This document shows positions 1-64,000 of a stretch of DNA of 64,000 nt, piece by piece. Each line of letters starts with the position of its first letter. Position 1 is the first letter of the stretch. The position numbers and the translations under genes were made by a program. Source of the stretch: Psychroflexus halocasei (lineage in GTDB: Bacteria; Bacteroidota; Bacteroidia; Flavobacteriales; Flavobacteriaceae); assembly GCF_900107595.1 (NCBI RefSeq), contig NZ_FNQF01000006.1, forward strand, positions 124,001-188,000, in the 5' to 3' direction. A model generated the notes under the pieces. It was given only the letters and a program-made list of their open reading frames with translations. It was not told the DNA's origin and did not search any database.

Positions 1-1596
1 GTCTAGAATTTCTTTTTCTTCTTTTGCTGTTTTGCCTAAAATAGGACGGTAACCCCAATTGATTGAGTATTTATCATAAGGTCCAATATTCGGCATTAAA
101 GCGACATCGCCATCACCTGGTTGCGCGATGTAGTTAAAACGTGCATAATCCATAATAGATGGAGCGGTTCCGTATTTTTTTGTAAATTCAGGATCACGTA
201 AATCTTCAACTTTGTAAGCAACACTGCTTCCCATGTTATGAGGTAGACCTAAAGTATGACCAACTTCGTGAGAAGAAACAAAACGAATTAAACGTCCCAT
301 CACTTCATCATCAAAATTCATTTTTTGAGCATCAGGGTTGATCGCTGCGGTTTGTACAAAGAACCAATTTTTAAGAAGCGTCATCACATTATGATACCAG
401 TTGATATCACTTTCAATAATTTCTCCAGAACGTGGGTCGCTCACGTGAGGACCATTTGCATTTGGAATTGGAGATGCTAAATAACGTACAACTGAATAAC
501 GTGCATCTTCTGGGCTCCAATCAGGATCTTCTTCAACTGAAGGTGGATTTTTTGCAATAATGGCGTTTTTAAATCCTGCTGCTTCAAAAGCAACTTGCCA
601 ATCTTCAATACCTTGCTTGATGTACTTTCTCCATTTTTTAGGTGTTGCTCTGTCTATATAATAAACGATTTGTTTTTTAGGCTCAACGAGCTCACCTTTT
701 TTAAATTTCTCAATGTCTTCATCTTTAACTTCAAGTCTCCAACGATCAAGATATTCTACAGTTTTAGATTTATGATCTTCAAGACCGTAATCTGTTTGGC
801 GACTTGTAAACCAGCCTACACGTTGGTCAAAATAACGACGCTGCATTGGTTCTTTGTCAAGTAGAATCATTGAGTTTGAAAACTCTAAACTAATTGAGCC
901 ATTACTTGAATTTGATGGTGGTTTTCCTGCATTATATGTTTTGACGTGTCTAACTTCAATATTTTTCGGGTAACTTCTAATCGTATCTATGTAAGAACGC
1001 GATCCGTCTAAACGAGAAATTTTGTAGCTACCACGACGGCTTTGTTGAAGACCAATTGCTTTAACATCTTTATTAAATAAATCAGTGACTTCAATAACTG
1101 TGTTGTTACTAACTGAATCCTTTTTATAAGCTTCAACTTTAAAACTATAAAGAATAGGTTCAAAGTTTGAATTGACAACCGCTTCATGAACAGGAAGAGA
1201 GTCAGCTGCTGAAATTTCGTGAGAGACTACTCTTAAATTAACACGGTCACCTTTTTTCTGCCAACGAAGAACTTGCTCGTTTTGCTTACCACCGCCAAAA
1301 CCAATACCCTTGGCAGTTTTAGCTATACGTGTAACCATCAACATTTCTCTATTAAAAAGAGAGTCAGGAATTTCGTAGTAATATTTTTGGTCAACATGAT
1401 GAACCTTAAAAAGTCCTTCATCAGTTTTAGCTGATTTGGTGATGACTTTAGTGTAGGGTTTAGGACCTTTCTTTGATTTTTGTTGTTGCGATGTACCAGA
1501 TTTAGTATTCGCCTTTTTGTCTTCAAAAACAGAACAAGAGCCAATAGAAAGCATCAATCCTGCGATTAAAGGAAAATAAAGTACCTTTTTGATCAT
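1..1596 (-). CDS. Zinc-dependent metalloprotease (DUF5117/DUF5118 type), C-terminus cut by window edge
   Basis: Only the N-terminal 532 codons are present; the gene runs off the left edge. The ATG at 1596 begins an N-terminus (MIKKVLYFPLIAGLMLSIGSC) that looks like a lipoprotein signal with the lipobox Cys in GSC. The zinc-binding motif HEVGHTLGLPHN (HExxHxxGxxH, metzincin-like) is encoded at about 236-271. Upstream of it are stretches shared with the full-length paralogue at 17618-19957, such as KKGDR, VGWF and YYxDxATPxKW, so the family assignment is firm although the substrate is not known. Proteins of this family usually have about 780-850 residues, so roughly a third is missing. It is probably cell-envelope anchored and periplasmic or surface exposed. 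No close operon partner is visible inside the window. Confidence 0.9.
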   Translation of the reverse strand, partial: MIKKVLYFPLIAGLMLSIGSCSVFEDKKANTKSGTSQQQKSKKGPKPYTKVITKSAKTDEGLFKVHHVDQKYYYEIPDSLFNREMLMVTRIAKTAKGIGFGGGKQNEQVLRWQKKGDRVNLRVVSHEISAADSLPVHEAVVNSNFEPILYSFKVEAYKKDSVSNNTVIEVTDLFNKDVKAIGLQQSRRGSYKISRLDGSRSYIDTIRSYPKNIEVRHVKTYNAGKPPSNSSNGSISLEFSNSMILLDKEPMQRRYFDQRVGWFTSRQTDYGLEDHKSKTVEYLDRWRLEVKDEDIEKFKKGELVEPKKQIVYYIDRATPKKWRKYIKQGIEDWQVAFEAAGFKNAIIAKNPPSVEEDPDWSPEDARYSVVRYLASPIPNANGPHVSDPRSGEIIESDINWYHNVMTLLKNWFFVQTAAINPDAQKMNFDDEVMGRLIRFVSSHEVGHTLGLPHNMGSSVAYKVEDLRDPEFTKKYGTAPSIMDYARFNYIAQPGDGDVALMPNIGPYDKYSINWGYRPILGKTAKEEKEILD

Positions 1597-1684
1597 GTGA
1601 GATATTTTATGATTTATTGTAAGACAATATAAATCATAAAAGGTTTAAAGCTCTACAAAAAAGATAGAATATATTTTAAAATAT

Positions 1685-2452
1685 TTATAAGTAGTAAATG
1701 TAACCTATAGCTAACATTGCCATCCAATCATTGCTTTTATTTCCAGAACTTGGATTTAATCCGTCAACCATATCGCTAAAATATGTGTGCCATCTTGCTT
1801 CAAGCTGCAATTCTCCGCTTCTGGATAATTTATATTTGATTCCAGCTTGGAAGTTTAACCCAAAAGTTGTCTCGGCTTCACTTGAAACTCTAGGGTCTTC
1901 TCCTGGCTTCCATAAAAAACTTGGCCATGTGTTATCAGACGAACCTAATTCTCCAGGTAAACTGGTTTCATTTTTAGGTGAAGCAAAAACAACGTTAAAT
2001 CCAAAACCTGCATAAGGCATAATTTCACCGATGTTTCTTTCAAAATCACGTATTCTACCATAATACCATTCTAAACCTGTCCCTAACTCAATAACACTGG
2101 CTTTACCTGTCATAGCTTTTAGCTTAAAAGCCTGCGAGCTACCACCATCGACATACCTGCCATAGTGCTCTAAATTTGTTGTATGGTATAAAAACTGAGA
2201 CCTTACTTTAAAATGTTGGTTAAAATAAGATCTGCTTCTACCTGAGTATGCAAAGTTGGCATAATGATTAATCCCGATTCCCAAACCTGTGTTTCCAAAA
2301 TTCGTTTCCGAATCTCCTTTCTCACCATAGTCGCCTCTGAAGCTTACAGGGCCAGCAAATATACCAACTTCACTGCTGATTTGAGCTTGTACGTTGGAAG
2401 ATGAAAAAAACAAGAAAAGTATAATTGTTAAAACAGATAAATTGGTTTTCAT
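1685..2452 (-). CDS. Outer-membrane beta-barrel protein of the DUF6089/THC0290_0291-like type
   Basis: A 255-residue exported protein. I chose the ATG at 2452 (MKTNLSVLTII...) over an in-frame start 21 bases upstream because it starts exactly at the charged n-region of a signal peptide ending in NVQAQ. The mature part starts with SSEVGIFAGPVSFRGDYG and consists of alternating aromatic and glycine-rich strands, with a final strand ending in aromatic residues (IGYIYYL), the usual terminal signature of an outer-membrane barrel. This resembles small Flavobacteriaceae proteins annotated as DUF6089 or THC0290_0291; the exact family is from memory. The role is unknown. It is monocistronic as far as can be seen. 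Confidence 0.6.
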   Translation of the reverse strand: MKTNLSVLTIILFLFFSSSNVQAQISSEVGIFAGPVSFRGDYGEKGDSETNFGNTGLGIGINHYANFAYSGRSRSYFNQHFKVRSQFLYHTTNLEHYGRYVDGGSSQAFKLKAMTGKASVIELGTGLEWYYGRIRDFERNIGEIMPYAGFGFNVVFASPKNETSLPGELGSSDNTWPSFLWKPGEDPRVSSEAETTFGLNFQAGIKYKLSRSGELQLEARWHTYFSDMVDGLNPSSGNKSNDWMAMLAIGYIYYL

Positions 2453-2609
2453 AAGGAAAGGATTGTTATACAAAAATATAAAATAATTTGAGCTTTTAAA
2501 ATAAATTAAATAAATAAAATCTTAATGTCAATTTATATTGTTGATATTAAAGTGTAAATTTTATTAAAAGAGTAGGATATATTAAATGTAAAGTAGTTGA
2601 CCTTAAAAC

Positions 2610-3020
2610 TTACTCCTTAATAAAAGTAGATGAAAGTTGCCTGAAAATCTCTTTTTTAAGATCACGAGAAACCTTCAAATGTTCATTGAGTTTATCCTTC
2701 ATACGTAAATGAGCATTGAGAAAGAAAACCTCACAACTCAAGTCGTCACATTCAATAATGCCTTCTGCTTCATGATCAAACTCAATAACTTTATCGCTAT
2801 ATTCTTTTGTAATATCTGCAAGCTTCTCAACTTTTTCATGTAACTGCTTGAGATCTTGATTATTTTTTTCTTTGACAAGAGCTGACTCTAAAAATTTAAC
2901 ATAAAAATCAAGTTCTTCAACTAAAAAATCAATTTCTGTTTTCCAGAGTTTAATGTCGCGGTCAAGGTTAATACGCTGAATATCTTCATCATCGTAATGT
3001 TTTTCTATTTCGTTTGACAT
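2610..3020 (-). CDS. Hypothetical small acidic coiled-coil protein
   Basis: A 136-residue cytoplasmic protein with no signal peptide. Almost the entire chain is predicted by eye to be helical and rich in Lys and Glu, with heptad-like hydrophobic spacing around residues 25-75 and 100-130. One short Cys pair lies in the segment ECDDLSCEV (about residues 90-98). It starts 12 bases after the GreA/Rnk-like gene at 3033-3422 ends, so the two are probably cotranscribed and may act together, for example as a stress-related pair. I do not recognise a named family and assign no function. Confidence 0.6.
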   Translation of the reverse strand: MSNEIEKHYDDEDIQRINLDRDIKLWKTEIDFLVEELDFYVKFLESALVKEKNNQDLKQLHEKVEKLADITKEYSDKVIEFDHEAEGIIECDDLSCEVFFLNAHLRMKDKLNEHLKVSRDLKKEIFRQLSSTFIKE

Positions 3021-3032
3021 GGCAATGTTTTT

Positions 3033-3422
3033 TTAAGGTTGTTTTACATCTGTTATTTTAATAGTGTTTTCACCTGAAGGAAATTCCCAAGTGAGTTCAT
3101 CTCCTTTAGCATAGCCGAAAAGAGCCAAGCCCATCGGTGCTAAAACAGAAATCTTATTGTTTTTAATATCACTCTTTTCAGGAGTTACAATTTGATAACT
3201 TTGATTTTTGCTAAAAGGTGTTTCAAAAGTAACAATTGAATTGAATCTAATCACATCTTTTGGCATATCTTCTTCGTTCACAACTTTTACTTTTTCAAGT
3301 TCAGCGTATAAATGAGAAATGGAAGCCTTGTATGACTTGTCGTTGAGGTATCTACTCATTGACATGATGCGCTTGAGTATGTTCAGCTCATCTTCTTCTA
3401 TAATAATAGTTTCGTATTTCAT
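3033..3422 (-). CDS. GreA/GreB-family C-terminal domain protein (Rnk-like)
   Basis: A 129-residue protein whose C-terminal 75 residues (NSIVTFETPFSKNQSYQIV...) match the FKBP-like domain of transcript cleavage factors, with the characteristic ISVLAPMGLALFGYAKGDE segment (compare S-P-L/M-G-x-A-L-x-G in GreA and Rnk). The N-terminal half is short (about 50 residues) and does not contain the long antiparallel coiled coil of GreA, which points to the Rnk-like or truncated class that binds RNA polymerase without the cleavage finger. It lies upstream of a helical hypothetical gene in the same operon. A strong hairpin separates it from glutamate dehydrogenase upstream. Confidence 0.8.
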   Translation of the reverse strand: MKYETIIIEEDELNILKRIMSMSRYLNDKSYKASISHLYAELEKVKVVNEEDMPKDVIRFNSIVTFETPFSKNQSYQIVTPEKSDIKNNKISVLAPMGLALFGYAKGDELTWEFPSGENTIKITDVKQP

Positions 3423-3463
3423 AATTTCTATAATTTAAAAAGTATCAAGAATTATTAAAGATG

Positions 3464-3491
3464 AAATGGCGAGTTGAGAAACTCGCCATTT
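3464..3491 (-). terminator. Perfect 12-bp hairpin after glutamate dehydrogenase
   Basis: The arms AAATGGCGAGTT and AACTCGCCATTT pair perfectly around a 4-base loop. It lies between the glutamate dehydrogenase stop and the GreA-like gene start, on the same strand. The T-run after the stem is weak, so it may be a partial terminator or 3'-end stabiliser rather than a strong stop. Confidence 0.65.
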
Positions 3492-3528
3492 GCATGACAC
3501 TTTTAAAAAGCTTGTATTTATTTTCTTC

Positions 3529-4791
3529 TTAAGGGAAGATGCCTCTTTGTACGTAAGCTTCTTCTATACGCTTAATTGCAATAATATATGCAGCAGTTCT
3601 CCAATCAGTTTGGTTTTTTTCAGCTGCATCTTCGACCTTTCTAAAAGTTTGAGTTAACTTTTTAGTTAGTCTTTCCATCACTTCATCAAGTTGGTAGATT
3701 TCTCCGCTTCTGTTTTGTAACCACTCAAAATAACTTGCAGTTACACCACCAGAGTTACATAAGATATCTGGAACGATTATCACTCCATTTTTTAACAAAA
3801 TCTTTTCGCCATCATTCGTTGTTGGTCCGTTTGCACCTTCAGCAACAATTTTAGCTTTAATATCACCTGCATTATCAGCTGTGATTTGGTTACCTAAAGC
3901 TGCAGGAATTAAAATATCACATTCTAAACCAAAGAATTTAGATGGGTCAATTTCTTCAGCACCTTCAAAATCTTTAATTGATCCTTTGCGTGGTTTTGAA
4001 TGATCAGCAAGGTCATCAACATTGATTCCGTCTTTGTTGTATAAAGTTGCATGTGCATCTTGAACAGACAATAACTTAGCGCCATCTTCAGTTAAGAAAC
4101 GAGACGCCCATTGGCCAACGTTACCAAAACCTTGTAAGATAAATGTTTTGCCATCAAGCTTTTCGCCTTTACTCTCTACCATTAGTTTAGTAGTCAGGTA
4201 AACGCCGTAACCTGTTGCACGGTCTCTGCCCTCAAGACCTCCAGCTCCTGTTGGCTTACCAGTCACAACGTGTTGGTTTTTTGAACGATCTGCTGGTGGC
4301 TTCGTTTGCATATATGTATCAAGAATCCAAGCCATAGTTTGTGGATTGGTATTGACATCTGGTGCAGGAATATCTTGCTCAGGTCCAATGCTATCGCCTA
4401 ATGCAAAAGTAAATCTTCTTGTAATTCTCTCTAATTCTTCAATTGAGTGATCTCTAGGATCAAGTTGCAAACCGCCTTTTGCACCACCGTAAGGTAAACC
4501 TGCAAGAGAAGTTTTCCATGTCATCCACATTGCTAAAGCTTTAGCATCATCAACATCAATACTTGGGTGAAATCTCAAACCACCTTTGTATGGCCCTAAA
4601 GAATTATTATGCTGTACACGATATCCCGTAAAGATTTTCACCTCACCGTTATCCATTTTGACAGGGAAGTGAACAATAATCTCATTGTTGGTGATCGCAA
4701 GTATTTTTCTGATATTCTCATTAAGATCGATGCGATCAGCAACTTGATTAAATTGCTCCATCACATTATCATACATTGTTTTTGCTTTCAT
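3529..4791 (-). CDS. Glu/Leu/Phe/Val dehydrogenase (glutamate dehydrogenase)
   Basis: A 420-residue cytosolic enzyme catalysing the reversible oxidative deamination of glutamate to 2-oxoglutarate and ammonia. The substrate-binding segment PYKGGLRFHPS (67-77), the catalytic Lys in YGGAKGG (Lys105), the GPEQDIPAPDVNT segment (136-148) and the dinucleotide-binding loop GFGNVG (221-226) are all present. The length and the final RGIFP match the catabolic RocG/GudB-like hexameric enzymes of about 420 residues rather than the 445-450 residue NADP-specific GdhA. The upstream region contains a 14-bp perfect palindrome (4831-4844) that could be an operator. It is probably transcribed alone or with partial readthrough into the GreA-like pair. 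Confidence 0.95.
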   Translation of the reverse strand: MKAKTMYDNVMEQFNQVADRIDLNENIRKILAITNNEIIVHFPVKMDNGEVKIFTGYRVQHNNSLGPYKGGLRFHPSIDVDDAKALAMWMTWKTSLAGLPYGGAKGGLQLDPRDHSIEELERITRRFTFALGDSIGPEQDIPAPDVNTNPQTMAWILDTYMQTKPPADRSKNQHVVTGKPTGAGGLEGRDRATGYGVYLTTKLMVESKGEKLDGKTFILQGFGNVGQWASRFLTEDGAKLLSVQDAHATLYNKDGINVDDLADHSKPRKGSIKDFEGAEEIDPSKFFGLECDILIPAALGNQITADNAGDIKAKIVAEGANGPTTNDGEKILLKNGVIIVPDILCNSGGVTASYFEWLQNRSGEIYQLDEVMERLTKKLTQTFRKVEDAAEKNQTDWRTAAYIIAIKRIEEAYVQRGIFP

Positions 4792-4830
4792 AAAAAAATG
4801 ATTTGATTGAAATTATAATTGAAAATTATG

Positions 4831-4844
4831 AACTAAATTTAGTT
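4831..4844. promoter_or_regulatory. 14-bp palindrome upstream of glutamate dehydrogenase
   Basis: AACTAAATTTAGTT is its own reverse complement and lies 40 bases upstream of the glutamate dehydrogenase start. It could be a regulator site, but AT-rich DNA yields such palindromes by chance. Confidence 0.3.
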
Positions 4845-5112
4845 AACGTATTCTAGACAAAAGTATTAAAGATTTTCTATTCAAGACTGATTTTTATCAA
4901 TGAAAACACTTTTTATAATAATTGATGTTCAAATTATTAATGACATGTGCTTTTTTAGAAATACTCATCTTTAAACTTCATCATTCATGTAAATGTAAAG
5001 GAAGAATTATCAGCGAATGGTAAAAAATTATTAAAGTTTAGTAAATTTGACATCTTCATGAAGTATTTCAATATTGAGGTCAATGTGTCTCTTTCATAAA
5101 TAATAATAAAGA
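4845..5112. other. Intergenic region between glutamate dehydrogenase and porZ
   Basis: This divergent AT-rich spacer holds the promoters of glutamate dehydrogenase (minus) and porZ (plus). Apart from the flanking palindrome and the porZ -7 box I see no small gene, RNA or repeat in it. Confidence 0.5.
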
Positions 5113-5120
5113 TACTTTTG
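5113..5120 (+). promoter_or_regulatory. -7 box of porZ-recO
   Basis: TACTTTTG fits the Bacteroidetes -7 consensus TAnnTTTG and sits 12 bases before the chosen porZ ATG. It also covers an alternative TTG start at 5118, which argues against that start. Confidence 0.6.
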
Positions 5121-5132
5121 AGTTTTAGTTTT

Positions 5133-7439
5133 ATGAAAAAGCAATTCAAGTTATCTATTTCTTTTATTTTACTCTTGTTTGTGACACACTCTCATGCGCA
5201 AGATTTTACGCAACAGTGGAATGGCTATTTCTCGTATTTTGATATCAGAGCAATGTCAACTTCGACTGATCGTGTTTATGCTGCTGCTGAAAATGCCTTT
5301 TTTTCTTATGATTTAAATTCACAAACTATTGAGAAATTTTCTTCAATACAAGGTTTGTCAGGTGAGGAAATATCAGCAATTTATCATTCAGATACTTACG
5401 CTTTAACTCTAGTGGGTTATGAGAATGGATTGATGCAAATTGTGATGGATAACAATCAGAAAGTTTTTACCGTGGTTGATATCAAGAATAAGCAAACCAT
5501 CTCGCCACCTCAAAAACGTATCAATCATTTTCATGAACACGAAGGGAAAATACTGATTTCTACCAAATTTGGAATCGCAGTTTATGATTTAGAAAATTTA
5601 GAATTTGGTGATTCGTTTTTCATTGGTGATAATGCCTCTGAACTCGACATTAAACAAACCACCGTTTTTAACGGAAACATATATGCAGCCACGCAAGGTG
5701 GGGGAATTCGTTATGCTGCTTTTGATAATCCTGATTTGGTTGATTACCAAGTATGGCAAAATATTGGTCAAGCCAATTGGCGCGCCATTGAGGTTTTTAA
5801 CAATCAACTTTACGCGTTGCAGAATTCTAATCGCTTATTTCAAATTAACGGGACGTCCCAAAACCTTATTCAGTCTTATTCAGAAAAAGTTAATGATATC
5901 ATTGCAAATGAAAATCGATTAACAATTAGTTTAAAATCTAAAGTTGAAGTTCGCGATGCGAATTTTAATCTCGCTTTTTATGTTGATGGTTTTATGGATG
6001 TTGTTTTGGATATTTCAACCGCTGTTTATAAAGATGAAAATCTTTTTATTGGTGATAGAAATTTAGGTGTTTTAAAAGTAAAAGAATCTAATCAGTCAGC
6101 GTATGAAAGTGTGAGTCCGGATGGACCTATCTTAAATAGTGTTTTCGATTTAAAAGTACTTCCTGATGAACTTTGGGTGGTTTATGGTGAGTATGATCAA
6201 TTCTGGAATCCATATCCATTAACAAAGCGTCGTGCTAGTCATTTTTTTGATGAAGAATGGTACAATTTTCAGCTTGAAGAATTGGATAATGCACGCGAAT
6301 TAAGCCATATCGCTGTCGATCCTCAAAACTCAAATCGCGTGATGATCAGTAGTTATTTTGATGGAATTTTAGAATTTGTTGATAATGAACTTCTCAATCA
6401 TTATGATTCTCAAAACTCTAATATGGAAGGTGTACCAAGCAATGCTAATGATGTGAGAGTGGGTGGGAGTGTTTTTACGCAACAAGGTGATTTATATTTT
6501 ACAAATTCGTTGTCTCCTAATCCTTTAAAGAAAATGAATACCAACGGACAAGTTTCCATCATTGATGTGTCTGATATTTTCTTTGAAAGTGATAAGAATT
6601 CAGTCGCAAAGATTGAAGCTGACAAATCTGGAAATGTTTATGCAGCAACTTTTAAAAAAGGAATTATTGCTTATCAGCCTTCAACCAACACGCCTAAAAT
6701 GATTAGCAGTGACATACAAGGTGTTGATTTTCCTGAAGTCTATTATGAAAATCCACGGATTACCGCTTTAAAAACTGATTTGAGTTCACGTTTATGGATA
6801 GGGACTTCTGATGGTTTGCGAGTAATGTTTAATCCGAGTTCAATTTTTGAAAACAATGCAAATGTTTCTGTTTCTCCAATTATTATTGAAGATGTTGATG
6901 GCTTGCCGCAAGAACTCTTGTTTAAACAATTTATCACTGATATCGCAGTTGATGGCGCAAATAATAAATGGATTTCAACCGCTGATGCTGGCGTTGTGCA
7001 AGTCTCTGCAAATGGGCAAGATGTGCTCAATCAATTCACGGTAAGTAATTCGCCATTACCCACAAACTCTGTTAGTTCTGTCGATGTTGACCCAGCGACA
7101 GGTATCGTTTACTTCGGGACGACAAGAGGTTTGGTTTCTTTTAATAGTAAAATCACTGGTGCACAAGATGATTTAGAAAATGTGCGCGCTTACCCCAATC
7201 CTGTGCGACCTGGTTTTAATGGTCGCGTCACAATTGATGGATTAACAGATAGAGCGAACGTGAAAATAACAGATATTTCAGGAAATTTAGTCTACGAAGA
7301 AACTGTTAGCGGCGGGAGTGTGCAATGGGATACACGTGCTTTTGGGAAGCATAAAGTGTCTTCAGGTGTTTATTTGGTTTTGATAACTGGTGCCGACCAG
7401 CAGGAGACACAAATTGCAAAAATCATGATTATCCGATGA
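5133..7439 (+). CDS. porZ: Type IX secretion system protein PorZ (two-component-regulator-like beta-propeller)
   Basis: A 768-residue exported protein; the signal peptide ends at SHAQ. I use the ATG at 5133 because the in-frame TTG at 5118 falls inside the promoter. The N-terminal 600 residues are repeated beta-propeller blades (for example FTQQWNGYFSYFDIRAMS, LWIGTSDGLRVMF and IVYFGTTRGLVSF), followed by a T9SS C-terminal domain with the YPNPV signature (VRAYPNPVRPG) and the ending AKIMIIR. In Porphyromonas PorZ is part of the surface attachment complex with PorU, PorV and PorQ and handles A-LPS; whether this organism makes A-LPS is unknown. It overlaps recO by 4 bases (ATGA), the usual neighbour in flavobacteria, so the two are translationally coupled. 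Confidence 0.9.
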   Translation: MKKQFKLSISFILLLFVTHSHAQDFTQQWNGYFSYFDIRAMSTSTDRVYAAAENAFFSYDLNSQTIEKFSSIQGLSGEEISAIYHSDTYALTLVGYENGLMQIVMDNNQKVFTVVDIKNKQTISPPQKRINHFHEHEGKILISTKFGIAVYDLENLEFGDSFFIGDNASELDIKQTTVFNGNIYAATQGGGIRYAAFDNPDLVDYQVWQNIGQANWRAIEVFNNQLYALQNSNRLFQINGTSQNLIQSYSEKVNDIIANENRLTISLKSKVEVRDANFNLAFYVDGFMDVVLDISTAVYKDENLFIGDRNLGVLKVKESNQSAYESVSPDGPILNSVFDLKVLPDELWVVYGEYDQFWNPYPLTKRRASHFFDEEWYNFQLEELDNARELSHIAVDPQNSNRVMISSYFDGILEFVDNELLNHYDSQNSNMEGVPSNANDVRVGGSVFTQQGDLYFTNSLSPNPLKKMNTNGQVSIIDVSDIFFESDKNSVAKIEADKSGNVYAATFKKGIIAYQPSTNTPKMISSDIQGVDFPEVYYENPRITALKTDLSSRLWIGTSDGLRVMFNPSSIFENNANVSVSPIIIEDVDGLPQELLFKQFITDIAVDGANNKWISTADAGVVQVSANGQDVLNQFTVSNSPLPTNSVSSVDVDPATGIVYFGTTRGLVSFNSKITGAQDDLENVRAYPNPVRPGFNGRVTIDGLTDRANVKITDISGNLVYEETVSGGSVQWDTRAFGKHKVSSGVYLVLITGADQQETQIAKIMIIR

Positions 7440-8158
7440 CGTCTATTAAAACAAATGCCATCGTTTTATCTAGCGTAAAATATGGCGAAGCTGACTTGAT
7501 TGTCACATGCTTTACAAAAGAAGTTGGTTTGGTTTCATTTTTTATGCGTGGCATTCGTAAATCAAAACGCGGTAAGTTTAAAAGTTCTTTTTTTCAAAGT
7601 TTGAGTTGCCTCGATCTAGATTTTATGCATCGAGATCAAAAGAATTTGCAATTTCTGAAAGATGCAAAAGTTGCCATTCCTTATAAAAGCTTACATCAAA
7701 ATATTTATAAATCCTGTATTGCCATGTTTTTGGCTGAGGTTTTAAAAGCTTGTATTCGTGAAGAAGAAAGGAATTTAGAGCTGTATCTTTTTATAGAAAA
7801 CGCCTTAATAGCTTTAGATGAAGCTGAAAAATTTTCAAACTTTCACTTGCTTTTCTTAGTAGAATTGACACGGTTTTTAGGTTTTTATCCTGAAATGAAT
7901 CATCAAAACTTAGCTTACTTCAATATGATTGAAGGTCGTTTTGAAGCTGAAGATTCTTCGATTTATACAGTTCAAAATTCAAATGTTGACATTCTTGAAC
8001 GGATTTTAAATCAACAGAAAACAGATTTATTTCAAAATTTAGGTTTAAATCAAAAAAAACGACAAGATTTTCTCGACTTTATTATTTATTACTACGAGTT
8101 GCATTTGCAGTCTTTTTACAAACCGAAATCTAAAGAAATTTTAGAACAGCTTTTTTAA
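7436..8158 (+). CDS. recO: DNA repair protein RecO
   Basis: A 240-residue cytosolic protein that loads RecA in the RecFOR recombination pathway and anneals SSB-coated strands. The N-terminal OB fold is recognisable by the opening TNAIVLSSVKYGEADLIVTCFT and the GIRKSKRGKFKS loop, followed by the all-helical C-terminal domain. The length matches Bacteroidetes RecO (about 240). Like other members of this phylum it does not have the complete four-Cys zinc motif of some RecO proteins. Its ATG overlaps the porZ stop. The strong hairpin at 8174 ends the operon. Confidence 0.95.
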   Translation: MTSIKTNAIVLSSVKYGEADLIVTCFTKEVGLVSFFMRGIRKSKRGKFKSSFFQSLSCLDLDFMHRDQKNLQFLKDAKVAIPYKSLHQNIYKSCIAMFLAEVLKACIREEERNLELYLFIENALIALDEAEKFSNFHLLFLVELTRFLGFYPEMNHQNLAYFNMIEGRFEAEDSSIYTVQNSNVDILERILNQQKTDLFQNLGLNQKKRQDFLDFIIYYYELHLQSFYKPKSKEILEQLF

Positions 8159-8173
8159 ATTTAAAGTATAAAA

Positions 8174-8208
8174 AAATCCGTTTTCAACAAGATGTCAAAA
8201 ACGGATTT
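8174..8208 (+). terminator. Rho-independent terminator after recO (bidirectional)
   Basis: The arms AAATCCGTTTT and AAAACGGATTT form a perfect 11-bp stem around a 13-base loop. It lies between the convergent recO and HTH genes and could serve both. Confidence 0.7.
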
Positions 8209-8246
8209 AAATATCAATTTGCAAAAAATAAAATTCGTTCAATGTT

Positions 8247-8564
8247 TTATTCTGTCGCTAAGTCTACTTTGTGATTTAATAGTTCAACATTAAAACTAAT
8301 TTTAGCATTCAATGCTTTAAAAACTTTTAAAATAGTTTCAAACCTAGCGTCAGTTAAGTTATTTTCTATTTTTGAAATTTGAGCTTTTTTTACGCCTATC
8401 AATTCGCCAAGTTGAGTTTGAGTTAATTGTCGTTCTTTTCGAGCTTGTTTGATGGCTTCACCAATTAAGTCAAGACGTAATTCATTTTCATAAATATCTC
8501 TTTCTTTAGTTCCTTTTTTTCCAAGATATTTATCCTTGACTTCATCAAGCGTATATGTCTTCAT
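8247..8564 (-). CDS. XRE-family HTH regulator, HigA-like antitoxin without adjacent toxin
   Basis: A 105-residue DNA-binding protein. An N-terminal helical segment (1-35) is followed by a Cro/C1 helix-turn-helix (about 38-90) with the clear signature RKERQLTQTQLGELIGVKKAQISKIEN. The architecture matches HigA/type II antitoxins, which autoregulate and neutralise RelE/HigB-type toxins. Such genes normally follow the toxin, but the next gene upstream is lysS, 31 bases away, and convergent recO lies downstream, so no toxin partner is present. It may be transcribed by readthrough from lysS. It is either a solitary regulator or a leftover antitoxin. Confidence 0.8.
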   Translation of the reverse strand: MKTYTLDEVKDKYLGKKGTKERDIYENELRLDLIGEAIKQARKERQLTQTQLGELIGVKKAQISKIENNLTDARFETILKVFKALNAKISFNVELLNHKVDLATE

Positions 8565-8595
8565 GATTTCTTAATTTTTGATAAATAAAGAATTT

Positions 8596-10287
8596 TTACG
8601 CTAAAGCGATAAATAAGCCTTCGTCAGTTTTATCAATATTAATCAATGATTTTTTACGAAGAGATTTTGTTGTTTTATCCCATTTCTTATTGCTTAAACC
8701 TGATTCGCTTTTAACGGCATCAAGCTCTTGTGGCGATTCTTTTTTCAAGATATCAATCACAGCTTTTTCTTCATCGTTGAGTTCTACTTTTTTCTTTTCA
8801 GGTTTCATCTGTGGGAAGAAAAGCACTTCTTGAATAGACGGATTGTTTGTCATAAACATGATTAATCTGTCAATGCCAATACCAAGTCCAGATGTTGGTG
8901 GCATGCCGTATTCAAGCGCACGTAAAAAATCGTAATCTATAAATTCTGTCGCTTCATCATCACCTTTTTGAGCCAATCTCATTTGGTCTTCAAAACGCTC
9001 GCGCTGATCAATTGGGTCGTTCAGCTCAGAATATGCATTTGCGATTTCTTTCCCACAAACCATCAGCTCAAAACGCTCTGTTAATTCAGGATTGTCGCGA
9101 TGTTCTTTACTTAACGGACTCATTTCTTTTGGGTAATCTGTAATGAAAGTTGGCTGTATGAAATGCGGTTCACATTTTTCTCCAAAAATTTCATCGATGA
9201 GTTTTCCTTTCCCCATGGTATCATCAACCTCAAGTCCCATTTTTGTTGCCGCTTGACGAAGTTCATCTTCAGATTTTCCTGTTATATCAAAATCTGTATA
9301 TTCCTTAATCGCATCCGTCATTGTAATGCGTTTATAAGGCGCTTTAAAATCGATGCTATGTTCTTTAAACTGTGCTTTTGTCGTCCCATTAACAGCAATG
9401 GCGCAATGTTCGATTAATTTTTCAGTAAAATCCATCATCCAGTTGTAATCCTTGTATGCCACGTAAATTTCCATGCAAGTAAATTCAGGATTGTGGGTTC
9501 TGTCCATGCCTTCATTTCTGAAGTTTTTAGAAAATTCATACACACCATCAAATCCGCCAACAATTAATCTTTTCAGGTATAATTCATTGGCAATTCTGAG
9601 ATATAAAGGAATATCCAGAGCATTGTGATGCGTCACAAAAGGTCGTGCCGCGGCGCCACCAGGAATGGATTGTAAAATTGGTGTTTCAACTTCCATATAA
9701 CCTTTATCGTTAAAGAAGTTTCGCATGGCTGTAAAAAGCTTTGTGCGTTTAATAAAAATGTCTTTCACTTCTTTATTGACAATCAAATCGGCATAACGCT
9801 GACGGTAGCGTTGTTCAGGATCATGAAAGCCATCATATTCATTACCTTCTTTGTCTTTTTTAGGAAGTGGTAAAGGTTTTAAAGCTTTGCTTAAAAGTGT
9901 AAAATCTTTGACCATCACAGTTTTTTCACCCACTTGAGTGGTAAAAAGTTCACCTTCAATCCCAATGAAATCACCGATATCAAGCAACTTTTTATAGATG
10001 TCGTTGTATTGTGATTTGTCTTCATCAGGGCAGATTTCATCTCTGTTGAAATAAACCTGAATGCGACCCTCAGCATCTTGAAGCTCTGCAAATGATGCTT
10101 TTCCTTGAATACGTCTTGACATTAAACGACCAGCGATCACCACCTTTTTTCCTTCTTCAAAATCGGCTTTAATCTTTTCTGATGTATGCGTGTATTTAAA
10201 CTCCTCAGCAGGATAAGGGTTGATGTTTTTCTGGCGTAAAGCTTTTAGCTTATCGCGACGAATCTGTTCTTGTTCTGTCAATTGCAT
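8596..10287 (-). CDS. lysS: Lysyl-tRNA synthetase, class II, with C-terminal extension
   Basis: A 563-residue cytosolic enzyme that charges tRNA-Lys. The N-terminal OB-fold anticodon-binding domain spans about 50-160. The class II catalytic core follows with motif 2 ([21 protein letters not shown]) and motif 3 ([11 protein letters not shown]). After the core there is an extra tail of about 60 residues ([14 protein letters not shown] to GLFIALA) rich in Lys and Glu that the shorter (about 500-residue) proteobacterial enzymes do not have; it resembles a small winged-helix-like module that is common in Bacteroidetes LysS. A -7 box lies 20 bases upstream. Confidence 0.97.
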
Positions 10288-10306
10288 TACTCAAAATTTT
10301 AAGGCG

Positions 10307-10314
10307 CAAAGATA
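10307..10314 (-). promoter_or_regulatory. -7 box of lysS
   Basis: Read on the minus strand the sequence is TATCTTTG, matching TAnnTTTG, 20 bases before the lysS start. Confidence 0.55.
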
Positions 10315-10479
10315 CGTAGATTTCGCTAAAAATCAAGCTTTAACAAGTTTCATCGTTATAGAGAACTTAGTTACACGACTTGAGTTCTAATTTACTAAAA
10401 TTCGACCTTATCACTTTGCTAGTTAGGAAGTAGTAATTTAATTTTATAAACAGTTTTCATTTTTCAAAAGCGAAGCTCT

Positions 10480-10487
10480 TATATTTG
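10480..10487 (+). promoter_or_regulatory. -7 box of the hydroxyacid dehydrogenase gene
   Basis: TATATTTG is an exact TAnnTTTG match, 15 bases before the ATG at 10503; the leader would be about 10 bases. Confidence 0.6.
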
Positions 10488-10502
10488 CTAAAAATAGCGT
10501 TT

Positions 10503-11453
10503 ATGAAAGTTTTACATCTCGATGAGAATCATCCTGCATTAGCTGAAGGTTTAGCTCAACTCGGTTTTAAAAACCACATGGATTATAAAAGCTCCAAAAC
10601 AGAGATTGAAGCCAAAATACAAGATTATCAAGGCTTGATTATTCGTAGTCGGTTTCCTTTAGATGCTACTATTTTACAAAAAGCTACACAACTCAAATTT
10701 ATTGGTCGTGTTGGCGCTGGTTTAGAAAACATAGATCTTTCTGCGGCGGCAGAGCTCGGTATTGAATGTTTTAATGCGCCAGAAGGCAATAGAAATGCAG
10801 TGGGTGAACACAGTTTGGGTTTGCTTTTAAATTTATTTAATCGCATCAGGATTTCAGATCAAGAGGTGAGGCAAGGAGTTTGGAAACGCGAAGCTAATAG
10901 AGGTTTAGAAATTGAAGGAAAAACCATCGGTCTCATCGGTTATGGCAATATGGGAAAAGCTTTTGCAAAAGTCCTCAGCGGTTTTGATTGTGAAGTGATT
11001 TTTTATGATCTCAAAGAAAACATTGCCGACGATAATGCCGCACAAGTCAACCTCCAAACTTTACAAGATAAAGCTGATGTATTGAGTTTGCACACGCCAC
11101 TGACAGAACTTGCTAAAAACATGGTCAATGCTGAATTTATCGCTGCTTTTAAAAAGAATTTTTGGTTTATCAACACTGCAAGAGGAAAATCTGTTGTCAC
11201 CAAAGATTTGGTTAAGGCTTTAAAATCAGGAAAAATTTTAGGAGCAGGTTTAGATGTTTTAGAGTTTGAAAAATCATCTTTTGAAAATTTTTTTACTGAA
11301 CAAGAACTCCCAGAAGATTTTAAATACCTCACGCAATCACAGCAAGTGATTTTGACACCACATATTGCAGGGTGGACGCAAGAAAGCAAATACAAACTCG
11401 CCCAAACTATTGTTGATAAAGTGGCGAATCACTTCAAGAAGTCAACATCATAA
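10503..11453 (+). CDS. D-2-hydroxyacid dehydrogenase (SerA-like, without ACT domain)
   Basis: A 316-residue NAD-dependent oxidoreductase. I use the ATG at 10503 rather than the upstream in-frame TTG at 10485, which overlaps the promoter. The nucleotide-binding loop GYGNMG is at 146-151. The catalytic set is complete: Arg227 in INTARGKS, a Glu near 254 and His287 in TPHIAGW. The length corresponds to the short 3-phosphoglycerate dehydrogenases and glycerate dehydrogenases of Bacteroidetes, which do not have the regulatory ACT/ASB domains of E. coli SerA. The first step of serine synthesis is a reasonable guess, but no serC neighbour is present to support it. It is followed closely by lspA, which has its own -7 box. 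Confidence 0.88.
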   Translation: MKVLHLDENHPALAEGLAQLGFKNHMDYKSSKTEIEAKIQDYQGLIIRSRFPLDATILQKATQLKFIGRVGAGLENIDLSAAAELGIECFNAPEGNRNAVGEHSLGLLLNLFNRIRISDQEVRQGVWKREANRGLEIEGKTIGLIGYGNMGKAFAKVLSGFDCEVIFYDLKENIADDNAAQVNLQTLQDKADVLSLHTPLTELAKNMVNAEFIAAFKKNFWFINTARGKSVVTKDLVKALKSGKILGAGLDVLEFEKSSFENFFTEQELPEDFKYLTQSQQVILTPHIAGWTQESKYKLAQTIVDKVANHFKKSTS

Positions 11454-11470
11454 AATTTAAATTTTTAGCT

Positions 11471-11478
11471 TACATTTG
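11471..11478 (+). promoter_or_regulatory. -7 box of lspA
   Basis: TACATTTG matches TAnnTTTG 17 bases before the lspA ATG. Confidence 0.55.
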
Positions 11479-11495
11479 CAGGTAAATTTTAAAAA

Positions 11496-12110
11496 ATGAG
11501 CTTAAAAAAAGCAGGCTTTATCATTATTTTGATTCTTCTGGTTGATCAGATTTCGAAAATTTATATCAAAACAAATTTTCAATTGGGTGAAGCCGTTGAA
11601 GTTTTTTCATGGTTTAAAATTTTATTTATCGAAAACGAAGGCATGGCTTGGGGCGCAAAAATCCCTGGCACACATGGCAAATTGATTCTGACGGTTTTTA
11701 GACTTGTTGCTATTGTTGGTATTGGCTACTGGTTATGGAGTTCTGTGCAAAAGAAAGCGCCAAAAGTTTTGCTTTGGGCCATTGCACTTATTTTCGCTGG
11801 TGCTTTAGGTAATATCATCGACTCGGTTTTTTATGGTGTGATTTTTAATGATAGCTACGGTCAAGTGGCGACTCTTTTTGCTGATGAACCTTATGGCGAA
11901 TGGTTAAAGGGAAAAGTGGTTGATATGCTTTATTTTCCACTTTATGATGGTATTTTGCCAAATTGGATTCCGATTTGGGGTGGCGAGCGTTTTGTGTTTT
12001 TCGAACCCGTTTTTAATATAGCCGATATGGCAATTAGCACAGGTTTTGGTTTGCTACTGGTTTTTAATAAAAAAGCTTTTCCAAAGACTGAAAAATCATC
12101 TAAGAAGTAA
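11496..12110 (+). CDS. lspA: Lipoprotein signal peptidase (signal peptidase II)
   Basis: A 204-residue inner-membrane aspartic protease that cleaves prolipoproteins before the lipidated Cys, needed by the many lipoproteins in this window. It has four predicted membrane segments (about 5-22, 66-82, 91-112 and 174-192). The catalytic pair is Asp143 in KGKVVDMLYF and Asp177 in FNIADMAIS; the conserved NEGMAWG and GALGNIIDS segments are also present. It is longer than the E. coli protein (164 residues) because of a loop insertion around 115-165, which is typical of Bacteroidetes LspA. It converges with the aspartate kinase gene, with only 19 bases between the stops. Confidence 0.96.
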   Translation: MSLKKAGFIIILILLVDQISKIYIKTNFQLGEAVEVFSWFKILFIENEGMAWGAKIPGTHGKLILTVFRLVAIVGIGYWLWSSVQKKAPKVLLWAIALIFAGALGNIIDSVFYGVIFNDSYGQVATLFADEPYGEWLKGKVVDMLYFPLYDGILPNWIPIWGGERFVFFEPVFNIADMAISTGFGLLLVFNKKAFPKTEKSSKK

Positions 12111-12129
12111 TTCCAACTTACTTAAAAAT

Positions 12130-13380
12130 TTATTTTACAACAAGCTGAACCGTTTCTCTGGTATATTGTTTCAGCAAAATCTCTTTGTCTTTTTCAATGG
12201 CTTTGACGGCAGCATCATCAAAATGTCTGATGGTGAATAAAGACACATTTTTGTTATAAGTAACTTTAAATTTGGCTTTTAAAACAGAAATGAGTTCATC
12301 AATGGTGTTGAATTTATTACTTACACAAACAGAAAAGCTGATCGCAGAATTTTGAATTAAATCGACTTTTATTTGATATTGATCAAACAATGCAAAAATT
12401 TCAGCGATGTTTTTTTCGACGAAAAAAGAAAAATCTAAACTCGCCAAAGAGAGTAAAATCAAATCATTCTTCACGATAAAACAAGGCGTTTTCGGAATCA
12501 GTTTTTCACCTTTTCTGACGCAAGTTCCTTTTCTTTCAGGATTTGAAAAAGCTTTCACGTATAGAGGGATTTCCTTTCTTTGAAGTGGTTGCAATGTTTT
12601 CGGATGAATCACTGATGCGCCATAAAAAGCAAGTTCTATCGCTTCTTCATAAGAAATTTGATCGAGCAAAGTTGTGTTTTCAAAAACGCGAGGATCGCCA
12701 TTAAGCACGCCAGGTACATCTTTCCAGATGGTTAAAGATTCTGCGTTGAGGCAATAGGCAAAAATAGCAGCCGAGTAATCACTACCTTCTCTGCCTAAAG
12801 TTGTTGTGAAATTATCATGATCAGAAGCGATGAAACCTTGAGAAATATTGAGTAAATCAGTGTTGATGTAAGTTGTAATGTTTTGCTGAGTTTCCTCCCA
12901 ATTTACTTCAGCATCACGGAATTCTTCATTGGTTTTAATCAAATTTCGGCAATCGTGCCAGGTATTGGTACAGCCAACTTCATTGAGATATTCACTGACA
13001 ATTGTTGAGCTCACAAGCTCGCCTAAACAAACGATTTGATCATACACATAATCATAATTTGGCGATTTATTGTGTTCCAAAAAAACAGCTAAATCTTCAA
13101 AAAAAGAATCAATTTTCTGGTAAACAGGATGTGAATTTGAAGGAAACAAATCTTGACAAATCTTAAGATGAAAAGTTTTGAGGTTGCTAATGGCAAGTGC
13201 TAAATCTTTATCCTTTTTAAAATATAAATCAATAATACGTTCTAGTGCGTTTGTAGTTTTTGCCATAGCAGAAATCACCAGCATTTTTCGAGATGTGCCT
13301 GTTGTTTTTAAAACCTGAACAAGGTTTTTAACAGCATCAGCATCTTTAACAGAAGCACCACCAAATTTGAATATTTGCAT
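12130..13380 (-). CDS. Aspartate kinase
   Basis: A 416-residue cytosolic enzyme phosphorylating aspartate, the first step toward lysine, threonine, methionine and diaminopimelate. The ATP-binding start QIFKFGGASVKDADAV (2-17), the TTLGREGSDYSA segment, the IWKDVPGVLNGDPRV segment and AIELAFYGASVIHPKTLQP are diagnostic. The C-terminal part (about 300-416) is divergent and should contain ACT-like regulatory domains for feedback control, although I cannot say by which amino acid. It is monofunctional: there is no fused homoserine dehydrogenase. It begins two bases after the GNAT gene ends, so the two form an operon. Confidence 0.93.
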   Translation of the reverse strand: MQIFKFGGASVKDADAVKNLVQVLKTTGTSRKMLVISAMAKTTNALERIIDLYFKKDKDLALAISNLKTFHLKICQDLFPSNSHPVYQKIDSFFEDLAVFLEHNKSPNYDYVYDQIVCLGELVSSTIVSEYLNEVGCTNTWHDCRNLIKTNEEFRDAEVNWEETQQNITTYINTDLLNISQGFIASDHDNFTTTLGREGSDYSAAIFAYCLNAESLTIWKDVPGVLNGDPRVFENTTLLDQISYEEAIELAFYGASVIHPKTLQPLQRKEIPLYVKAFSNPERKGTCVRKGEKLIPKTPCFIVKNDLILLSLASLDFSFFVEKNIAEIFALFDQYQIKVDLIQNSAISFSVCVSNKFNTIDELISVLKAKFKVTYNKNVSLFTIRHFDDAAVKAIEKDKEILLKQYTRETVQLVVK

Positions 13381-13382
13381 GA

Positions 13383-13856
13383 TTAAGCTTTAAAATTTCT
13401 GATTTCTTTTTCGTTGAGCTGCACTGTTCGCCATTCTTTATGAACGATGGCACCATAATTTTCATAAAACTTAATCGCGCTTGTATTCCAATCTAAAACC
13501 ACCCATTCTACACGTTTAATTTCATGACGTTGCGCATACATAATGACAGCTTTTAATAGTGCTTTTCCTATGCCTTTGCCACGATGTTTTTCTTTAACAA
13601 TCAAATCTTCAAGATGTATGGTTTCGCCTTTCCAAGTTGAAAAACGTGGATAGAATAACGCCATACCAACAATTTCATCATTCGTTTCAGCTACAAAACA
13701 TTTAAAAAGTGCATGCTCGCTAAAGCCATATTTCTCAAGATGATCGACAGTCACTTCAACGGCATTTGGTTCTTTTTCAAAAGCAGCAAGTTCGTTGATT
13801 AAATCAAGAACTGCTGGCATATCGGATTTTTTAGCAAGGCGAATTTTAAATTCCAT
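13383..13856 (-). CDS. GNAT-family N-acetyltransferase
   Basis: A 157-residue acetyl-CoA-dependent transferase. The acetyl-CoA loop is VKEKHRGKGIGKALL (Q/RxxGxG/A form, about 91-105), preceded by the strand ETIHLEDLIV and followed by VEWVVLDWNTSAIKFYENYGA, a pattern shared with spermidine/spermine and diamine acetyltransferases and with GNATs of unknown substrate. It sits first in an operon with aspartate kinase. A minus-strand TATTTTTG box (13873-13880) precedes it. Confidence 0.88.
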   Translation of the reverse strand: MEFKIRLAKKSDMPAVLDLINELAAFEKEPNAVEVTVDHLEKYGFSEHALFKCFVAETNDEIVGMALFYPRFSTWKGETIHLEDLIVKEKHRGKGIGKALLKAVIMYAQRHEIKRVEWVVLDWNTSAIKFYENYGAIVHKEWRTVQLNEKEIRNFKA

Positions 13857-13872
13857 GGCATAAGATTTTATA

Positions 13873-13880
13873 CAAAAATA
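13873..13880 (-). promoter_or_regulatory. -7 box of the GNAT/aspartate kinase operon
   Basis: On the minus strand TATTTTTG matches TAnnTTTG, 17 bases upstream of the GNAT start. Confidence 0.5.
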
Positions 13881-13932
13881 AAAGACTTCAATAAATAGCT
13901 TTCTTTATGAGACGTTAAATAAGCTTTTTTTC

Positions 13933-13940
13933 TATTTTTG
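13933..13940 (+). promoter_or_regulatory. -7 box of fbp
   Basis: TATTTTTG matches TAnnTTTG, 22 bases before the fbp ATG. Confidence 0.5.
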
Positions 13941-13962
13941 TGCAAATCACAACATTTGTCTC

Positions 13963-14985
13963 ATGACACCTAATACCAATCAAACTCTAGGCGAGTTTAT
14001 TATCGAACACGAAAAAGCTTTTAAATATACCTCAGGTGAGCTTTCAAGGCTGATCAACTCCATTCGTTTAGCTGCTAAAGTTGTTAACCACGAAGTGAAC
14101 AAAGCAGGACTTGTCGATATTACCGGAAAAGCTGGTGATACTAATATTCAAGGCGAAGATCAGCAAAAACTTGATGTTTACGCTAATAATCGTTTTATAG
14201 AAACTTTAATTAATCGCGAAATCGTTTGCGGAATTGCTTCTGAAGAAAACGATGATTATATCACCATTCAAGGTCAAAATAAAGCGCACGACAATAAATA
14301 TGTTGTGCTCATGGATCCGCTTGATGGTAGCTCAAATATTGATGTGAACGTTTCTGTCGGAACAATTTTTTCTATTTATAGGAGAAAATCTCCAATAGGA
14401 GAACCTGTTGAAATTGATGATTTTCTACAACCAGGAAATCAGCAAGTCGCGGCAGGCTACATCATTTACGGAACATCAACAATGTTGGTTTACACCACAG
14501 GTCATGGTGTTAATGGATTTACGTTAAATCCAGCCATTGGAACTTATTATTTATCACATCCAGATATGAAGTTTCCAGATGATGGTAATATTTACTCCAT
14601 CAATGAAGGGAATTATGTGCATTTTCCGCAAGGCGTCAAAGATTATATCAAATATTGCCAAGAAGAATGCGAGGAAGAAAACAGACCTTATACATCACGC
14701 TACATCGGAAGTTTAGTTTCTGATTTTCATAGAAATATGATTAAAGGCGGAATCTATATGTATCCTAATACCGCAAAGGCAAAAAATGGGAAGTTGCGTT
14801 TACTTTATGAATGTAATCCAATGGCATTTATTGCAGAGCAAGCAGGTGGAGAAGCCTCTGATGGTTATCAACGTATTTTAGATATCAATCCGACTGAGCT
14901 GCATCAACGCGTTCCTTTTTTCTGTGGTAGCAAAAAGATGGTTGAAAAAGCAGAAGAATTTATGGCAAAAGCCAAATCGAAGTAA
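13963..14985 (+). CDS. fbp: Fructose-1,6-bisphosphatase class I
   Basis: A 340-residue cytosolic phosphatase making fructose 6-phosphate in gluconeogenesis. The metal-binding signature [22 protein letters not shown] begins at residue 118, [13 protein letters not shown] and CGIASEEND supply the other acidic ligands, and [12 protein letters not shown] and [20 protein letters not shown] form the substrate-binding part. The length matches the family (332-340). It is transcribed alone and ends in a strong terminator hairpin. Confidence 0.97.
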
Positions 14986-15003
14986 CTATTTAAATTAATA
15001 AAA

Positions 15004-15080
15004 AACTCATATAAAAAAAGCCACGATGTAAGAATATCGTGGCTTTTTTGAATAGATAAACAATCGATTAAAGCGATTGT
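15004..15080. repeat. Direct repeat copy A containing the fbp-side terminator
   Basis: This 75-80 base segment (CTCATATAA, the hairpin, then ATAAACAAT and a short AT-rich tail) recurs in the same orientation at 15725-15800 with substitutions. The tail of copy A resembles the last codons of fhs, which lie inside copy B. The two copies flank the lipoprotein gene at 15094-15657. Confidence 0.6.
15014..15049 (+). terminator. Rho-independent terminator after fbp
   Basis: AAAAAAGCCACGAT pairs with ATCGTGGCTTTTTT, giving a 14-bp stem flanked by A and T runs; it can act in both directions (fbp on plus, lipoprotein on minus). Confidence 0.85.
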
Positions 15081-15093
15081 CACTTAAATTATC

Positions 15094-15657
15094 TTAAGTT
15101 TTATCACTGACCCATTCATATTCCATATAAAGAATAACATTTGCCCATTCTCCTTCTGGAGTGTAAAACTCTTTTTCTAAAGTCAAATAAATGACTCTGT
15201 TTTCCCATGAAAAATCAATAAGCTTCGCTTGGAATTCTAGCATAAAGTCTTCCTCATATTGATTAGGCACCAGTGTTACACTTTCATTTTGAGAATCAAT
15301 GTTTAATTCTCTGAAAACACCTTTATGCCTCAAACAATTGGTGTAGTTTTCATAATTGTTATAATGATCGGAATAGGGAATATCAAAATTTAAAGATTGA
15401 ATATTTCTATCAATTATGGTTGCCCAGTATGATTCTAAGTGCTTTGACATATTACAATATTCAACTTCTTGAAAAAGATTGGTACCTTCAATGCCATCAC
15501 CATTCAAATCGATTGGGTTTTCAAGATAGGCTGCTTTGAGTTCGTATCTTCCCAACAATTCATCCAGATATTCTTGATTCTCAACAGGACTATTGTCATC
15601 ATCTAAAGAGCATGAAAAAGAAACAAAAGCAAGTAATATTATAACAAGATTTTTCAT
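15094..15657 (-). CDS. Hypothetical lipoprotein
   Basis: A 187-residue secreted lipoprotein: MKNLVIILLAFVSFSC ends in a lipobox Cys at 16 followed by SLDDD, a typical Bacteroidetes lipoprotein export context. The mature part resembles a small lipocalin-like or DUF-type beta protein (GRYELKAAYL near 41-50; LYMEYEW at the end), but I do not recognise a family. It contains an LNGDGIEGTN segment with a calcium-loop look (about 51-61) and two Cys (CNMS, NCLRH) that could form a disulfide. It stands between two copies of one terminator region, which suggests later insertion. Confidence 0.7.
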   Translation of the reverse strand: MKNLVIILLAFVSFSCSLDDDNSPVENQEYLDELLGRYELKAAYLENPIDLNGDGIEGTNLFQEVEYCNMSKHLESYWATIIDRNIQSLNFDIPYSDHYNNYENYTNCLRHKGVFRELNIDSQNESVTLVPNQYEEDFMLEFQAKLIDFSWENRVIYLTLEKEFYTPEGEWANVILYMEYEWVSDKT

Positions 15658-15724
15658 GATTTCAGATTAGTATTTTGCTCATTTTTATTTAAATGGTTGA
15701 TAAATTTACAAAAAATCAATAAAA

Positions 15725-15800
15725 ATCTCATATAAAAAAGCCACGACGTCAAAATACCATGGCTTTTCTAAATATATAAACAATTGACTAAAACAATCCT
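15725..15800. repeat. Direct repeat copy B, overlapping the fhs 3' end
   Basis: Second copy of the element at 15004-15080. It includes the fhs stop codon (complement at 15788-15790), so copy B is probably the original and copy A the duplicate. Confidence 0.6.
15736..15767 (-). terminator. Terminator hairpin after fhs
   Basis: AAAAGCCA pairs with TGGCTTTT across a 16-base loop; it is the decayed counterpart of the hairpin at 15014, with a shorter stem. Confidence 0.6.
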
Positions 15801-17455
15801 GTAATTACGCCGTCCTTATCAATATCTATTTTTTCAGATGCTGGATGAGCTGGCAAACCAGGCATGCGCATCATCGTTCCCGTAATTGGAATTAAGAAAC
15901 CTGCACCTGCAGCGATTTCTATTTCTCTCACGGTAATTGTAAAATCTTTTGGCCGACCGATTTTCTTAGGATCATCGGTTAGAGATTTTTGTGTTTTTGC
16001 CATACAAATCGGCAATCTATCCAAGTGTAAATCTGTAATTGTTCTCAAATCTTTTTTGGCTTTAGCGGTGTATTCAACTGCCGATGCGCCATAAATTTCT
16101 TTAGCAATAGTCAAGATTTTTTCTTCAACAGGTCTTTCCCATTTATACAAAGGTTTGAAGTTGGTTTTGTTGTCTTCAACCACTTCAGTGACAGCTTTGG
16201 CAAGGTCAATTGCGCCCTCGCCACCTTTTGCCCACACATCGGCAATGGCGACTTTATAGCCGTTTTCTTTAGCAAAATCCTCTATAATTTTGATTTCAGC
16301 ATTTGTGTCAGTTTTAAACTTATTAATTGCAATGACAGGTTTTAAGTTGAATTTTAAAACATTTTCAAGGTGCTTTTCTAAGTTTGGTAAGCCTTTTCTT
16401 AAAGCTTCTAAATTTTCAAAAGTTAACTCTTTTAAGTGAGCACCACCATGATATTTGAGTGCACGAATTGTCGCTGTTAACACAACAACTTTAGGTTTGA
16501 GATCAGCGCTTTGACATTTGATATCCAAAAATTTCTCACCACCCAAGTCAAAACCAAAACCAGCTTCAGTCACTGTGTAATCAGCTAAACTCATTCCCAT
16601 TTTTGTTGCCATAACAGTGTTGGTTCCTTGCGCAATATTGGCAAAAGGACCGCCATGTATAATGACAGGGTTACCTTCGAGTGTTTGGACAAGGTTAGGT
16701 TTTAAAGCATCTTTTAAAAGCGCGGCCATTGCGCCTTGTGCTTTGAGATATTTGGCATAGATTGGTTTTTTATCATAAGTATAGCCTACAAAAATATTTC
16801 CGAGACGCTTTTTGAGATCTTCAAGGTCTTTTGATAAACATAAAATCGCCATCACCTCAGAAGCAGCAGTGATATCAAAGCCAGTTTCTCTAGGAATTCC
16901 CATTGTATTTCCACCTAAACCAACAATCACTTGTCTTAAAGCACGATCGTTAACATCCATCACACGTTTCCATTTAACAGTACGCGGATCTATGTTTAAC
17001 GAATATGTTTTACTTTGAATGTTGTTATCAATAATTGCAGCCAGAAGGTTGTGGGCTTTTTCAATCGCGGCAAAATCGCCTGTAAAATGTAAGTTGATAT
17101 CTTCCATTGGCAGAACTTGTGAATATCCGCCACCAGTTGCACCACCTTTGATACCAAAAACTGGTCCTAACGAAGGTTCACGCAAAACAGCAATTGCTTT
17201 TTTCTTGATCTTGGCCAAGCCTTCAGTTAAGCCGATGGAAATCGTGGTTTTACCTTCACCTGCTGGTGTTGGCGATACAGCACTGACAAGAACAAGGTTG
17301 CTTTTGCTCACTTTTTTTTCATCGATCAGTGTGTGCGGAAGTTTTGCTTTATACTTACCGTAAAGCTCTAAATCGTCAAAAGGGATGTTTACTTTTTTAG
17401 CAATTTCAGCAATTTGCTTTGGTTGAACGGATTTTGCAATATCTAAGTCTGTCAT
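15788..17455 (-). CDS. fhs: Formate--tetrahydrofolate ligase
   Basis: A 555-residue cytosolic enzyme making 10-formyl-tetrahydrofolate from formate, ATP and tetrahydrofolate, supplying one-carbon units for purines and fMet-tRNA. The nucleotide-binding segment TPAGEGKTT is at 63-71, followed by REPSLGPVFGIKGGATGGGYSQV, the NLHFTGDF substrate segment and the ending GVITGLF. The length is the family norm (about 555-560). It is transcribed alone, with the duplicated terminator just beyond the stop. Confidence 0.97.
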   Translation of the reverse strand: MTDLDIAKSVQPKQIAEIAKKVNIPFDDLELYGKYKAKLPHTLIDEKKVSKSNLVLVSAVSPTPAGEGKTTISIGLTEGLAKIKKKAIAVLREPSLGPVFGIKGGATGGGYSQVLPMEDINLHFTGDFAAIEKAHNLLAAIIDNNIQSKTYSLNIDPRTVKWKRVMDVNDRALRQVIVGLGGNTMGIPRETGFDITAASEVMAILCLSKDLEDLKKRLGNIFVGYTYDKKPIYAKYLKAQGAMAALLKDALKPNLVQTLEGNPVIIHGGPFANIAQGTNTVMATKMGMSLADYTVTEAGFGFDLGGEKFLDIKCQSADLKPKVVVLTATIRALKYHGGAHLKELTFENLEALRKGLPNLEKHLENVLKFNLKPVIAINKFKTDTNAEIKIIEDFAKENGYKVAIADVWAKGGEGAIDLAKAVTEVVEDNKTNFKPLYKWERPVEEKILTIAKEIYGASAVEYTAKAKKDLRTITDLHLDRLPICMAKTQKSLTDDPKKIGRPKDFTITVREIEIAAGAGFLIPITGTMMRMPGLPAHPASEKIDIDKDGVITGLF

Positions 17456-17567
17456 AGTAAAAAGATTAAAAGGCTAAAAGTATAAATAGAATCTTATTTT
17501 ATGACTGATTTCTATCATGTTATCAGGTATTTATTAAATAGGAAATACATTTCATTAGAAAATAAAA

Positions 17568-17591
17568 AAGCGAGAATTTCCATCCTCGCTT
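17568..17591 (-). terminator. Terminator after the second metalloprotease
   Basis: AAGCGAG pairs with CTCGCTT, followed on the minus strand by a run of T. It lies 27 bases beyond the metalloprotease stop. Confidence 0.7.
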
Positions 17592-17617
17592 ATATTGTTG
17601 ACTATTAAGTTTAAAAA

Positions 17618-19957
17618 TTACTGTTCTGCATCTTTTCTTAAGACTTCATGCAAATAAAGGAAATGTGCAGATAAAATATCATTGTTGTTTTTCTGCTTTC
17701 TCTCAAGGTCTTTCATTAAATCTTTTTTGTGTTTTGCAACATAAGCTTTTGCTTCAGCAGCTAAATTTTTATCTTCACTTAAATCGATGAGATGATTCAC
17801 AAATGCCGCTTGTAATTGACGCTCAGCTAAATCAGGATTTTTGATGGCCATGATGTCTTTTGATAAAGTCTTCATCAGTTTCATGACATTCAATCCATTG
17901 CCAGATAAAGTTGCATTGCTGTTGAGCATCGCATTGAGTTTTGAAGTACTTAAAAGGCGTTTTAATAAAGATGTATTGATCCCTACAACACGATTTAAAG
18001 TGCCTCGACTCGAAAATTTAGAAACCAACTCTTCTGGCATTAGCCAATTCTGTGTTGTCCACACATTTTCTTTTAAAAATGCAAGAGCTTGAAGCTGCTC
18101 TTCTTCACTCACAACTTTGTAAGGTGTTCCGTCTTGACCTTTATTTAATAATGTTTCATGAACACCGCCAATCATTGATGAAACATGATAAATGTAACGT
18201 CTGTAAACCGACAAAAGTTCGCCGTATAATTCTTCTAACTCATCATAATTTTCTCCTTTTGGAGTTGTCCACTCCTCAAGGTTTTGAGTCACAATTTTTA
18301 AGTTTGATAAACCGTATTGACTTGCTTTGATAGGATCGTCACCAATATTCTCGGTTTGTGAATCTGGGTCGTTATTTCTGCCGCCAAACATGTAAATTTT
18401 TTGCATGCTTTTTCCGTCAACCATCGCTTTTAAAATAGCTTTGATTTCTTCTGGTGTTTTTCCATCAAAATACCTGTATCCCCAATCAATAGTGTACATA
18501 TCATATTCGCCAAGTTTTCTGATAAAACGAATATTTTCATCACCAGGTTGTGCCACATAATTATAGCGTGCATAATCCATAATGCTTGCTGCGATACCCA
18601 TTTTCTGAGTAAATTTTCCAGAACGTAAAGAATCTACAGGATAAGCAGAACTCGCTTTCATATTGTGAGGTAAACCAAGTGCATGGCCGATTTCGTGAGA
18701 AATAACACGGCGCATCATCTCACCGATTTCTTCTTCAGGAGTATCCAAAGTTCTTGCTTTAGGATTGGCAGCACCAGTTTCTAATAAATAACGGTTTCGG
18801 TAAGAACGTAAATGGTTATGATACCAAATAATGTCGCTTTCAATAATTTCGCCAGTTCTTGGGTCGGCAACACTCGGGCCAACGGCATTTCGTGTGGTTG
18901 ATGCCACATATCTCACAGTTGAATAGCGGACATCTTCAGGACTAAAGTCGGGATCTTCTTCTTTAGTTGGCGCAACTTTAGCGATTATCGCATTTTTAAA
19001 ACCGATTTTATTAAAGGCTTTATTCCAGTCTTCAATGCCTTTGATGAAATAAGGAATCCATTTGGTTGGCGTAGCCGGGTCTAAATAATAAACAATAGGT
19101 TTGACAGGCTCGACAAGCTCACCATTTGCATAAGCTTTTTTGTCTTTTGGTTCAAGTCTCCAACGTTTCGCAATTGTGTAGGAGTCAGATTTGAGTTTAT
19201 CAGAACTATAATTGTATTTCTTTAAAGAAAACCATCCGACACGCGGATCTGTATAACGAACAGGCATGAGATCTTCAGGCAATTCAATAATTGAGTGATT
19301 GATCTGAAATGTGAAAGTATTTGCTGAATTACCTCGTGGTGGTTTGTTAACTTTATAAGTTAGCGTATGAATGATTTCGGTATTTTTAGGAAAAGATTTT
19401 ACTTCATCAATTCGGCTTCTTGATTTATCAACACCGCTAATTTTGTATTCTTTTTTTTGTCTTTCGCCAATGATATTAAATGAAGGAGAATCGTCATTAT
19501 ATAATTTTGAAACATCAATGATAAAACTATTGTTAGCTTCTTTTTCAATTTTAAAACTTGCTAAAATCGGATTGAAGTTGTTCTGTTGAACGCTTATTAA
19601 AATCGGATCATCATCATCTGCAATATTGGTTGTCGAGACTTGAATCATGTCAATTCTATTTCCTTTTTTCTGAAAATGAATCATCTGTTCAGAAGTTTTT
19701 GAACCTGCATTTCTATAAGCAGAATAATTTGCAGGTAGTTGACGCAAACGTGTCACCATCAACAAATCTTTGTTGAGAAGATTTTCTGGAATTTCAAAAA
19801 ACAGCTCACTGTTCTCACCAAAATAAGTGGTAATCATACCTTTTTGAGAGCTAAGTTTTTCAAGTTTTTTGTCAAATTTATCAGAAGAATCTGATGAGTC
19901 ATCCTGTGCATAAATAGTTCCGAAAAATAGAACAAATGCTAAAGTTAATAAGCGCAT
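17618..19957 (-). CDS. Zinc-dependent metalloprotease, DUF5117/DUF5118 type
   Basis: A 779-residue exported protein, with signal peptide MRLLTLAFVLFFGTIYAQ. The domain order is DUF5118 (about 30-90), DUF5117 (about 90-280) and a metallopeptidase core with HEIGHALGLPHNMK near 420-433 and the downstream Met-turn-like SIMDYARYNYVAQPGD, then a C-terminal helical region. It is paralogous to the gene at the left edge: the segments around the active site are nearly interchangeable. It does not have the lipobox of that paralogue and has no T9SS sorting domain, so it is probably periplasmic. The substrate is unknown. It is a single gene with its own terminator. Confidence 0.93.
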   Translation of the reverse strand: MRLLTLAFVLFFGTIYAQDDSSDSSDKFDKKLEKLSSQKGMITTYFGENSELFFEIPENLLNKDLLMVTRLRQLPANYSAYRNAGSKTSEQMIHFQKKGNRIDMIQVSTTNIADDDDPILISVQQNNFNPILASFKIEKEANNSFIIDVSKLYNDDSPSFNIIGERQKKEYKISGVDKSRSRIDEVKSFPKNTEIIHTLTYKVNKPPRGNSANTFTFQINHSIIELPEDLMPVRYTDPRVGWFSLKKYNYSSDKLKSDSYTIAKRWRLEPKDKKAYANGELVEPVKPIVYYLDPATPTKWIPYFIKGIEDWNKAFNKIGFKNAIIAKVAPTKEEDPDFSPEDVRYSTVRYVASTTRNAVGPSVADPRTGEIIESDIIWYHNHLRSYRNRYLLETGAANPKARTLDTPEEEIGEMMRRVISHEIGHALGLPHNMKASSAYPVDSLRSGKFTQKMGIAASIMDYARYNYVAQPGDENIRFIRKLGEYDMYTIDWGYRYFDGKTPEEIKAILKAMVDGKSMQKIYMFGGRNNDPDSQTENIGDDPIKASQYGLSNLKIVTQNLEEWTTPKGENYDELEELYGELLSVYRRYIYHVSSMIGGVHETLLNKGQDGTPYKVVSEEEQLQALAFLKENVWTTQNWLMPEELVSKFSSRGTLNRVVGINTSLLKRLLSTSKLNAMLNSNATLSGNGLNVMKLMKTLSKDIMAIKNPDLAERQLQAAFVNHLIDLSEDKNLAAEAKAYVAKHKKDLMKDLERKQKNNNDILSAHFLYLHEVLRKDAEQ

Positions 19958-20050
19958 AAATTTAGTTTTACTTTTAGATTTATAATTCGATGAAAAGTTT
20001 AATCAGAAGTATAAAGTCTTGCGGATTCTCGATTAATAGGGATAAATTCT

Positions 20051-20058
20051 TATTTTCG
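20051..20058 (+). promoter_or_regulatory. -7-like box of rfbA
   Basis: TATTTTCG differs from TAnnTTTG at one base and lies 22 bases before the chosen rfbA ATG. Confidence 0.4.
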
Positions 20059-20079
20059 TGCAGACCAAAATCTTATCTT

Positions 20080-20949
20080 ATGAAAGGCATTATTTTAGCC
20101 GGCGGCTCAGGCACGCGCTTACATCCTTTAACGCATGCGGTTTCAAAACAACTTTTACCCGTTTATGATAAACCGATGATTTATTATCCATTATCCGTAT
20201 TGATGTTGGCTAATATTCGTGAAGTTTTGATTATTTCAACCCCAAAAGATTTGCCCAATTTTAAACATTTATTGGGTGATGGAAGTGATATCGGAATGAA
20301 GCTTTCTTATGCAGAACAAGCAGAACCTAAAGGCTTAGCAGAAGCATTTGTGATTGGTGAAGATTTTATTGAAAATGATGATGTGTGTTTGATTTTGGGT
20401 GACAATATTTTCTACGGCGCTGGTTTATCAGGCATTTTAGCCGATGCAAAACAAAAAGTTGAAAGCAGCGATGAAGCTGTTATTTTTGGTTATCATGTTG
20501 AGAACCCTAGACGCTACGGAGTTGCTGAAATAAATGATAAAGAAGATGTTTTAAGTATTGAGGAAAAACCAGAATATCCTAAAGGAAATCACGCTGTTGT
20601 TGGCTTATACTTCTATCCAAATTCTGTGATTGATATTGCCAAAAAGGTTGAACCTTCTCATCGAGGTGAACTTGAAATCACTTCAGTGAATGCTGCATAT
20701 TTAGAACAAAAAAAGCTGAAATTACAAGCACTTAATCGTGGTTTTGCTTGGCTTGATACAGGCACGCATGAAGCTTTAACGGAAGCAACAGAATTCATCA
20801 AAGCACTTGAAAAACGAACAGGTTTAAAAATTTCTTGTTTAGAAGAAATTGCTTTATCAAAAAAATGGATTTCTAAAGCGGAACTCAAATCTCAGATTGA
20901 TGGTAAAAAGGGAGATTATTACGGATACCTTCAACGTTTGATGGATTAA
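20080..20949 (+). CDS. rfbA: Glucose-1-phosphate thymidylyltransferase
   Basis: A 289-residue cytosolic enzyme forming dTDP-glucose from dTTP and glucose 1-phosphate, the entry to dTDP-rhamnose and other surface sugars. I start at 20080 because the protein then opens exactly with the family signature [18 protein letters not shown]; the frame stays open 90 bases upstream, but that extension has no homology and contains the -7 box. [24 protein letters not shown] and [19 protein letters not shown] are diagnostic, and 289 residues is the normal length. The rest of the rhamnose pathway (rfbBCD) is not next to it. A terminator follows. Confidence 0.95.
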
Positions 20950-20961
20950 ATTCATAACAAC

Positions 20962-21000
20962 AAAAAAGCCGGTTGTGATGAATATCAAACCGACTTTTTT
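20962..21000 (+). terminator. Rho-independent terminator after rfbA
   Basis: AAAAAAGCCGGTT pairs with AACCGACTTTTTT with one G-T/C-A irregularity; it is A- and T-flanked, so it can also end the minus-strand metal operon. Confidence 0.75.
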
Positions 21001-21025
21001 CGCCTAACACGGCTGAACTTAACTT

Positions 21026-21478
21026 TTAATGCTCGTGATTGTGGTCGCCAATTTCGATATCTACATAAGCTTCTGATTGATTTCCTGAACTATCCAAAAC
21101 GATAATTCCAAAATGATACTCACCTTCTGCAATATCAGCAGGAATACTGATTTCATTTTCAACTAAGTAGTTTTTTGGTGAATTTTCAAGATTAAAATTT
21201 TCATTATACTCCCAAGCTTCGCTCATCGTAACAACGCCATGTGTATGACCATCTGAGGCCTGATGTATATTTAAACGATATGCGGCCAAAGAAACATTAT
21301 CTTCTAACTCAATATTGAGCATAATTTTTCCGCCAAGATCAAAATGTTGTTCTTGTTGAGGAACATTAATTGTAATTGTTGGCACTTCATTATCTAGTCC
21401 ATTATCGTCATCGCTGCTACAAGCAGTGAATAAAATGGCGATACTTAAAACGATTGATTGATAAATGTATTTTTTCAT
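21026..21478 (-). CDS. DUF4625-type lipoprotein with histidine-rich end
   Basis: A 150-residue lipoprotein; the signal sequence ends with ILFTACSSDDD (lipobox Cys20). The mature part is a single immunoglobulin-like beta domain of the DUF4625 type (VPTITINVPQ, LNIELEDNVSLAAYRLNIH, GEYHFGIIVLDSSGNQS). It carries HQASDGHTHG in the middle and ends GDHNHEH, so it could bind a metal such as zinc, copper or iron. It is the last gene of the minus-strand operon that includes a TonB-dependent receptor, and could hand over or sense metal at the cell surface. The metal itself cannot be told from the sequence. Confidence 0.75.
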   Translation of the reverse strand: MKKYIYQSIVLSIAILFTACSSDDDNGLDNEVPTITINVPQQEQHFDLGGKIMLNIELEDNVSLAAYRLNIHQASDGHTHGVVTMSEAWEYNENFNLENSPKNYLVENEISIPADIAEGEYHFGIIVLDSSGNQSEAYVDIEIGDHNHEH

Positions 21479-21534
21479 TTTTTATTGAATTTAAATTTTT
21501 ATAATTGATTTTATTTAATAAAGTTGAGTTATTG

Positions 21535-21858
21535 TTAAGTTGAGGGTGGTGCTCTGAGTTGATATGCTTCATATCTTTTCTTTTTATAAAAATCAAGCTT
21601 TTTGAATAAATTTTTACTTACAAATTCCATTGATAAATTGAAGTCAACAGAATTATAAAAAACGAGGTACAAATGTTTTGAGATGTTAAAGTCTGAACAT
21701 TGATGATCCAACGTCTTATCAATAAATTGAGACGCGATAGAATGTTGATCTGCATCAAATTCGTGTTCAATCCAAATAAAGTGTCCTGTAAATACAATTT
21801 GCATCCATACCATTAAGGCGATAAAAGCAAATGAAATATGTTTAGTGATATCTAACAT
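21535..21858 (-). CDS. Small membrane-anchored protein ending LRAPPST
   Basis: A 107-residue protein with one N-terminal hydrophobic segment (about 9-28). It contains scattered His (GHFIWIEHEFDADQH, DHQCSDF) and a single Cys, and ends in LRAPPST. Its start overlaps the stop of the TonB-dependent receptor gene (shared base 21858). The tail matches that of the other 107-residue protein at 24286-24609, on the other side of the same receptor, although the middle regions hardly align. This looks like a degenerate relative of a metal-associated small-protein family. No established function. Confidence 0.6.
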   Translation of the reverse strand: MLDITKHISFAFIALMVWMQIVFTGHFIWIEHEFDADQHSIASQFIDKTLDHQCSDFNISKHLYLVFYNSVDFNLSMEFVSKNLFKKLDFYKKKRYEAYQLRAPPST

Positions 21859-24236
21859 TAAATGATAGGTATTCTAAAATTCACTTGAATGTTTCTACCA
21901 AATTCAGGTATTTCCAACCTTCTATAAAAACTCGTGTGTTTATAATATTCTGTGTTAAAAAGATTTGTAACACTAAGGTTGACATCCATTTCAAAATTCT
22001 TGATTTTCAAAGTTGATTTTGCACCAAGTCCAAAAATCTCATAACCAGGCGTAACTTTCTCACCTTGCGCAATTCTGTCTTGCTTCATCGCGATATTAGA
22101 GTTGACATAAATTTCAGTTTTAGTCAAATTCTGACTTTCTTTAAAAATTTGCTGGCCTACTTCTAAAAACAAATTGTTTGCAGGTGTAAATGGTAAAGGA
22201 TATTCGCTGCTGCCTGAATCTGTGATTTGCTGATTTCGGATATATTCACCCACAGCTAAAGTGCGCAAACCAAAATCGAAATTCTTTTCAAGCATTAACT
22301 CAATACCGCTTAATAAAGCTTCAGATTGTTCATAGCTATAAATCTGACCTGAATGCGGTAAAACTGAAAACTCTAAAGTTGGTTTTAAGAAAATATAATT
22401 GCTGAAATAGTAAGCATACGGACTCAATTTGGCGATGAAATCATCAGTTTTGTATTCTAAATCTAAATCGATGACAAAAGATTTTTCAGCATCAAGATTT
22501 TTATTTCCTCTTTCATGTCTGAATGAGCCATGATGAATTCCGTTTGCGCCTAATTCAATTGCAGTTGGCAACCTGAAGTTTGTCCCGAAGTTTGATTTTA
22601 TACTGAAGTGATCATCAAAATCATAAGCCACACCAGCCATTGCATTAAAACTACTGAAATCTCTGTCCAAATCTGGACTTCTCAACGCATACTTATTTGC
22701 TTCAGCTGAGGTTGACCCTTTATTGATTAAATAATCGTAGAGGTTTTCATCATAATAACGCTCAATATCAATAGAGCTATAATCGAATCTAACGCCAAAA
22801 TCAAAAAGCAAATTATCTTTCGCACGAAATTGATGTTTGTAAAAAGCAGCAAAACTGTTGGTTTGATAAGCTGGTAATAAAAAATTATAACCATCAATCT
22901 TATTGTCTTGCCATTTGGTTTGCACACCGATTTTTCCTGAATGTTTTTCAGTAAAAGTATAATCTAATTTTGCTTGTGCATCATAAGTTTTAAGTCTGAA
23001 ATCTAGCTCTAAATCAGGATCGACTTTAGGTGGTTCTTGAGATGCGTAATGCGTGTGAAATAAACTCCACTCTTGTCTGTGGTTGTCCTGAAATCCTAAT
23101 AAAACTTGAAGTTCAGCATTTTCAAAACGCATGCGTGTATCATTCAAAACTTTAAAGTGATTCACATTTTGATAAGGAAAACCAACATTTCTTCTATCGC
23201 CATCTGGCTGAACTCGCTCAATATCAGGAATGCCGTGAGAGCCAGGAAAAAATCCTGATTTTTGATAAACATTACTGACGTGTATCGCGCTTTCAAAAGT
23301 TTCGCCTTGGTAACCAACTTGCCCAGACCAATTCATTTTATGACCAGCCGTGTTTTTCAGTCTTTCATTATAAATCGGGATGTCATAATTCAGATAATTA
23401 ATCTCATCAGTTGGCAAACTGTAATCACCAAAATCCATCGCTGTAAAATGAATTTTATAGAACATTTTGTCAGCTTTATAAGATAAACCTGCTGAGGTTC
23501 CTATGGTTTGATTTACTGATTTTGCAATACCAAAAATGTCAGCTTTCAAGCCATTTTCTTTAGGCGCTTTTAAACTGTTAATTTTTAAAAGTCCGCCAAT
23601 AGCATCACTTCCGTACTCAATGGCACCAATACCTTTTACGATTTCCATTTGGTCAATTGCTAAAGCATCAATTTCTAAACCATGGTCGGCGCCCCATTGC
23701 TGGCCTTCTTGTTTAACGCCATTTTCGGCAACAGCAACACGGTTTAAACTAAAACCTCTGATGATGGGTTTTGAAGTTCCCGCGCCGATTTCCATCGCAT
23801 TGATGCCGGGTAATTTGCTCATGGAAGTTGCTAATGAGCCAGTGTATTCTTGTTTCAGATAATCATCTTCAACAATTTGTGTATTTGCCGTTTGGCGTTG
23901 ATTTTTCTGAGCAGTTATTAAAACTTGTTCTAAATCGTAAGCATCTTCTTTGAGATTAAATTTTAATTTTAAATCTCTTTTTAACTCAATAATTGTGTCT
24001 ATAACTTCAAAGCCGATGTGGCTGATTGTCAGTCTATATGGTTTCTGTTTTAAAGAATTAAATTCAAAAAAACCTTTATCATTTGTTGTTTCTGTTTTGT
24101 CGCCTAAATAGATGTGCGCTCCGTAAAGTGGCTGATCGTCTAAATCTAGAACGTCGCCTCTAAGTTTGAGGTTTTGTGCGTTGCTGGCAAAACTGTACAT
24201 CAGTAAAGCTGCAAGCATAAAAAGCTTGTGTTTCAT
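21858..24236 (-). CDS. TonB-dependent receptor with carboxypeptidase-like N-terminal domain
   Basis: A 792-residue outer-membrane active transporter. Signal peptide about 1-20, CarboxypepD_reg-like domain (25-110), plug domain (about 115-220, with the segment GTSKPIIRGFSLNRVAV and KGIGAIEYGSDAIGG) and a 22-strand barrel ending in NIQVNFRIPII. The plug carries the segment QQWGADHGLEID, with His and Asp that may face the ligand. It lies between two small PP-tailed proteins, downstream of a PepSY-flavodoxin reductase fusion and upstream of a His-rich lipoprotein, so a metal or metal chelate is the likely cargo. Which metal is not decided by sequence. Confidence 0.9.
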   Translation of the reverse strand: MKHKLFMLAALLMYSFASNAQNLKLRGDVLDLDDQPLYGAHIYLGDKTETTNDKGFFEFNSLKQKPYRLTISHIGFEVIDTIIELKRDLKLKFNLKEDAYDLEQVLITAQKNQRQTANTQIVEDDYLKQEYTGSLATSMSKLPGINAMEIGAGTSKPIIRGFSLNRVAVAENGVKQEGQQWGADHGLEIDALAIDQMEIVKGIGAIEYGSDAIGGLLKINSLKAPKENGLKADIFGIAKSVNQTIGTSAGLSYKADKMFYKIHFTAMDFGDYSLPTDEINYLNYDIPIYNERLKNTAGHKMNWSGQVGYQGETFESAIHVSNVYQKSGFFPGSHGIPDIERVQPDGDRRNVGFPYQNVNHFKVLNDTRMRFENAELQVLLGFQDNHRQEWSLFHTHYASQEPPKVDPDLELDFRLKTYDAQAKLDYTFTEKHSGKIGVQTKWQDNKIDGYNFLLPAYQTNSFAAFYKHQFRAKDNLLFDFGVRFDYSSIDIERYYDENLYDYLINKGSTSAEANKYALRSPDLDRDFSSFNAMAGVAYDFDDHFSIKSNFGTNFRLPTAIELGANGIHHGSFRHERGNKNLDAEKSFVIDLDLEYKTDDFIAKLSPYAYYFSNYIFLKPTLEFSVLPHSGQIYSYEQSEALLSGIELMLEKNFDFGLRTLAVGEYIRNQQITDSGSSEYPLPFTPANNLFLEVGQQIFKESQNLTKTEIYVNSNIAMKQDRIAQGEKVTPGYEIFGLGAKSTLKIKNFEMDVNLSVTNLFNTEYYKHTSFYRRLEIPEFGRNIQVNFRIPII

Positions 24237-24285
24237 TGTTTAGTGAACCTGTAAAAATTAATAAATCGCTTATTCTGTAAAATGA

Positions 24286-24609
24286 TTAAACGACTGGAGG
24301 TGCACGTAAACGAAAAAATGAATTTGATTTTGAATAGTAGATTTCCTTTATTAAAAGAACATCAGTCTTGATAAAATCAGGAATGATGAGCTCAAAAGAA
24401 AACAATTGAATTGGCGTGATTGGCTGAAGTTGTAAATCACAAATGCCACAATGTGTTTCAAGCTGACTGACATGTGTATGCTCATAATCGCAATGTGCAG
24501 GTTTAAAAGCATCTTCATGATGGAAGCTATGAACAGAAGGCAATAAAATAACCGTTAGCAAGAGGCTTGCTAAAAAGCTAGAGAATAATTTTGCCTTTTT
24601 CTTTTTCAC
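24286..24609 (-). CDS. Small Cys/His-rich protein ending LRAPPVV
   Basis: A 107-residue exported or membrane-tethered protein: a Lys-rich start and a hydrophobic segment (about 8-26) are followed by a metal-site-like stretch, HSFHHEDAFKPAHC, DYEHTH and a CGIC motif (Cys40, Cys54, Cys57), then a hydrophobic segment and the tail LRAPPVV. The design recalls small proteins (DUF2946-like) found beside metal transport genes, but I cannot confirm homology. It sits 20 bases after the PepSY reductase fusion and 49 bases before the TonB-dependent receptor, in the same operon. Confidence 0.65.
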   Translation of the reverse strand: MKKKKAKLFSSFLASLLLTVILLPSVHSFHHEDAFKPAHCDYEHTHVSQLETHCGICDLQLQPITPIQLFSFELIIPDFIKTDVLLIKEIYYSKSNSFFRLRAPPVV

Positions 24610-24629
24610 GTTGCAAAATTATGCAATTA

Positions 24630-26795
24630 TCAATAACAATCACAAATAATTTGTAAAGAGTAGTTGTTAATGTTTGTTAAGAGTTTGGCTTTTAAGATTT
24701 TATCAATCTCTTTTTTGACTTCTTTTTCCATCGCTAAAGAGCCGCAAAGCATAATGCAACCATCATTTTGCAAACATTTGATGATTGTTTCAGGATGTTG
24801 CGCGATAAGGTGTTGCACGTATTGTGAGTTTTGTTCTTGACGAGAATAAGCTAAATTCAAACTCTTAATTTTAGATTGATTTCTGTTGAAATAATCTTTA
24901 TATAACTCAAAGGATTCAGGCTTTCTTAACCCAAAGAAAACATGCATTTCTTTTTCTGTTTTCGCTTCATCTATCATCCCAAGAAAAGGAGCAATACCAG
25001 TTCCGTTAGCGATGAAAATGACATTCTTTTTGTTACCTAAATGAAAGCTAGGATGCTTTCTGATTTTTGCTTTAAATGTTTTGTTTTTTTCTAATTGAGA
25101 GAGATAAGTTGAACAAATACCCATATCGTGTTTTTTAACACTGAGTAGCACTTTGTTATCAACTTTTGCTATTGAGTAGAGGCGTTCGCGTCCATCAGCT
25201 TTTGGCGTGATGGCCAATAAATCACCTGATTGAATGTTATTTATCTTTTTTGTTTTCAAACAAAGTGTAAAATTCTGATCACAATTTAAGCATGAAATTT
25301 CTTTTATTTTTAAAGTGGTTTGTGCTTCCTTCGGCGGTTGTATTTCTAAATTTAAATCAAGCGCTCGGCTTAGTTCAGAAGTCCAATTGATAAATTCTGA
25401 TTCGTTGTTTTTATTAACGGTTGCGTAAGCTGTTAAAGCTTGCAAGCCTTCTTTTTTGTGCAGTTCTTGATTGACTTTTTCAGCAAAAGCACAAAATTTT
25501 GGATAATCTGTTGAGCCGAAACCTAAAACAGAATAATGCGCTTTTTGATTGATGTTTTTCAGTTTTTGAAGAAACTGAGATGCGTTGTAAGGCGCTTCAC
25601 CATCACCATAAGTTGAGCTTAAGATTAAAAGATGCTGAGCTGATTCAAATTTTGAATACTGATTTAAACTCGCGACATAAACTTTCTTTTTAAGCTTAAT
25701 AAATGCTTCGGCCAATCGGCTAGCATAACCAAATGTTGACCCTGTTTCTGACCCAACTAAAATTACGATCTCAGCTTCATCCTTTGGACACTTATTTTTA
25801 GCTTTTGATTTTATAATTCTTTTTAACCAAATCAAAATTCCACTGATAAATAAACCAACGAGCACCAAACTGCTCAAGCCTAAAATGATTGACCACAGCC
25901 AGCTGAAATCACCTGTGTGAAGATGAAAACTCCATCTTTTAGTTTTTAAAGCAGGCGTTTCAGAAACTCGATTGATGGCTTGACCAGAAACCTGACTGAC
26001 CAAAAGCTCAGCATTGACAAGCTTTACATAAAAATATTCGTCCGGTGAAGCAGCAAAAGGAAAGTCGATTTGTAGGATTTCAGAAACTTTAAAATTATCA
26101 AAAGTATTGATATTTTCTAATTCTAAAATTTCAGTTTCAGCCGTGTTTTCATTTTGCTCAAAATCCCAAATATCTTGAGGTTGACTTTCAATCAAAAAAC
26201 GATCGACACTGAGATAAGCGCCACTAATCGCAATAATAAACAAGGGAATTAAAAAATATTTACTTGCCAAACTATGCCAATAAGCTGCAGTTCCATCATA
26301 CTTTTCTTTGCTAAAAATCTTTCTAAAACTGCCATATCTCTTCAAAAGAAGCGCAAAACCTGAAATAACAATCAAAATAAGAAAAATCGCAGTTAAACCA
26401 ATGATGAATCGGCCTGTTGATTTCAGAAAAAGCGATCTGTGTAAAACCGTATTGAATTCATAAATCGCCGAACGTTCACTGATATTAGCAATTTTTTTGC
26501 CTGTAAAAGGATTGATATAAAAACTTTGACTTTCAAAATTTTCATCTATGGTTTCGATACTGATTTGGTTGTAAGCATTACGATGAATGCTTATGACTTC
26601 AGGATGTTCAGCTTTAATATTAAGTAAAGCCGTTTCCAAATCTAGTTCGTCAAGATGATGAAAACTCGTTGCCTTAGAATGTTCAATAACAGGTTCAGTT
26701 GCAAGAGCCAAACCTGTTATTGAAGCTAAGAGGATGAAAATACCCGCAATTAAGGCTAAAGCTAAATGCGAGAGTCGCCAAACTTTTTGTAACAT
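24630..26795 (-). CDS. PepSY membrane protein fused to flavodoxin and ferredoxin-reductase domains
   Basis: A 721-residue inner-membrane reductase. Residues 1-340 form a PepSY_TM module with about four membrane segments and conserved His residues (HRSLF, YWHSLASKYF, FHLHTGDFSWLW) suited to heme or chelate handling. A flavodoxin domain follows (about 345-480, IVILVGSETGSTFGYASRLAE). The C-terminal FAD/NADPH reductase domain (about 500-721) has the FIANGTGIAPFLGMI nucleotide loop and the final Tyr usual for this fold. A short Cys cluster (SCLNCDQNFTLC, about 498-510) bridges the two. Such fusions are thought to reduce ferric or chelated metal on the periplasmic side using cytosolic NADPH. It follows the DUF2271 gene by 4 bases. 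Confidence 0.9.
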   Translation of the reverse strand: MLQKVWRLSHLALALIAGIFILLASITGLALATEPVIEHSKATSFHHLDELDLETALLNIKAEHPEVISIHRNAYNQISIETIDENFESQSFYINPFTGKKIANISERSAIYEFNTVLHRSLFLKSTGRFIIGLTAIFLILIVISGFALLLKRYGSFRKIFSKEKYDGTAAYWHSLASKYFLIPLFIIAISGAYLSVDRFLIESQPQDIWDFEQNENTAETEILELENINTFDNFKVSEILQIDFPFAASPDEYFYVKLVNAELLVSQVSGQAINRVSETPALKTKRWSFHLHTGDFSWLWSIILGLSSLVLVGLFISGILIWLKRIIKSKAKNKCPKDEAEIVILVGSETGSTFGYASRLAEAFIKLKKKVYVASLNQYSKFESAQHLLILSSTYGDGEAPYNASQFLQKLKNINQKAHYSVLGFGSTDYPKFCAFAEKVNQELHKKEGLQALTAYATVNKNNESEFINWTSELSRALDLNLEIQPPKEAQTTLKIKEISCLNCDQNFTLCLKTKKINNIQSGDLLAITPKADGRERLYSIAKVDNKVLLSVKKHDMGICSTYLSQLEKNKTFKAKIRKHPSFHLGNKKNVIFIANGTGIAPFLGMIDEAKTEKEMHVFFGLRKPESFELYKDYFNRNQSKIKSLNLAYSRQEQNSQYVQHLIAQHPETIIKCLQNDGCIMLCGSLAMEKEVKKEIDKILKAKLLTNINNYSLQIICDCY

Positions 26796-26799
26796 TTTT

Positions 26800-27279
26800 T
26801 TACTGAGCTAATATTTTGACGAACCTGATAAAGCCACTGCCTTTAAGTGTTTGTCCTTTGAGTAATTCTTGTGTTAATTTAATTTTGATATCATCAAGGT
26901 GATAAGCTTTATCTTCAACAGCGGTTTCAAACCTTAAGCTGTAATTTTTACCGATCCAATCTGGATTGATTTCTAAACTTGTCACAGCTCGGCTACCACC
27001 AGAAATTGTTGCACCAGTGATACCATCTAGACTTGCTTTGTTTTTACCTTGAAAATTCCACCATTCTGAGATGTCGTGATACCATTCATCATCTTCACCT
27101 CTGACGTGAATTGTTTTGAGGTATTCATCATTTTCATCTAAAAGTGAAATAACAATGTAGGCGCCTTCACCAGAATAGTTTTTCATTTGAATGAGGCATT
27201 TATAAGGATCAGTGCTTTTTATATTTGTAAAAGACATGAGGGTAAGAATACCGACGAAAAGGAAAATTGCTTTTTTCAT
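26800..27279 (-). CDS. DUF2271-family periplasmic protein
   Basis: A 159-residue exported protein with an N-terminal signal (MKKAIFLFVGILTLMSF). The segments GAYIVISLLDENDEYLKTIHVRGEDDEWY and ITGATISGGSRAV match DUF2271, a domain that usually accompanies PepSY-type iron reductases. The TGATISG motif resembles the FMN-transfer or FMN-binding motif found in electron-transfer proteins, but this is only a similarity. It is cotranscribed between the ankyrin gene (12-base gap) and the PepSY fusion (4-base gap), and is probably a periplasmic partner of the reductase. Confidence 0.8.
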   Translation of the reverse strand: MKKAIFLFVGILTLMSFTNIKSTDPYKCLIQMKNYSGEGAYIVISLLDENDEYLKTIHVRGEDDEWYHDISEWWNFQGKNKASLDGITGATISGGSRAVTSLEINPDWIGKNYSLRFETAVEDKAYHLDDIKIKLTQELLKGQTLKGSGFIRFVKILAQ

Positions 27280-27291
27280 AACTAAATAATA

Positions 27292-28761
27292 TTAAGATTT
27301 TAAAAATGAAATATCCTGTCCTTTTAGCATTTCGTTTTGTGATGCTAAATCATAAGCGCTTTCATCAAAATCGGTTTTGATATTTAATTTTGCACCATGT
27401 TTAAGAACTGCTTTGATAAACTCAGGATTCTGAGCTGTCATTGAAGCCAAATGCAAAGGTGTTAATCCATTTTGGTTCACTTGATTGATTTTAGCTTGAT
27501 GTTTTTTTGCTAAATCTAAAAGCTTTTCACTTTTCTTTTCAACTGCTAAATGATAAAGGTTATTTCTGTTTGCTTGTAAACCTTTAAAATTGATTTTATT
27601 CACTAAAAGATCATATTTCTTATCAAAAGCTTTTGAGCCTTCAGCTTGAATTAAATAGTAAACAAGTGTGTTTCCTTTTTTGTCTTTTATATCAATTTTT
27701 GCATCTTTTTCTAGTAAAAACTTAACTACTTCAGCAGAATTTCTTTGCGTAGCTAACATTAATGCTGTTTGTTTATTTTGATTGGCTAAATTGATTTCAG
27801 CATCCTTCTTTAAAAGATACTCAATGACAGAAATATCATTATAAGCTGAGGCATTCATCAAAGCTGTTTGACCTTTTTGGTTTTGCTGATTGACATCAAC
27901 ACCTTTGTTAATGAAAAAATCAAAAATTTCTGTGTCTTTTGTCCCTCTTGCGATATTGTGTAAAGGTGTTGTTTTCTCTGAATTTGAAATATTGGTCTCT
28001 ATGTTTAGTTTATTTAAAAATTGATAAACTTTAATCGGATTGCTGTAACCTCTTGCGCCATAACTTGCCATAAAGATGGCATTTTCACCTTTTTCGTTGA
28101 CAACTTTTGGATTGATGCCTTCTTGAATTAATTCTTTTAATAAAGAAATATTTCCTTTTCTCACAGCATACATAAAAGCATTATTGCCATCATGATCAGT
28201 TGATTTTAGATCTAAACCTGCTTTAATTAAGAAGTCAATTTCATTGACTTTTTCGAGATGTGACATCAACAATAAAAGTACATTAGCGCCATTGCGATTA
28301 GTCGCTTTAATTGGCAGATTATTTTTTTGCATAAAGGCATAAAGTTTAGGATCTTTTTGACCTGCACCTGCTGCAAAAGTTTGAACAATATTTCCATGAT
28401 CATCAACTAAATCTGTTTTTGCACCATTTTTTAAAAGGTGATCCATCAATTTGATGTTGCCTTTATAAGCAGCCCAAAACAGATATGTTCTGCCATCATG
28501 CGTGAGTTTATTAACACCATTTCCTTTCTGCTCAAGCAAAAATAAAATTGTTTCAAGATCGACATCATTGAGAATTGCCCAAGTTGTCGCATCAAATGAA
28601 TTGCTGCTTAAGGTTGAAATATCGTGACCTTTTGCCATATCGGCTTTAATGCTTTTAATAGACGGATTCTTCGTCCAATAATCTCTCTCTGTAAACGGAT
28701 TTTTTTGAGCAAAACCTATAAGGCTTGTCAATAGAATTAAAGTTAGAATTGATATTCTCAT
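27292..28761 (-). CDS. Exported ankyrin-repeat protein
   Basis: A 489-residue protein with a signal peptide (ending LIGFAQ) followed by about ten ankyrin repeats. Clear units are GRTYLFWAAYKGNIKLMDHLLKNGA, QTALMNASAYNDISVIEYLLKKDAE and QTALMLATQRNSAEVVKFLLEKDAK. Ankyrin repeats give protein-protein interaction surfaces; an export signal puts it in the periplasm, unusual but known in Bacteroidetes heme loci. It lies between the DUF6607 and DUF2271 genes in a tight operon, so it probably organises the periplasmic metal-handling proteins. Direct function unknown. Confidence 0.88.
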   Translation of the reverse strand: MRISILTLILLTSLIGFAQKNPFTERDYWTKNPSIKSIKADMAKGHDISTLSSNSFDATTWAILNDVDLETILFLLEQKGNGVNKLTHDGRTYLFWAAYKGNIKLMDHLLKNGAKTDLVDDHGNIVQTFAAGAGQKDPKLYAFMQKNNLPIKATNRNGANVLLLLMSHLEKVNEIDFLIKAGLDLKSTDHDGNNAFMYAVRKGNISLLKELIQEGINPKVVNEKGENAIFMASYGARGYSNPIKVYQFLNKLNIETNISNSEKTTPLHNIARGTKDTEIFDFFINKGVDVNQQNQKGQTALMNASAYNDISVIEYLLKKDAEINLANQNKQTALMLATQRNSAEVVKFLLEKDAKIDIKDKKGNTLVYYLIQAEGSKAFDKKYDLLVNKINFKGLQANRNNLYHLAVEKKSEKLLDLAKKHQAKINQVNQNGLTPLHLASMTAQNPEFIKAVLKHGAKLNIKTDFDESAYDLASQNEMLKGQDISFLKS

Positions 28762-28775
28762 TTGTACTGTATTAT

Positions 28776-29681
28776 TTATTTGATAAACTTGTCAATCGTT
28801 GTGCTTATTTCTTCCTCTGTGTTGATTTCATCATCAAATAAGTATTTATACATGACTTTAAAATCAACTTTTTCTTTAAGGCTTAAATCTTGATTTCTCT
28901 CAAAAACTTCATCCCATTTTGCACGAACTTTTGCCCATTTTTCATTATTTTCTTTCCACCAATCACGTGCCGCTTGGCATTTGCTATCATCAACTTTGAC
29001 ATAAGTGTTGTAACCTTTTTCATAAGCTAGGATGACATCTTCTTCACCATCTTTACGGATGATTTTTGCGTTATCTTGGTCGTGTACCCAACCATTATCT
29101 GTGATTTCATGTCTGTTTTGACGCTTTGTGACGTTGTAATCACTGCGTTTAGTGTATTCGCGTCTTGGTAATGGCGCGTCAGTCACACTTTCCCAGTAGT
29201 TTTTATCATCAACGTGAACCCAAGTTCCCGTACCTTCGTAACGCGGACTGTCATCAACTTGATAGACTTTTTGCGTCCATTGTCCTTTCACATCTTTTTT
29301 TGACTTCTCCTTATAAGTCCATTTGTTATCATGGTCAAACATGTAAAAATCTGTGTTTTGGTAAAGCCAATCTTGGCGCCAGTGCTTCACAATCATCGGA
29401 TCTTGAGGATTACCAACTTGTAAGATATGCTGAATAACAATTTCTTTTTTATTGTCTGTTACAAGTTCAGCCCATTCTAGACCTTTGCTAATTTTATTTG
29501 CTGAGGCTTGATAAAGTGAGTCCTCGCTATTATTAAAGGTTTCTGCGAAGTTAAAAGTCACTTCGTAACATCCGCACATGCTTTTAATAGCCTCTCTGTC
29601 TTTTTTGAGTTTTGATTGAGCATTAAGTGAAGTCCCTATAAACACGAATACTATAAGGATAAAAGTGCTAACTTTTTTCAT
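28776..29681 (-). CDS. DUF6607-family exported protein
   Basis: A 301-residue protein with a signal peptide (ending LNAQ). The mature part starts with a conserved-looking MCGCYEVTFNFAETF segment, two Cys separated by one residue (about 35-37), followed by HWRQDWLYQNTDFYMFDHDNKW, rich in aromatic residues and His. I recognise it as DUF6607, commonly encoded next to HmuY-type heme receptors in flavobacteria. It is the first gene of the minus-strand operon and is transcribed divergently from the heme receptor gene, sharing the 67-base intergenic region with a dyad operator. Heme or iron binding through the Cys-Gly-Cys and aromatic residues is an inference. Confidence 0.8.
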   Translation of the reverse strand: MKKVSTFILIVFVFIGTSLNAQSKLKKDREAIKSMCGCYEVTFNFAETFNNSEDSLYQASANKISKGLEWAELVTDNKKEIVIQHILQVGNPQDPMIVKHWRQDWLYQNTDFYMFDHDNKWTYKEKSKKDVKGQWTQKVYQVDDSPRYEGTGTWVHVDDKNYWESVTDAPLPRREYTKRSDYNVTKRQNRHEITDNGWVHDQDNAKIIRKDGEEDVILAYEKGYNTYVKVDDSKCQAARDWWKENNEKWAKVRAKWDEVFERNQDLSLKEKVDFKVMYKYLFDDEINTEEEISTTIDKFIK

Positions 29682-29700
29682 GAAAATTTGTTTTTAATAT

Positions 29701-29723
29701 TTATTTAGATTGAATATAAATTA
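29701..29723. promoter_or_regulatory. Dyad operator in the divergent heme-receptor promoter
   Basis: TTATTTAGA, 5 bases, then TATAAATTA: the left half is perfect and the right half 7/9 against the TCTAAATAA consensus seen elsewhere in this window. It touches the -7 box at 29724. A weaker second half-site pair overlaps the receptor start (29740-29762). Confidence 0.6.
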
Positions 29724-29731
29724 TATATTTG
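29724..29731 (+). promoter_or_regulatory. -7 box of the heme receptor operon
   Basis: TATATTTG is an exact TAnnTTTG match 18 bases before the ATG at 29749. Confidence 0.65.
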
Positions 29732-29748
29732 CGTCAAAATTAAATATA

Positions 29749-31896
29749 ATGAGTCTAAATAAAAACTATTTCAAAGGTTTTTCTTTAATTTTTTTTCTAT
29801 CAATCATCAGTTCGAATCAAGTTTTTGCACAAGAGCAAGATTCAATTTGGACAGAAACTCTTGAGAATGTAGTGATTACAGGTCAGCTTAACCCTCAGGC
29901 GGTTGATAAGTCTGTTTTTGAAGTTAAAGTGATTACACAAAAAGAAATTGAAAGACGAGCAGCAACTAATTTAGCTGATTTATTATCTCAAAGTTTACAT
30001 ATAACTATTCAGCCGAATCCATCAACAGGAAAGTCGAGTTTAAGTTTGTTTGGTTTAGATGGTCAGTATTTTAAAATATTGATTGACGGTATCCCAATGA
30101 TTAATGAAGAGGGCGTTGGTAACAATATTGATTTATCACTCATTAATATCGATAATGTTAAACGGGTTGAATTTGTTGAAGGTGCGATGGGTGTACAATA
30201 TGGTGCTAATGCATTATCTGGTATTTTAAACATCATTACTAAAAACCCTTCAACTGATATCACTAAAATTAGTGTTTATGCACAAGAAGAAAGTGTAGGT
30301 AGTGAGTATGAATGGTTTAAACAAGGAAAGCATATACAATCAGTACAAGTAGATCATGGTTTTTCTGATAAATTTTCTACTTCATTAAGCTATAATCGCA
30401 ATGACTTTGGAGGTTATTGGAATGACAGAGAAGGGGAAGTTTATGATAAAAATGATAACAAAAGAGGGCATGAATGGTTGCCGAAAATTAATCATAACCT
30501 TCGTTTAGCTTTAAATTACAAACCATTAGAAAACTTGAATTTAGATTATCGTTTTGATTATCTTACTGAAGATATTTTTAAGTATAACAAAACGGTTAGC
30601 TTAAACGAAAACCCTGCTACACAAACTCAACAACCCACAGCATTAGATGAGGTTTATACAAACCTGAGAATGATGCATAATCTCAATGCTTCGGGTGAAA
30701 TATTTGGAGAAAAGCCATTCAGCTTTTCAGCATCTTATCAAAAACAAACTAAAGACTTAGAGCGCTATACTTATGTGATTAGGCAAGATCAAAAAACGAA
30801 TGTTAAAAAATCACAATACCTAGAACGAGAAGTATTCTTTTCACGTGGATTTATCAGTAAAATATTAAATACAAAATCAACGAGCTTACAATTAGGTTAT
30901 GAGGTTAATTTGGAAAAAGGTCAAGGCTCTCCATTTTCGATGTCAGTCGCATCATCAGATGAAGAAAGTTCTCAAGAGCTTAATCATTACGACTTTTTTG
31001 CAAGTTTAGAGCATCAATTTTCTAAGCGTTTTTATGTACGTCCAGGAGCAAGAATCTCTACTTCAAATCTTTTTGATGAGCAGTTTATGTTGTCATTAAG
31101 CTCAAGGTATAAATTTGATAATAATTATCAATTAAGAGCTGTTGTGGGTTCATCAAACCGAACACCAACTTATAAGGAACTTTACACTTATTTTGTAGAT
31201 GTAAATCATGATGTGCAAGGTAATCCTGATTTGAATCCTGAGAAAGGTTACTCTGTTTTTGTTCATTTAAAAAAGAATTTTCAATTATCTGATGAGATTA
31301 ATTTAAAATCAAAAATCAGCGCATCTTATATTGATATTCAAGATCGTATTGAATTAAGCATCGCGAGTGAAAGTCCGTTAACCTATAAATTCACCAACAT
31401 TGATGCTTTTAAAACACATGGAATTTATACCGAAAACTCAGTTTTTTATAAAAATATCCAGTTAAATTTAGGCTTATCACTTCAAGGTGTTTCTAAAACA
31501 TTAGACTCAAGTGAAAATGTAAAAGATGATTACTTATATCATTTTCAGATGAATGCAAACCTTAATTATGAGTTGCCAAAAATCGATGCAGCTTTTACAC
31601 TTTATTTCAAACATATCGGACAACAATACCAATTTGTTCAAAAAGAAAATGATCTCGGAGATTTAGTTTTTGACAAAGGAAAAACGGAAGCTTATGGTTG
31701 GTTAGATGCTTCTTTTAAAAAATCATTTTTTAATAATCAATGGGTGGCAACACTCGGCATACGTAATCTTTTAGATGTTAACTCCATTAATACGACAGCT
31801 TTTAGTGGAGGCGCTCATTCAGATGCGCCAAGTGCCCAAAGTATTGCTTATGGTCGCTCATACTTTTTGAGATTACAATATAATTTAAACTTATAA
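29749..31896 (+). CDS. TonB-dependent receptor, HmuR/HfpR-like heme receptor
   Basis: A 715-residue outer-membrane transporter. I start at the ATG 29749, which follows the promoter and begins MSLNKNYFKGFSLIFFLS, a good signal peptide ending VFAQ; the in-frame TTG at 29710 lies upstream of the -7 box. There is no carboxypeptidase-like domain; the plug begins about residue 40 (LENVVITGQLNPQAVDKS) and the barrel ends LRLQYNLNL. The HmuY lipoprotein gene starts 5 bases after its stop, a pairing established for heme uptake in Porphyromonas and in flavobacteria (HfpR/HfpY). It is therefore most likely the heme receptor of this locus. Confidence 0.88.
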   Translation: MSLNKNYFKGFSLIFFLSIISSNQVFAQEQDSIWTETLENVVITGQLNPQAVDKSVFEVKVITQKEIERRAATNLADLLSQSLHITIQPNPSTGKSSLSLFGLDGQYFKILIDGIPMINEEGVGNNIDLSLINIDNVKRVEFVEGAMGVQYGANALSGILNIITKNPSTDITKISVYAQEESVGSEYEWFKQGKHIQSVQVDHGFSDKFSTSLSYNRNDFGGYWNDREGEVYDKNDNKRGHEWLPKINHNLRLALNYKPLENLNLDYRFDYLTEDIFKYNKTVSLNENPATQTQQPTALDEVYTNLRMMHNLNASGEIFGEKPFSFSASYQKQTKDLERYTYVIRQDQKTNVKKSQYLEREVFFSRGFISKILNTKSTSLQLGYEVNLEKGQGSPFSMSVASSDEESSQELNHYDFFASLEHQFSKRFYVRPGARISTSNLFDEQFMLSLSSRYKFDNNYQLRAVVGSSNRTPTYKELYTYFVDVNHDVQGNPDLNPEKGYSVFVHLKKNFQLSDEINLKSKISASYIDIQDRIELSIASESPLTYKFTNIDAFKTHGIYTENSVFYKNIQLNLGLSLQGVSKTLDSSENVKDDYLYHFQMNANLNYELPKIDAAFTLYFKHIGQQYQFVQKENDLGDLVFDKGKTEAYGWLDASFKKSFFNNQWVATLGIRNLLDVNSINTTAFSGGAHSDAPSAQSIAYGRSYFLRLQYNLNL

Positions 31897-31900
31897 CATC

Positions 31901-33301
31901 ATGATATCTTTAGATTTTAATTTTTTTAAAATACTCGTCGTCATAATATTTATTACAAGTTGCAGTGATGATAAATCGTTAACTGAAGATCCGTTTGTGG
32001 TTGCTTTTGAAGAGTTGTCTATTAACCATCTTGAAGCAGGAAGTGAGTTTGATATTCCCTTGGTTTACTCTGATATTGCAGAAATAGATGGCGAAGTTTC
32101 AATTAGCCTTCAAACATTTAATGCTGTTTACGGTCAAGATTTTGTGACGCAGCCTTCTGCAGAAAATGGTCAGATTTCCGTTGCAATTGAAGCAGGGCAA
32201 ACCTCACAGAAAATACGCTTTCAAAAATTGAATCAAAACCTTGATGAAACATCTGAAATAGACTTTAAAATCACACAAATTGATTATCTCAATTCTCAAA
32301 TACAAGGCAATATACAGTATCAAGTTAATGCTTCTCCAACTTTGGGCGGAAGTTTAAGTCCTGATATTGGAGGACCGGCTGAAGCTTATCAAGTTTATAT
32401 TGATTTGAGCAGCAAAAGTCAGAAGAAAGTCCAGCGTGACCACTGGGATTTAGGATTTTATGGCGGCAATCACGATAGAGTTGTGATAAACTCATCAATT
32501 TATATGGCTGCAAAAGCTATAGAGAGTACTGACATTGATGCTGTTACAGAGCAAAGTGTCAGTCACTTAAAATCAAAAGTTGCGGTAGGTACTTTCGACC
32601 CAACGAATGAAGCTTATGTTGATCATCCAGACGGAAATATAGAAAAAACGGCTATTGATGAAGTGAAATTACAAGCAAATGAAAATAAAGTTTACTTACT
32701 CAATCTTGGTTATGAAGTAGGAGAAAATGACGCAAACTCGGGTTCGGTAAGTATTGCAGGAGAACCTCGCGGTTGGAAAAAAATCAGAATTTTAAAATCT
32801 GGCGATGCATATCTTTTACAATATGCTGACTTGGATGCAAGCACTCATCAAGAAATCACAATTTCTAAAAACGAATCTTACAATTTTAATTTTTTCAGTT
32901 TTGATACAGAAAATTTTGTTTCCGTTGAACCTGAAAAGGACCGTTGGGATATCAATTTTACAGTTTTTACAAATCTAATTGAAGATGCTGGTAGTTATGG
33001 CTACTCAGATTTTGTATTACATAATAGGAAGGCTGGAGCAAAAGCATATAAAGCAGATGAAATTTCAAGTTTAACTTATAACGAATTTTCATTAAATGAT
33101 ATTGATCAGAATGCTTTTAAAGTAGATCAAAGAGCCATTGGCGAGTCTTGGCGAGATGTTTTTTCTGGTCAGGTTTTTCAATCACCATTTTATGTTGTTC
33201 AAGACCCAAATGGGAACTATTACAAACTTCGTTTTTTGAGTTTAACTAACCAAGATGGAGACAGAGGATATCCAAAATTCGAATTTAAGCTTTTAGAATA
33301 A
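31901..33301 (+). CDS. hmuY: HmuY-family heme-binding lipoprotein
   Basis: A 466-residue lipoprotein: the lipobox is ITSCSDD near residue 21. A Calx-beta-like segment (about 25-145) precedes one or two HmuY domains marked by VQRDHWDLGFYGG and VEPEKDRWDINFTVFTN with the later SSLTYNEFSLNDID. HmuY proteins bind heme at the cell surface and pass it to the partner receptor; in Porphyromonas two His coordinate the iron, but here the ligands cannot be picked out safely. Its position right after the receptor, with a 4-base gap, supports this role. It is longer than P. gingivalis HmuY (about 216 residues) because of the added beta domain. Confidence 0.88.
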   Translation: MISLDFNFFKILVVIIFITSCSDDKSLTEDPFVVAFEELSINHLEAGSEFDIPLVYSDIAEIDGEVSISLQTFNAVYGQDFVTQPSAENGQISVAIEAGQTSQKIRFQKLNQNLDETSEIDFKITQIDYLNSQIQGNIQYQVNASPTLGGSLSPDIGGPAEAYQVYIDLSSKSQKKVQRDHWDLGFYGGNHDRVVINSSIYMAAKAIESTDIDAVTEQSVSHLKSKVAVGTFDPTNEAYVDHPDGNIEKTAIDEVKLQANENKVYLLNLGYEVGENDANSGSVSIAGEPRGWKKIRILKSGDAYLLQYADLDASTHQEITISKNESYNFNFFSFDTENFVSVEPEKDRWDINFTVFTNLIEDAGSYGYSDFVLHNRKAGAKAYKADEISSLTYNEFSLNDIDQNAFKVDQRAIGESWRDVFSGQVFQSPFYVVQDPNGNYYKLRFLSLTNQDGDRGYPKFEFKLLE

Positions 33302-33340
33302 AAACAATTTTCAATTCAAACAATTCAAACAATTTTTACA

Positions 33341-34588
33341 ATGAAACATTTATTACATTTTGTTGTCATTTTTATGGTGGCAATTCAGGTTCAGGCACAA
33401 GAAGCGACGAAAACAGTTAGTATGGGCGCAAGTTATGCAAATCAGGTTTTTTATAAAATCAGTACAGATCAACAATCAAGTTTATCGATAGATGCTTGGG
33501 ATCTTGCTTTTTTAAGAACAAGTTCTTATGATATGGGAATTCGTGTAAACGACGCAAAAGGCATAGAAGTTTATGAAGCTTCGAATCAGGCCTCAGATTG
33601 GAGTAATATTGATGTAAGTAATGAAAGCCAATGGAGTATTCTTTACAACTCAGAAGTGAGTTGGGCAGATGGTGCATTTATGCAGGGATCAGCTACTTAT
33701 GGTTGGGGTGAGTATAATTCAGCTAACCATCAGGTGACAGGAAGTATCATTTTTGTATTGAAATATGCAGATGGAACTTTCAGAAAATTCTTTATTGAAA
33801 ACTTTTATGGAGCTTACACTTTTAAATATAGTACGTGGGACGACACAAATGCAACTTGGAGTGCAGATGAAATAGTAACTTTAGATAACACTGAAAATCC
33901 GAACAACTTCTTTAATTATTATAATTTAGAAACGAATGCAGCTGTGAGTATTGCTCCAGCACAAGATCAGTGGGACTTAACTTTTACAAAGTTTACAACT
34001 GAATACCCAAGTAGTGAAGGGCCGATGCCATATACGGTAACAGGAGTTTTGCAAAATCCTAACTTGATGGTTGCTGAACGCGACGAGCCAAATGGCCAAA
34101 ATAATTCAGTAGATTTAACTTATAGTGAAGAGATCAATACAATTGGATATGATTGGAAGAGTTTTGGCGGTTCTGGTTATACAGTCAATTCTGACAAAGC
34201 TTTTTATGTCAAATATGCCGATGAAACAATTTATCGTCTTGTCTTTACAAGTTTTGAAGGAAGCTCAACCGGTAATATTGATTTTACAACAGAAGACGTC
34301 ACAACAACTTTAGGCTTAGAGAAAATTGAAAATAGTTTTAGCTTTGGGTTATATCCAAATCCGACGCGTGACGGTCTAGTTGAATTAGTGTTTGATAACG
34401 CAAAAGCTTCTGATTATGAAGTAAAGGTTTACAACTTAACAGGTCAATTGATGGTAAGTAAAAAAATAGGTGTGTCTTCTCAATTTGCTCAAACAAAGCT
34501 TGATGTTTCAGATTTAAGTAGTGGCACATATATTGTTCAAATAATAACAAACAATACACAACAAACTAAAAAGTTGATTGTTCAGTAG
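33341..34588 (+). CDS. HmuY-like protein with T9SS sorting domain
   Basis: A 415-residue exported protein, signal peptide ending IQVQAQ. Residues about 20-310 repeat the HmuY-type pattern (LSIDAWDLAFLRTS, APAQDQWDLTFTKFTTEYP). Residues about 335-415 form a T9SS type A sorting domain with FGLYPNPTRDG and the ending TKKLIVQ. So, unlike the lipid-anchored HmuY just upstream, this one should be exported through the type IX secretion system and released or anchored on the surface, as a soluble hemophore might be. It is cotranscribed with the receptor and HmuY, and a terminator follows. Confidence 0.82.
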   Translation: MKHLLHFVVIFMVAIQVQAQEATKTVSMGASYANQVFYKISTDQQSSLSIDAWDLAFLRTSSYDMGIRVNDAKGIEVYEASNQASDWSNIDVSNESQWSILYNSEVSWADGAFMQGSATYGWGEYNSANHQVTGSIIFVLKYADGTFRKFFIENFYGAYTFKYSTWDDTNATWSADEIVTLDNTENPNNFFNYYNLETNAAVSIAPAQDQWDLTFTKFTTEYPSSEGPMPYTVTGVLQNPNLMVAERDEPNGQNNSVDLTYSEEINTIGYDWKSFGGSGYTVNSDKAFYVKYADETIYRLVFTSFEGSSTGNIDFTTEDVTTTLGLEKIENSFSFGLYPNPTRDGLVELVFDNAKASDYEVKVYNLTGQLMVSKKIGVSSQFAQTKLDVSDLSSGTYIVQIITNNTQQTKKLIVQ

Positions 34589-34620
34589 TAGATTTCAAAT
34601 CTATAAATTTGTGTTTTTGG

Positions 34621-34652
34621 AAAGACCGCTTCTGAAAAGGAGTGGTCTTTTT
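34621..34652 (+). terminator. Terminator of the heme receptor operon
   Basis: AAAGACCGCTT pairs with GAGTGGTCTTT (G-T pairs included) followed by TTTT, 32 bases after the stop of the HmuY-like gene. Confidence 0.75.
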
Positions 34653-34728
34653 ATTGTTAATGTTTATTGGAAAAGCGGACACTTTGCAAGTATTTGATAT
34701 ATTGTCAAATCATTTTAAAATTTAAATA

Positions 34729-35655
34729 ATGATAAAAAATTACGCATTAGGATTGATGATTTTGTTTTTTGGTTTTGTCTCTGCACAAGAAACGATTTCT
34801 TTTGAAGCCAGTGAAGGTTACCAATTAGCAACTTTAAACACCCAAAACGGATGGGAAGTAACAGTAGACAGCGATGGTAACTTTCTTCAAAACCAAGTTG
34901 TGACAGATGAAGAAGCTTCAGACGGCAGTTTTTCTTTTAAAAATGCTTTTGAGCCAAGTTATGATTGGCAATGGCTACCAATTTTTGGCGCTGCTAAAAC
35001 ATTTGACACACCAAAATCTTACGAAGATTTTGTATTTTCTTATGATGTTATGGTGACAGAAACACTGGGTGCCGACTTTGAGTTGACGCTTTATGGTATT
35101 GATGCTGATGAAGATTTTGTGCCAGTCGCAGGTTTTGCTATGGAAAATCAGGGGCAAGTATATGTTATTTCTGATATTACTTATGGCTCAGATTATATTG
35201 ATGGTGCATCATGGATTCCAAATACTTGGTACAGCATTAAAATAGAGGTTAGTGCAGCAGAGATTAAATATTATATGGATGATGTCTTGATTTATACGGG
35301 TGATAACTTTACTTCAGAAAATATTGAAGGTTTTAATATGTTACACAACAATTATGGTGGCGATGCTTATTATGATAATTTTGTTTATGCAAATGGCACT
35401 TTATCAAACAAGGATTTTTCTGAGTTAGCCGATTTAAGTATTTACCCAAATCCTGTCAAAAATGAATTAAACATTCAAGGTTTAGAATCTTTTGAATTAG
35501 AACGTTTATCGATTTACAACATGATGGGACAGCAATTGCTTGAGAGCACAACTGCTGAAACTTTAAATGTTGATCAACTTTCAGGAGGCGCATACATTCT
35601 TGAAATCACGACAAAAGAAAATAAATCATTCACAGAAAAATTTATTAAAAGATAA
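34729..35655 (+). CDS. T9SS type A sorting domain-containing protein
   Basis: A 308-residue exported protein, signal peptide ending VSAQ. Residues 20-215 form a beta-sandwich typical of LamG/laminin or concanavalin-like modules (SYDVMVTETLGADFELTLYGIDADEDF, WYSIKIEVSAAEIKYYMDDVLIY, AYYDNFVYANG), and the last 80 residues are a T9SS sorting domain (SIYPNPVKNELNIQGL). Its final 114 bases are almost identical to segments at 47240 and 50557. Function unknown; a binding or enzymatic role on surface glycans is possible but unproven. It is followed directly by a fragment of another sorting-domain gene. Confidence 0.8.
   Translation: MIKNYALGLMILFFGFVSAQETISFEASEGYQLATLNTQNGWEVTVDSDGNFLQNQVVTDEEASDGSFSFKNAFEPSYDWQWLPIFGAAKTFDTPKSYEDFVFSYDVMVTETLGADFELTLYGIDADEDFVPVAGFAMENQGQVYVISDITYGSDYIDGASWIPNTWYSIKIEVSAAEIKYYMDDVLIYTGDNFTSENIEGFNMLHNNYGGDAYYDNFVYANGTLSNKDFSELADLSIYPNPVKNELNIQGLESFELERLSIYNMMGQQLLESTTAETLNVDQLSGGAYILEITTKENKSFTEKFIKR
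35542..35655 (+). repeat. 114-bp T9SS sorting-domain repeat, copy 1
   Basis: The last 114 bases of the gene at 34729. It differs from copy 2 at three positions and from copy 3 at five, far closer than unrelated sorting domains would be. Confidence 0.85.
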
Positions 35656-35689
35656 AAATTATTTTTTAATAAATTTAAAGGCTATCAAT

Positions 35690-35946
35690 TATCAGATAAC
35701 AACATCATTAAACAAGGCAGTTTACCAATAGGGAACAACAATGTACTTATTAATGATTTAGAGTCTAGAAGATACGATTTTTACATCATCACTGATTGTA
35801 GTTCAGATATAAATGATTCAGTTATGCTAACTTTTGAAGTAGAAACATTATCAAATCATAATTTTGAACAAATTGAAGTATCTATGTATCCAAATCCAGT
35901 TCAAAGTGAACTTCATTTGAATAGTGATCAAAAAATTAATGAGTGA
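35690..35946 (+). pseudogene. Truncated FN3/T9SS gene fragment
   Basis: An open frame of about 85 codons with no start codon or signal peptide. It encodes SDNNIIKQGSLPIG, then RRYDFYIITDCSSDINDSVM and a sorting-domain start VSMYPNPVQSELHLN ending at SDQKINE and a stop. It aligns with residues about 590-665 of the protein at 48487-50670 and breaks off before the conserved second half of the sorting domain. It is therefore a decayed tail of a related gene, possibly cut by the copper island that begins just beyond. Confidence 0.75.
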
Positions 35947-35966
35947 ATGCCTGATTTTTTATGTTT

Positions 35967-36002
35967 GCCAGATTGCTTTATTAAAAAGTAATCTGGCTTT
36001 TT
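35967..36002 (+). terminator. Rho-independent terminator after the fragment
   Basis: GCCAGATT pairs with AATCTGGC, then a run of T; it may also lie at the end of the minus-strand copper island. Confidence 0.7.
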
Positions 36003-36313
36003 AAACTCGTTGAGCATTATGTTTTTTTAAAAAAAGTTATCCATTTTTCTGATAATCAAAAACTTGTTTTGGTTTTGAAACATCAATAACATAAAAATGA
36101 GCAATATTTAAAATGCACAACTGGTTAAATAGACTTTATTTAATATAGACCTTTTATAAACTGATAGTTTTTATCCAATTCGTTGGGTACTTCATTTACG
36201 GTTTTATTTTTTATTACAAATAATACTAGACTATTTATCTTAATTAAGACTTTAATGATATAGGTAGTCATTACAAGTATTGTGAAAATCAAGAAAGTTG
36301 TCATACAATTAAA
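36003..36313. other. AT-rich spacer at the left end of the copper island
   Basis: About 310 bases with no credible open frame, hairpin terminator or repeat that I can see. It separates the plus-strand fragment from the end of the minus-strand operon and may contain an island boundary. Confidence 0.4.
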
Positions 36314-37648
36314 TTATTTAAAGGTTAAAATATATTTTGCAAGCTCTTTTAATTCATCATCAGTTAATTGTGAAAATCCTGGCATTTGAGGGTAATCCGC
36401 TCGCTTTTTACCTGGTGTTTTTATCCAATTTTTTAAACCTGCTTCATCAGTAGCATAAATAGATGCCATTTCTGTGATTGGTGGACCTACTAATTTTTCG
36501 GTGGTTCTATGGCAAGCAGCACAATATTGATTAAAAACGGCCGATCCTTTGGCTATTTCTCCTAGCGATTCATCAATTTCTAAATCAGTGGTTTCTTCTA
36601 CAGGGTTTTCCCTTGCCTCTTTGCTTAATTTTTGAAATTCAGCGGTATGGGCAGTGACTAATTCTTGATGTTTTTCCAGTGCAGTATGTCTATACATTTG
36701 TCTACTACCTCCATAAAATACCATAAATATTAATATTGATACGGCTATCTTTTTAAAGTGTAAATCAATGTCTTCTTTAGGGCATATGATAGATTGATAG
36801 CAATACCACAAGGCATAAGCAAGGAACAGTCCCGCTATAGCCATTATACTGATAACACCATATCCTAAGCCTTTTGAAGGAAGGGTAAATAATACAATAA
36901 TACCAAAAAAGATTTGAAGCGCTAACCCTACGGTTGCTATAGAATAACCTATTTTTTTAATATGGTATCTTGTAAAGGAACTGTAAATTTTATCTATTGG
37001 ATAAGTTTTTCGGTTGTTGTACCACGTAATAAAAACTCCAGTAACAGCAATACAAGCTCCTAAAAATTCAAAATATCTAGGAAGTACATTGGGCAATACT
37101 AAAGCACTCACAAAACCTTTAACAGTCCCCCATTTTTCAGGAAACATCATCAAGTTTACATTGGTTAAAAAGATTAGGGGAATAAATAGAAAAATGGCAA
37201 CTGCCAAACCCATTATAGCAATGTGGATGTGTTTGTTCTTTTCTAAATTCTTCCAAGTGTATTTGTGTAAATAAGTAAGCAAAAATGCAATTGTAACCAA
37301 TGGTATAATCATAATCCATACAAAACCTGTTAAAGCATTTGCCGAATAAAAATAGATGGTATAAAGAGTGTTGATGCTTAAAAGAGGTGCTACCCCAAGT
37401 ACCACTGCAATACTTTTATTTACGGTGATAGTTTTGGCTATTTCGTGGGCAAAAATATCATATTCTTTATTTTTTAACCCTTTAATTTGAGCCCAAAGTG
37501 TTATTATACTTCCGCCAACCATTAAATTAATGAAAATAATATGTAGTAAAAATGATACTACCAATAAAATAACCAATAACCATTCTGGTAAGGGGAGATC
37601 AAGAGGAATATCTTTAGGAACAGGGGTATTTACTTGAAGTAATTTCAT
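36314..37648 (-). CDS. Multispanning membrane protein with C-terminal cytochrome c domain
   Basis: A 444-residue inner-membrane protein with about eight hydrophobic segments (roughly 22-45, 78-100, 108-126, 142-163, 192-210, 235-255, 262-284 and 302-314) and a C-terminal class I cytochrome c domain (about 355-444) with CAACH at 376-380 and a likely Met ligand in DYPQMPG (about 421). Several His residues in the membrane part (for example His36, HKY and HIH) could bind b heme. It follows the CydA-like/cytochrome c gene by 20 bases, so the two probably form an electron-transfer unit. I recognise no firm family name. It is the last gene of the island operon. Confidence 0.8.
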   Translation of the reverse strand: MKLLQVNTPVPKDIPLDLPLPEWLLVILLVVSFLLHIIFINLMVGGSIITLWAQIKGLKNKEYDIFAHEIAKTITVNKSIAVVLGVAPLLSINTLYTIYFYSANALTGFVWIMIIPLVTIAFLLTYLHKYTWKNLEKNKHIHIAIMGLAVAIFLFIPLIFLTNVNLMMFPEKWGTVKGFVSALVLPNVLPRYFEFLGACIAVTGVFITWYNNRKTYPIDKIYSSFTRYHIKKIGYSIATVGLALQIFFGIIVLFTLPSKGLGYGVISIMAIAGLFLAYALWYCYQSIICPKEDIDLHFKKIAVSILIFMVFYGGSRQMYRHTALEKHQELVTAHTAEFQKLSKEARENPVEETTDLEIDESLGEIAKGSAVFNQYCAACHRTTEKLVGPPITEMASIYATDEAGLKNWIKTPGKKRADYPQMPGFSQLTDDELKELAKYILTFK

Positions 37649-37668
37649 TTATTTTAATATTATGTTGA

Positions 37669-39141
37669 TTAATCTTCAGAATAATCTTTATTCTCTTCGA
37701 GTTTTTCAGTAACCGATTTTACACTGTTTAAAGGGTTTATTTTTACTCCAGAAGTTTGTACGCCTTCTAGACTTTCTCCCGTTTGTTGGACTTGTTTGAT
37801 GTAAGCAACCAGAGCATCCAACTCTTTTTTATTTCCAGCAAAGGGTGGCATGTAAGTTCTTCCATTATGCATATTCGGAATGTACGCAGCCATTGAATTT
37901 TTATCTAAAGGTTTACCAAAACCATACATACGCTCAAAAACATAAGTAATTGAATTGACACCTTGCGGGTTAACGGTATGACAACGACTACATAAGTTCA
38001 TAAAAACATCTCTACCGGCTTCAATTTTATTTTCTTCCGTAATTTCTGTTATGGCGGTATATGTGGCATGTTTTAAGATGCCATCTCTTTTATACAATGG
38101 GTAATCTTCTTCTCTTAAAAGGTTAGAATACATATAATTTCCAATCACATAGGGTTTACGGACAAATTCACGTACTCTTTCAAAAATCCCCAAAAAACCA
38201 AAGGCTAAAACGCAAGGAACAATAACAAAAGCAAAATTTATTTTTTTAGGTTTCATTAAAGCAAACAGAGCAAGAAGTACAGATAATGAAGCTGTTCCAA
38301 TAATAAAGTATTTTAATAGATCATAATATTGGGCAAATTCCATACTACCTACGGCCGTACTCATATTATCTTTCATGGCACTTGGCATCACACTCCAATA
38401 AAAAACAGCGCCAATAATAACTAGCGGTGTCCAAACCAAAATCCATTTACTTGCATATTTAACGGCTTTTGCTCTTATGTCACATCCTTTCTTTGTGAAA
38501 ATGGTAGTGAGTAACATCCCAAATACACCTCCAATTAACATCGCTGTCGGTGTTCTAAATAGTAATTGCGGGAAATAGATAGGATTCGTAAAACCATTTA
38601 ATAAAGTCTGTTCATTGTTCCAGTTTCCTGGATCCATCATAAAACCAAGAATGGCCACGATTATAGCCATCGTAATCCACGAAAAAATGGATAGAAACCA
38701 TCCGAATTTTATATGACGGACTTTAGCTTTGAGTGACGTATTTGAGTTTTTCCAAGTGAGGAAATAAATCAAAATAAGAATAACTTCTGTAACAAAAACC
38801 AACCACTCTGTAAACCAAGCCCAATAAAATACTCTAATTAAGCTCCCTATAGAAGAAGGGCTTACCAAAGCAACCGAAAACCAAATTCCAACGCCCGTCA
38901 TAGCACCAATGGTGGTTGTGATGATAAAGGCAACCTTCATTTTTTTATAGATAAGGTTATCCCAGTTTAGATCGGTTATTTGATCTTTGCTTGCATTTGT
39001 AACACCTTTTTGTTCTAGCCAAGTGATGTATGGGATAAAGCCTACTGCCAAACCATGGTTAATAAACACGTGCAGTATGGCAATAACCGCTATTAAAAAG
39101 CGGTCGTTAAGCCAATCGAGATGAAACATTGGAAAATCCAT
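37669..39141 (-). CDS. Cytochrome bd subunit I-like protein with C-terminal cytochrome c domain
   Basis: A 490-residue membrane protein. I use the ATG at 39141 (MDFPMFHLDWLNDRFLIAV); upstream in-frame starts at 39171 (ATG) and 39180 (TTG) exist. Residues 10-330 resemble a short CydA-type quinol oxidase subunit: His24 and His29 in HVFINHG, GVGIWFS, FTEWLVFVTE and the MMDPGNWNN segment. The Q-loop of true CydA is missing. A cytochrome c domain (about 372-455) with CSRCH (384-388) and a Met in MPPFAG follows. It may move electrons from quinol or to a periplasmic acceptor. Related bd-family proteins with fused heme c have been described in Bacteroidetes; the catalytic role here is not known. Confidence 0.78.
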   Translation of the reverse strand: MDFPMFHLDWLNDRFLIAVIAILHVFINHGLAVGFIPYITWLEQKGVTNASKDQITDLNWDNLIYKKMKVAFIITTTIGAMTGVGIWFSVALVSPSSIGSLIRVFYWAWFTEWLVFVTEVILILIYFLTWKNSNTSLKAKVRHIKFGWFLSIFSWITMAIIVAILGFMMDPGNWNNEQTLLNGFTNPIYFPQLLFRTPTAMLIGGVFGMLLTTIFTKKGCDIRAKAVKYASKWILVWTPLVIIGAVFYWSVMPSAMKDNMSTAVGSMEFAQYYDLLKYFIIGTASLSVLLALFALMKPKKINFAFVIVPCVLAFGFLGIFERVREFVRKPYVIGNYMYSNLLREEDYPLYKRDGILKHATYTAITEITEENKIEAGRDVFMNLCSRCHTVNPQGVNSITYVFERMYGFGKPLDKNSMAAYIPNMHNGRTYMPPFAGNKKELDALVAYIKQVQQTGESLEGVQTSGVKINPLNSVKSVTEKLEENKDYSED

Positions 39142-39199
39142 AGTCTTTAGAATTTTTATGCAAAGTTTCATTAAGATCAATGATATTTCTAAAAATAAT

Positions 39200-39232
39200 A
39201 AAGCAGGAAGTTTAGATTATAGTTCCTGCTTT
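39200..39232 (-). terminator. Hairpin between the AraC/YHS and cytochrome genes
   Basis: AAAGCAGGAA and TTCCTGCTTT pair perfectly over 10 bp, followed on the minus strand by TATTATTTTT. It could reduce expression of the two cytochrome genes. Confidence 0.6.
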
Positions 39233-39298
39233 GTTAGGGAAAACGGTTATTGATTTCAATATTTATGACTCTTAATTTTAGTTTTTAGTATTAAAATT

Positions 39299-39542
39299 TT
39301 AATTTTTAATAGTGTGCTCAATTTTTGGCAAAAAATATTCAGGGTCTTTCTTGAATTGTTCCTTGCATATTGTTGAGCAAAAACTATATAGTTTTCCCTT
39401 GTATTTAAATTATGGTGCTTATTAAATGTAGACCCTAAGGTCCAAGAGCATCTCAAGCATAGGTTAAGGGTTCCTGTAAGAGTTATGCAAAACCGTAGGT
39501 ACAGCTCATCATAACCAAAAGTAAAATAGTGTTTGCTTTCAT
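39299..39542 (-). pseudogene. Frameshifted small YHS-domain protein
   Basis: Read on the minus strand from the ATG at 39542 the gene starts MKANTILLLVMMSCTYGFA and hits a stop; a second frame carries TLTGTLNLCLRCSW and FNKHHNL, and a third carries YKGKLYSFCSTICKE followed by DPEYFLPKIEHTI. The last part is a clear YHS/TRASH-like metal-binding motif (Phe-Cys-x3-Cys), preceded by the Cys-x2-Cys and His-His pair of the other frame. Two indels thus break one export-signal-plus-YHS gene of about 80 codons. It lies 13 bases after the AraC gene, inside the copper operon. Real sequencing error cannot be excluded. Confidence 0.7.
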
Positions 39543-39555
39543 GATTTTTAATTTA

Positions 39556-40419
39556 TTATTTTTCAAGTTTTCTAAATTGTTCTGGACTATTACCAGTTTG
39601 TTTTTTAAAAAAAGTTATAAAATAGGATGTGTTTTCAAACCCAAGTTTATCAGCTATCTCATTAATAGAATTATGAGTATATAGAATAAGCCTTTGAGCT
39701 TCTATGGTTATACGTTTTCTAATTAAATCTCCAGCCGTCATGCCTGTTGTCTCTTTGCATAGTTTATTGAGGTAATTAGGACTTATATTAAGTAATTCGG
39801 CATAATCTGAAGGTAATTTTTTAGAAATAAAATGTAGCCCTATCAATTTTTCAAAACTTTGTACTTTATGTTGTCTTGGCGTTTTGTAATTAATAGTTCC
39901 GACAGGCTTGTAGATGCGTTCCAATTCAAATAATAAGATATTTAAATAGGATCTTATTACTTTTTTTGCTTCTGTTTTTTGGAGTATATATTCTTCTTTT
40001 AGAAGATTCAAGAAAATCTTTAGTCTGTTCAATTGGTTTTCTGAAATGCGAATAAAAGGTTTAGATTCCAGGTTTAAAAAAGTAAATAGATTTAAAATAT
40101 TGTTATTGAATCTTAATGAAAAAAAAGCTTCATGGAAGCATATTATCATTCCATTTGCTTTATTGTTTATGTTAATCGTATTTATGCAATGTGGTTTAAT
40201 TATGATAACTTTAGCCTCATTAACCAGAATTCTTTTGTTGTCTATATTTATTTCTCCTTGAGCTTGTTCAATAAATAATATGGTATAAAAATTATGAGTA
40301 TGAGGATATTCTAAAAAAGGAAATTTAGGCAACAATCCATTTAAGTCGCTTATCCAAAAATGCTTTAAGTTTTCATCAAATAAATCCATGTTGCATACAG
40401 GAATATGTTCTGTTTGCAT
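39556..40419 (-). CDS. AraC-family transcriptional regulator
   Basis: A 287-residue regulator. The N-terminal cupin-like effector domain (about 35-110) contains HTHNFYTILFIEQAQGEI and the IIKPHCIN segment, whose His and Cys could bind a metal. Two helix-turn-helix motifs lie in the C-terminal 100 residues (LPSDYAELLNISPNYLNKLCKE and SINEIADKLGFENTSYFITFFKKQTG). Being encoded in the copper operon it is the best local candidate for its control. Its operator is not recognisable. It follows a small Cys protein by 28 bases. Confidence 0.9.
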   Translation of the reverse strand: MQTEHIPVCNMDLFDENLKHFWISDLNGLLPKFPFLEYPHTHNFYTILFIEQAQGEINIDNKRILVNEAKVIIIKPHCINTININNKANGMIICFHEAFFSLRFNNNILNLFTFLNLESKPFIRISENQLNRLKIFLNLLKEEYILQKTEAKKVIRSYLNILLFELERIYKPVGTINYKTPRQHKVQSFEKLIGLHFISKKLPSDYAELLNISPNYLNKLCKETTGMTAGDLIRKRITIEAQRLILYTHNSINEIADKLGFENTSYFITFFKKQTGNSPEQFRKLEK

Positions 40420-40447
40420 GATTATGATTAATTAAAAATTAGAAAAA

Positions 40448-40834
40448 CTAAATTAAATTAACCAGCTTTTTTGGGGGATGGAAAATGGATTGTACAAATG
40501 TGAAGATTATGAGGTCATTTCTTGAGAAAATAACCGCTTTATGATGACCAGTAGAAAGCTTAATTCTAAAATCTATGTCGTTATTTACCTGTGTATAGAG
40601 TTGAACCTCTTTGTTCTTAGTACTGGTATTTTTTTGTTCTTTTTTTTCGTTTTCGGACAATTTTTCACTTAAATAACAAGAACCTTTACAAACAGGGATT
40701 TTATCAAATCTATTAATACATAGCTCTTGTGCGATGTAATCCCTGTTTAAATAAAATGAAAACATAATATAAAAGTTGCTTGTACTTTGAAATACAAACA
40801 AAATGATGAGGAAATATGTTATTATTTTATTCAT
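40448..40834 (-). CDS. Small Cys-motif protein with FHPP tail
   Basis: A 128-residue protein with a hydrophobic N-terminus (1-28, probably a membrane anchor) then the motif ELCINRFDKIPVCKGSCYL (Cys39, Cys49, Cys53), a Lys/Glu linker and a C-terminal IFHPPKK (His119-Pro-Pro). The Cys pattern and PP tail match those of the protein at 46617-46988 in the same island. It starts 8 bases after the SCO1 gene ends. Similar small proteins sit beside TonB receptors in Bacteroidetes, but their role is not established. Copper binding by the three Cys and the His is an inference. Confidence 0.7.
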   Translation of the reverse strand: MNKIITYFLIILFVFQSTSNFYIMFSFYLNRDYIAQELCINRFDKIPVCKGSCYLSEKLSENEKKEQKNTSTKNKEVQLYTQVNNDIDFRIKLSTGHHKAVIFSRNDLIIFTFVQSIFHPPKKLVNLI

Positions 40835-40842
40835 TAATGGAT

Positions 40843-41442
40843 TTATTCTTTCAGTAATATTTTAATATCATCAATTAATCTTGCGATATCTATGGGATCT
40901 GTCCCATCATAGACACCTCGAATATGTCTGTTTTTGTCAATTAATAAAAATCCACCTCCGTGTACAAAACCGTCAGGTTCATTTGAATCTGGATATGCGG
41001 TTGTGAAATAGCTTTCAATAGCAATGTTCATTATACTGTCTCTATTCCCAGTTACAAAATGCCAATTGCCATCAATTTCTTGCCGCTCGCTAAAGTTTTT
41101 TAAACGCTTTACGGTATCTCTATCAGGGTCTATTGTGTGCGATAAAAATGAGATATCGGGATTGTCTTTATAATGTTGATAAACCGATTTCATGTGTGTG
41201 TGCATAATAGGACAAATAGTAGGGCAGGACAGAAAAATAAAATCGGCTACATAAGCTTTACCTTCAAAGGTACTGTTTGTTATTATTAAGCTGTCTTGAT
41301 TTGTAAATGAAAAATCTTTTATTTTAGGATATACGGTTTCACCGTCTTTAATTTCAGGATTGCCTAAAACGGGTAATTTCTCTTGTTTTTCTTTACAAGA
41401 AAGAGCTATGATTAGGAGTAAAATCCAAGCATACTTTTTCAT
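40843..41442 (-). CDS. SCO1/SenC-family copper chaperone lipoprotein
   Basis: A 199-residue thioredoxin-fold lipoprotein: the lipobox is ALSC (Cys16). The copper-binding pair is Cys73 and Cys77 in FLSCPTICPIM, with His161 in GFVHGGGFLLID as third ligand, the full SCO1 set. SCO proteins deliver copper to cytochrome oxidase CuA or act as thiol reductases. Here the partner may be the CydA-like cytochrome or the imported copper pool, because no CuA oxidase is encoded nearby. It lies 71 bases after the peroxidase gene and 8 before the small Cys gene. Confidence 0.92.
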   Translation of the reverse strand: MKKYAWILLLIIALSCKEKQEKLPVLGNPEIKDGETVYPKIKDFSFTNQDSLIITNSTFEGKAYVADFIFLSCPTICPIMHTHMKSVYQHYKDNPDISFLSHTIDPDRDTVKRLKNFSERQEIDGNWHFVTGNRDSIMNIAIESYFTTAYPDSNEPDGFVHGGGFLLIDKNRHIRGVYDGTDPIDIARLIDDIKILLKE

Positions 41443-41513
41443 GCTGCAATATAGTTATTTTAACGTTTAACTTAAAGTGTGATTTCTAAGTCACTCGTTT
41501 GTTTGCACTTGTA

Positions 41514-42542
41514 TTATTGATCAATAAAATCTGTATCACTCAACGTTTTCATAAACGAAATTAGAAATGCTTTTTCCTGTTCGGTGAGTGGTATTCTATT
41601 GCCATTATTTTTGAAAATAGGATCCAGATTGTTTGCATCTAAAACACCTTCGTCAAAATAGTCTAGGATATCAATAAGTGTTTCAAATTGGCCAAAACTG
41701 CCATAGGGTGCTGTGTATTCTACATTTCTTAATGAAGGCACTCGAAAGCTCATATAGTCGGCATCAATTCCAGTAATTCGAGCTCTTCCGGCTTCATTAC
41801 TGTCAGGATTTATTGGAAAACCGATGTTTCTAAAACTCTGATCGGTAAATAGTTCTGTGCTGTGGCAACTGGAACACTTTTCTTGAAAAAGTTGATATCC
41901 TTGAGCTTCGTTTTCTGTAAAACTTTCTCCTTCATTTCGCATAACTTTATCATATTTACTATTGGCAGAAATGAGGGTGTATTCATATTGAGCAATGCTG
42001 TTATAAATTCTCTCAGGGGTGATTTCTTCATCCCCAAATGTTTTTTGAAAAAGCTCTAGGTAGGACACATCATTTTGAATTTTTCCGATGCTTTCTATGA
42101 TTGAAGAGTCCATTTCCTCGTGAGTAATGATAGGTACTATTGGCTGACTCTCTAATTGAAGTTTGCTTCCATCCCAATTATAAAACCTCATAAAAGCAAG
42201 ATTTTGAATAGGTGGTGTATTGCGAAGCCCAATTCTACCTTCAATTCCGATTGCCTGTGCATTATTATCTGCAAAGGCATTTGACTGAATATGGCAGCTG
42301 GCACACGAAATAGTATTGTCTGCACTGAGACGTTTTTCGTGAAATAGTTTTTTTCCTAATTCTACTCCATATTTTGTTGGTATGTTCGTATAATACGAGT
42401 TGTTCACTTCCGGAAACCCAATAGGTATATTTATTGAAGCCTCAGGGTTGTTATAAAAAACAGGTTCGTAGTCTTCTTTGCTACAAGATGTTGCGAGACA
42501 CATTATGCTTATTAAAAGAAAGACTGTTTTTTTCATTTTCAA
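41514..42542 (-). CDS. Diheme cytochrome c peroxidase, MbnH/MauG-like lipoprotein
   Basis: A 342-residue periplasmic lipoprotein (lipobox ATSC, Cys20) with two heme c sites, CASCH at 80-84 and CSSCH at 223-227, in the spacing of the bacterial cytochrome c peroxidase/MauG family. LGKKLFHEKRLSADNTISCASCH and FRVPSLRNVEYTAPYGSFG are typical. The neighbour is an MbnP gene; in methanotrophs MbnH, a diheme enzyme of this family, oxidises a Trp of MbnP to kynurenine to build its copper site. That pairing suggests the same job here. A simple peroxidase is the alternative. Confidence 0.88.
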   Translation of the reverse strand: MKMKKTVFLLISIMCLATSCSKEDYEPVFYNNPEASINIPIGFPEVNNSYYTNIPTKYGVELGKKLFHEKRLSADNTISCASCHIQSNAFADNNAQAIGIEGRIGLRNTPPIQNLAFMRFYNWDGSKLQLESQPIVPIITHEEMDSSIIESIGKIQNDVSYLELFQKTFGDEEITPERIYNSIAQYEYTLISANSKYDKVMRNEGESFTENEAQGYQLFQEKCSSCHSTELFTDQSFRNIGFPINPDSNEAGRARITGIDADYMSFRVPSLRNVEYTAPYGSFGQFETLIDILDYFDEGVLDANNLDPIFKNNGNRIPLTEQEKAFLISFMKTLSDTDFIDQ

Positions 42543-42565
42543 TAAAAAAGTTAAAAGAAATAAAA

Positions 42566-42589
42566 AGAGCCGCCTGTTAAAACGGCTCT
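42566..42589 (-). terminator. Intra-operon terminator after mbnP
   Basis: AGAGCCG pairs with CGGCTCT and is followed on the minus strand by TTTTT. It separates the MbnP gene from the peroxidase gene and should lower downstream expression. Confidence 0.75.
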
Positions 42590-42600
42590 GAAAAATAAAT

Positions 42601-43467
42601 TTAGTTTTCTACATTGATAACAGAAAACATTCCAACAAAGTCATTTGAGCTATTTCCACCCAAATTATCTACAAATTTCTCCATTTCCACAGCAGTGTGG
42701 ATATTTGGAGTGGCATTGTCATTCATGCCAGATCCTGACGATAATGTAATTGTGTAAGAGTTTCCACTTAGCAGTTTATCAAAATCTGCTTTAATCGTAA
42801 TTTTGGGTGCTGAGTTTCCTACTATAGCATTTGTAGAAAGGTCGAGAGTGATATCTCTGTAAGCATCAACTCCTTGCACATGACCTCCTTCACCATCTTC
42901 AATTGTACTTCCTGTATGTATAGACATTTCTTTATTGTCAGTATCATAAAATCCTTCGATTTTTGTAAAACGATAACCAGTTCCCCATTCCCACATCATT
43001 TCGGTATCGTTTGCTCCAGCATTATTATAGAATTCTGGAAAACTTACTTCATCCAAAGTATTTAAGTCACTTCTAATTCCCAATCCGAATTTGATTTGCT
43101 TGTATTCATCTGATGGGATGTTGCTCAAAACATAATTCAATGTTTCTGGTTTTGAATGGTCTATAACGGTTGCTCCATTATCAAGATCGTTTATATTGTA
43201 AGGAATTTCAGAACCGTCTTTTTTAATTAGGCGGATATTGCTAATTACATATTTTAATTCTGCAAAACGGTGTGCTTGACCAGCTTCTGAAGTGTTTACT
43301 GAAGCTAAAGAAGAAGATTCTCCTCCTAATACGATAGTATTCTCTCCAAAGGTGTTTTGGAACTCTAGTGTTACGTTGTTTGCAACAGGAAAACTGTCGT
43401 CATTGCTACATGAAATAAAAGCTATTGAAATAGCAGCTAGTAAAAGGTAATTTTTCATTTTTTTCAT
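42601..43467 (-). CDS. mbnP: MbnP-family copper-binding lipoprotein
   Basis: A 288-residue periplasmic or surface lipoprotein (lipobox ISC, Cys20). The family core is seen in HRFAELKYVISNIRLIKKDG (about 66-85), then MMWEWGTGYRFTKIEGFY (157-174) and the late IHTAVEM. In methanotroph MbnP a Trp of this region is converted to kynurenine and binds copper with a His; here Trp159 and Trp161 are the candidates. It lies 36 bases after the OprC-like receptor gene, with the diheme enzyme immediately downstream, so the order receptor-MbnP-MbnH is preserved. No methanobactin synthesis genes are present. Confidence 0.9.
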   Translation of the reverse strand: MKKMKNYLLLAAISIAFISCSNDDSFPVANNVTLEFQNTFGENTIVLGGESSSLASVNTSEAGQAHRFAELKYVISNIRLIKKDGSEIPYNINDLDNGATVIDHSKPETLNYVLSNIPSDEYKQIKFGLGIRSDLNTLDEVSFPEFYNNAGANDTEMMWEWGTGYRFTKIEGFYDTDNKEMSIHTGSTIEDGEGGHVQGVDAYRDITLDLSTNAIVGNSAPKITIKADFDKLLSGNSYTITLSSGSGMNDNATPNIHTAVEMEKFVDNLGGNSSNDFVGMFSVINVEN

Positions 43468-43503
43468 TTTTTATTAAATTAATAGATATTATTATTTTTA
43501 TAG

Positions 43504-45492
43504 TTAAAGATTAAATTTTAATGAAGTGAAAATATTGCGTCCCATTCTTGGGATGTTTCCCCAATCGGCATAAGTGCTATAATATTCGTTTAACACATTT
43601 TCAGCCCCTAGTTGAAGAACTGTTTTTTTATTTTTTATATAAAAGGTATAATCTACAGAGAGGTTCCAAATGGTATAAGAGGGGGTTTGATCTTCTCCGT
43701 ACTCTGGACTGTAGTTAATTTGTTCTATATCGCCATTTACTGAAGTCTGGAATCCAAATCTTTCGTAGTTATAATTTAACGATGTTTGGTAACTTAATGG
43801 ACGAATAAACGGTAAATTTTTCTCGTTTTCATCTTTTCCTCGTGCATAAGTTAACGATCCTTTCCAGTGTAAATCATCAAAAAGCGTGTAACTTGTATTG
43901 AGTGAAAAGTTAAACAGGGTTGAGTGATCTAGAGAGGTGTAGCCCTTAACACCAACCGATTGGTAGTTCATTGGGCTTCCCATACTTAAAACCCTACCAA
44001 TGATGTAGTTTTTAATATAGAAGTAATTCACTTTGGCTTGAACACTAGCTTTTTCATTTTTAAAACCTGCGCTTGCATGGCCTTCATAGGAGATTTCGTT
44101 TTTTAGATTTGGATTTCCTATATAATCATAACGGTCAAAACTGTTGTAAATATAGTAGCCGTAACCTTCAGAAACCGAAGGAGCTCTGTGGCCGTAGCCT
44201 GTACCGATTGAGAAGTTAAAATTGTTTATATCAAGCTGGTAACTCGTGTTTAAACTTGGTAGAATTCGTGTTTTTTCTTGAGGAGTTCCCGGATGAAAAA
44301 TCCAATTGAACTCCACATATTTTGAATGGTTATAGTTTATTGTCAAAGAACCACCAAAGTTTAACTGGCTTCTTTCTGAAAGCTCCCAAGTGTTATTCAT
44401 CGATATTCCAGCAACAGTGGTTGTTACTGATGGCCAGCTGTAAGCAAACATAGTTCTTTCGCTTCTATCTTGTGGGTACATACGCATTTCTGCAATGGAT
44501 AGATTGTTATAGGCATTCAACTGTATTTCTGAAAAAAACCGCTCGTTTTTTAAAGTAGCTTTAGACACCAAACCGTAGGTTGTACTCCAACCTGGCATAT
44601 CCATATGAACCAGGTTTTCAGGACGGGTGGTGTCGTCCATATAGTGCTCAATAGCATTGAAATAGACTTTTGTATCCCAAACTTTGAAGAGACCTTCTTC
44701 AAATAATTGTTTGTAGGAAGCCGAGGTAATTAGAGCTCTTGATAGCCATAAATCCATTGGGAGAGCAGGAAAACCAACATCATTTGCTTGATCAAAAATG
44801 GCTTCTACTCTAACTGATGATAGCGTGCTTGTTTTGTAAGCCAATCCTATCGAAGTGTTGAATTTATTATATTGTGAGTGGTTTACTTCCTTGTTATTCC
44901 CATCAGAATAATTACCCGCTTCTCGAAATGAAATACTAGCGTCTGCTACAAATTTATCACTTGAGTAGGAAACATTTCCTAGATTGAAAAATTGTTTGTT
45001 ATTTAATTCAAACCCTGTTTGATAAGATCCACTCCATTTTTTATAAAGATTAAACGGAGTACTTTTTCTTTTTAAATCAATGCTTCCAGCAACTGTAGCC
45101 CCATGCAAACTACCCTCTTGTCCAGATTTTATATCAATTTCGGAAATATTATTGGTCTCTATGTATGAAGTAACTGGATCCATTTTGTCAGTACAAGCTC
45201 CAAAAATATGCATCCCATCAATGGTAATTGTTGAGCGTTCGGTGCTCATATTGTTGAGTAGTGGTTCCCAAGCGTAGGCTCCACGTTTAATAAAGCTAAT
45301 GTCTTCAGAAGATGCTAGAAACTCATCAACTGAAACTGCCATCTTCATTTCGGTTTCAATCTTTTTCTTGATAGCAGCAGTTATTACTACTTCCTCTAAT
45401 TCTACTGATTTTGTACTGTCCTTTTCTGCCTTTGTGTTTTGTCCATTTGCACATATTCCCCAAAAAAGCAATAGTGTTATAATATATTTCAT
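43504..45492 (-). CDS. TonB-dependent copper receptor, OprC/NosA-like
   Basis: A 662-residue outer-membrane transporter. I use the ATG at 45492 (MKYIITLLLFWGICANGQ), giving a good signal peptide; the frame opens 21 bases earlier. The plug domain carries GACTDKMDPVTSYIE, where Cys100 and Met104 form the CxxxM half of the OprC copper site. The barrel carries IEHYMDDT with His283-x-Met285, the HxM half; the spacing (183 residues) is close to that in Pseudomonas OprC (about 180). Both parts being present makes copper the likely cargo. The C-terminus is ...FTSLKFNL, a TonB-receptor end. Four bases separate it from the upstream lipoprotein. Confidence 0.9.
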   Translation of the reverse strand: MKYIITLLLFWGICANGQNTKAEKDSTKSVELEEVVITAAIKKKIETEMKMAVSVDEFLASSEDISFIKRGAYAWEPLLNNMSTERSTITIDGMHIFGACTDKMDPVTSYIETNNISEIDIKSGQEGSLHGATVAGSIDLKRKSTPFNLYKKWSGSYQTGFELNNKQFFNLGNVSYSSDKFVADASISFREAGNYSDGNNKEVNHSQYNKFNTSIGLAYKTSTLSSVRVEAIFDQANDVGFPALPMDLWLSRALITSASYKQLFEEGLFKVWDTKVYFNAIEHYMDDTTRPENLVHMDMPGWSTTYGLVSKATLKNERFFSEIQLNAYNNLSIAEMRMYPQDRSERTMFAYSWPSVTTTVAGISMNNTWELSERSQLNFGGSLTINYNHSKYVEFNWIFHPGTPQEKTRILPSLNTSYQLDINNFNFSIGTGYGHRAPSVSEGYGYYIYNSFDRYDYIGNPNLKNEISYEGHASAGFKNEKASVQAKVNYFYIKNYIIGRVLSMGSPMNYQSVGVKGYTSLDHSTLFNFSLNTSYTLFDDLHWKGSLTYARGKDENEKNLPFIRPLSYQTSLNYNYERFGFQTSVNGDIEQINYSPEYGEDQTPSYTIWNLSVDYTFYIKNKKTVLQLGAENVLNEYYSTYADWGNIPRMGRNIFTSLKFNL

Positions 45493-45496
45493 AGCA

Positions 45497-46423
45497 TCAG
45501 AATAAAGTATCAATATAAAGTTCGCTTTTTACTCCTTCTATTCCTGGTGTAAAATCTGTTGGAACCTCAGTTCCTTTAATGACTTGATCATTCTCATTCA
45601 GAAAAATGAAATTCAAGGTCCAATTTCCAGTCATGGTATAGTTTACTACCCCGTGATACAGACCGTCGTTTAGTTGTATTAAATCCTGATTGTTTGGAGA
45701 AGAATGATTTCCCATAGAAGGCTCAGGCATTCTTGGATCCAACAACAGTTTGTGATTCTTCACTTTAGAAAATAAAAACTGAGAAGGATCAGGGAAGTCT
45801 CCTGCAGGATTGGTGGGCTGAATGTATTTATAAACTCCTGCCACTAAATTATTTTCTGAAACATTTGGTTTTTGAGGAGCTATTAATGCGATAAAGTACA
45901 TTTCATCATCATTTCCAATAAATGATGCCATATTTAAGTTTTTATTTGTTTGTTCTAGAACTGAAATATTTTGATTAACCGTATAGGTTTGGTCATTGTC
46001 TGTAAAACTAATGTACAGCTCCCAGCTTCCTATATCCCCACTCTTATTAGTAAAAACAGCATAACCTGAATAATAGTTCTCGTCTGTATTGTAAACCAAT
46101 TCATAGCTGTGCGGACAGGATGAATTGTTGCCTGAAGCATCGGTTAATATGGGTAAAAAGGTGACTTCTGAGTTATTTATATGCTCATTGGTTTGTGTAT
46201 TGGTAATCTCCAATCTAATTTCGTTGTACCCTTTATGTAAAGATCCATTTAAAGCCTCAATTGTAATTATATATTGATTACTAGTAAATGAAGTTGCCTC
46301 TTCAAAATCGTAGTAATCAGTGACTTCAGTAGCTATCTCAGCTTCGTAATCTGTTTCTTCAAGTGTACAGGATACTGTAATCACAAATAAGATTGTAATT
46401 GCAAAAAGAATATGAAATTTCAT
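45497..46423 (-). CDS. Lipoprotein with YtkA/FixH-like beta domains
   Basis: A 308-residue lipoprotein (lipobox TVSC, Cys19). Two similar beta-sandwich units can be seen: about 45-150 (YNEIRLEITNTQTNEHI to GSWELYISFTD) and about 170-290, with DPRMPEPSMGNHSSPNN followed by DGLYHGVVNYTMTGNWTLNF. The Met/His-rich MPxPxMGNHSSP plus GxYxGxVxxxMxGxWxL pattern is that of YtkA/FixH-like domains, which often occur near copper proteins. It is cotranscribed immediately upstream of the OprC-like receptor, so it probably presents or stores copper at the surface. Family assignment is by pattern only. Confidence 0.75.
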   Translation of the reverse strand: MKFHILFAITILFVITVSCTLEETDYEAEIATEVTDYYDFEEATSFTSNQYIITIEALNGSLHKGYNEIRLEITNTQTNEHINNSEVTFLPILTDASGNNSSCPHSYELVYNTDENYYSGYAVFTNKSGDIGSWELYISFTDNDQTYTVNQNISVLEQTNKNLNMASFIGNDDEMYFIALIAPQKPNVSENNLVAGVYKYIQPTNPAGDFPDPSQFLFSKVKNHKLLLDPRMPEPSMGNHSSPNNQDLIQLNDGLYHGVVNYTMTGNWTLNFIFLNENDQVIKGTEVPTDFTPGIEGVKSELYIDTLF

Positions 46424-46474
46424 TTAAAATGAATTTTAATATTGAATTAAAACATGTAAAAGATCAACAGATAA

Positions 46475-46512
46475 ACTACACACTGTTTTTGAGTCATTAA
46501 AAACCGTGTAGT
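46475..46512 (-). other. Hairpin in the leader between the small Cys gene and the lipoprotein
   Basis: ACTACACACTGTTTTT and AAAAACCGTGTAGT pair with a small bulge around a short loop. There is no T-run, so it is a structured RNA segment or attenuator rather than a clear terminator. Confidence 0.4.
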
Positions 46513-46616
46513 TGTATGTTATTGTTCCTGGTGATGAAGTGCAGTATTGGTTTTAGTCTTTGAAACAAATTAGCGAGCATTAGGGTAGCTGTCAGACTAA
46601 AAAACACCTTTAGATA

Positions 46617-46988
46617 CTATTTTATTGGAGGGCGAAATATAGAATCTGTATTCAGATAGGAATAGGATAAATTGCCGTTGCTAGTAAGTGTTTTTAATTT
46701 AGCGGTATATAATAAAGGAGGCTGAAAGTAAAAATTCTTTTCTATTTCTTCATAGAATACAAGATTAGACTCTGCTGAAATGTGTTTCTTTTCTTTATCA
46801 CTTTCAGACTCCGAAGCTTTGGCTAACTCTTTTTTTAAATAACACTTTCCATTACATTCTAGTTTTGGCTCATCCTTATTTTCACACAGCTCATTTTTTA
46901 TATAATCATAGAAAGCCGCATATTCCATAAGTGGTACTATAGGCTTAAAAAGTATGACCAAAGATAATATGAGTGTTGTTGTTTTCAC
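46617..46988 (-). CDS. Small Cys-motif protein with FRPP tail
   Basis: A 123-residue protein and the first gene of the copper operon. It opens with GTG (46988) and a hydrophobic segment (1-26), followed by ELCENKDEPKLECNGKCYL (Cys35, Cys45, Cys49), a Lys/Glu linker and the end IFRPPIK. The paralogue at 40448-40834 shares the Cys spacing, the GxCYL core and the PP tail. A plausible job is metal binding or sensing at the membrane, but nothing is established. The upstream sequence has a GACCTTTG near-match to the -7 box, giving an almost leaderless transcript. Confidence 0.68.
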   Translation of the reverse strand: MKTTTLILSLVILFKPIVPLMEYAAFYDYIKNELCENKDEPKLECNGKCYLKKELAKASESESDKEKKHISAESNLVFYEEIEKNFYFQPPLLYTAKLKTLTSNGNLSYSYLNTDSIFRPPIK

Positions 46989-47239
46989 GATGCAAAGGTC
47001 GTGTTTTTTTTATAGTAACCATATTCATGATTGTTTGTTTAAATTATTGGATTGAATATTTAAATAGAGGAGTTTGCAAATAGCAAAGAACCATTATCCG
47101 TAATTATAGAATACCTCTGATTGAAATTGATTTTTCAATTATGGATAAGTATTTAGTAGAAAAAGTTAATTGAGTTTTACTGGAACTTTTAAAGAAAAAC
47201 AACATCACTATCAGTATGACTGAAGAAAATCATTGTTAT
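46989..47239. other. Spacer at the right end of the copper island
   Basis: About 250 bases holding the minus-strand promoter of the island operon and unrecognised AT-rich sequence. Homology to sorting-domain genes begins at about 47231. No credible gene is seen. Confidence 0.45.
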
Positions 47240-47353
47240 GAAAGCACAACTGCTGAAACTTTAAATGTTGATCAACTTTCAGGAGGCGCATACATTCTTG
47301 AAATCACGACAAATGAAAATAAATCATTCACAGAAAAATTTATTAAAAAATAA
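47240..47353 (+). pseudogene. T9SS sorting-domain fragment, repeat copy 2
   Basis: A 38-codon frame (ESTTAETLNVDQLSGGAYI to KFIKK and stop) without start or upstream gene. It matches the last 114 bases of 34729-35655 with three differences, and the same segment ending the gene at 48487. It supplies the half of the sorting domain missing from the fragment at 35690-35946. Confidence 0.8.
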
Positions 47354-47373
47354 TTTTTCTTTAGAAACTAATG

Positions 47374-47406
47374 AATGCCTTGAGAAGAAATTGTCAAGGC
47401 ATTTTT
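47374..47406 (+). terminator. Terminator after the sorting-domain fragment
   Basis: AATGCCTTGA pairs with TCAAGGCATT and is followed by TTTT. The same hairpin recurs after the intact gene at 50695-50728, so the duplication extends past the stop codon. Confidence 0.8.
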
Positions 47407-47423
47407 AATTCAAAAATTAAACT

Positions 47424-47431
47424 TATATTTG
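47424..47431 (+). promoter_or_regulatory. -7 box of the LysR gene
   Basis: TATATTTG, 32 bases before the LysR start, directly followed by the perfect dyad at 47435. Confidence 0.6.
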
Positions 47432-47434
47432 TGA

Positions 47435-47457
47435 TTATTTAGATTAACTCTAAATAA
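47435..47457. promoter_or_regulatory. Perfect dyad operator upstream of the LysR gene
   Basis: TTATTTAGA, TTAAC, TCTAAATAA: both 9-base arms are exact. It lies just after the -7 box, where a bound protein would block transcription initiation. Best copy of the motif in the window. Confidence 0.75.
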
Positions 47458-47463
47458 GTAACA

Positions 47464-48366
47464 TTGAATATCAATCAATTAAAATATATTTTAGCGATAA
47501 AAGATCAACAGCATATTACTCGTGCTGCTGATAAATGCTGTGTTGCACAACCTACATTAAGTCGTGAGTTACAAAAACTTGAAAAAGAGTTAGATATCAT
47601 GATCTTTGATAGATCTAGATCTCCAATAGTTCCTACTGCAAAAGGGGAAAAGGTCTTAATAATAGCAAAAGAAATTTTACACAAAATAAAGGAATTGGAA
47701 AATTGTGCTAAAGATGAAAATGACATATACCATCATACTTTTAATTTAGGTGTTTGGACGTGTTTAGCTCCTTATTTTTTGCCGTTTTTTCTTAAATTAT
47801 TTGCTGATAAATACCCAAATATTAGGTTCAATATTTTTGAGCTTAATTTAATTCAACTTCAAAAAAAATTACATAACAATAGTTTAGATGCCTGTATAAC
47901 GTATAGTTTTAAAGATCAATCAGGTTATTATGAATCAAAATTATATGACGAAACTTTTTTTGCTTACACGAGTTTAAAAGGAAATACTTGCCAACTGGAA
48001 AGAAAAGATGTAAATTTTTTTCACTTTCATAAACTTATTTTACAATATGATTTTGAATCAATTTTAAAAGAGATTAATTACAATGGTTTTGAAACTCACA
48101 AAGACTTCAGCATTGATTTGTCATACCAAAATGGATCTATAGAAACCATACGTAAAATTATTCAAATTAATGGAGGCACGACTATTTTACCTTCAGTAAT
48201 TATAAATAAACATGATAAAAACTACATTAATCACTTAATGATTAATCAGCAACTCAAAGTCACTCTTCCAATAAAACTTGTTAGTCCACGTTTTTTTGAA
48301 AAAAAAGAACTTTTACTTTTAATTAAAAAGGAACTTAAAAACTCGTTCAGATTTTCTGTAAACTAA
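47464..48366 (+). CDS. LysR-family transcriptional regulator
   Basis: A 300-residue regulator with the usual layout: N-terminal winged helix-turn-helix (about 1-60, MNINQLKYILAIKDQQHITRAADKCCVAQPTLSRELQKLEKEL) and a two-lobed effector domain (about 90-295). It starts with TTG at 47464; no ATG with a better fit is seen. Cys22, Cys23 and Cys182 are the visible thiols, but the OxyR Cys pair is not evident, so an OxyR role is not supported. A perfect dyad lies 7 bases before its start, compatible with autoregulation or with control by a metal regulator. It is downstream of the copper island and upstream of a T9SS gene. Confidence 0.88.
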   Translation: MNINQLKYILAIKDQQHITRAADKCCVAQPTLSRELQKLEKELDIMIFDRSRSPIVPTAKGEKVLIIAKEILHKIKELENCAKDENDIYHHTFNLGVWTCLAPYFLPFFLKLFADKYPNIRFNIFELNLIQLQKKLHNNSLDACITYSFKDQSGYYESKLYDETFFAYTSLKGNTCQLERKDVNFFHFHKLILQYDFESILKEINYNGFETHKDFSIDLSYQNGSIETIRKIIQINGGTTILPSVIINKHDKNYINHLMINQQLKVTLPIKLVSPRFFEKKELLLLIKKELKNSFRFSVN

Positions 48367-48450
48367 GTTTGCCAATATCCAATATTTATTCATTGTTTTT
48401 GGCTATGTAAACCATGTTATATGGCTATAAATTAATTTAAAATTAATCCG

Positions 48451-48473
48451 TAGTTTTGAGTAAGTCTAAATAA
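48451..48473. promoter_or_regulatory. -7 box and half-dyad before the VCBS/T9SS gene
   Basis: TAGTTTTG (48451-48458) fits TAnnTTTG; with the spacer GTAAG it is followed by an exact TCTAAATAA arm. The left arm (TAGTTTTGA) matches 6/9, so this is a weak site of the operator seen elsewhere. Confidence 0.45.
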
Positions 48474-48486
48474 AAATAATATTATA

Positions 48487-50670
48487 ATGGAAAAAATTAC
48501 ACTGTTAGCAACATTAATGTTCACATCAATAATGACTGCTCAGTTCTTTGAAGACTTTTCAACACATGAAGGAGTCGCTAATGGAACATCATTTTGGATA
48601 GGTCAGGATGAGATGCAATATCAAAATTTAATTACCGTAGGTTTTGATATCAATTATAATTATCTATCGAAACTTTATGAGTATCAAGATGGTCAATTTC
48701 AGGAAGTAGCGCATCAAATTAAGGCTTTAGGCCACGCCTCTGCTGATGTGTTAGATGCTAATCAAGATGGTTTAATGGACTTTGTTCTGACAGGAACTGA
48801 TGAGAATGCAAGCTATACTTATTTATACACTAAACAGGCTGATGGGAGTTTTCAAGAAAACTTATTACCAATTCAAGGAGTAGAAACAGGTAATCTAAAA
48901 GTTGGAGATGTAAATCAGGATGGAATTGATGATTTTGTTATTAGCGGAATGACTGATAATTCCGATTTTATAACAGTACTTTATTATGGTGACGGAAACG
49001 GAGGATTTACAGAATCTGATTTCAGTTTTTTTGGTAATACTTATGGTGATATAGTTTTTTTCGATGCGAATAATGACGGTTTTACAGATATTTTAATCTC
49101 AGGCTACAGCAATAATTATGTTCCAGAAACTAAACTCTATCTTAATAACGGGAATGATAATTTTACAGAAAAAACAGATTCAGGTTTAGCAAATGTATAT
49201 TTTGCAGGCTTAAGCACAGGTGATTTTGATAACGACGGATATTTAGATGTCTTAATATCAGGTATGAATGAAGATTATGAGGTTTTTACCGCTGTTTATA
49301 AAAATGATGGTACTGCTGTTTATACAAAACAAGATGATATAGAGTTGCAACAAGTTTATTTTGGGACCGCAGATTTTGTAGATTTTAACAATGATGGGCA
49401 ACTTGATATCTTTTTGACAGGAACTGATTCAAATAACGAGTTATATGCTAAGCTTTACCAAAACAACAACAATAACTACTCTACTAATCTACATCTTAGT
49501 AACGTTTTTAAAGATACTTATATTAGTCGAGTGAGGTGGTCTGATTTTGATAACGACGGTGATATGGATGTTGTAGTTAATGGTCTTGATACTAATATGA
49601 ATGTATTTACAACAATCTATAAAAATAATTTTGCAGATAACTTTTGCACTCCAACTTTTGAAAATAGTGCTTTAGGGCAGGCTATTACCCAAGTATCTTT
49701 TGAAAATATCAATAACAATTCATCAGCAGATAGTGAGTTAATTTATGAGGACTTTACATCTCAATCAACTCCATTACAAAAATCTGCAACCTATACAATT
49801 TCAGTATCTGGAGTTTCAAATGATTATCCTAGTGATATAATGATGTTTATTGATTATAATCAAAATAATTCATTTGATGACCTAGATGAAAGCTATTATT
49901 TAGGAAGAATTGATCCTACAGATTTAACATCTACTAATATATTATCAACTGAGGTGACTATTCCTGAAAATGCTATCACAGGCAGTACAAAATTAAGAGT
50001 TATTAAAGCAACTAACACCGAAGCTTTAAATAACCCAAATGCACCCAATGTTATCACATCCGCCTGTAATAGTACCTTATTAGCAGGTCAAACAGAAGAT
50101 TATACTGTTATTATAAGGAATAGCCCTAATTGTCCTTTACCGTCAAATCTCGAAGCAGAACAATTATCTATTGGAGAAATTTTTGTTAGCTGGACTGCCC
50201 CAGATGATATTAACTTCACAAATTACTATTGGTCTGTAGTGGTTGAAGGAAATCAACCTTTAGACAATAACATTATAAAGCAAGGAGTTTTATTAAATGA
50301 CATCAATAGCTTGATAATTAATGATTTATATCCAGATAGATATGACTTTTACATCATTACTAATTGTAGCTCAGATATAAATGATTCAGCTATGCTAACT
50401 TTTGAAGTAGAGACTTTATCAAACAAGGATTTTTTAAAACTTTCTGATATAAATATTTATCCAAATCCGGTTGAAAATAAATTAAATATACAAGGTTTAG
50501 AATCTTTAGAACTTGAGCGTTTATCAGTTTATAACATGATGGGCCAGCAATTGCTTGAGAGCGCATCTGCTGAAACTTTAAATGTTGATCAACTTTCAGG
50601 AGGCGCATACATTCTTGAAATCACAACAAAAGAAAATAAATCATACACAGAAAAATTTATTAAAAAATAA
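48487..50670 (+). CDS. FG-GAP/VCBS-repeat protein with GEVED, FN3 and T9SS sorting domains
   Basis: A 727-residue secreted protein. Signal peptide about 1-18. Residues about 70-400 hold six or seven VCBS/FG-GAP calcium-binding repeats with DxNxDGxxD loops (DANQDGLMDF, DVNQDGIDDF, DANNDGFTDI, DFDNDGYLDV, DFNNDGQLDI, DFDNDGDMDV). A GEVED-like domain follows (about 400-555, FIDYNQNNSFDDLDESYYLG), then an FN3 domain (about 555-650) and a T9SS sorting domain (INIYPNPVENKLNIQGL to KFIKK). Likely a surface adhesin or structural protein. Fragments of a close relative lie on either side of the copper island. Confidence 0.88.
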   Translation: MEKITLLATLMFTSIMTAQFFEDFSTHEGVANGTSFWIGQDEMQYQNLITVGFDINYNYLSKLYEYQDGQFQEVAHQIKALGHASADVLDANQDGLMDFVLTGTDENASYTYLYTKQADGSFQENLLPIQGVETGNLKVGDVNQDGIDDFVISGMTDNSDFITVLYYGDGNGGFTESDFSFFGNTYGDIVFFDANNDGFTDILISGYSNNYVPETKLYLNNGNDNFTEKTDSGLANVYFAGLSTGDFDNDGYLDVLISGMNEDYEVFTAVYKNDGTAVYTKQDDIELQQVYFGTADFVDFNNDGQLDIFLTGTDSNNELYAKLYQNNNNNYSTNLHLSNVFKDTYISRVRWSDFDNDGDMDVVVNGLDTNMNVFTTIYKNNFADNFCTPTFENSALGQAITQVSFENINNNSSADSELIYEDFTSQSTPLQKSATYTISVSGVSNDYPSDIMMFIDYNQNNSFDDLDESYYLGRIDPTDLTSTNILSTEVTIPENAITGSTKLRVIKATNTEALNNPNAPNVITSACNSTLLAGQTEDYTVIIRNSPNCPLPSNLEAEQLSIGEIFVSWTAPDDINFTNYYWSVVVEGNQPLDNNIIKQGVLLNDINSLIINDLYPDRYDFYIITNCSSDINDSAMLTFEVETLSNKDFLKLSDINIYPNPVENKLNIQGLESLELERLSVYNMMGQQLLESASAETLNVDQLSGGAYILEITTKENKSYTEKFIKK
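50557..50670 (+). repeat. 114-bp sorting-domain repeat, copy 3
   Basis: End of the VCBS gene; five differences from copy 1. With copies 1 and 2 it makes a set of three direct repeats over 15 kb. Confidence 0.85.
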
Positions 50671-50694
50671 TTTTTCTTTTATTTAGAAATGAAC

Positions 50695-50728
50695 AAATGC
50701 CTTGAGAAGAAATTTTCAAGGCATTTTT
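50695..50728 (+). terminator. Terminator after the VCBS/T9SS gene
   Basis: AAATGCCTTGA pairs with TCAAGGCATTT followed by T; duplicate of the hairpin at 47374. Confidence 0.8.
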
Positions 50729-51022
50729 AATTTAATATGATCAATTTTTGGTAAAGGTTTTTACGATATTTTTGTTAAAAATATAAACAATAATATTTTT
50801 TGTTAATTAATTTAATTTGTATAATAATGCTTATTTTAATGTTGATTCCAAGTATATTTTTATATTTTCTAATAAATATTTACTTTTATTTATTTATAGA
50901 TGTATTTAATGTTATTAATATTTAGTTGAATAAATTTTTTATATTTAGATAATTTTAATACTTTTAACGTTCTTTTGACAATAAAAATTATGTCAGTTTT
51001 ATTAATTTAAAATTTATCTATT
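50729..51022. other. AT-rich spacer before the large T9SS gene
   Basis: About 290 bases, extremely AT-rich, with no gene. It should contain the promoter of the 51023 gene, although no clean TAnnTTTG box stands out close to its start. Confidence 0.4.
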
Positions 51023-54000
51023 ATGAAAAAATTTACGTTTTTATGCATTGCATCTTTGATAACGACAATTATGTGGTCACAGGTGTATGTAGACGAGGAC
51101 TTCTCTGGAGGAGCTCTTCCTTCCGGATGGGCCAATAATGACCTTCAGGGCAACGGCCAAACCTGGGAATTTGACAATCCTGGAGGCAGGACTGGAAATA
51201 TGCCCATTAATGCACCATTTGCCATCATTGACTCCGATAATTACGGTAGTGGTGGGATTCAAGATGCAGCACTGGAAACCATAGCCTTTGATGTTTCTGC
51301 CGCTTCTGCAGTTCAATTGGATTTTGATTATTATTACAGAACATGTTGCGGTAGTACGATTGCTGTTGAGGTTTTTGACGGTACTTCTTGGGTGGAGGTT
51401 TATGGGATAGAAGAGCCAAGCTCAGCCGATCCCGCTCATATGACTTTAGACATTACCGCAGCACTCAATGGTGCTGCTAACGCTCAAGTTCGCTTTCATT
51501 ATGTTGGAGATTGGGATTATTATTGGATGATTGATAATGTTACAATTCAAAATGTAACATGTCTACAGCCTACCGCTTTAACAGAAGATGCAGTGACAAC
51601 AACCACGGCAGACGTTTCTTGGACAGCTGGCGAAACTGAAACAGCCTGGAATGTATCTTGGGGTGCTCCTGGCTATACACCAGACACTGATGATTTAGGA
51701 ACTGATATTGCAAATACTACTTCATTCCAGATAACTAACTTAACAGCTAATACTAATTATGAATTTTATATTCAGGCTGACTGTGGTAATGGAGATGAAA
51801 GTGATTGGACTGGGCCAGTTGGCTTTATGACAGATTGTGTTGAAGAAACGACACCTTGGACAGATGATGTAGAAGGGCAAACAGGTACAGATAGAAATGC
51901 AGCTGTTGATGGATGCTGGACAGCAAATCCAACTAGTGAATTTGCATGGAACGTTTCCGACAGTAATACCTTATCTGGTAGCACTGGACCTAATGCAGCA
52001 CATAGTGGTTCTAAATTTTTCTTTACTGAATCTTCTAATGGTTCAACAAGTGATATTGCTGAATTGATCTCGCCACTTATTGACGTTAGTTCTCTAACAA
52101 CTCCAACGTTGAGTTTTTACTACCACATGTATGGGGCTTCAATGGGAGATATGAATATTTACGTTTTTGACGGAACAAATTGGAACCTAGAAGGAACAAT
52201 ATCTGGGCAACAACAAACCTCAGGTTCAGCTCCTTGGGAAGAAATGTCCATCGTACTTTCAGGTTATAGTGGAGTCATTCAAATAAAATTTGAAGGAGTA
52301 AAAGGCACCAGCTTTACGGGCGATATGGCAATTGATGATATTTCGGTAATTGAAATGCCAACCTGTCTAAAGCCAACTGCTTTGGCAGTTGATGCTGTAA
52401 CTACAACTACTGCCGATGTTTCTTGGACAGCAGGTGATACCGAAACTGCTTGGAATATTTCTTGGGGAGCATCTGGATACACGCCAGGAACTGATGATCT
52501 TGGTACTGATGTTGTCAATAATACACCAACTTATCAAATTTCTGCTTTAATGGAAGGTACTTCTTTCGAAGCATACGTTCAGGCAAGTTGTGGTGGTAAC
52601 GACTTAAGTAATTGGGTTGGACCACTTGAATTTTTCACAACTGAGGCAAATAATGATTGTAATGGCGCTATCGCTTTAACATGTGGTCAGACTGTAACAG
52701 GCTCTACTGAATATGCTACTGCTTCTGGATTGTCTACTCAATGTGGTAGTTTTTCGTCGAGTGATGCACGCGACTTATTTTACACATTTGAAGCTGATGG
52801 ATCTAGTGATTACTTGATTAGTCTTAATCAATTAGCTGGGACTTCTGGATTTGACGGCGTACTTTTTGTTTACTCAGATGTTTGTGGAAATCTGACTGAG
52901 CTTAATTGCTCTGATACAGGAAATCCAGAACAAATTGAACTTAACGCTCCAGCAGTGGGAACATACACTGTTAGGGTATTTGATTACTCTGGTACAGGTG
53001 AATTTACTATAGGTGTTGAATGTATCGCCCCTGGCTTTGTATATACAGGCGGTGTTTGGACTCCAAGCGATCCGAACACCAATGCAACAGCTACCGATGA
53101 TATTACCGTTATGGATGGTGTAACTAGTTTTACTTCAAACATTGAGGTTAATGATGTTACCGTAATGAGTGGTGCTACATTAAATGTTGGTTCTGTTTTA
53201 ACGATAAATGGGGATATTACCAATGATGGTGATCTTGTGTTTATAAGTACTGCAAACGGAAATGGAGAGTTGGCTTCAGTGCCTGTGACATCTACGATTA
53301 CAGGACAAGTTACAGTTCAGAGAAGTATGAGTGCTAAGAGGTCTTATAGAATGGTAAGTAGTGCAGTAACAACCACAACTTCTATTCACGATAACTGGCA
53401 AGAAGGAGCTACGAGTAATACGGATAATCCAAACCCAGGTTTCGGTACACATATTACGGGTAGTACAACGGACCAAATGAACGGATTTGATGGGACATTA
53501 ACAGGAAATACTTCAATGTTTATGATTAATGCAAGTACACAAGCTTTTGAAGCAATTGGAGATACAGACGTCAATGTATTAACAGCAGGAGAAGGCTATT
53601 TAATGTATGTTCGAGGATCGAGAGCAGTTGATTTAACAGCAGACCCAGTTTCACAAGCTGACGAAACTGTGTTAAGAGCGACAGGTAGTTTGTTTACAGG
53701 GACAAACACTCAAAACTTTGCTACTACAAATGCAGGTGAATTTGTAATGTTTGGTAACCCGTACCAAAGTACTGTTGACTTAAATGCAGTTATAGCAGAT
53801 TCTCAAAACCTAAACGGGAATTTTGCATATTATTATGATCCTAATTTAGGAACTTACGGAGGTTATGTAACTGTAACACTTCCAGCAGGAACTAATGCAT
53901 CAAACTCACAAGCGAATGAGTATTTACAACCAGGTCAAGCAGTTCAATTAGCGACAGCTAGTAATGGACTTACTTCAATTGTTTTTAATGAAAGCTCTAA

Positions 54001-54763
54001 AGCACCTGGAAATTTAAATTCGACTTTCAGTAATGGGAGTTTAAATGCAGACCAAATTATTATAGGTCAATTATTTACTGCAGAAAATCATGCAAATAAT
54101 GAGTCATTACATGATAGTTTCCAATTATTATTTAATTCAAGTTATAGTAATGAGTTGAATAATAATGATGCCGTCAAGCCATTTAACTTTACTGAGAATA
54201 TTGGTATAGGATCAGTTGAGTCGGCTTATAGTGTTGAGCGAAGAGCATTGCCAGAAGTTGGCGAGGAGATTTCTTTATTTGTTAATAATTACGCGCATGA
54301 AAATTATATGTTGCGATTAGAGGTTAACGAATTGGAAGGTGTAAAAGTTTACTTGAATGATAATTACACAGAAGAATCAGTTCTTTTAGAATCAGGAGAG
54401 AATTTATATGGCTTTAGTGTCAATGAATTATCTCTAGAAAGTATATCTTCGAATAGATTTAGTTTAAGCTTTGAGCGAGTGACATTAGGATTAGATCAGC
54501 CAGAGGCAGACTTTGGAATAGAGATATATCCTAATCCAACAGAGATAGGAGATGCATTTTACATCACAACAGGAGATTTTAAAGGAAAAGATGTAGAAGT
54601 GAGAATGATCGATATGTATGGGAAAACTGTTTACAATACTAAGTTATCCCTTGACGATACAAGAGTGAAAATACAACCACAGGCTGTTTTAAGTAGCGGA
54701 GTATATATGGTTAGTATAATCAATAAAGACAAGAAAGTTGAGAAGCGACTCATCATCATGTAA
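51023..54763 (+). CDS. Large T9SS adhesin with choice-of-anchor J, MAM, FN3 and PPC-like modules
   Basis: A 1246-residue secreted protein. Order: signal peptide (1-20); a cleaved-adhesin/choice-of-anchor J domain (21-185, VYVDEDFSGGALPSGW, YWMIDNVTI); FN3 (186-275); a MAM-like domain (276-450, ETTPWTDDVEG, MAIDDISVI); a second, near-duplicate FN3 (451-545; both contain VTTTTADVSWTAG); a PPC-like domain (547-670, GFDGVLFVYSDVCGN); a long beta region; and a T9SS sorting domain (EIYPNPTEIG to KRLIIM). The first 500 coding bases have clearly higher GC than the rest. It should be exported and act in adhesion or matrix building. A PID-CTERM gene follows 20 bases later. Confidence 0.88.
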   Translation: MKKFTFLCIASLITTIMWSQVYVDEDFSGGALPSGWANNDLQGNGQTWEFDNPGGRTGNMPINAPFAIIDSDNYGSGGIQDAALETIAFDVSAASAVQLDFDYYYRTCCGSTIAVEVFDGTSWVEVYGIEEPSSADPAHMTLDITAALNGAANAQVRFHYVGDWDYYWMIDNVTIQNVTCLQPTALTEDAVTTTTADVSWTAGETETAWNVSWGAPGYTPDTDDLGTDIANTTSFQITNLTANTNYEFYIQADCGNGDESDWTGPVGFMTDCVEETTPWTDDVEGQTGTDRNAAVDGCWTANPTSEFAWNVSDSNTLSGSTGPNAAHSGSKFFFTESSNGSTSDIAELISPLIDVSSLTTPTLSFYYHMYGASMGDMNIYVFDGTNWNLEGTISGQQQTSGSAPWEEMSIVLSGYSGVIQIKFEGVKGTSFTGDMAIDDISVIEMPTCLKPTALAVDAVTTTTADVSWTAGDTETAWNISWGASGYTPGTDDLGTDVVNNTPTYQISALMEGTSFEAYVQASCGGNDLSNWVGPLEFFTTEANNDCNGAIALTCGQTVTGSTEYATASGLSTQCGSFSSSDARDLFYTFEADGSSDYLISLNQLAGTSGFDGVLFVYSDVCGNLTELNCSDTGNPEQIELNAPAVGTYTVRVFDYSGTGEFTIGVECIAPGFVYTGGVWTPSDPNTNATATDDITVMDGVTSFTSNIEVNDVTVMSGATLNVGSVLTINGDITNDGDLVFISTANGNGELASVPVTSTITGQVTVQRSMSAKRSYRMVSSAVTTTTSIHDNWQEGATSNTDNPNPGFGTHITGSTTDQMNGFDGTLTGNTSMFMINASTQAFEAIGDTDVNVLTAGEGYLMYVRGSRAVDLTADPVSQADETVLRATGSLFTGTNTQNFATTNAGEFVMFGNPYQSTVDLNAVIADSQNLNGNFAYYYDPNLGTYGGYVTVTLPAGTNASNSQANEYLQPGQAVQLATASNGLTSIVFNESSKAPGNLNSTFSNGSLNADQIIIGQLFTAENHANNESLHDSFQLLFNSSYSNELNNNDAVKPFNFTENIGIGSVESAYSVERRALPEVGEEISLFVNNYAHENYMLRLEVNELEGVKVYLNDNYTEESVLLESGENLYGFSVNELSLESISSNRFSLSFERVTLGLDQPEADFGIEIYPNPTEIGDAFYITTGDFKGKDVEVRMIDMYGKTVYNTKLSLDDTRVKIQPQAVLSSGVYMVSIINKDKKVEKRLIIM

Positions 54764-54783
54764 TAATTATAAAATCTTTAAAA

Positions 54784-54999
54784 ATGAAAAAGAATAAAAA
54801 TCAAAACATTGTAAAAGGCATATTATTGGTAGTGTTTATATTGCTTATTGTGGCACCAAGTATGGCGCAAATACCATTACCAGGAGGTGGCGAGGAAGGT
54901 CCTGGTGATACACCAGCACCGATAGATGGATTAATTGGAGTTGCTATAGCAGTAGGAGCTGTAGCAGGAGTACGACGATTAAGAAAGAAGGAGAATTAA
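54784..54999 (+). CDS. Small PID-CTERM-like sorted protein
   Basis: A 71-residue protein: a signal peptide (about 1-29, ending MAQ), a short Gly/Pro-rich mature segment (PLPGGGEEGPGDTPAP), and a C-terminal tripartite signal, PIDGLIGVAIAVGAVAGVRR plus LRKKEN. The PID motif, a hydrophobic helix and a basic tail match what is called PID-CTERM in Bacteroidetes genomes. The processed mature peptide would be only about 15-25 residues. It lies 20 bases after the large T9SS adhesin gene and is probably cotranscribed with it. A terminator follows. What processes it is not known from this window. Confidence 0.75.
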   Translation: MKKNKNQNIVKGILLVVFILLIVAPSMAQIPLPGGGEEGPGDTPAPIDGLIGVAIAVGAVAGVRRLRKKEN

Positions 55000-55056
55000 T
55001 TTATTAAATTAACAAGACAAGTTTAAAATAAAATAACAAGTCTTATAAAAAAGAAG

Positions 55057-55090
55057 CCGAGTTGTGATAATATCATAACTCGGTTTTTTT
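55057..55090 (+). terminator. Terminator after the PID-CTERM gene
   Basis: CCGAGTTGTGAT pairs with ATCATAACTCGG with one mismatch, then seven T residues. Confidence 0.85.
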
Positions 55091-55204
55091 GTTTTCAATA
55101 AAACCATTTCTCTTAGTGGATTTTAATCCTAATAAACAAAAGCCATGAATGATTCTTAAAAAAAATGTAATTTTATAACCTAAAAATCATTTGATCAATA
55201 CATT

Positions 55205-57286
55205 ATGAAAAATAAATATTTTCACAATAAATCTATTTTACTTTTAGTTTTTACATTATTAAGCTCACAATTATTTGCCCAAGAGTGGATTTTGAGAACC
55301 CCACTAAAAAGTATCTCTAAAATCACGACTTTAGAAGTCACTGATAATAATTCAATTTATGCTCTGGATGCAAGTCCGACACTTGATTATTTGTACGCAA
55401 GTTCTGATTTAGGTGCAATCTATCAACGTTATCAATTTCCAGATGCTAGAAATATGCAGATGATCGCTAACAATTCTGGATTCGTTTTATCGTCTTATGA
55501 TCTTTATTTTACGAATGACAATTTTCAGACAATTACTTCACAAGATTTACCTGGCGTCGCTTTTAATACTCTGTTCTTCTTAGATGAAAATCAGGGATTT
55601 ATTACTGGTGATAATGGTGTTATTTTTCATACTGACGATGCAGGCGAAAATTGGACAGAACAAACAACACCAACAACAGAAAATTTAAAAAGCATTTATT
55701 TTATCGATGATCTCACGGGTTTTGCTGTTGGTGAAGATATTAGCTTCCTAAAAACAATTGATGGTGGAACAACTTGGACAGAAATCATTTTAAATATTGA
55801 TTCTTACTGGAATTTTGAAAAAATCTATTTTTTCTCAGAAACAAAAGGCGTTATTGTTGGCTCAAACGGATACATTTTTTACACACATGATGCTGGTGAG
55901 ACGTGGACACAAGCCACCACAACGACAAATAGAATCATCTACGATGTCACTCAAGCGCATAACGGTAACTTAATTGCTGTAGGTCAATCAGGTAGAGTGC
56001 TCACTTCAGATGATGATGGTTTAACTTGGACAACTGAAATTATTGGTTCAGACGACTTATATACAGTTTCGGCTTCTACAAATTTAACTTACATCGGTAC
56101 AGAAGCTGAAATACTTGAATCTTCAGATTTGAACACATGGGCTTCTCACCTTAAAGGCGTCACAATGAGTGATCTCAATCAAGTGTCATTTGCAGATCTA
56201 GATCGAGGTTTGGTTGTTGGGAAAGGACAAAACGGAAGTGCAGTTTTTCGCGATGTCATGTTTAGAACATCTGATGGCGGGCAGAATTGGGAAAAGAAAA
56301 ACGTTTCTGGTGGATACAGCACTGTTCAAATGAGAGCTAACGGTCAGGCCATTACCTCACGTGGTAATATCAGTTATGTTGGCTTATCACAAGATTTTGG
56401 CGAAACCTGGGCAACAGTTCCTGGGCCAACTATCACGCAGCAATTTGTCGCGAAGACTTCATGGATTTCATCGATGAGTGATTTTTTCGTAGGAGGTGGA
56501 AACTTCTTCTCAAGTGACGGCCTTTATCACTATCAAAACAGTAGTGGGTGGACACATATTGCTGAAGTTGGAAATGTAACACAACTTAAATTTACAGAAG
56601 ATAATCAAACAGGTTTTTTGATCAATTCTGTAAATCAAATTTTTAAATCAGTTGATGCTGGCGACACTTGGACGGAATTAACTTTCTCAGCGCCATCTTA
56701 CGGACAAATAGAGATTATTGATGACAATACCGTTTACATCGGTGACTATGTCACTTTTGATGGCGGTCAGAATTTTGAACTTCATGGTTTTGAAGGTTAT
56801 ATTTTGGCTTACCGTTTTTTTGATGCCAACACAGCTTTAGGCGTGACAAATTTAGGTCAGGTTTACAAAACAATAGATGCAGGCATGAACTGGACAGAAG
56901 TCAGTAGTGCTATTATTGAAGACTCTAACTGTTGTAACCTTTTCCATATTTTAGAAGATAAAATTATTGCGACGAGTTTTAGATCAGATATTTATACTTT
57001 AGATATTGGAAATGTATTACAAACTAGGTCTTATGAAGAAGACTTAGTCCCAATTTTAATTTATCCAAATCCAACAAAAGGAAAACTTCATTTTGATTGG
57101 CATAAAAATATTAATGCATTGCAGTTGACAATTTATAGCAGCCAAGGGCAATTAATAAAAAAACATCAACTGAAGAATGAGAAACAAAAATCAATAGATG
57201 TTTCTAAACTTTCACAAGGTATTTATTTTGTTCACCTGAAAACAAATGAAGGCAAAACTTATATTAAGAAGTTGATTAAGGAGTGA
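55205..57286 (+). CDS. YCF48/BNR-like beta-propeller protein with T9SS sorting domain
   Basis: A 693-residue secreted protein with a signal peptide ending LFAQE. The body consists of repeats with the Asp-box-like pattern of BNR/YCF48 proteins: HTDDAGENWTEQT, KTIDGGTTWTEI, YTHDAGETWTQA, TSDDDGLTWTTE, RTSDGGQNWEKK, KSVDAGDTWTEL and KTIDAGMNWTEV, giving one or two seven-bladed propellers. The C-terminal domain (about 615-693) has ILIYPNPTKGKLHF and ends KKLIKE. The role is unknown; similar proteins act as secreted stress or adhesion proteins. It converges with the iron ABC transporter, with 3 bases between the stops. Confidence 0.88.
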   Translation: MKNKYFHNKSILLLVFTLLSSQLFAQEWILRTPLKSISKITTLEVTDNNSIYALDASPTLDYLYASSDLGAIYQRYQFPDARNMQMIANNSGFVLSSYDLYFTNDNFQTITSQDLPGVAFNTLFFLDENQGFITGDNGVIFHTDDAGENWTEQTTPTTENLKSIYFIDDLTGFAVGEDISFLKTIDGGTTWTEIILNIDSYWNFEKIYFFSETKGVIVGSNGYIFYTHDAGETWTQATTTTNRIIYDVTQAHNGNLIAVGQSGRVLTSDDDGLTWTTEIIGSDDLYTVSASTNLTYIGTEAEILESSDLNTWASHLKGVTMSDLNQVSFADLDRGLVVGKGQNGSAVFRDVMFRTSDGGQNWEKKNVSGGYSTVQMRANGQAITSRGNISYVGLSQDFGETWATVPGPTITQQFVAKTSWISSMSDFFVGGGNFFSSDGLYHYQNSSGWTHIAEVGNVTQLKFTEDNQTGFLINSVNQIFKSVDAGDTWTELTFSAPSYGQIEIIDDNTVYIGDYVTFDGGQNFELHGFEGYILAYRFFDANTALGVTNLGQVYKTIDAGMNWTEVSSAIIEDSNCCNLFHILEDKIIATSFRSDIYTLDIGNVLQTRSYEEDLVPILIYPNPTKGKLHFDWHKNINALQLTIYSSQGQLIKKHQLKNEKQKSIDVSKLSQGIYFVHLKTNEGKTYIKKLIKE

Positions 57287-57289
57287 TGA

Positions 57290-58315
57290 TTAATTTTCCT
57301 CACTAAACTCTAAAATATCATTAGAATTAAAACCGATGTAGATGGAATCTGCGATGTTGGAGTCTTGCGTCATCACGGTGAGTTGCTCACCAGATTCTAG
57401 TTTTAATAAAAGCTGAATCGAATCGCCAAGTACCACTTTTTTAATCACATCTGCTTTGGTGATGTGGTCACATTCATCGATGCTTTTAGGATCAGTGCCA
57501 TCATGAGTAGGGAAAACTTTAAATTTTTCATTCCTGATTGCGTGACAGCAATTTTCATTTAAAGGACATTTAAAAGCCGTTTGCAAGTTCTTATTGATCT
57601 GTACAGTATTGCCAAACAGTGAAGCCACGTATAAAGTGTTGGGCTTGACATATAAATTTGCAGCCGCATCTTTTTGTATGACTTTTCCGTTTTGGAGAAT
57701 CATGATTTCATCAGCTACCGAAAGTGCATCTTGCGTATCATGTGTAACGAATAAAACGGTCACACCAGTTTTTTTGATGATATCGAAAACTTCATTTCTA
57801 AGTTGCATGCGAAGCATTGCATCCAGATTACTAAAAGGTTCATCCAAAATTAACAAAGAAGGTTCAGGTGCCAAAGCTCTTGCCAAGGCAACGCGTTGTT
57901 GTTGTCCGCCTGAGAGTTGATGCGGATAGCGTTTGCCTAAATCACTTAAGCCAACCAAGTCGAGCATTTCTTGCGCTCTTTTCTTCTTGTTTTTAAGTTT
58001 TGAAATTCCGTATAAAATGTTTTCTTCAATAGTCAGATGCGGAAAAAGTGCATATTCCTGAAACACTAATCCGATTTTTCGTTTTTCCGGCTGAACAAAT
58101 TTTTTATCAGAAGCAATCACTTTTCCATTTAGCGAAATACTGCCTTCATCTGGTCTTTCCAAGCCAGCAATCAAACGTACTAAAGTTGTTTTTCCGCTAC
58201 CGCTTTCGCCCACAATGGCACACACGTCTCCAGCTTTCAGATCAATTGTGACATCATCCAAAGCAAAATTTTTGCCTTTATCGTAACTTTTTGAAAGTGA
58301 TTGTATTGTTAGCAT
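57290..58315 (-). CDS. Ferric iron ABC transporter, ATP-binding protein (FbpC/FutC-like)
   Basis: A 341-residue cytosolic ATPase powering the transporter. Walker A is GESGSGKTT (36-44), the Q-loop QEYALFPH, the signature LSGGQQQRVALARAL (134-148) and Walker B LLILDEP (154-160), then the H-loop VTHDTQDAL. A C-terminal regulatory TOBE-like domain starts about 240. It carries an unusual Cys group, KCPLNENCCHA (Cys250, Cys256, Cys257), with Cys282 later, which might sense iron or an Fe-S cluster. It begins one base after the permease gene stops. The family also includes sulfate and polyamine ATPases; the operon decides for iron. Confidence 0.92.
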   Translation of the reverse strand: MLTIQSLSKSYDKGKNFALDDVTIDLKAGDVCAIVGESGSGKTTLVRLIAGLERPDEGSISLNGKVIASDKKFVQPEKRKIGLVFQEYALFPHLTIEENILYGISKLKNKKKRAQEMLDLVGLSDLGKRYPHQLSGGQQQRVALARALAPEPSLLILDEPFSNLDAMLRMQLRNEVFDIIKKTGVTVLFVTHDTQDALSVADEIMILQNGKVIQKDAAANLYVKPNTLYVASLFGNTVQINKNLQTAFKCPLNENCCHAIRNEKFKVFPTHDGTDPKSIDECDHITKADVIKKVVLGDSIQLLLKLESGEQLTVMTQDSNIADSIYIGFNSNDILEFSEEN

Positions 58316-58316
58316 T

Positions 58317-59978
58317 TTATTTATTGATCAGTAATTTATTAAGAAATATAACAGGAATCATCGCCGTAAAGATAATGAAAAGTGATGGTATTGAGGCTTC
58401 CATAACCATTTCGTCGCTTGCATATTCAAAGGCTTTAACAGCTAAAGTGTCTACATGATAAGGCTTGAGAATTAACGTGAGAGGTAATTCTTTCATCACA
58501 TCTATAAAAACCAAAATCACAGCACTGAAAACGCCCGTTTTAATTAAAGGAAATTCAATTTTCCTAAAAGTTTTGAGATGTCCAACACCTAAAACCTTTG
58601 ATGAGTCAGGAATGCTTTCGCTCACTTTTAAAGCCGTGGAATCTATGGGATGATAAGCCACAGCTAAGAATCTCACAGCATAAGCATAAAATAAAGCGAT
58701 CAGCGTTCCATTGATAATCAGTCCAGAGTCAATACCGAATTGACCCAAAATTTGAATTAGCCATTTGTCAAAGGCTATAGTCGGTAACATAATGCCAATT
58801 GCGATAACTGCACCAGGAATGGCATAACCTAAAACACCCACCTTAGCGACATTTTTTATAAAATTTAATGCGCTCCATTTTGAAAAATAAATCAATAAAA
58901 GTGCAAAGAAAACTGTGATAATTGCTGATGAAATGGCAATACCAAAGCTTTGCAGTGATAGCATGATAAATGCTGTGTCAAAAACTGTTGAAGCTGTGAT
59001 TGTCGCCCAATAGATGAGTTGAGCAACAGGTAAAATAAAGCCAAGCAAAACAGGTAGCATGACCACAGAAAATATCAACCATTTTTGACTGCCCTTTGTT
59101 TCTTTACGTTCGAGTTGTGTGTTGTTTGTTTTTACTGAATTAAATTTCATTTTCCTGACTTGCCACTTTTCAAAAAGAATTAAAGCAAGGATAATCACCA
59201 CTAAAATTGCTGATAAATAAACCGCTGTCTGAGGTTCTTCTAATGAAAACCACGACCTGAATATACCAGTTGTAAACGTATTGACGCCATAATATTTAGC
59301 AGCACCATAATCGTTGAGGACTTCCATTAATACCAAAACTAAGCCAGCAACAACAGCAGGTCGGGCAAGAGGAAGCATGAGTTTAAAGAAACTTTTGGCT
59401 TCACCTACACCTAGCATTTTCGAGGCTTCAAGAAGGTTGTTGGCTTGATTCAGGAAGAAAGCTCTCGCACTAACGTAAACATAAGGAAATAGCGAAATGC
59501 TTAATACGAAGGCGAGTCCAGCTTTGTTCATCACATCAATGCGAATAAAGTCAAGATTAAAGTACCTTAAAATAAGGTTTAAACTTCCACCGTAATCAAA
59601 TATACCAGCATAAGCATAACCGACAATGTAGGAGGGAATTGCTAAAGGAAGAATAAGAAGCCACTCCATTTGTTTGCGTAAAGGAAACTCAAAGCGTGAA
59701 ACAAACCATGCGGAGGAAACACCAAAAATGAGAACCAATAGACTACAAAAAACAATCAGATATAAAGAGTTGAGTATATACTCGGGTAATAAATATTCAG
59801 TAATATGATTCCAAGATTCACCAGGTCCAGCAAAAAGCTCAACACCGATAAAAAGAATAGGTAATGCCAAGAAAAGAACAATGGCCAGCGTAAAAACTGA
59901 CCATTTGTTTGTATCTCGTACAAGTCTATTCAACCTTGTGATCAAGGAGGATTTTTTATTATTTCCAGCCTGCTTCAT
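58317..59978 (-). CDS. Ferric iron ABC transporter, permease (FbpB/FutB-like)
   Basis: A 553-residue inner-membrane permease with 12 predicted membrane segments arranged as two fused halves, each with an EAA-type loop (EASKMLGVGEAKSFFKLMLPLARPAV near 186-211; ALKVSESIPDSSKVLGVGHLKTFRKIEFPLIKTG near 455-488). The duplicated-half layout is usual for ferric-iron permeases. I start at the ATG 59978; the frame extends three bases to a TTG. It overlaps the substrate-binding gene by 20 bases, so translation is coupled. Confidence 0.93.
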   Translation of the reverse strand: MKQAGNNKKSSLITRLNRLVRDTNKWSVFTLAIVLFLALPILFIGVELFAGPGESWNHITEYLLPEYILNSLYLIVFCSLLVLIFGVSSAWFVSRFEFPLRKQMEWLLILPLAIPSYIVGYAYAGIFDYGGSLNLILRYFNLDFIRIDVMNKAGLAFVLSISLFPYVYVSARAFFLNQANNLLEASKMLGVGEAKSFFKLMLPLARPAVVAGLVLVLMEVLNDYGAAKYYGVNTFTTGIFRSWFSLEEPQTAVYLSAILVVIILALILFEKWQVRKMKFNSVKTNNTQLERKETKGSQKWLIFSVVMLPVLLGFILPVAQLIYWATITASTVFDTAFIMLSLQSFGIAISSAIITVFFALLLIYFSKWSALNFIKNVAKVGVLGYAIPGAVIAIGIMLPTIAFDKWLIQILGQFGIDSGLIINGTLIALFYAYAVRFLAVAYHPIDSTALKVSESIPDSSKVLGVGHLKTFRKIEFPLIKTGVFSAVILVFIDVMKELPLTLILKPYHVDTLAVKAFEYASDEMVMEASIPSLFIIFTAMIPVIFLNKLLINK

Positions 59979-61014
59979 CAAAAAGTAAAACTGCTTTTTT
60001 ATTATTTTCTCCGAGTTTTGTCAATTCTAAATTATCTTCTTTAAAATCGCCCCATGCTTTGATGTCTGCCGTTGGCTCAACACTTTCAATCACTGGGTAT
60101 TCGTAGTTTAGGTTAGTGAATTCTTTTTGTGCTTTTTCACTTACTAAAAATTCAATAAATTTAATTGCATTTTCTTTATTTGGCGCATATTTAGTAACAC
60201 CAGCACCACTCACATTCACATGCGTTCCTCTGCCATCTTGATTTGGGAAAAACAAACCAATTTTTTTGGCAGTTTCAACTTCTTCGCTGTCAGGAGAGTT
60301 GAGCATTTTACCGATGTAGTAAGAGTTAACAATTGCTAAATCACCTTCGCCAGCGACAACAGCTTTCACTTGGTCTCTATCAGAGCCTTTAGGAGCGCGT
60401 GCCATATTATTTACAATACCTTTTGCCCATTCTTTAGCTTCTTCTTCGCCATCATTAGCAATAATTGATGCCATCAGGGATTGGTTGTAGATGTTTGAAG
60501 AAGATCTGATTAAGATCTTGTTTTTCCATTTTTCTGCTGTCAAATCTTCATAAGTTGATAGATCTTCAGGTTTAACTCTATCTTTCGCATAAGCGATTAT
60601 TCTCGCTCTTTTAGTGAAGCCAAACCATTGGTTATCCGTGTCTTGAAGGTGTGAAGGTATTGTCTTTTCTAGCACATCAGATTCAATGCTTTGTAATAAA
60701 TCTTGTTCTTTAGCACGGTGTAAACGGCCAGCATCAACAGTGATAATCACATCAGCGGGAGATTGTTTGCCTTCCATTTTCATTTTTTGGATGAGTTCAT
60801 CGGCACTGGCATTAACAACCTTAACTTTAATGTTTGTTTCATCTTCAAACATTTTAATGATACTTTGGTCAGGTTTGTAATGACGATGCGTATAAAGTGT
60901 CATGACTTCTTCATCTTGAGACTTTTCGTTTGTCGATGATTTTTTTTGCTGGTTATCGTTTTTACAAGCAGTAAAGATTGAAATCGCAATAATAGCTAAA
61001 AATATTTTTTTCAT
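59959..61014 (-). CDS. Ferric iron ABC transporter, substrate-binding lipoprotein (FutA/FbpA-like)
   Basis: A 351-residue lipoprotein (lipobox IFTAC, Cys17). The two-lobed binding fold begins at VMTLYTHRHYKPDQSI, the opening common to FutA/FbpA-type iron-binding proteins, and the hinge segment LAIVNSYYIGKML holds the Tyr pair that coordinates ferric iron in this family; further Tyr residues (THRHY, NIYNQ, YEYPV) are candidates. It is the first gene of the operon, with an iron-type dyad operator and a -7 box upstream. It can bind other metals, but the family and context favour iron. Confidence 0.92.
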   Translation of the reverse strand: MKKIFLAIIAISIFTACKNDNQQKKSSTNEKSQDEEVMTLYTHRHYKPDQSIIKMFEDETNIKVKVVNASADELIQKMKMEGKQSPADVIITVDAGRLHRAKEQDLLQSIESDVLEKTIPSHLQDTDNQWFGFTKRARIIAYAKDRVKPEDLSTYEDLTAEKWKNKILIRSSSNIYNQSLMASIIANDGEEEAKEWAKGIVNNMARAPKGSDRDQVKAVVAGEGDLAIVNSYYIGKMLNSPDSEEVETAKKIGLFFPNQDGRGTHVNVSGAGVTKYAPNKENAIKFIEFLVSEKAQKEFTNLNYEYPVIESVEPTADIKAWGDFKEDNLELTKLGENNKKAVLLFDEAGWK

Positions 61015-61036
61015 GATTATTAATTTTTTGAAAAAG

Positions 61037-61044
61037 CAAATGTA
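61037..61044 (-). promoter_or_regulatory. -7 box of the iron ABC operon
   Basis: On the minus strand TACATTTG, 22 bases before the ATG of the substrate-binding gene. Confidence 0.6.
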
Positions 61045-61045
61045 T

Positions 61046-61068
61046 TAATTTAGAATAGATTTAAATAG
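61046..61068. promoter_or_regulatory. Dyad operator of the iron ABC operon
   Basis: TAATTTAGA, 5 bases, then TTTAAATAG: 8/9 and 7/9 matches to the consensus arms. It adjoins the -7 box on the upstream side, exactly as in the heme receptor promoter. Confidence 0.55.
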
Positions 61069-61216
61069 TGAATATAGAAATAAGCCGTTTATTTTAACAT
61101 TTATTAAGAAATAAAAACTTGAACATTCTGTTTATCAGGTGTTTATGGTTTTTTGAATTTAATAAAGCTGAAATGAATAAGATTCTTTTATCTTTAATTA
61201 AATTTGGTTTATATTA

Positions 61217-61230
61217 TAAACTAGTTTATT
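61217..61230. promoter_or_regulatory. Palindrome over the promoter of the membrane protein/HTH pair
   Basis: ATAAACTAGTTTAT is a perfect 14-bp palindrome whose right end overlaps a TATTTTTG -7 box (61228-61235). Position suggests an autoregulatory operator for the downstream winged-helix gene. Confidence 0.45.
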
Positions 61231-61251
61231 TTTGATTAAAATTATTAGAAT

Positions 61252-61803
61252 ATGGAAACAACTAAAAGCATAAAAATTATTGAAGAAATGATGAGAGAAA
61301 GCCGAAAATCGCTTCATCGATATTCAGTTTATTTCATTATTTGGGGTGCAGTGATGGGTATTGCTGGTTTAGTAGAATTTTTTTTGATAGGCCTTATTGA
61401 CACAGCTTGGATTGTTTGGCCAATTGCAGGTGGTATAGGAGGGGCTTTGGTAGCTCTATCTCAAAGAAAAAATGATTTTCGGGTTGAAACTGTATTTGAT
61501 CGTATAATGAAGTATGTTTGGATTTCTTTTGGTATATGTTTATTATTTGTCATTATTTATAGTGTCAAATCTTTAATGCCACCTCATGCCTTAATATTAC
61601 TTTTAGCCGCAAATGCAACTTTTATTAGTGCTGCAATTACCAAAAATAAAGCCCTTTTCGTTGGCGGAATTATTCTTGTTGTGACAGCAATTATCAGCGG
61701 TTTTTTTATTGAAGGTAAATGGGTGAGCCTTGTTTATGCTATAGGAATGATGGGTGGCTATTTCATACCAGGTTTATATACGAAAAAAAATGAAAAAGCT
61801 TAA
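61252..61803 (+). CDS. Five-to-six-span hypothetical membrane protein
   Basis: A 183-residue inner-membrane protein. An N-terminal cytosolic helix with basic and acidic residues (TTKSIKIIEEMMRESRKSLHRYS) precedes hydrophobic segments at about 24-45, 50-67, 88-105, 110-126, 130-150 and 155-175. The first part resembles the leader segments of small proteins cotranscribed with winged-helix regulators in Bacteroidetes, but I know no function. Its stop lies 14 bases inside the next gene. Confidence 0.72.
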   Translation: METTKSIKIIEEMMRESRKSLHRYSVYFIIWGAVMGIAGLVEFFLIGLIDTAWIVWPIAGGIGGALVALSQRKNDFRVETVFDRIMKYVWISFGICLLFVIIYSVKSLMPPHALILLLAANATFISAAITKNKALFVGGIILVVTAIISGFFIEGKWVSLVYAIGMMGGYFIPGLYTKKNEKA

Positions 61804-62071
61804 TCCTTTATTACATCAGGAACTAAGACTAAGTATAATTAGTTTTTTAGCAAATGTGGAATGGGTAGAATTTAATAAATTACTAGAAGCCACTTCTGCT
61901 TCAAAAGGTAATCTAAGTGTGCAACTTAAAAAGTTAGAGACTGCTGATTATATTGAAATTGAAAAATCTTTTAAAGATAATTACCCTTTAACGCGATGCA
62001 GAATGACAGAGCTTGGGCGAGATGAACTTGAGTCTTACATTCAAACTTTAAAGTCAATGTTAGATATTTAA
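61790..62071 (+). CDS. Winged-helix transcriptional regulator (HTH_34/PadR-like)
   Basis: A 93-residue DNA-binding protein. I start at the ATG 61790 (MKKLNPLLHQELRLSIISFLA), which overlaps the preceding gene by 14 bases; an earlier in-frame ATG would add only residues read from inside that gene. The helix-turn-helix is FNKLLEATSASKGNLSVQLKKLETADYIEIEKSF with a wing around 55-70 (TRCRMTELGRDELESY). It probably controls its own operon through the palindrome at 61217. Regulator and membrane protein pairs of this type are common but poorly characterised. Confidence 0.85.
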   Translation: MKKLNPLLHQELRLSIISFLANVEWVEFNKLLEATSASKGNLSVQLKKLETADYIEIEKSFKDNYPLTRCRMTELGRDELESYIQTLKSMLDI

Positions 62072-62286
62072 TCAAAATGAATATTAGTATCCTATGATTT
62101 CAAATTTTAACATTATTTAATTTATTTCATAAAAATTTGGTTTTTGATGATGATTTTATCATCCATCACCATTTACTTGATTGATTTAATAATGAAATAT
62201 GCTAGTTAATAATTGTTGAGGCTATTTAAAAAGTTGATGCGCATCTTTTTTATTTTCTTATTTATAATTGTTCTATATTAAAATTA
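62072..62286. other. Spacer before the terminal receptor
   Basis: About 215 AT-rich bases with no gene visible; short inverted sequence (TGATGATGATTTTATCATCCATCA) near 62145-62170 may be a weak hairpin. Confidence 0.35.
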
Positions 62287-62294
62287 TACATTTG
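62287..62294 (+). promoter_or_regulatory. -7 box of the terminal TonB receptor
   Basis: TACATTTG, 35 bases before the start codon and four bases ahead of the dyad at 62298. Confidence 0.55.
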
Positions 62295-62297
62295 CAT

Positions 62298-62320
62298 TTA
62301 TTTAGATTTATTACAAATAA
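62298..62320. promoter_or_regulatory. Dyad operator of the terminal TonB receptor
   Basis: TTATTTAGA, TTTAT, TACAAATAA: the left arm is exact and the right arm 7/9. It covers the expected transcription start region, the same geometry as at the LysR gene. Confidence 0.6.
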
Positions 62321-62328
62321 AAGACTAA

Positions 62329-64000
62329 ATGAAGCAAGTTATTTTCAGTTTATTCTTATCGCTCAGTGTAACGTTTGTTGCATTTGCTCAGCAATCTTCA
62401 AAATCACTTTCTGGAGAAGTTGTCTACAAAAATGGTGACCCAGTTATTTCTGCTTTTGTTTATATAAAGGAAGGTAGTAAGCATGCTTACACAGATGAAA
62501 AAGGTCAGTTTACAATTACTGACTTGAAGTCTAAAGCCTATGAAGTCATCGTTCAGCCTTTCGGTAAAAGTGAAATTCGTTTAAAAACGGATTTGACAAA
62601 TACTTCTGACTTCTTAAAAATTCAATTAGAAGAAGATGAAACTTTTGAACTTGATAATGTGATTATTGAAAGTAAATCTAAAGGGCGTTTAACCAAAGAA
62701 AAAGGCTACAGCGTTGAGGTGATCACAACTAAAGATTTGGCGCTTCAAAGTTTAGGCTCGAATGAAATATTAGACCGGTCAGCAGGTGTGAAAATCAGAC
62801 AATCTGCTGGTTTAGGTTCATCTGTCAATTATAACCTTAATGGATTATCTGGAAATTCTGTCCGTGTTTTTATTGATGGCATCCCGATCCGTAATTACGG
62901 TCGTGCTTTTTCATTAAGCAGTATTCCGCCTTCTATGATTGAGCGAATTGAAGTTTATAAAGGTGTTTTGCCAGGTGAATTAACTGAAGATGCTTTGGGT
63001 GGAGGAATCAATGTTGTTCTGAAAAAAGAAAAGAAAACCAACCTAACAGCTTCCTATACTTTCGGTTCTTTCAACACGCATCAGGCAGATATTAATGGAA
63101 ACTTCTACCATGAAAAAACAGGAATAAATACACAGCTTTCAGCTTTTTACACATATACAGATAACAATTATGAGGTTTATGGCGACAATGTTTATGTTGT
63201 TAATCCGCAAACTGGAAAAGTAAAATATGTCAAAGCTGAGCGTTTTCATGATGCTTATGAATCAAAAGGCGTTAAAGCTGATATTGGTGTGAGAGATAAA
63301 TCTTGGGCTGATGAATTAACACTGGGTTTATTGATCTCCGATATGGATAATGACATTCAAACAGGCGCAACAATGGATGTGGTTTACGGTAACCGTCGCA
63401 GTGAACGCGACACGAAAATGGCAAGTTTAAAGTATAAAAAATCGGATATTCTACTTGACGGTCTAGATTTTAATACATTTTCTTCTTTCTCTCAAACCAA
63501 TCGTAAAGTGATTGATACAATTCCTTATATGTATAATTGGTTGGGTGAAATTATCCGTGACGCTGACGGAAATCCGATTAACTGGAGAAATTCTGGTGGT
63601 GAAGGTGGTCAAGCTACTTTAGCAAATAACAAAGAAAAGAACTTTGCAAATAGAACTGGTTTGGCTTATGAATTTATTGAGAATCATAGCCTTAAAGGGA
63701 ATTTCTTTTATAACAGATTTACGCGTGATATTGATGACCCGATGCTGCCAAAAGCTGAAAACGAGCTATTGGATACACGCTTTTTAAGTAAGCAAATTTA
63801 TAGTTTAAGCTATGACGCTTCTTTCTTTGATGAAAAGTTCAGCACCTCTTTATTTTTCAAATACTATAAACAAAAAGTCGAGTTAACTGATATTCAGAAA
63901 GATAGAAATGACAATATTATTGCAACTAAATATGATAAATCAATCTCAAATGAAGGCTATGGTTTAGCGCTTTCTTATGAAGTTCATCCTAAAGTTTTAT
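62329..64000 (+). CDS. TonB-dependent receptor, C-terminus cut by window edge
   Basis: The first 557 codons of an outer-membrane receptor. Signal peptide about 1-20 (ending AFAQQ), a CarboxypepD_reg-like domain (25-105, SGEVVYKNGDPVISAFVYI, GQFTITDLKS), then a plug domain (about 115-225) with VEVITTKDLALQSLGSNEIL, LNGLSGNSVRVFIDGIPIRNYG and IERIEVYKGVLPGELTEDALGGGINVV, and the start of the barrel. The dyad operator upstream suggests metal- or iron-responsive expression. The gene runs off the right edge, so nothing can be said about the C-terminus or ligand. Confidence 0.92.
   Translation, partial: MKQVIFSLFLSLSVTFVAFAQQSSKSLSGEVVYKNGDPVISAFVYIKEGSKHAYTDEKGQFTITDLKSKAYEVIVQPFGKSEIRLKTDLTNTSDFLKIQLEEDETFELDNVIIESKSKGRLTKEKGYSVEVITTKDLALQSLGSNEILDRSAGVKIRQSAGLGSSVNYNLNGLSGNSVRVFIDGIPIRNYGRAFSLSSIPPSMIERIEVYKGVLPGELTEDALGGGINVVLKKEKKTNLTASYTFGSFNTHQADINGNFYHEKTGINTQLSAFYTYTDNNYEVYGDNVYVVNPQTGKVKYVKAERFHDAYESKGVKADIGVRDKSWADELTLGLLISDMDNDIQTGATMDVVYGNRRSERDTKMASLKYKKSDILLDGLDFNTFSSFSQTNRKVIDTIPYMYNWLGEIIRDADGNPINWRNSGGEGGQATLANNKEKNFANRTGLAYEFIENHSLKGNFFYNRFTRDIDDPMLPKAENELLDTRFLSKQIYSLSYDASFFDEKFSTSLFFKYYKQKVELTDIQKDRNDNIIATKYDKSISNEGYGLALSYEVHPKVL

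Follow-up and report, generated by a model that had tools for sequence, protein, structure and literature searches.

MopE and CorA, two relatives of MbnP, are copper-binding, surface-associated proteins encoded beside a di-heme cytochrome, and they use a Kyn-x-His motif plus a second His (Kyn62, H64 and H114 in CorA; PMC3912023, cited, like the other papers here, from the excerpts available). In methanotrophs MbnP and MbnH are encoded in methanobactin operons or as isolated pairs, the latter also reported near TonB-dependent receptors (PMC3621798). Receptor-centred copper import tied to respiration, sometimes with SCO, is described for the CrtA-PepSY operons of Bordetella and Pseudomonas (PMC12914433). 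OprC/NosA carries CxxxM-HxM copper ligands (PMC8610252), and an OprC-like receptor with this motif has already been published from another member of the Flavobacteriaceae, Bizionia argentinensis (PMC11213822).

The locus described here lies in a stretch of 64,000 nucleotides from Psychroflexus halocasei, called the window below. Like MopE/SACCP and CorA/CorB it joins a copper protein to a di-heme partner, for which we propose a surface location, but it has W-x-W plus H184 instead of Kyn-x-His and the second His. It shares with the methanotroph systems the MbnP fold, the WxW motif, the adjacent di-heme gene and the neighbouring receptor; in contrast to them it has no methanobactin genes, its MbnP has one Cys against the four-Cys motif of the reference name, its MbnH lacks H[D/N]G and has a displaced Tyr, its receptor is of the OprC type and it contains an additional lipoprotein and Cys protein. 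The copper ligands of the receptor stand at positions aligned with those of OprC/NosA, although overall similarity is weak (phmmer 1.5e-07) and the receptor here stands with MbnP and MbnH. The CrtA-PepSY operons differ in their receptor cluster, their PepSY reductase and the import of chelated Cu(II). The B. argentinensis receptor gene sits between CcoG and NosL genes, and the available part of that paper mentions no MbnP. Another receptor clade occurs in one of our loci (L035), and the B. argentinensis receptor could belong to this clade or to that of the cassette. No paper describing the cassette was found in the open-access literature searched.

A core cassette and an accessory module

The initial annotation read eleven minus-strand genes at 36314-46988 of the window as a single copper import and electron-transfer island. 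All eleven genes or remnants are present there under mostly correct names (Table 1), but they form two separable modules: a core cassette (cysX, YtkA-like lipoprotein, OprC-like receptor, MbnP, MbnH; 41514-46988) and an accessory module of respiratory genes (SCO, cys, AraC, in some cases SOD, YHS, cytB, cytA). Among the best 80 of 549 loci SCO lies near 9 cassettes, a close AraC gene near 4 and cytB/cytA near 1. No known RNA family was found in 35600-48500.

Table 1. Features of the locus (positions in the window)
Feature	Position	Strand	Basis or remark
cysX, 123 aa, first core gene	46617..46988	-	N-terminal hydrophobic stretch, C..C.GKCYL motif
YtkA/FixH-like lipoprotein, 308 aa	45497..46423	-	near-invariant LDPRMPEPSMGNHSSPNN
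OprC-like TonB-dependent receptor, 662 aa from ATG	43504..45492	-	OprC-matching Cu ligands
MbnP homologue, 288 aa lipoprotein	42601..43467	-	W159, W161, H184 invariant
Terminator-like hairpin, mbnP/mbnH gap	42566..42589	-	compensatory changes in relatives
MbnH homologue, di-heme lipoprotein	41514..42536	-	residue numbers from TTG-start frame 41514-42542
SCO1/SenC-like lipoprotein, accessory module	40843..41442	-	Pfam match
Second small Cys protein, accessory module	40448..40834	-	reading frame
AraC-family regulator, accessory module	39556..40419	-	HTH_18 match
Secreted Fe/Mn superoxide dismutase remnant, first 35 codons	39438..39542	-	in-frame stops
YHS-domain lipoprotein remnant, 3' end	39329..39403	-	likeness to YHS lipoprotein of L087
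cytB, bd-subunit-I-like membrane part and C-terminal cytochrome c	37669..39141	-	
cytA, membrane part and C-terminal cytochrome c, cytB partner	36314..37648	-	
Putative AraC operator TCAATCC, 5' of cysX	47049..47055	-	chosen post hoc

Conservation was followed in two sets. Of 40 loci examined, the cassette is present in 15 (L052-L066) and absent from 25; MbnP identity of at least 58% was the reason for choosing 11 of the 15, and the other 4 came from the PF20243 list. The second set comprised the best 80, by receptor similarity, of 549 confirmed stretches, which are near relatives and all from Bacteroidota. All 15 orthologous loci have the four genes that follow cysX together, as do 79 of the best 80 of 549, the single locus without all four being a 3.9-kb contig. 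Since it recurs in this way, the core gene order is not due to chance. The synteny comparison suggested at the outset thus bears out the core, and the frequent separation named there as a refutation applies to the accessory genes while the core five travel together. Hosts in the best 80 of 549 are Flavobacteriia, Sphingobacteriia and one Chitinophagia genome, with differing flanking genes, and at least 18 named Bacteroidota genera have the cassette. Flavobacterium anhuiense (L086) is one of its carriers. A tblastn search with the receptor at 1e-20 against a plasmid collection gave no match.

We consider it likely that the core five constitute a methanobactin-independent copper-uptake cassette of Bacteroidota with a hand-over path as proposed below. 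Copper import by the core, as the initial annotation had it, is backed by the OprC-type ligands, the MbnP fold and the MbnP-MbnH pair, from which we infer copper as the cargo. The absence of a methanobactin maturase extends to the whole genome, which gives no PF05114 match (2 of 14 control genomes do), and methanobactin-free import is a well-supported inference. Counted against uptake are the receptor, MbnH, YtkA and TIGR04052 scores, all under the curated cut-offs.

The MbnP and MbnH homologues

The MbnP homologue scores 124.8 bits with PF20243 (gathering score 27) and 64 bits with TIGR04052 (cut-off 140). Its best Foldseek matches are six chains of Methylosinus trichosporium MbnP 7l6g (E 3.7e-09 to 1.6e-08; TM 0.52), obtained with a model of pLDDT 74.9 in which the WxW-bearing stretch 154-164 is below 50. 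Both WxW tryptophans are found in 96/96 rows. No Cys occurs outside the lipobox in 94 of the 96 rows and one in the other 2; the only Cys of the window's protein is that of the lipobox, and the four-Cys motif in the reference protein's name is absent. Acidic residues after the lipobox Cys, which are a Bacteroidota surface-export signal, follow in 90/96 MbnP and 69/95 MbnH.

A hairpin with z < -2 is present in 54 of 79 mbnP-mbnH gaps, as opposed to 1 of 80 regions after the receptor gene (best 80 of 549). Nine of its ten pairs are altered on both sides in some row of a 28-row alignment, the structure used for these counts having been named after that alignment was viewed. On the same 28 rows RNAalifold predicted no pair because 10 of them are badly aligned or by eye lack the hairpin. 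Placed 3' of mbnP, the hairpin would yield more MbnP than MbnH, which would fit a substrate and its enzyme.

The two CxxCH motifs of the MbnH homologue (C80/C83/H84 and C223/C226/H227) are invariant, its gene adjoins mbnP and Gln133, Pro137 and Glu143 are kept in 95/95 sequences; the di-heme fold, the two CxxCH and the Gln-Pro-Glu residues are shared with MauG. The best NCBIfam model is TIGR04039 (194.5 bits, cut-off 362.85), and the MauG model gives 170.2 bits (cut-off 443.85). The cassette protein has PYGSFGQF in place of PYMHDGRF and Tyr295-Phe296 in place of x-Tyr. Axial Tyr294 of MauG corresponds to Phe296 when the alignment, which stops at query residue 293 and chain residue 291, is extended by three residues, and cassette MbnH in general has Phe or Leu at this axial-type position of MauG and other MbnH. 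In 94/94 readable cassette sequences, the window's included, H[D/N]G is absent and the axial-type Tyr lies one residue earlier, whereas both features are kept in 33/33 readable MbnH from other Bacteroidota loci. H[D/N]G with a Tyr 14 residues past its His occurs in 0/93 cassette rows against 33/33 others. Two frames of L044 and one cassette frame that is truncated were not read by the pattern.

The initial annotation had MbnH oxidising MbnP. The CxxCH motifs and the Gln-Pro-Glu residues agree with this; the loss of H[D/N]G and of the Tyr position does not, and the proposal is weakened because it was derived from methanotrophs while cassette MbnH lacks two features of 33/33 others. Kynurenine formation is therefore less sure than was assumed. 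It is quite possible, if short of probable, that MbnH has ceased to make kynurenine and, as a di-heme protein, either resembles a peroxidase or serves electron transfer alone, with MbnP binding copper unmodified. Besides the two altered features, this would agree with the conservation of the Tyr ligand in MauGs and its replacement by Met or His in CcPs (PMC7567364), and with PDB matches in which the classical di-heme peroxidase 1iqc (6.4e-39) ranks ahead of MbnH 6e1c (9.2e-31). Against it stand the Tyr conserved one residue earlier in all cassette MbnH, the unchanged Gln, Pro and Glu, the retention of both WxW tryptophans in MbnP and the unbroken mbnP-mbnH pairing in complete loci (best 80 of 549). 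Tentatively, and with more doubt than confidence as to the whole, we propose a methanobactin-free machine in which surface MbnP and MbnH would feed the OprC-type receptor and the low-spin heme of MbnH would be rewired by the one-residue move of Tyr and the loss of H[D/N]G. MbnP would be oxidised by a route other than that of methanotroph MbnH and MauG, or with a different oxidant, and a high ratio of MbnP to MbnH would be set by the hairpin.

The receptor, the lipoprotein and a proposed route of copper

Residues C100, M104, H283 and M285 of the receptor align with copper ligands C143, M147, H323 and M325 of OprC, the first two within CTDKM and the last two within HYM, and all four are unchanged in 96/96 receptors. 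The TIGR01786 and TIGR01778 (TonB-copper) scores are 97.3 bits (cut-off 323.75) and 86.1 bits (cut-off 472.45). The lipoprotein scores 21.2 with YtkA (cut-off 25.9) and carries the sequence LDPRMPEPSMGNH; M232, M237, H240 and M264 form a Met/His motif invariant in 96/96 rows. Two beta-sandwich domains are predicted (pLDDT 78.9), for which fold matches were restricted to unspecific Ig-like ones, at TM-scores of about 0.2. The acidic surface signal is lacking in these lipoproteins, of which 1/94 has it. The two small Cys proteins belong to no Pfam or NCBIfam family. Lipoprotein and small Cys protein are additions not described in the open-access papers searched.

In the model that we prefer, MbnP and MbnH, both lipoproteins, would be on or near the outer surface, where MbnP would hold copper and pass it to the receptor (CxxxM-HxM), with TonB driving inward transport. 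On the periplasmic side the copper may be taken over by the YtkA-like lipoprotein, which bears the Met/His motif, together with the small Cys protein.

An unlikely alternative is that the cargo of the receptor is not ionic copper but a copper complex produced by other organisms, such as a foreign chalkophore or small chelate, which MbnP and the lipoprotein would strip or hold. There are precedents: MbnT imports Cu-methanobactin and Bordetella CrtA imports chelated Cu(II) with no cognate metallophore (PMC12914433), and isolated MbnP-MbnH pairs of methanotrophs occur near MbnT-like receptors (PMC3621798). The invariance of all four ionic-copper ligands argues against it, as do the best NCBIfam matches, which are heme and copper receptor models with no MbnT model among the matches listed.

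Accessory genes, probable regulation and possible purpose of the cassette

The SCO1 protein scores 82.7 bits with PF02630 (gathering score 22.8) and the AraC protein 77.9 with HTH_18. The full accessory module, without SOD, lies beside the cassette in 1 of the best 80 of 549 loci, that of Flavobacterium supellecticarium (L087), whose order cysX-YtkA-receptor-MbnP-MbnH-SCO-cys-AraC-YHS-cytB-cytA is that of the window; 8 more have it in part. Conversely, genome G048 has SCO-cys-AraC-SOD-YHS-cytB-cytA without the cassette (L167), and its sole MbnP locus is of another type. What had been taken for one broken gene with a YHS remnant does end in YHS but consists of two remnants, the start of an SOD (63% identical to that of L100) and the tail of a YHS lipoprotein (60% identical to that of L087). 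Both cytB and cytA have a C-terminal cytochrome c domain, as annotated, and belong to a family with a membrane part similar to subunit I of cytochrome bd: the cytB family profile finds 5doq at 2.7e-10, and PF01654 matches 4 of 10 relatives, though not cytB itself. The gene is not Flavobacteriaceae-wide (3/199 genomes match, its own alone over full length); among 395 genomes of the phylum, 21 match over most of its length.

TCAATCC lies upstream in 5/5 loci with a close AraC gene and, on the forward strand, in 0/62 loci without one; it was picked after the fact, on either strand 2/62 loci have it and the 5 loci amount to about three independent ones. In 20 upstream regions no 7- or 8-mer rose above shuffled sequences, one being at shuffle level, and the 10-mers that did were A/T runs. 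The accessory AraC protein probably controls the cassette promoter. The open-access literature searched yielded no paper that deals with regulation of these genes by copper.

In the window's genome the cassette is followed by the accessory module, in which SCO may act as a copper chaperone next to the bd-like cytB/cytA pair. SCO is a chaperone of CuA. No COX2 match was obtained in this genome (9 of 14 control genomes match), which speaks against a CuA oxidase as client and leaves the CuA of NosZ or another role. That all eleven genes form one machine which provides copper for a respiratory complex containing cytB/cytA is decidedly unlikely: the order in L087, the role of SCO as CuA chaperone and TCAATCC upstream of the cassette in loci with AraC favour it, but SCO and cytB/cytA are rare beside the cassette, the module stands alone in G048, COX2 gave no match and bd-type oxidases are not known to use copper.

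Copper defence or sequestration in place of uptake is very improbable. MbnP-type proteins do bind copper at the surface, and YtkA-like domains are also found in resistance loci. However, neither an efflux pump nor a copper oxidase nor a regulator of the CusR type is among the gene clusters common to at least 8 of the best 80 of 549 loci, and TonB-dependent receptors that carry an ionic copper site, such as OprC (PMC8610252), are importers. That the cassette feeds nitrous oxide reductase, the role originally suggested for NosA/OprC in Pseudomonas stutzeri, deserves hardly any credence even though the window's genome has NosZ (931 bits) and the receptor bears OprC/NosA ligands, since NosZ exceeds the cut-off in 5/12 cassette genomes and 134/287 others of the same family sample and there is no association.

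Copper uptake without methanobactin in Gram-negative bacteria is largely an open field, and MbnP-MbnH pairs far from methanotrophs had no role assigned in the available parts of PMC3621798 and PMC8610252. In the cassette, which at least 18 named Bacteroidota genera possess, such pairs are linked with a receptor whose copper site is of a known kind. The MbnH of the cassette offers a naturally altered di-heme site with which the residues needed for tryptophan oxidation can be tested.

Conservation of the cassette and separability of the module

Gene calls and family scans recovered eleven minus-strand genes or remnants whose families broadly match the initial annotation. The single broken gene reported there is indeed broken, but it is two remnants, a SOD start and a YHS tail (see table). 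MbnP scored 124.8 with PF20243 and only 64 with TIGR04052 (cut-off 140), MbnH scored 194.5 with TIGR04039 (cut-off 362.85) and the receptor 86.1 with the TonB-copper model (cut-off 472.45). Several cassette proteins thus lie well over the general models and under the strict equivalog cut-offs: they are relatives and not standard members. Pfam and NCBIfam scans gave no family for the Cys proteins.

MbnPs 58-100% identical to that of the window occur in 12 of 299 sampled family genomes (its own included), the next best being 35% identical. In all 15 cassette loci fetched, from the 11 other high-identity genomes and four further ones, the receptor, MbnP, MbnH and YtkA-like lipoprotein genes keep the same order, and a small Cys protein is encoded close by. 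The cassette receptor was absent from 25 other loci fetched alongside. One of these, L035, has a 24%-identical OprC-like relative (CPSRM and HSM) about 1 kb from an MbnH-MbnP pair of the other, non-cassette type. A receptor-alignment scan of named genomes confirmed 549 stretches, the best 80 of which were used for locus counts; these come from 18 named genera (55 Flavobacteriia, 23 Sphingobacteriia, 1 Chitinophagia and 1 Cytophagia). In these best 80, MbnP adjoins the receptor in 80, MbnH is adjacent in 79 (the exception is a 3.9-kb Dyadobacter contig), the lipoprotein in 79 (the 80th has a contig-end fragment) and a member of the Cys-protein cluster in 77, and no further shared gene cluster surrounds the cassette in more than 14.

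The accessory module behaves differently: among the same best 80 of 549, SCO lies near 9 cassettes, a close AraC (at least 45%) near 4, the YHS lipoprotein cluster near 8 and cytB/cytA near 1. Synteny across Bacteroidota, suggested as a check on the island, therefore holds for the core, kept together in 79/80, and fails for the accessory part. Gene order in L087 (Flavobacterium supellecticarium) is that of the window without SOD; L100 has SCO-cys-AraC-SOD, L130 and L133 carry SCO-cys-AraC upstream of the cassette, and five Chryseobacterium loci carry cys-YHS-SCO-SOD there (L113 in full, four by cluster). In genome G048 the module (L167) reads SCO-cys-AraC-SOD-YHS-NHL-cytB-cytA, SOD and NHL by Pfam, with no cassette gene within 19.9 kb, and the only MbnP locus of this genome is of the other type. 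The accessory module is separable from the cassette, and what had been read as one eleven-gene island is a conserved cassette fused with an accessory respiratory module.

Of 395 phylum genomes, 21 hold a match covering most of cytB. A search with the profile of the cytB family hits cytochrome bd subunit I (5doq, 2.7e-10), and PF01654 matches 4 of 10 cytB relatives, not the cytB of the window. Relatives are grouped with Rieske and cytochrome b genes in L172, and a COX1 gene is close by in L175; cytB and cytA most likely form an electron-transfer membrane complex. L169 and L171 encode cytB relatives that continue, in frames of 892-896 aa, into multiheme cytochrome regions, with a cytA relative adjacent. 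One idea is that the SOD of the module could be an H2O2 source for MbnH.

Any MbnP was found in 10 of 21 genomes of the genus. Since the eight loci fetched, of nine others, all hold the other-type pair (MbnP 27-30%, MbnH 39-45% identical), the cassette looks to have been gained in this genome or lost elsewhere in the genus. The nearest named locus seen, Confluentibacter sediminis (L100), is colinear with 76% nucleotide identity over 7.7 kb, and the G+C of the cassette region (0.30-0.36) is similar to the remaining window. In 7 of the 8 same-genus loci (L181-L188) the other-type pair follows one or two genes whose products are about 455-480 aa long; those of L181 encode a 462-aa lipoprotein and a protein with LVIVD repeats and a secretion tail. 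In the window, a divergent LysR-family regulator adjoins the cassette; ten further genomes of the genus offer no match to it better than 29-33% identity. Two flanking proteins end in a nearly identical tail, NMMGQQLLES...DQLSGGAYILEITTKENKS, resembling the sorting tails of type IX secretion.

Coordinates of remnants, SOD genes and neighbouring features
Feature	Position	Strand	Remark
SOD remnant, first 35 codons of secreted Fe/Mn SOD	39438-39542	-	intact relative at same place in L100
YHS tail remnant	39329-39403	-	intact relative at same place in L087
Secreted Fe/Mn SOD	L100:15935-16609		accessory module, beside SCO
Secreted Fe/Mn SOD	L113:7778-8452		accessory module, beside SCO
Secreted Fe/Mn SOD	L167:13209-14276		accessory module, beside SCO
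OprC-like receptor relative	L035:5357-7351
LysR-family regulator	47464-48366
Flanking protein with C-terminal tail	34729-35655
Flanking protein with C-terminal tail	48487-50670

Candidate copper and heme sites

Alignment of the receptor with OprC (6fok; phmmer, 1.5e-07) sets CTDKM against C143-M147 and HYM against H323-M325, the M325 position being identified by the PDB mutant row u117293 (M to H there). C143, M147, H323 and M325 are the OprC copper ligands according to PMC8610252; all four positions are invariant in 96/96 receptors, as are many additional Met. An OprC-like receptor with the same motif has been published from a Flavobacteriaceae species (PMC11213822); in that paper its gene neighbours are CcoG and NosL, unlike those of the cassette, and MbnP is not mentioned.

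The predicted fold of MbnP matches the six 7l6g chains first and then nothing better than E 0.095; the model has a pLDDT of 74.9, low at 154-164 where WxW is located. W159, W161 and H184 are invariant in 29/29 diverse sequences, H66 (0.99) and H257 (0.97) might also serve as ligands, and 94 of 96 cassette rows have no Cys after the lipobox. The YtkA-like lipoprotein is predicted to form beta-sandwich domains (AlphaFold, pLDDT 78.9), with unspecific matches in a fold search on the model; its M232, M237, H240 and M264, within LDPRMPEPSMGNHSSPNN and VNYTMTGNWTLN, are invariant in 96 rows. The pattern C..C.G.C occurs in 101 of 149 collected Cys-protein rows, and 13 of 28 non-cassette loci likewise have a Cys protein no more than 1.5 kb from MbnP.

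For MbnH, 93 of 94 collected cassette sequences and 33 of 35 others were readable, the pattern leaving out one incomplete cassette frame (L150) and two other-type frames (L044). Gln133, Pro137 and Glu143, which we take to act in peroxide chemistry at the other heme, are retained in 95/95, so that such chemistry is plausible there. All 93 readable cassette MbnHs (94/94 with the window) have GSFG, GSYG, GNFG or GSLG where the 33 readable others have MHDG, MHNG or THDG. Counting from the His of the latter motif, cassette MbnHs have Tyr at +13 (93/93), followed at +14 by Phe in 69 and Leu in 24, whereas Tyr occupies +14 in all 33 others. Cassette MbnHs form one side of a branch (SH-aLRT 100) in a tree that combined 42 cassette rows with 35 others, used one in three scanned loci and kept the columns of the trait in. 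Position +14 corresponds to MauG Tyr294 when the alignment is extended by three residues; Tyr at this position is described as a defining MauG feature (PMC7567364), in contrast to the Phe or Leu of cassette MbnH.

Features in the mbnP-mbnH gap and upstream of cysX

The mbnP-mbnH gap holds the strongest terminator-like site of 36000-47500 (12 sites found versus 5.0 in shuffles). Among the best 80 of 549 loci, the 60 bases after mbnP fold with z < -2 in 54/79, compared with 1/80 after the receptor gene and 11/79 after mbnH. A strict perfect-stem test on the same set gave 11/78 for the gap, 0/79 and 0/71 for two upstream gaps and 11/79 after mbnH. In 28 loci, 9 of 10 hairpin pairs are changed on both sides, with a covariation score of 0.301 against 0.163 in shuffles (0/500 as high) and 0.049-0.136 when slid; RNAalifold found no structure on the same alignment. 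We infer that the hairpin may act in partial termination or 3'-end protection, raising MbnP over MbnH. Upstream of cysX, TCAATCC, a post hoc motif, occurs in 5/5 loci with a close AraC (about three independent lineages) versus, on the forward strand, 0/62 loci without one.

Probable copper capture without methanobactin

NosZ as a client of the cassette was rejected: it is not associated, being present in 5/12 cassette genomes versus 134/287 others. COX2 was not found in this genome. The lack of a methanobactin maturase noted initially extends to the whole genome, which has no PF05114 match. The best reading of the cassette is methanobactin-free copper capture via MbnP/MbnH and an OprC-type receptor: copper would be captured by MbnP/MbnH and taken in by the TonB-driven receptor, and the Met/His lipoprotein and Cys protein may serve as onward carriers.
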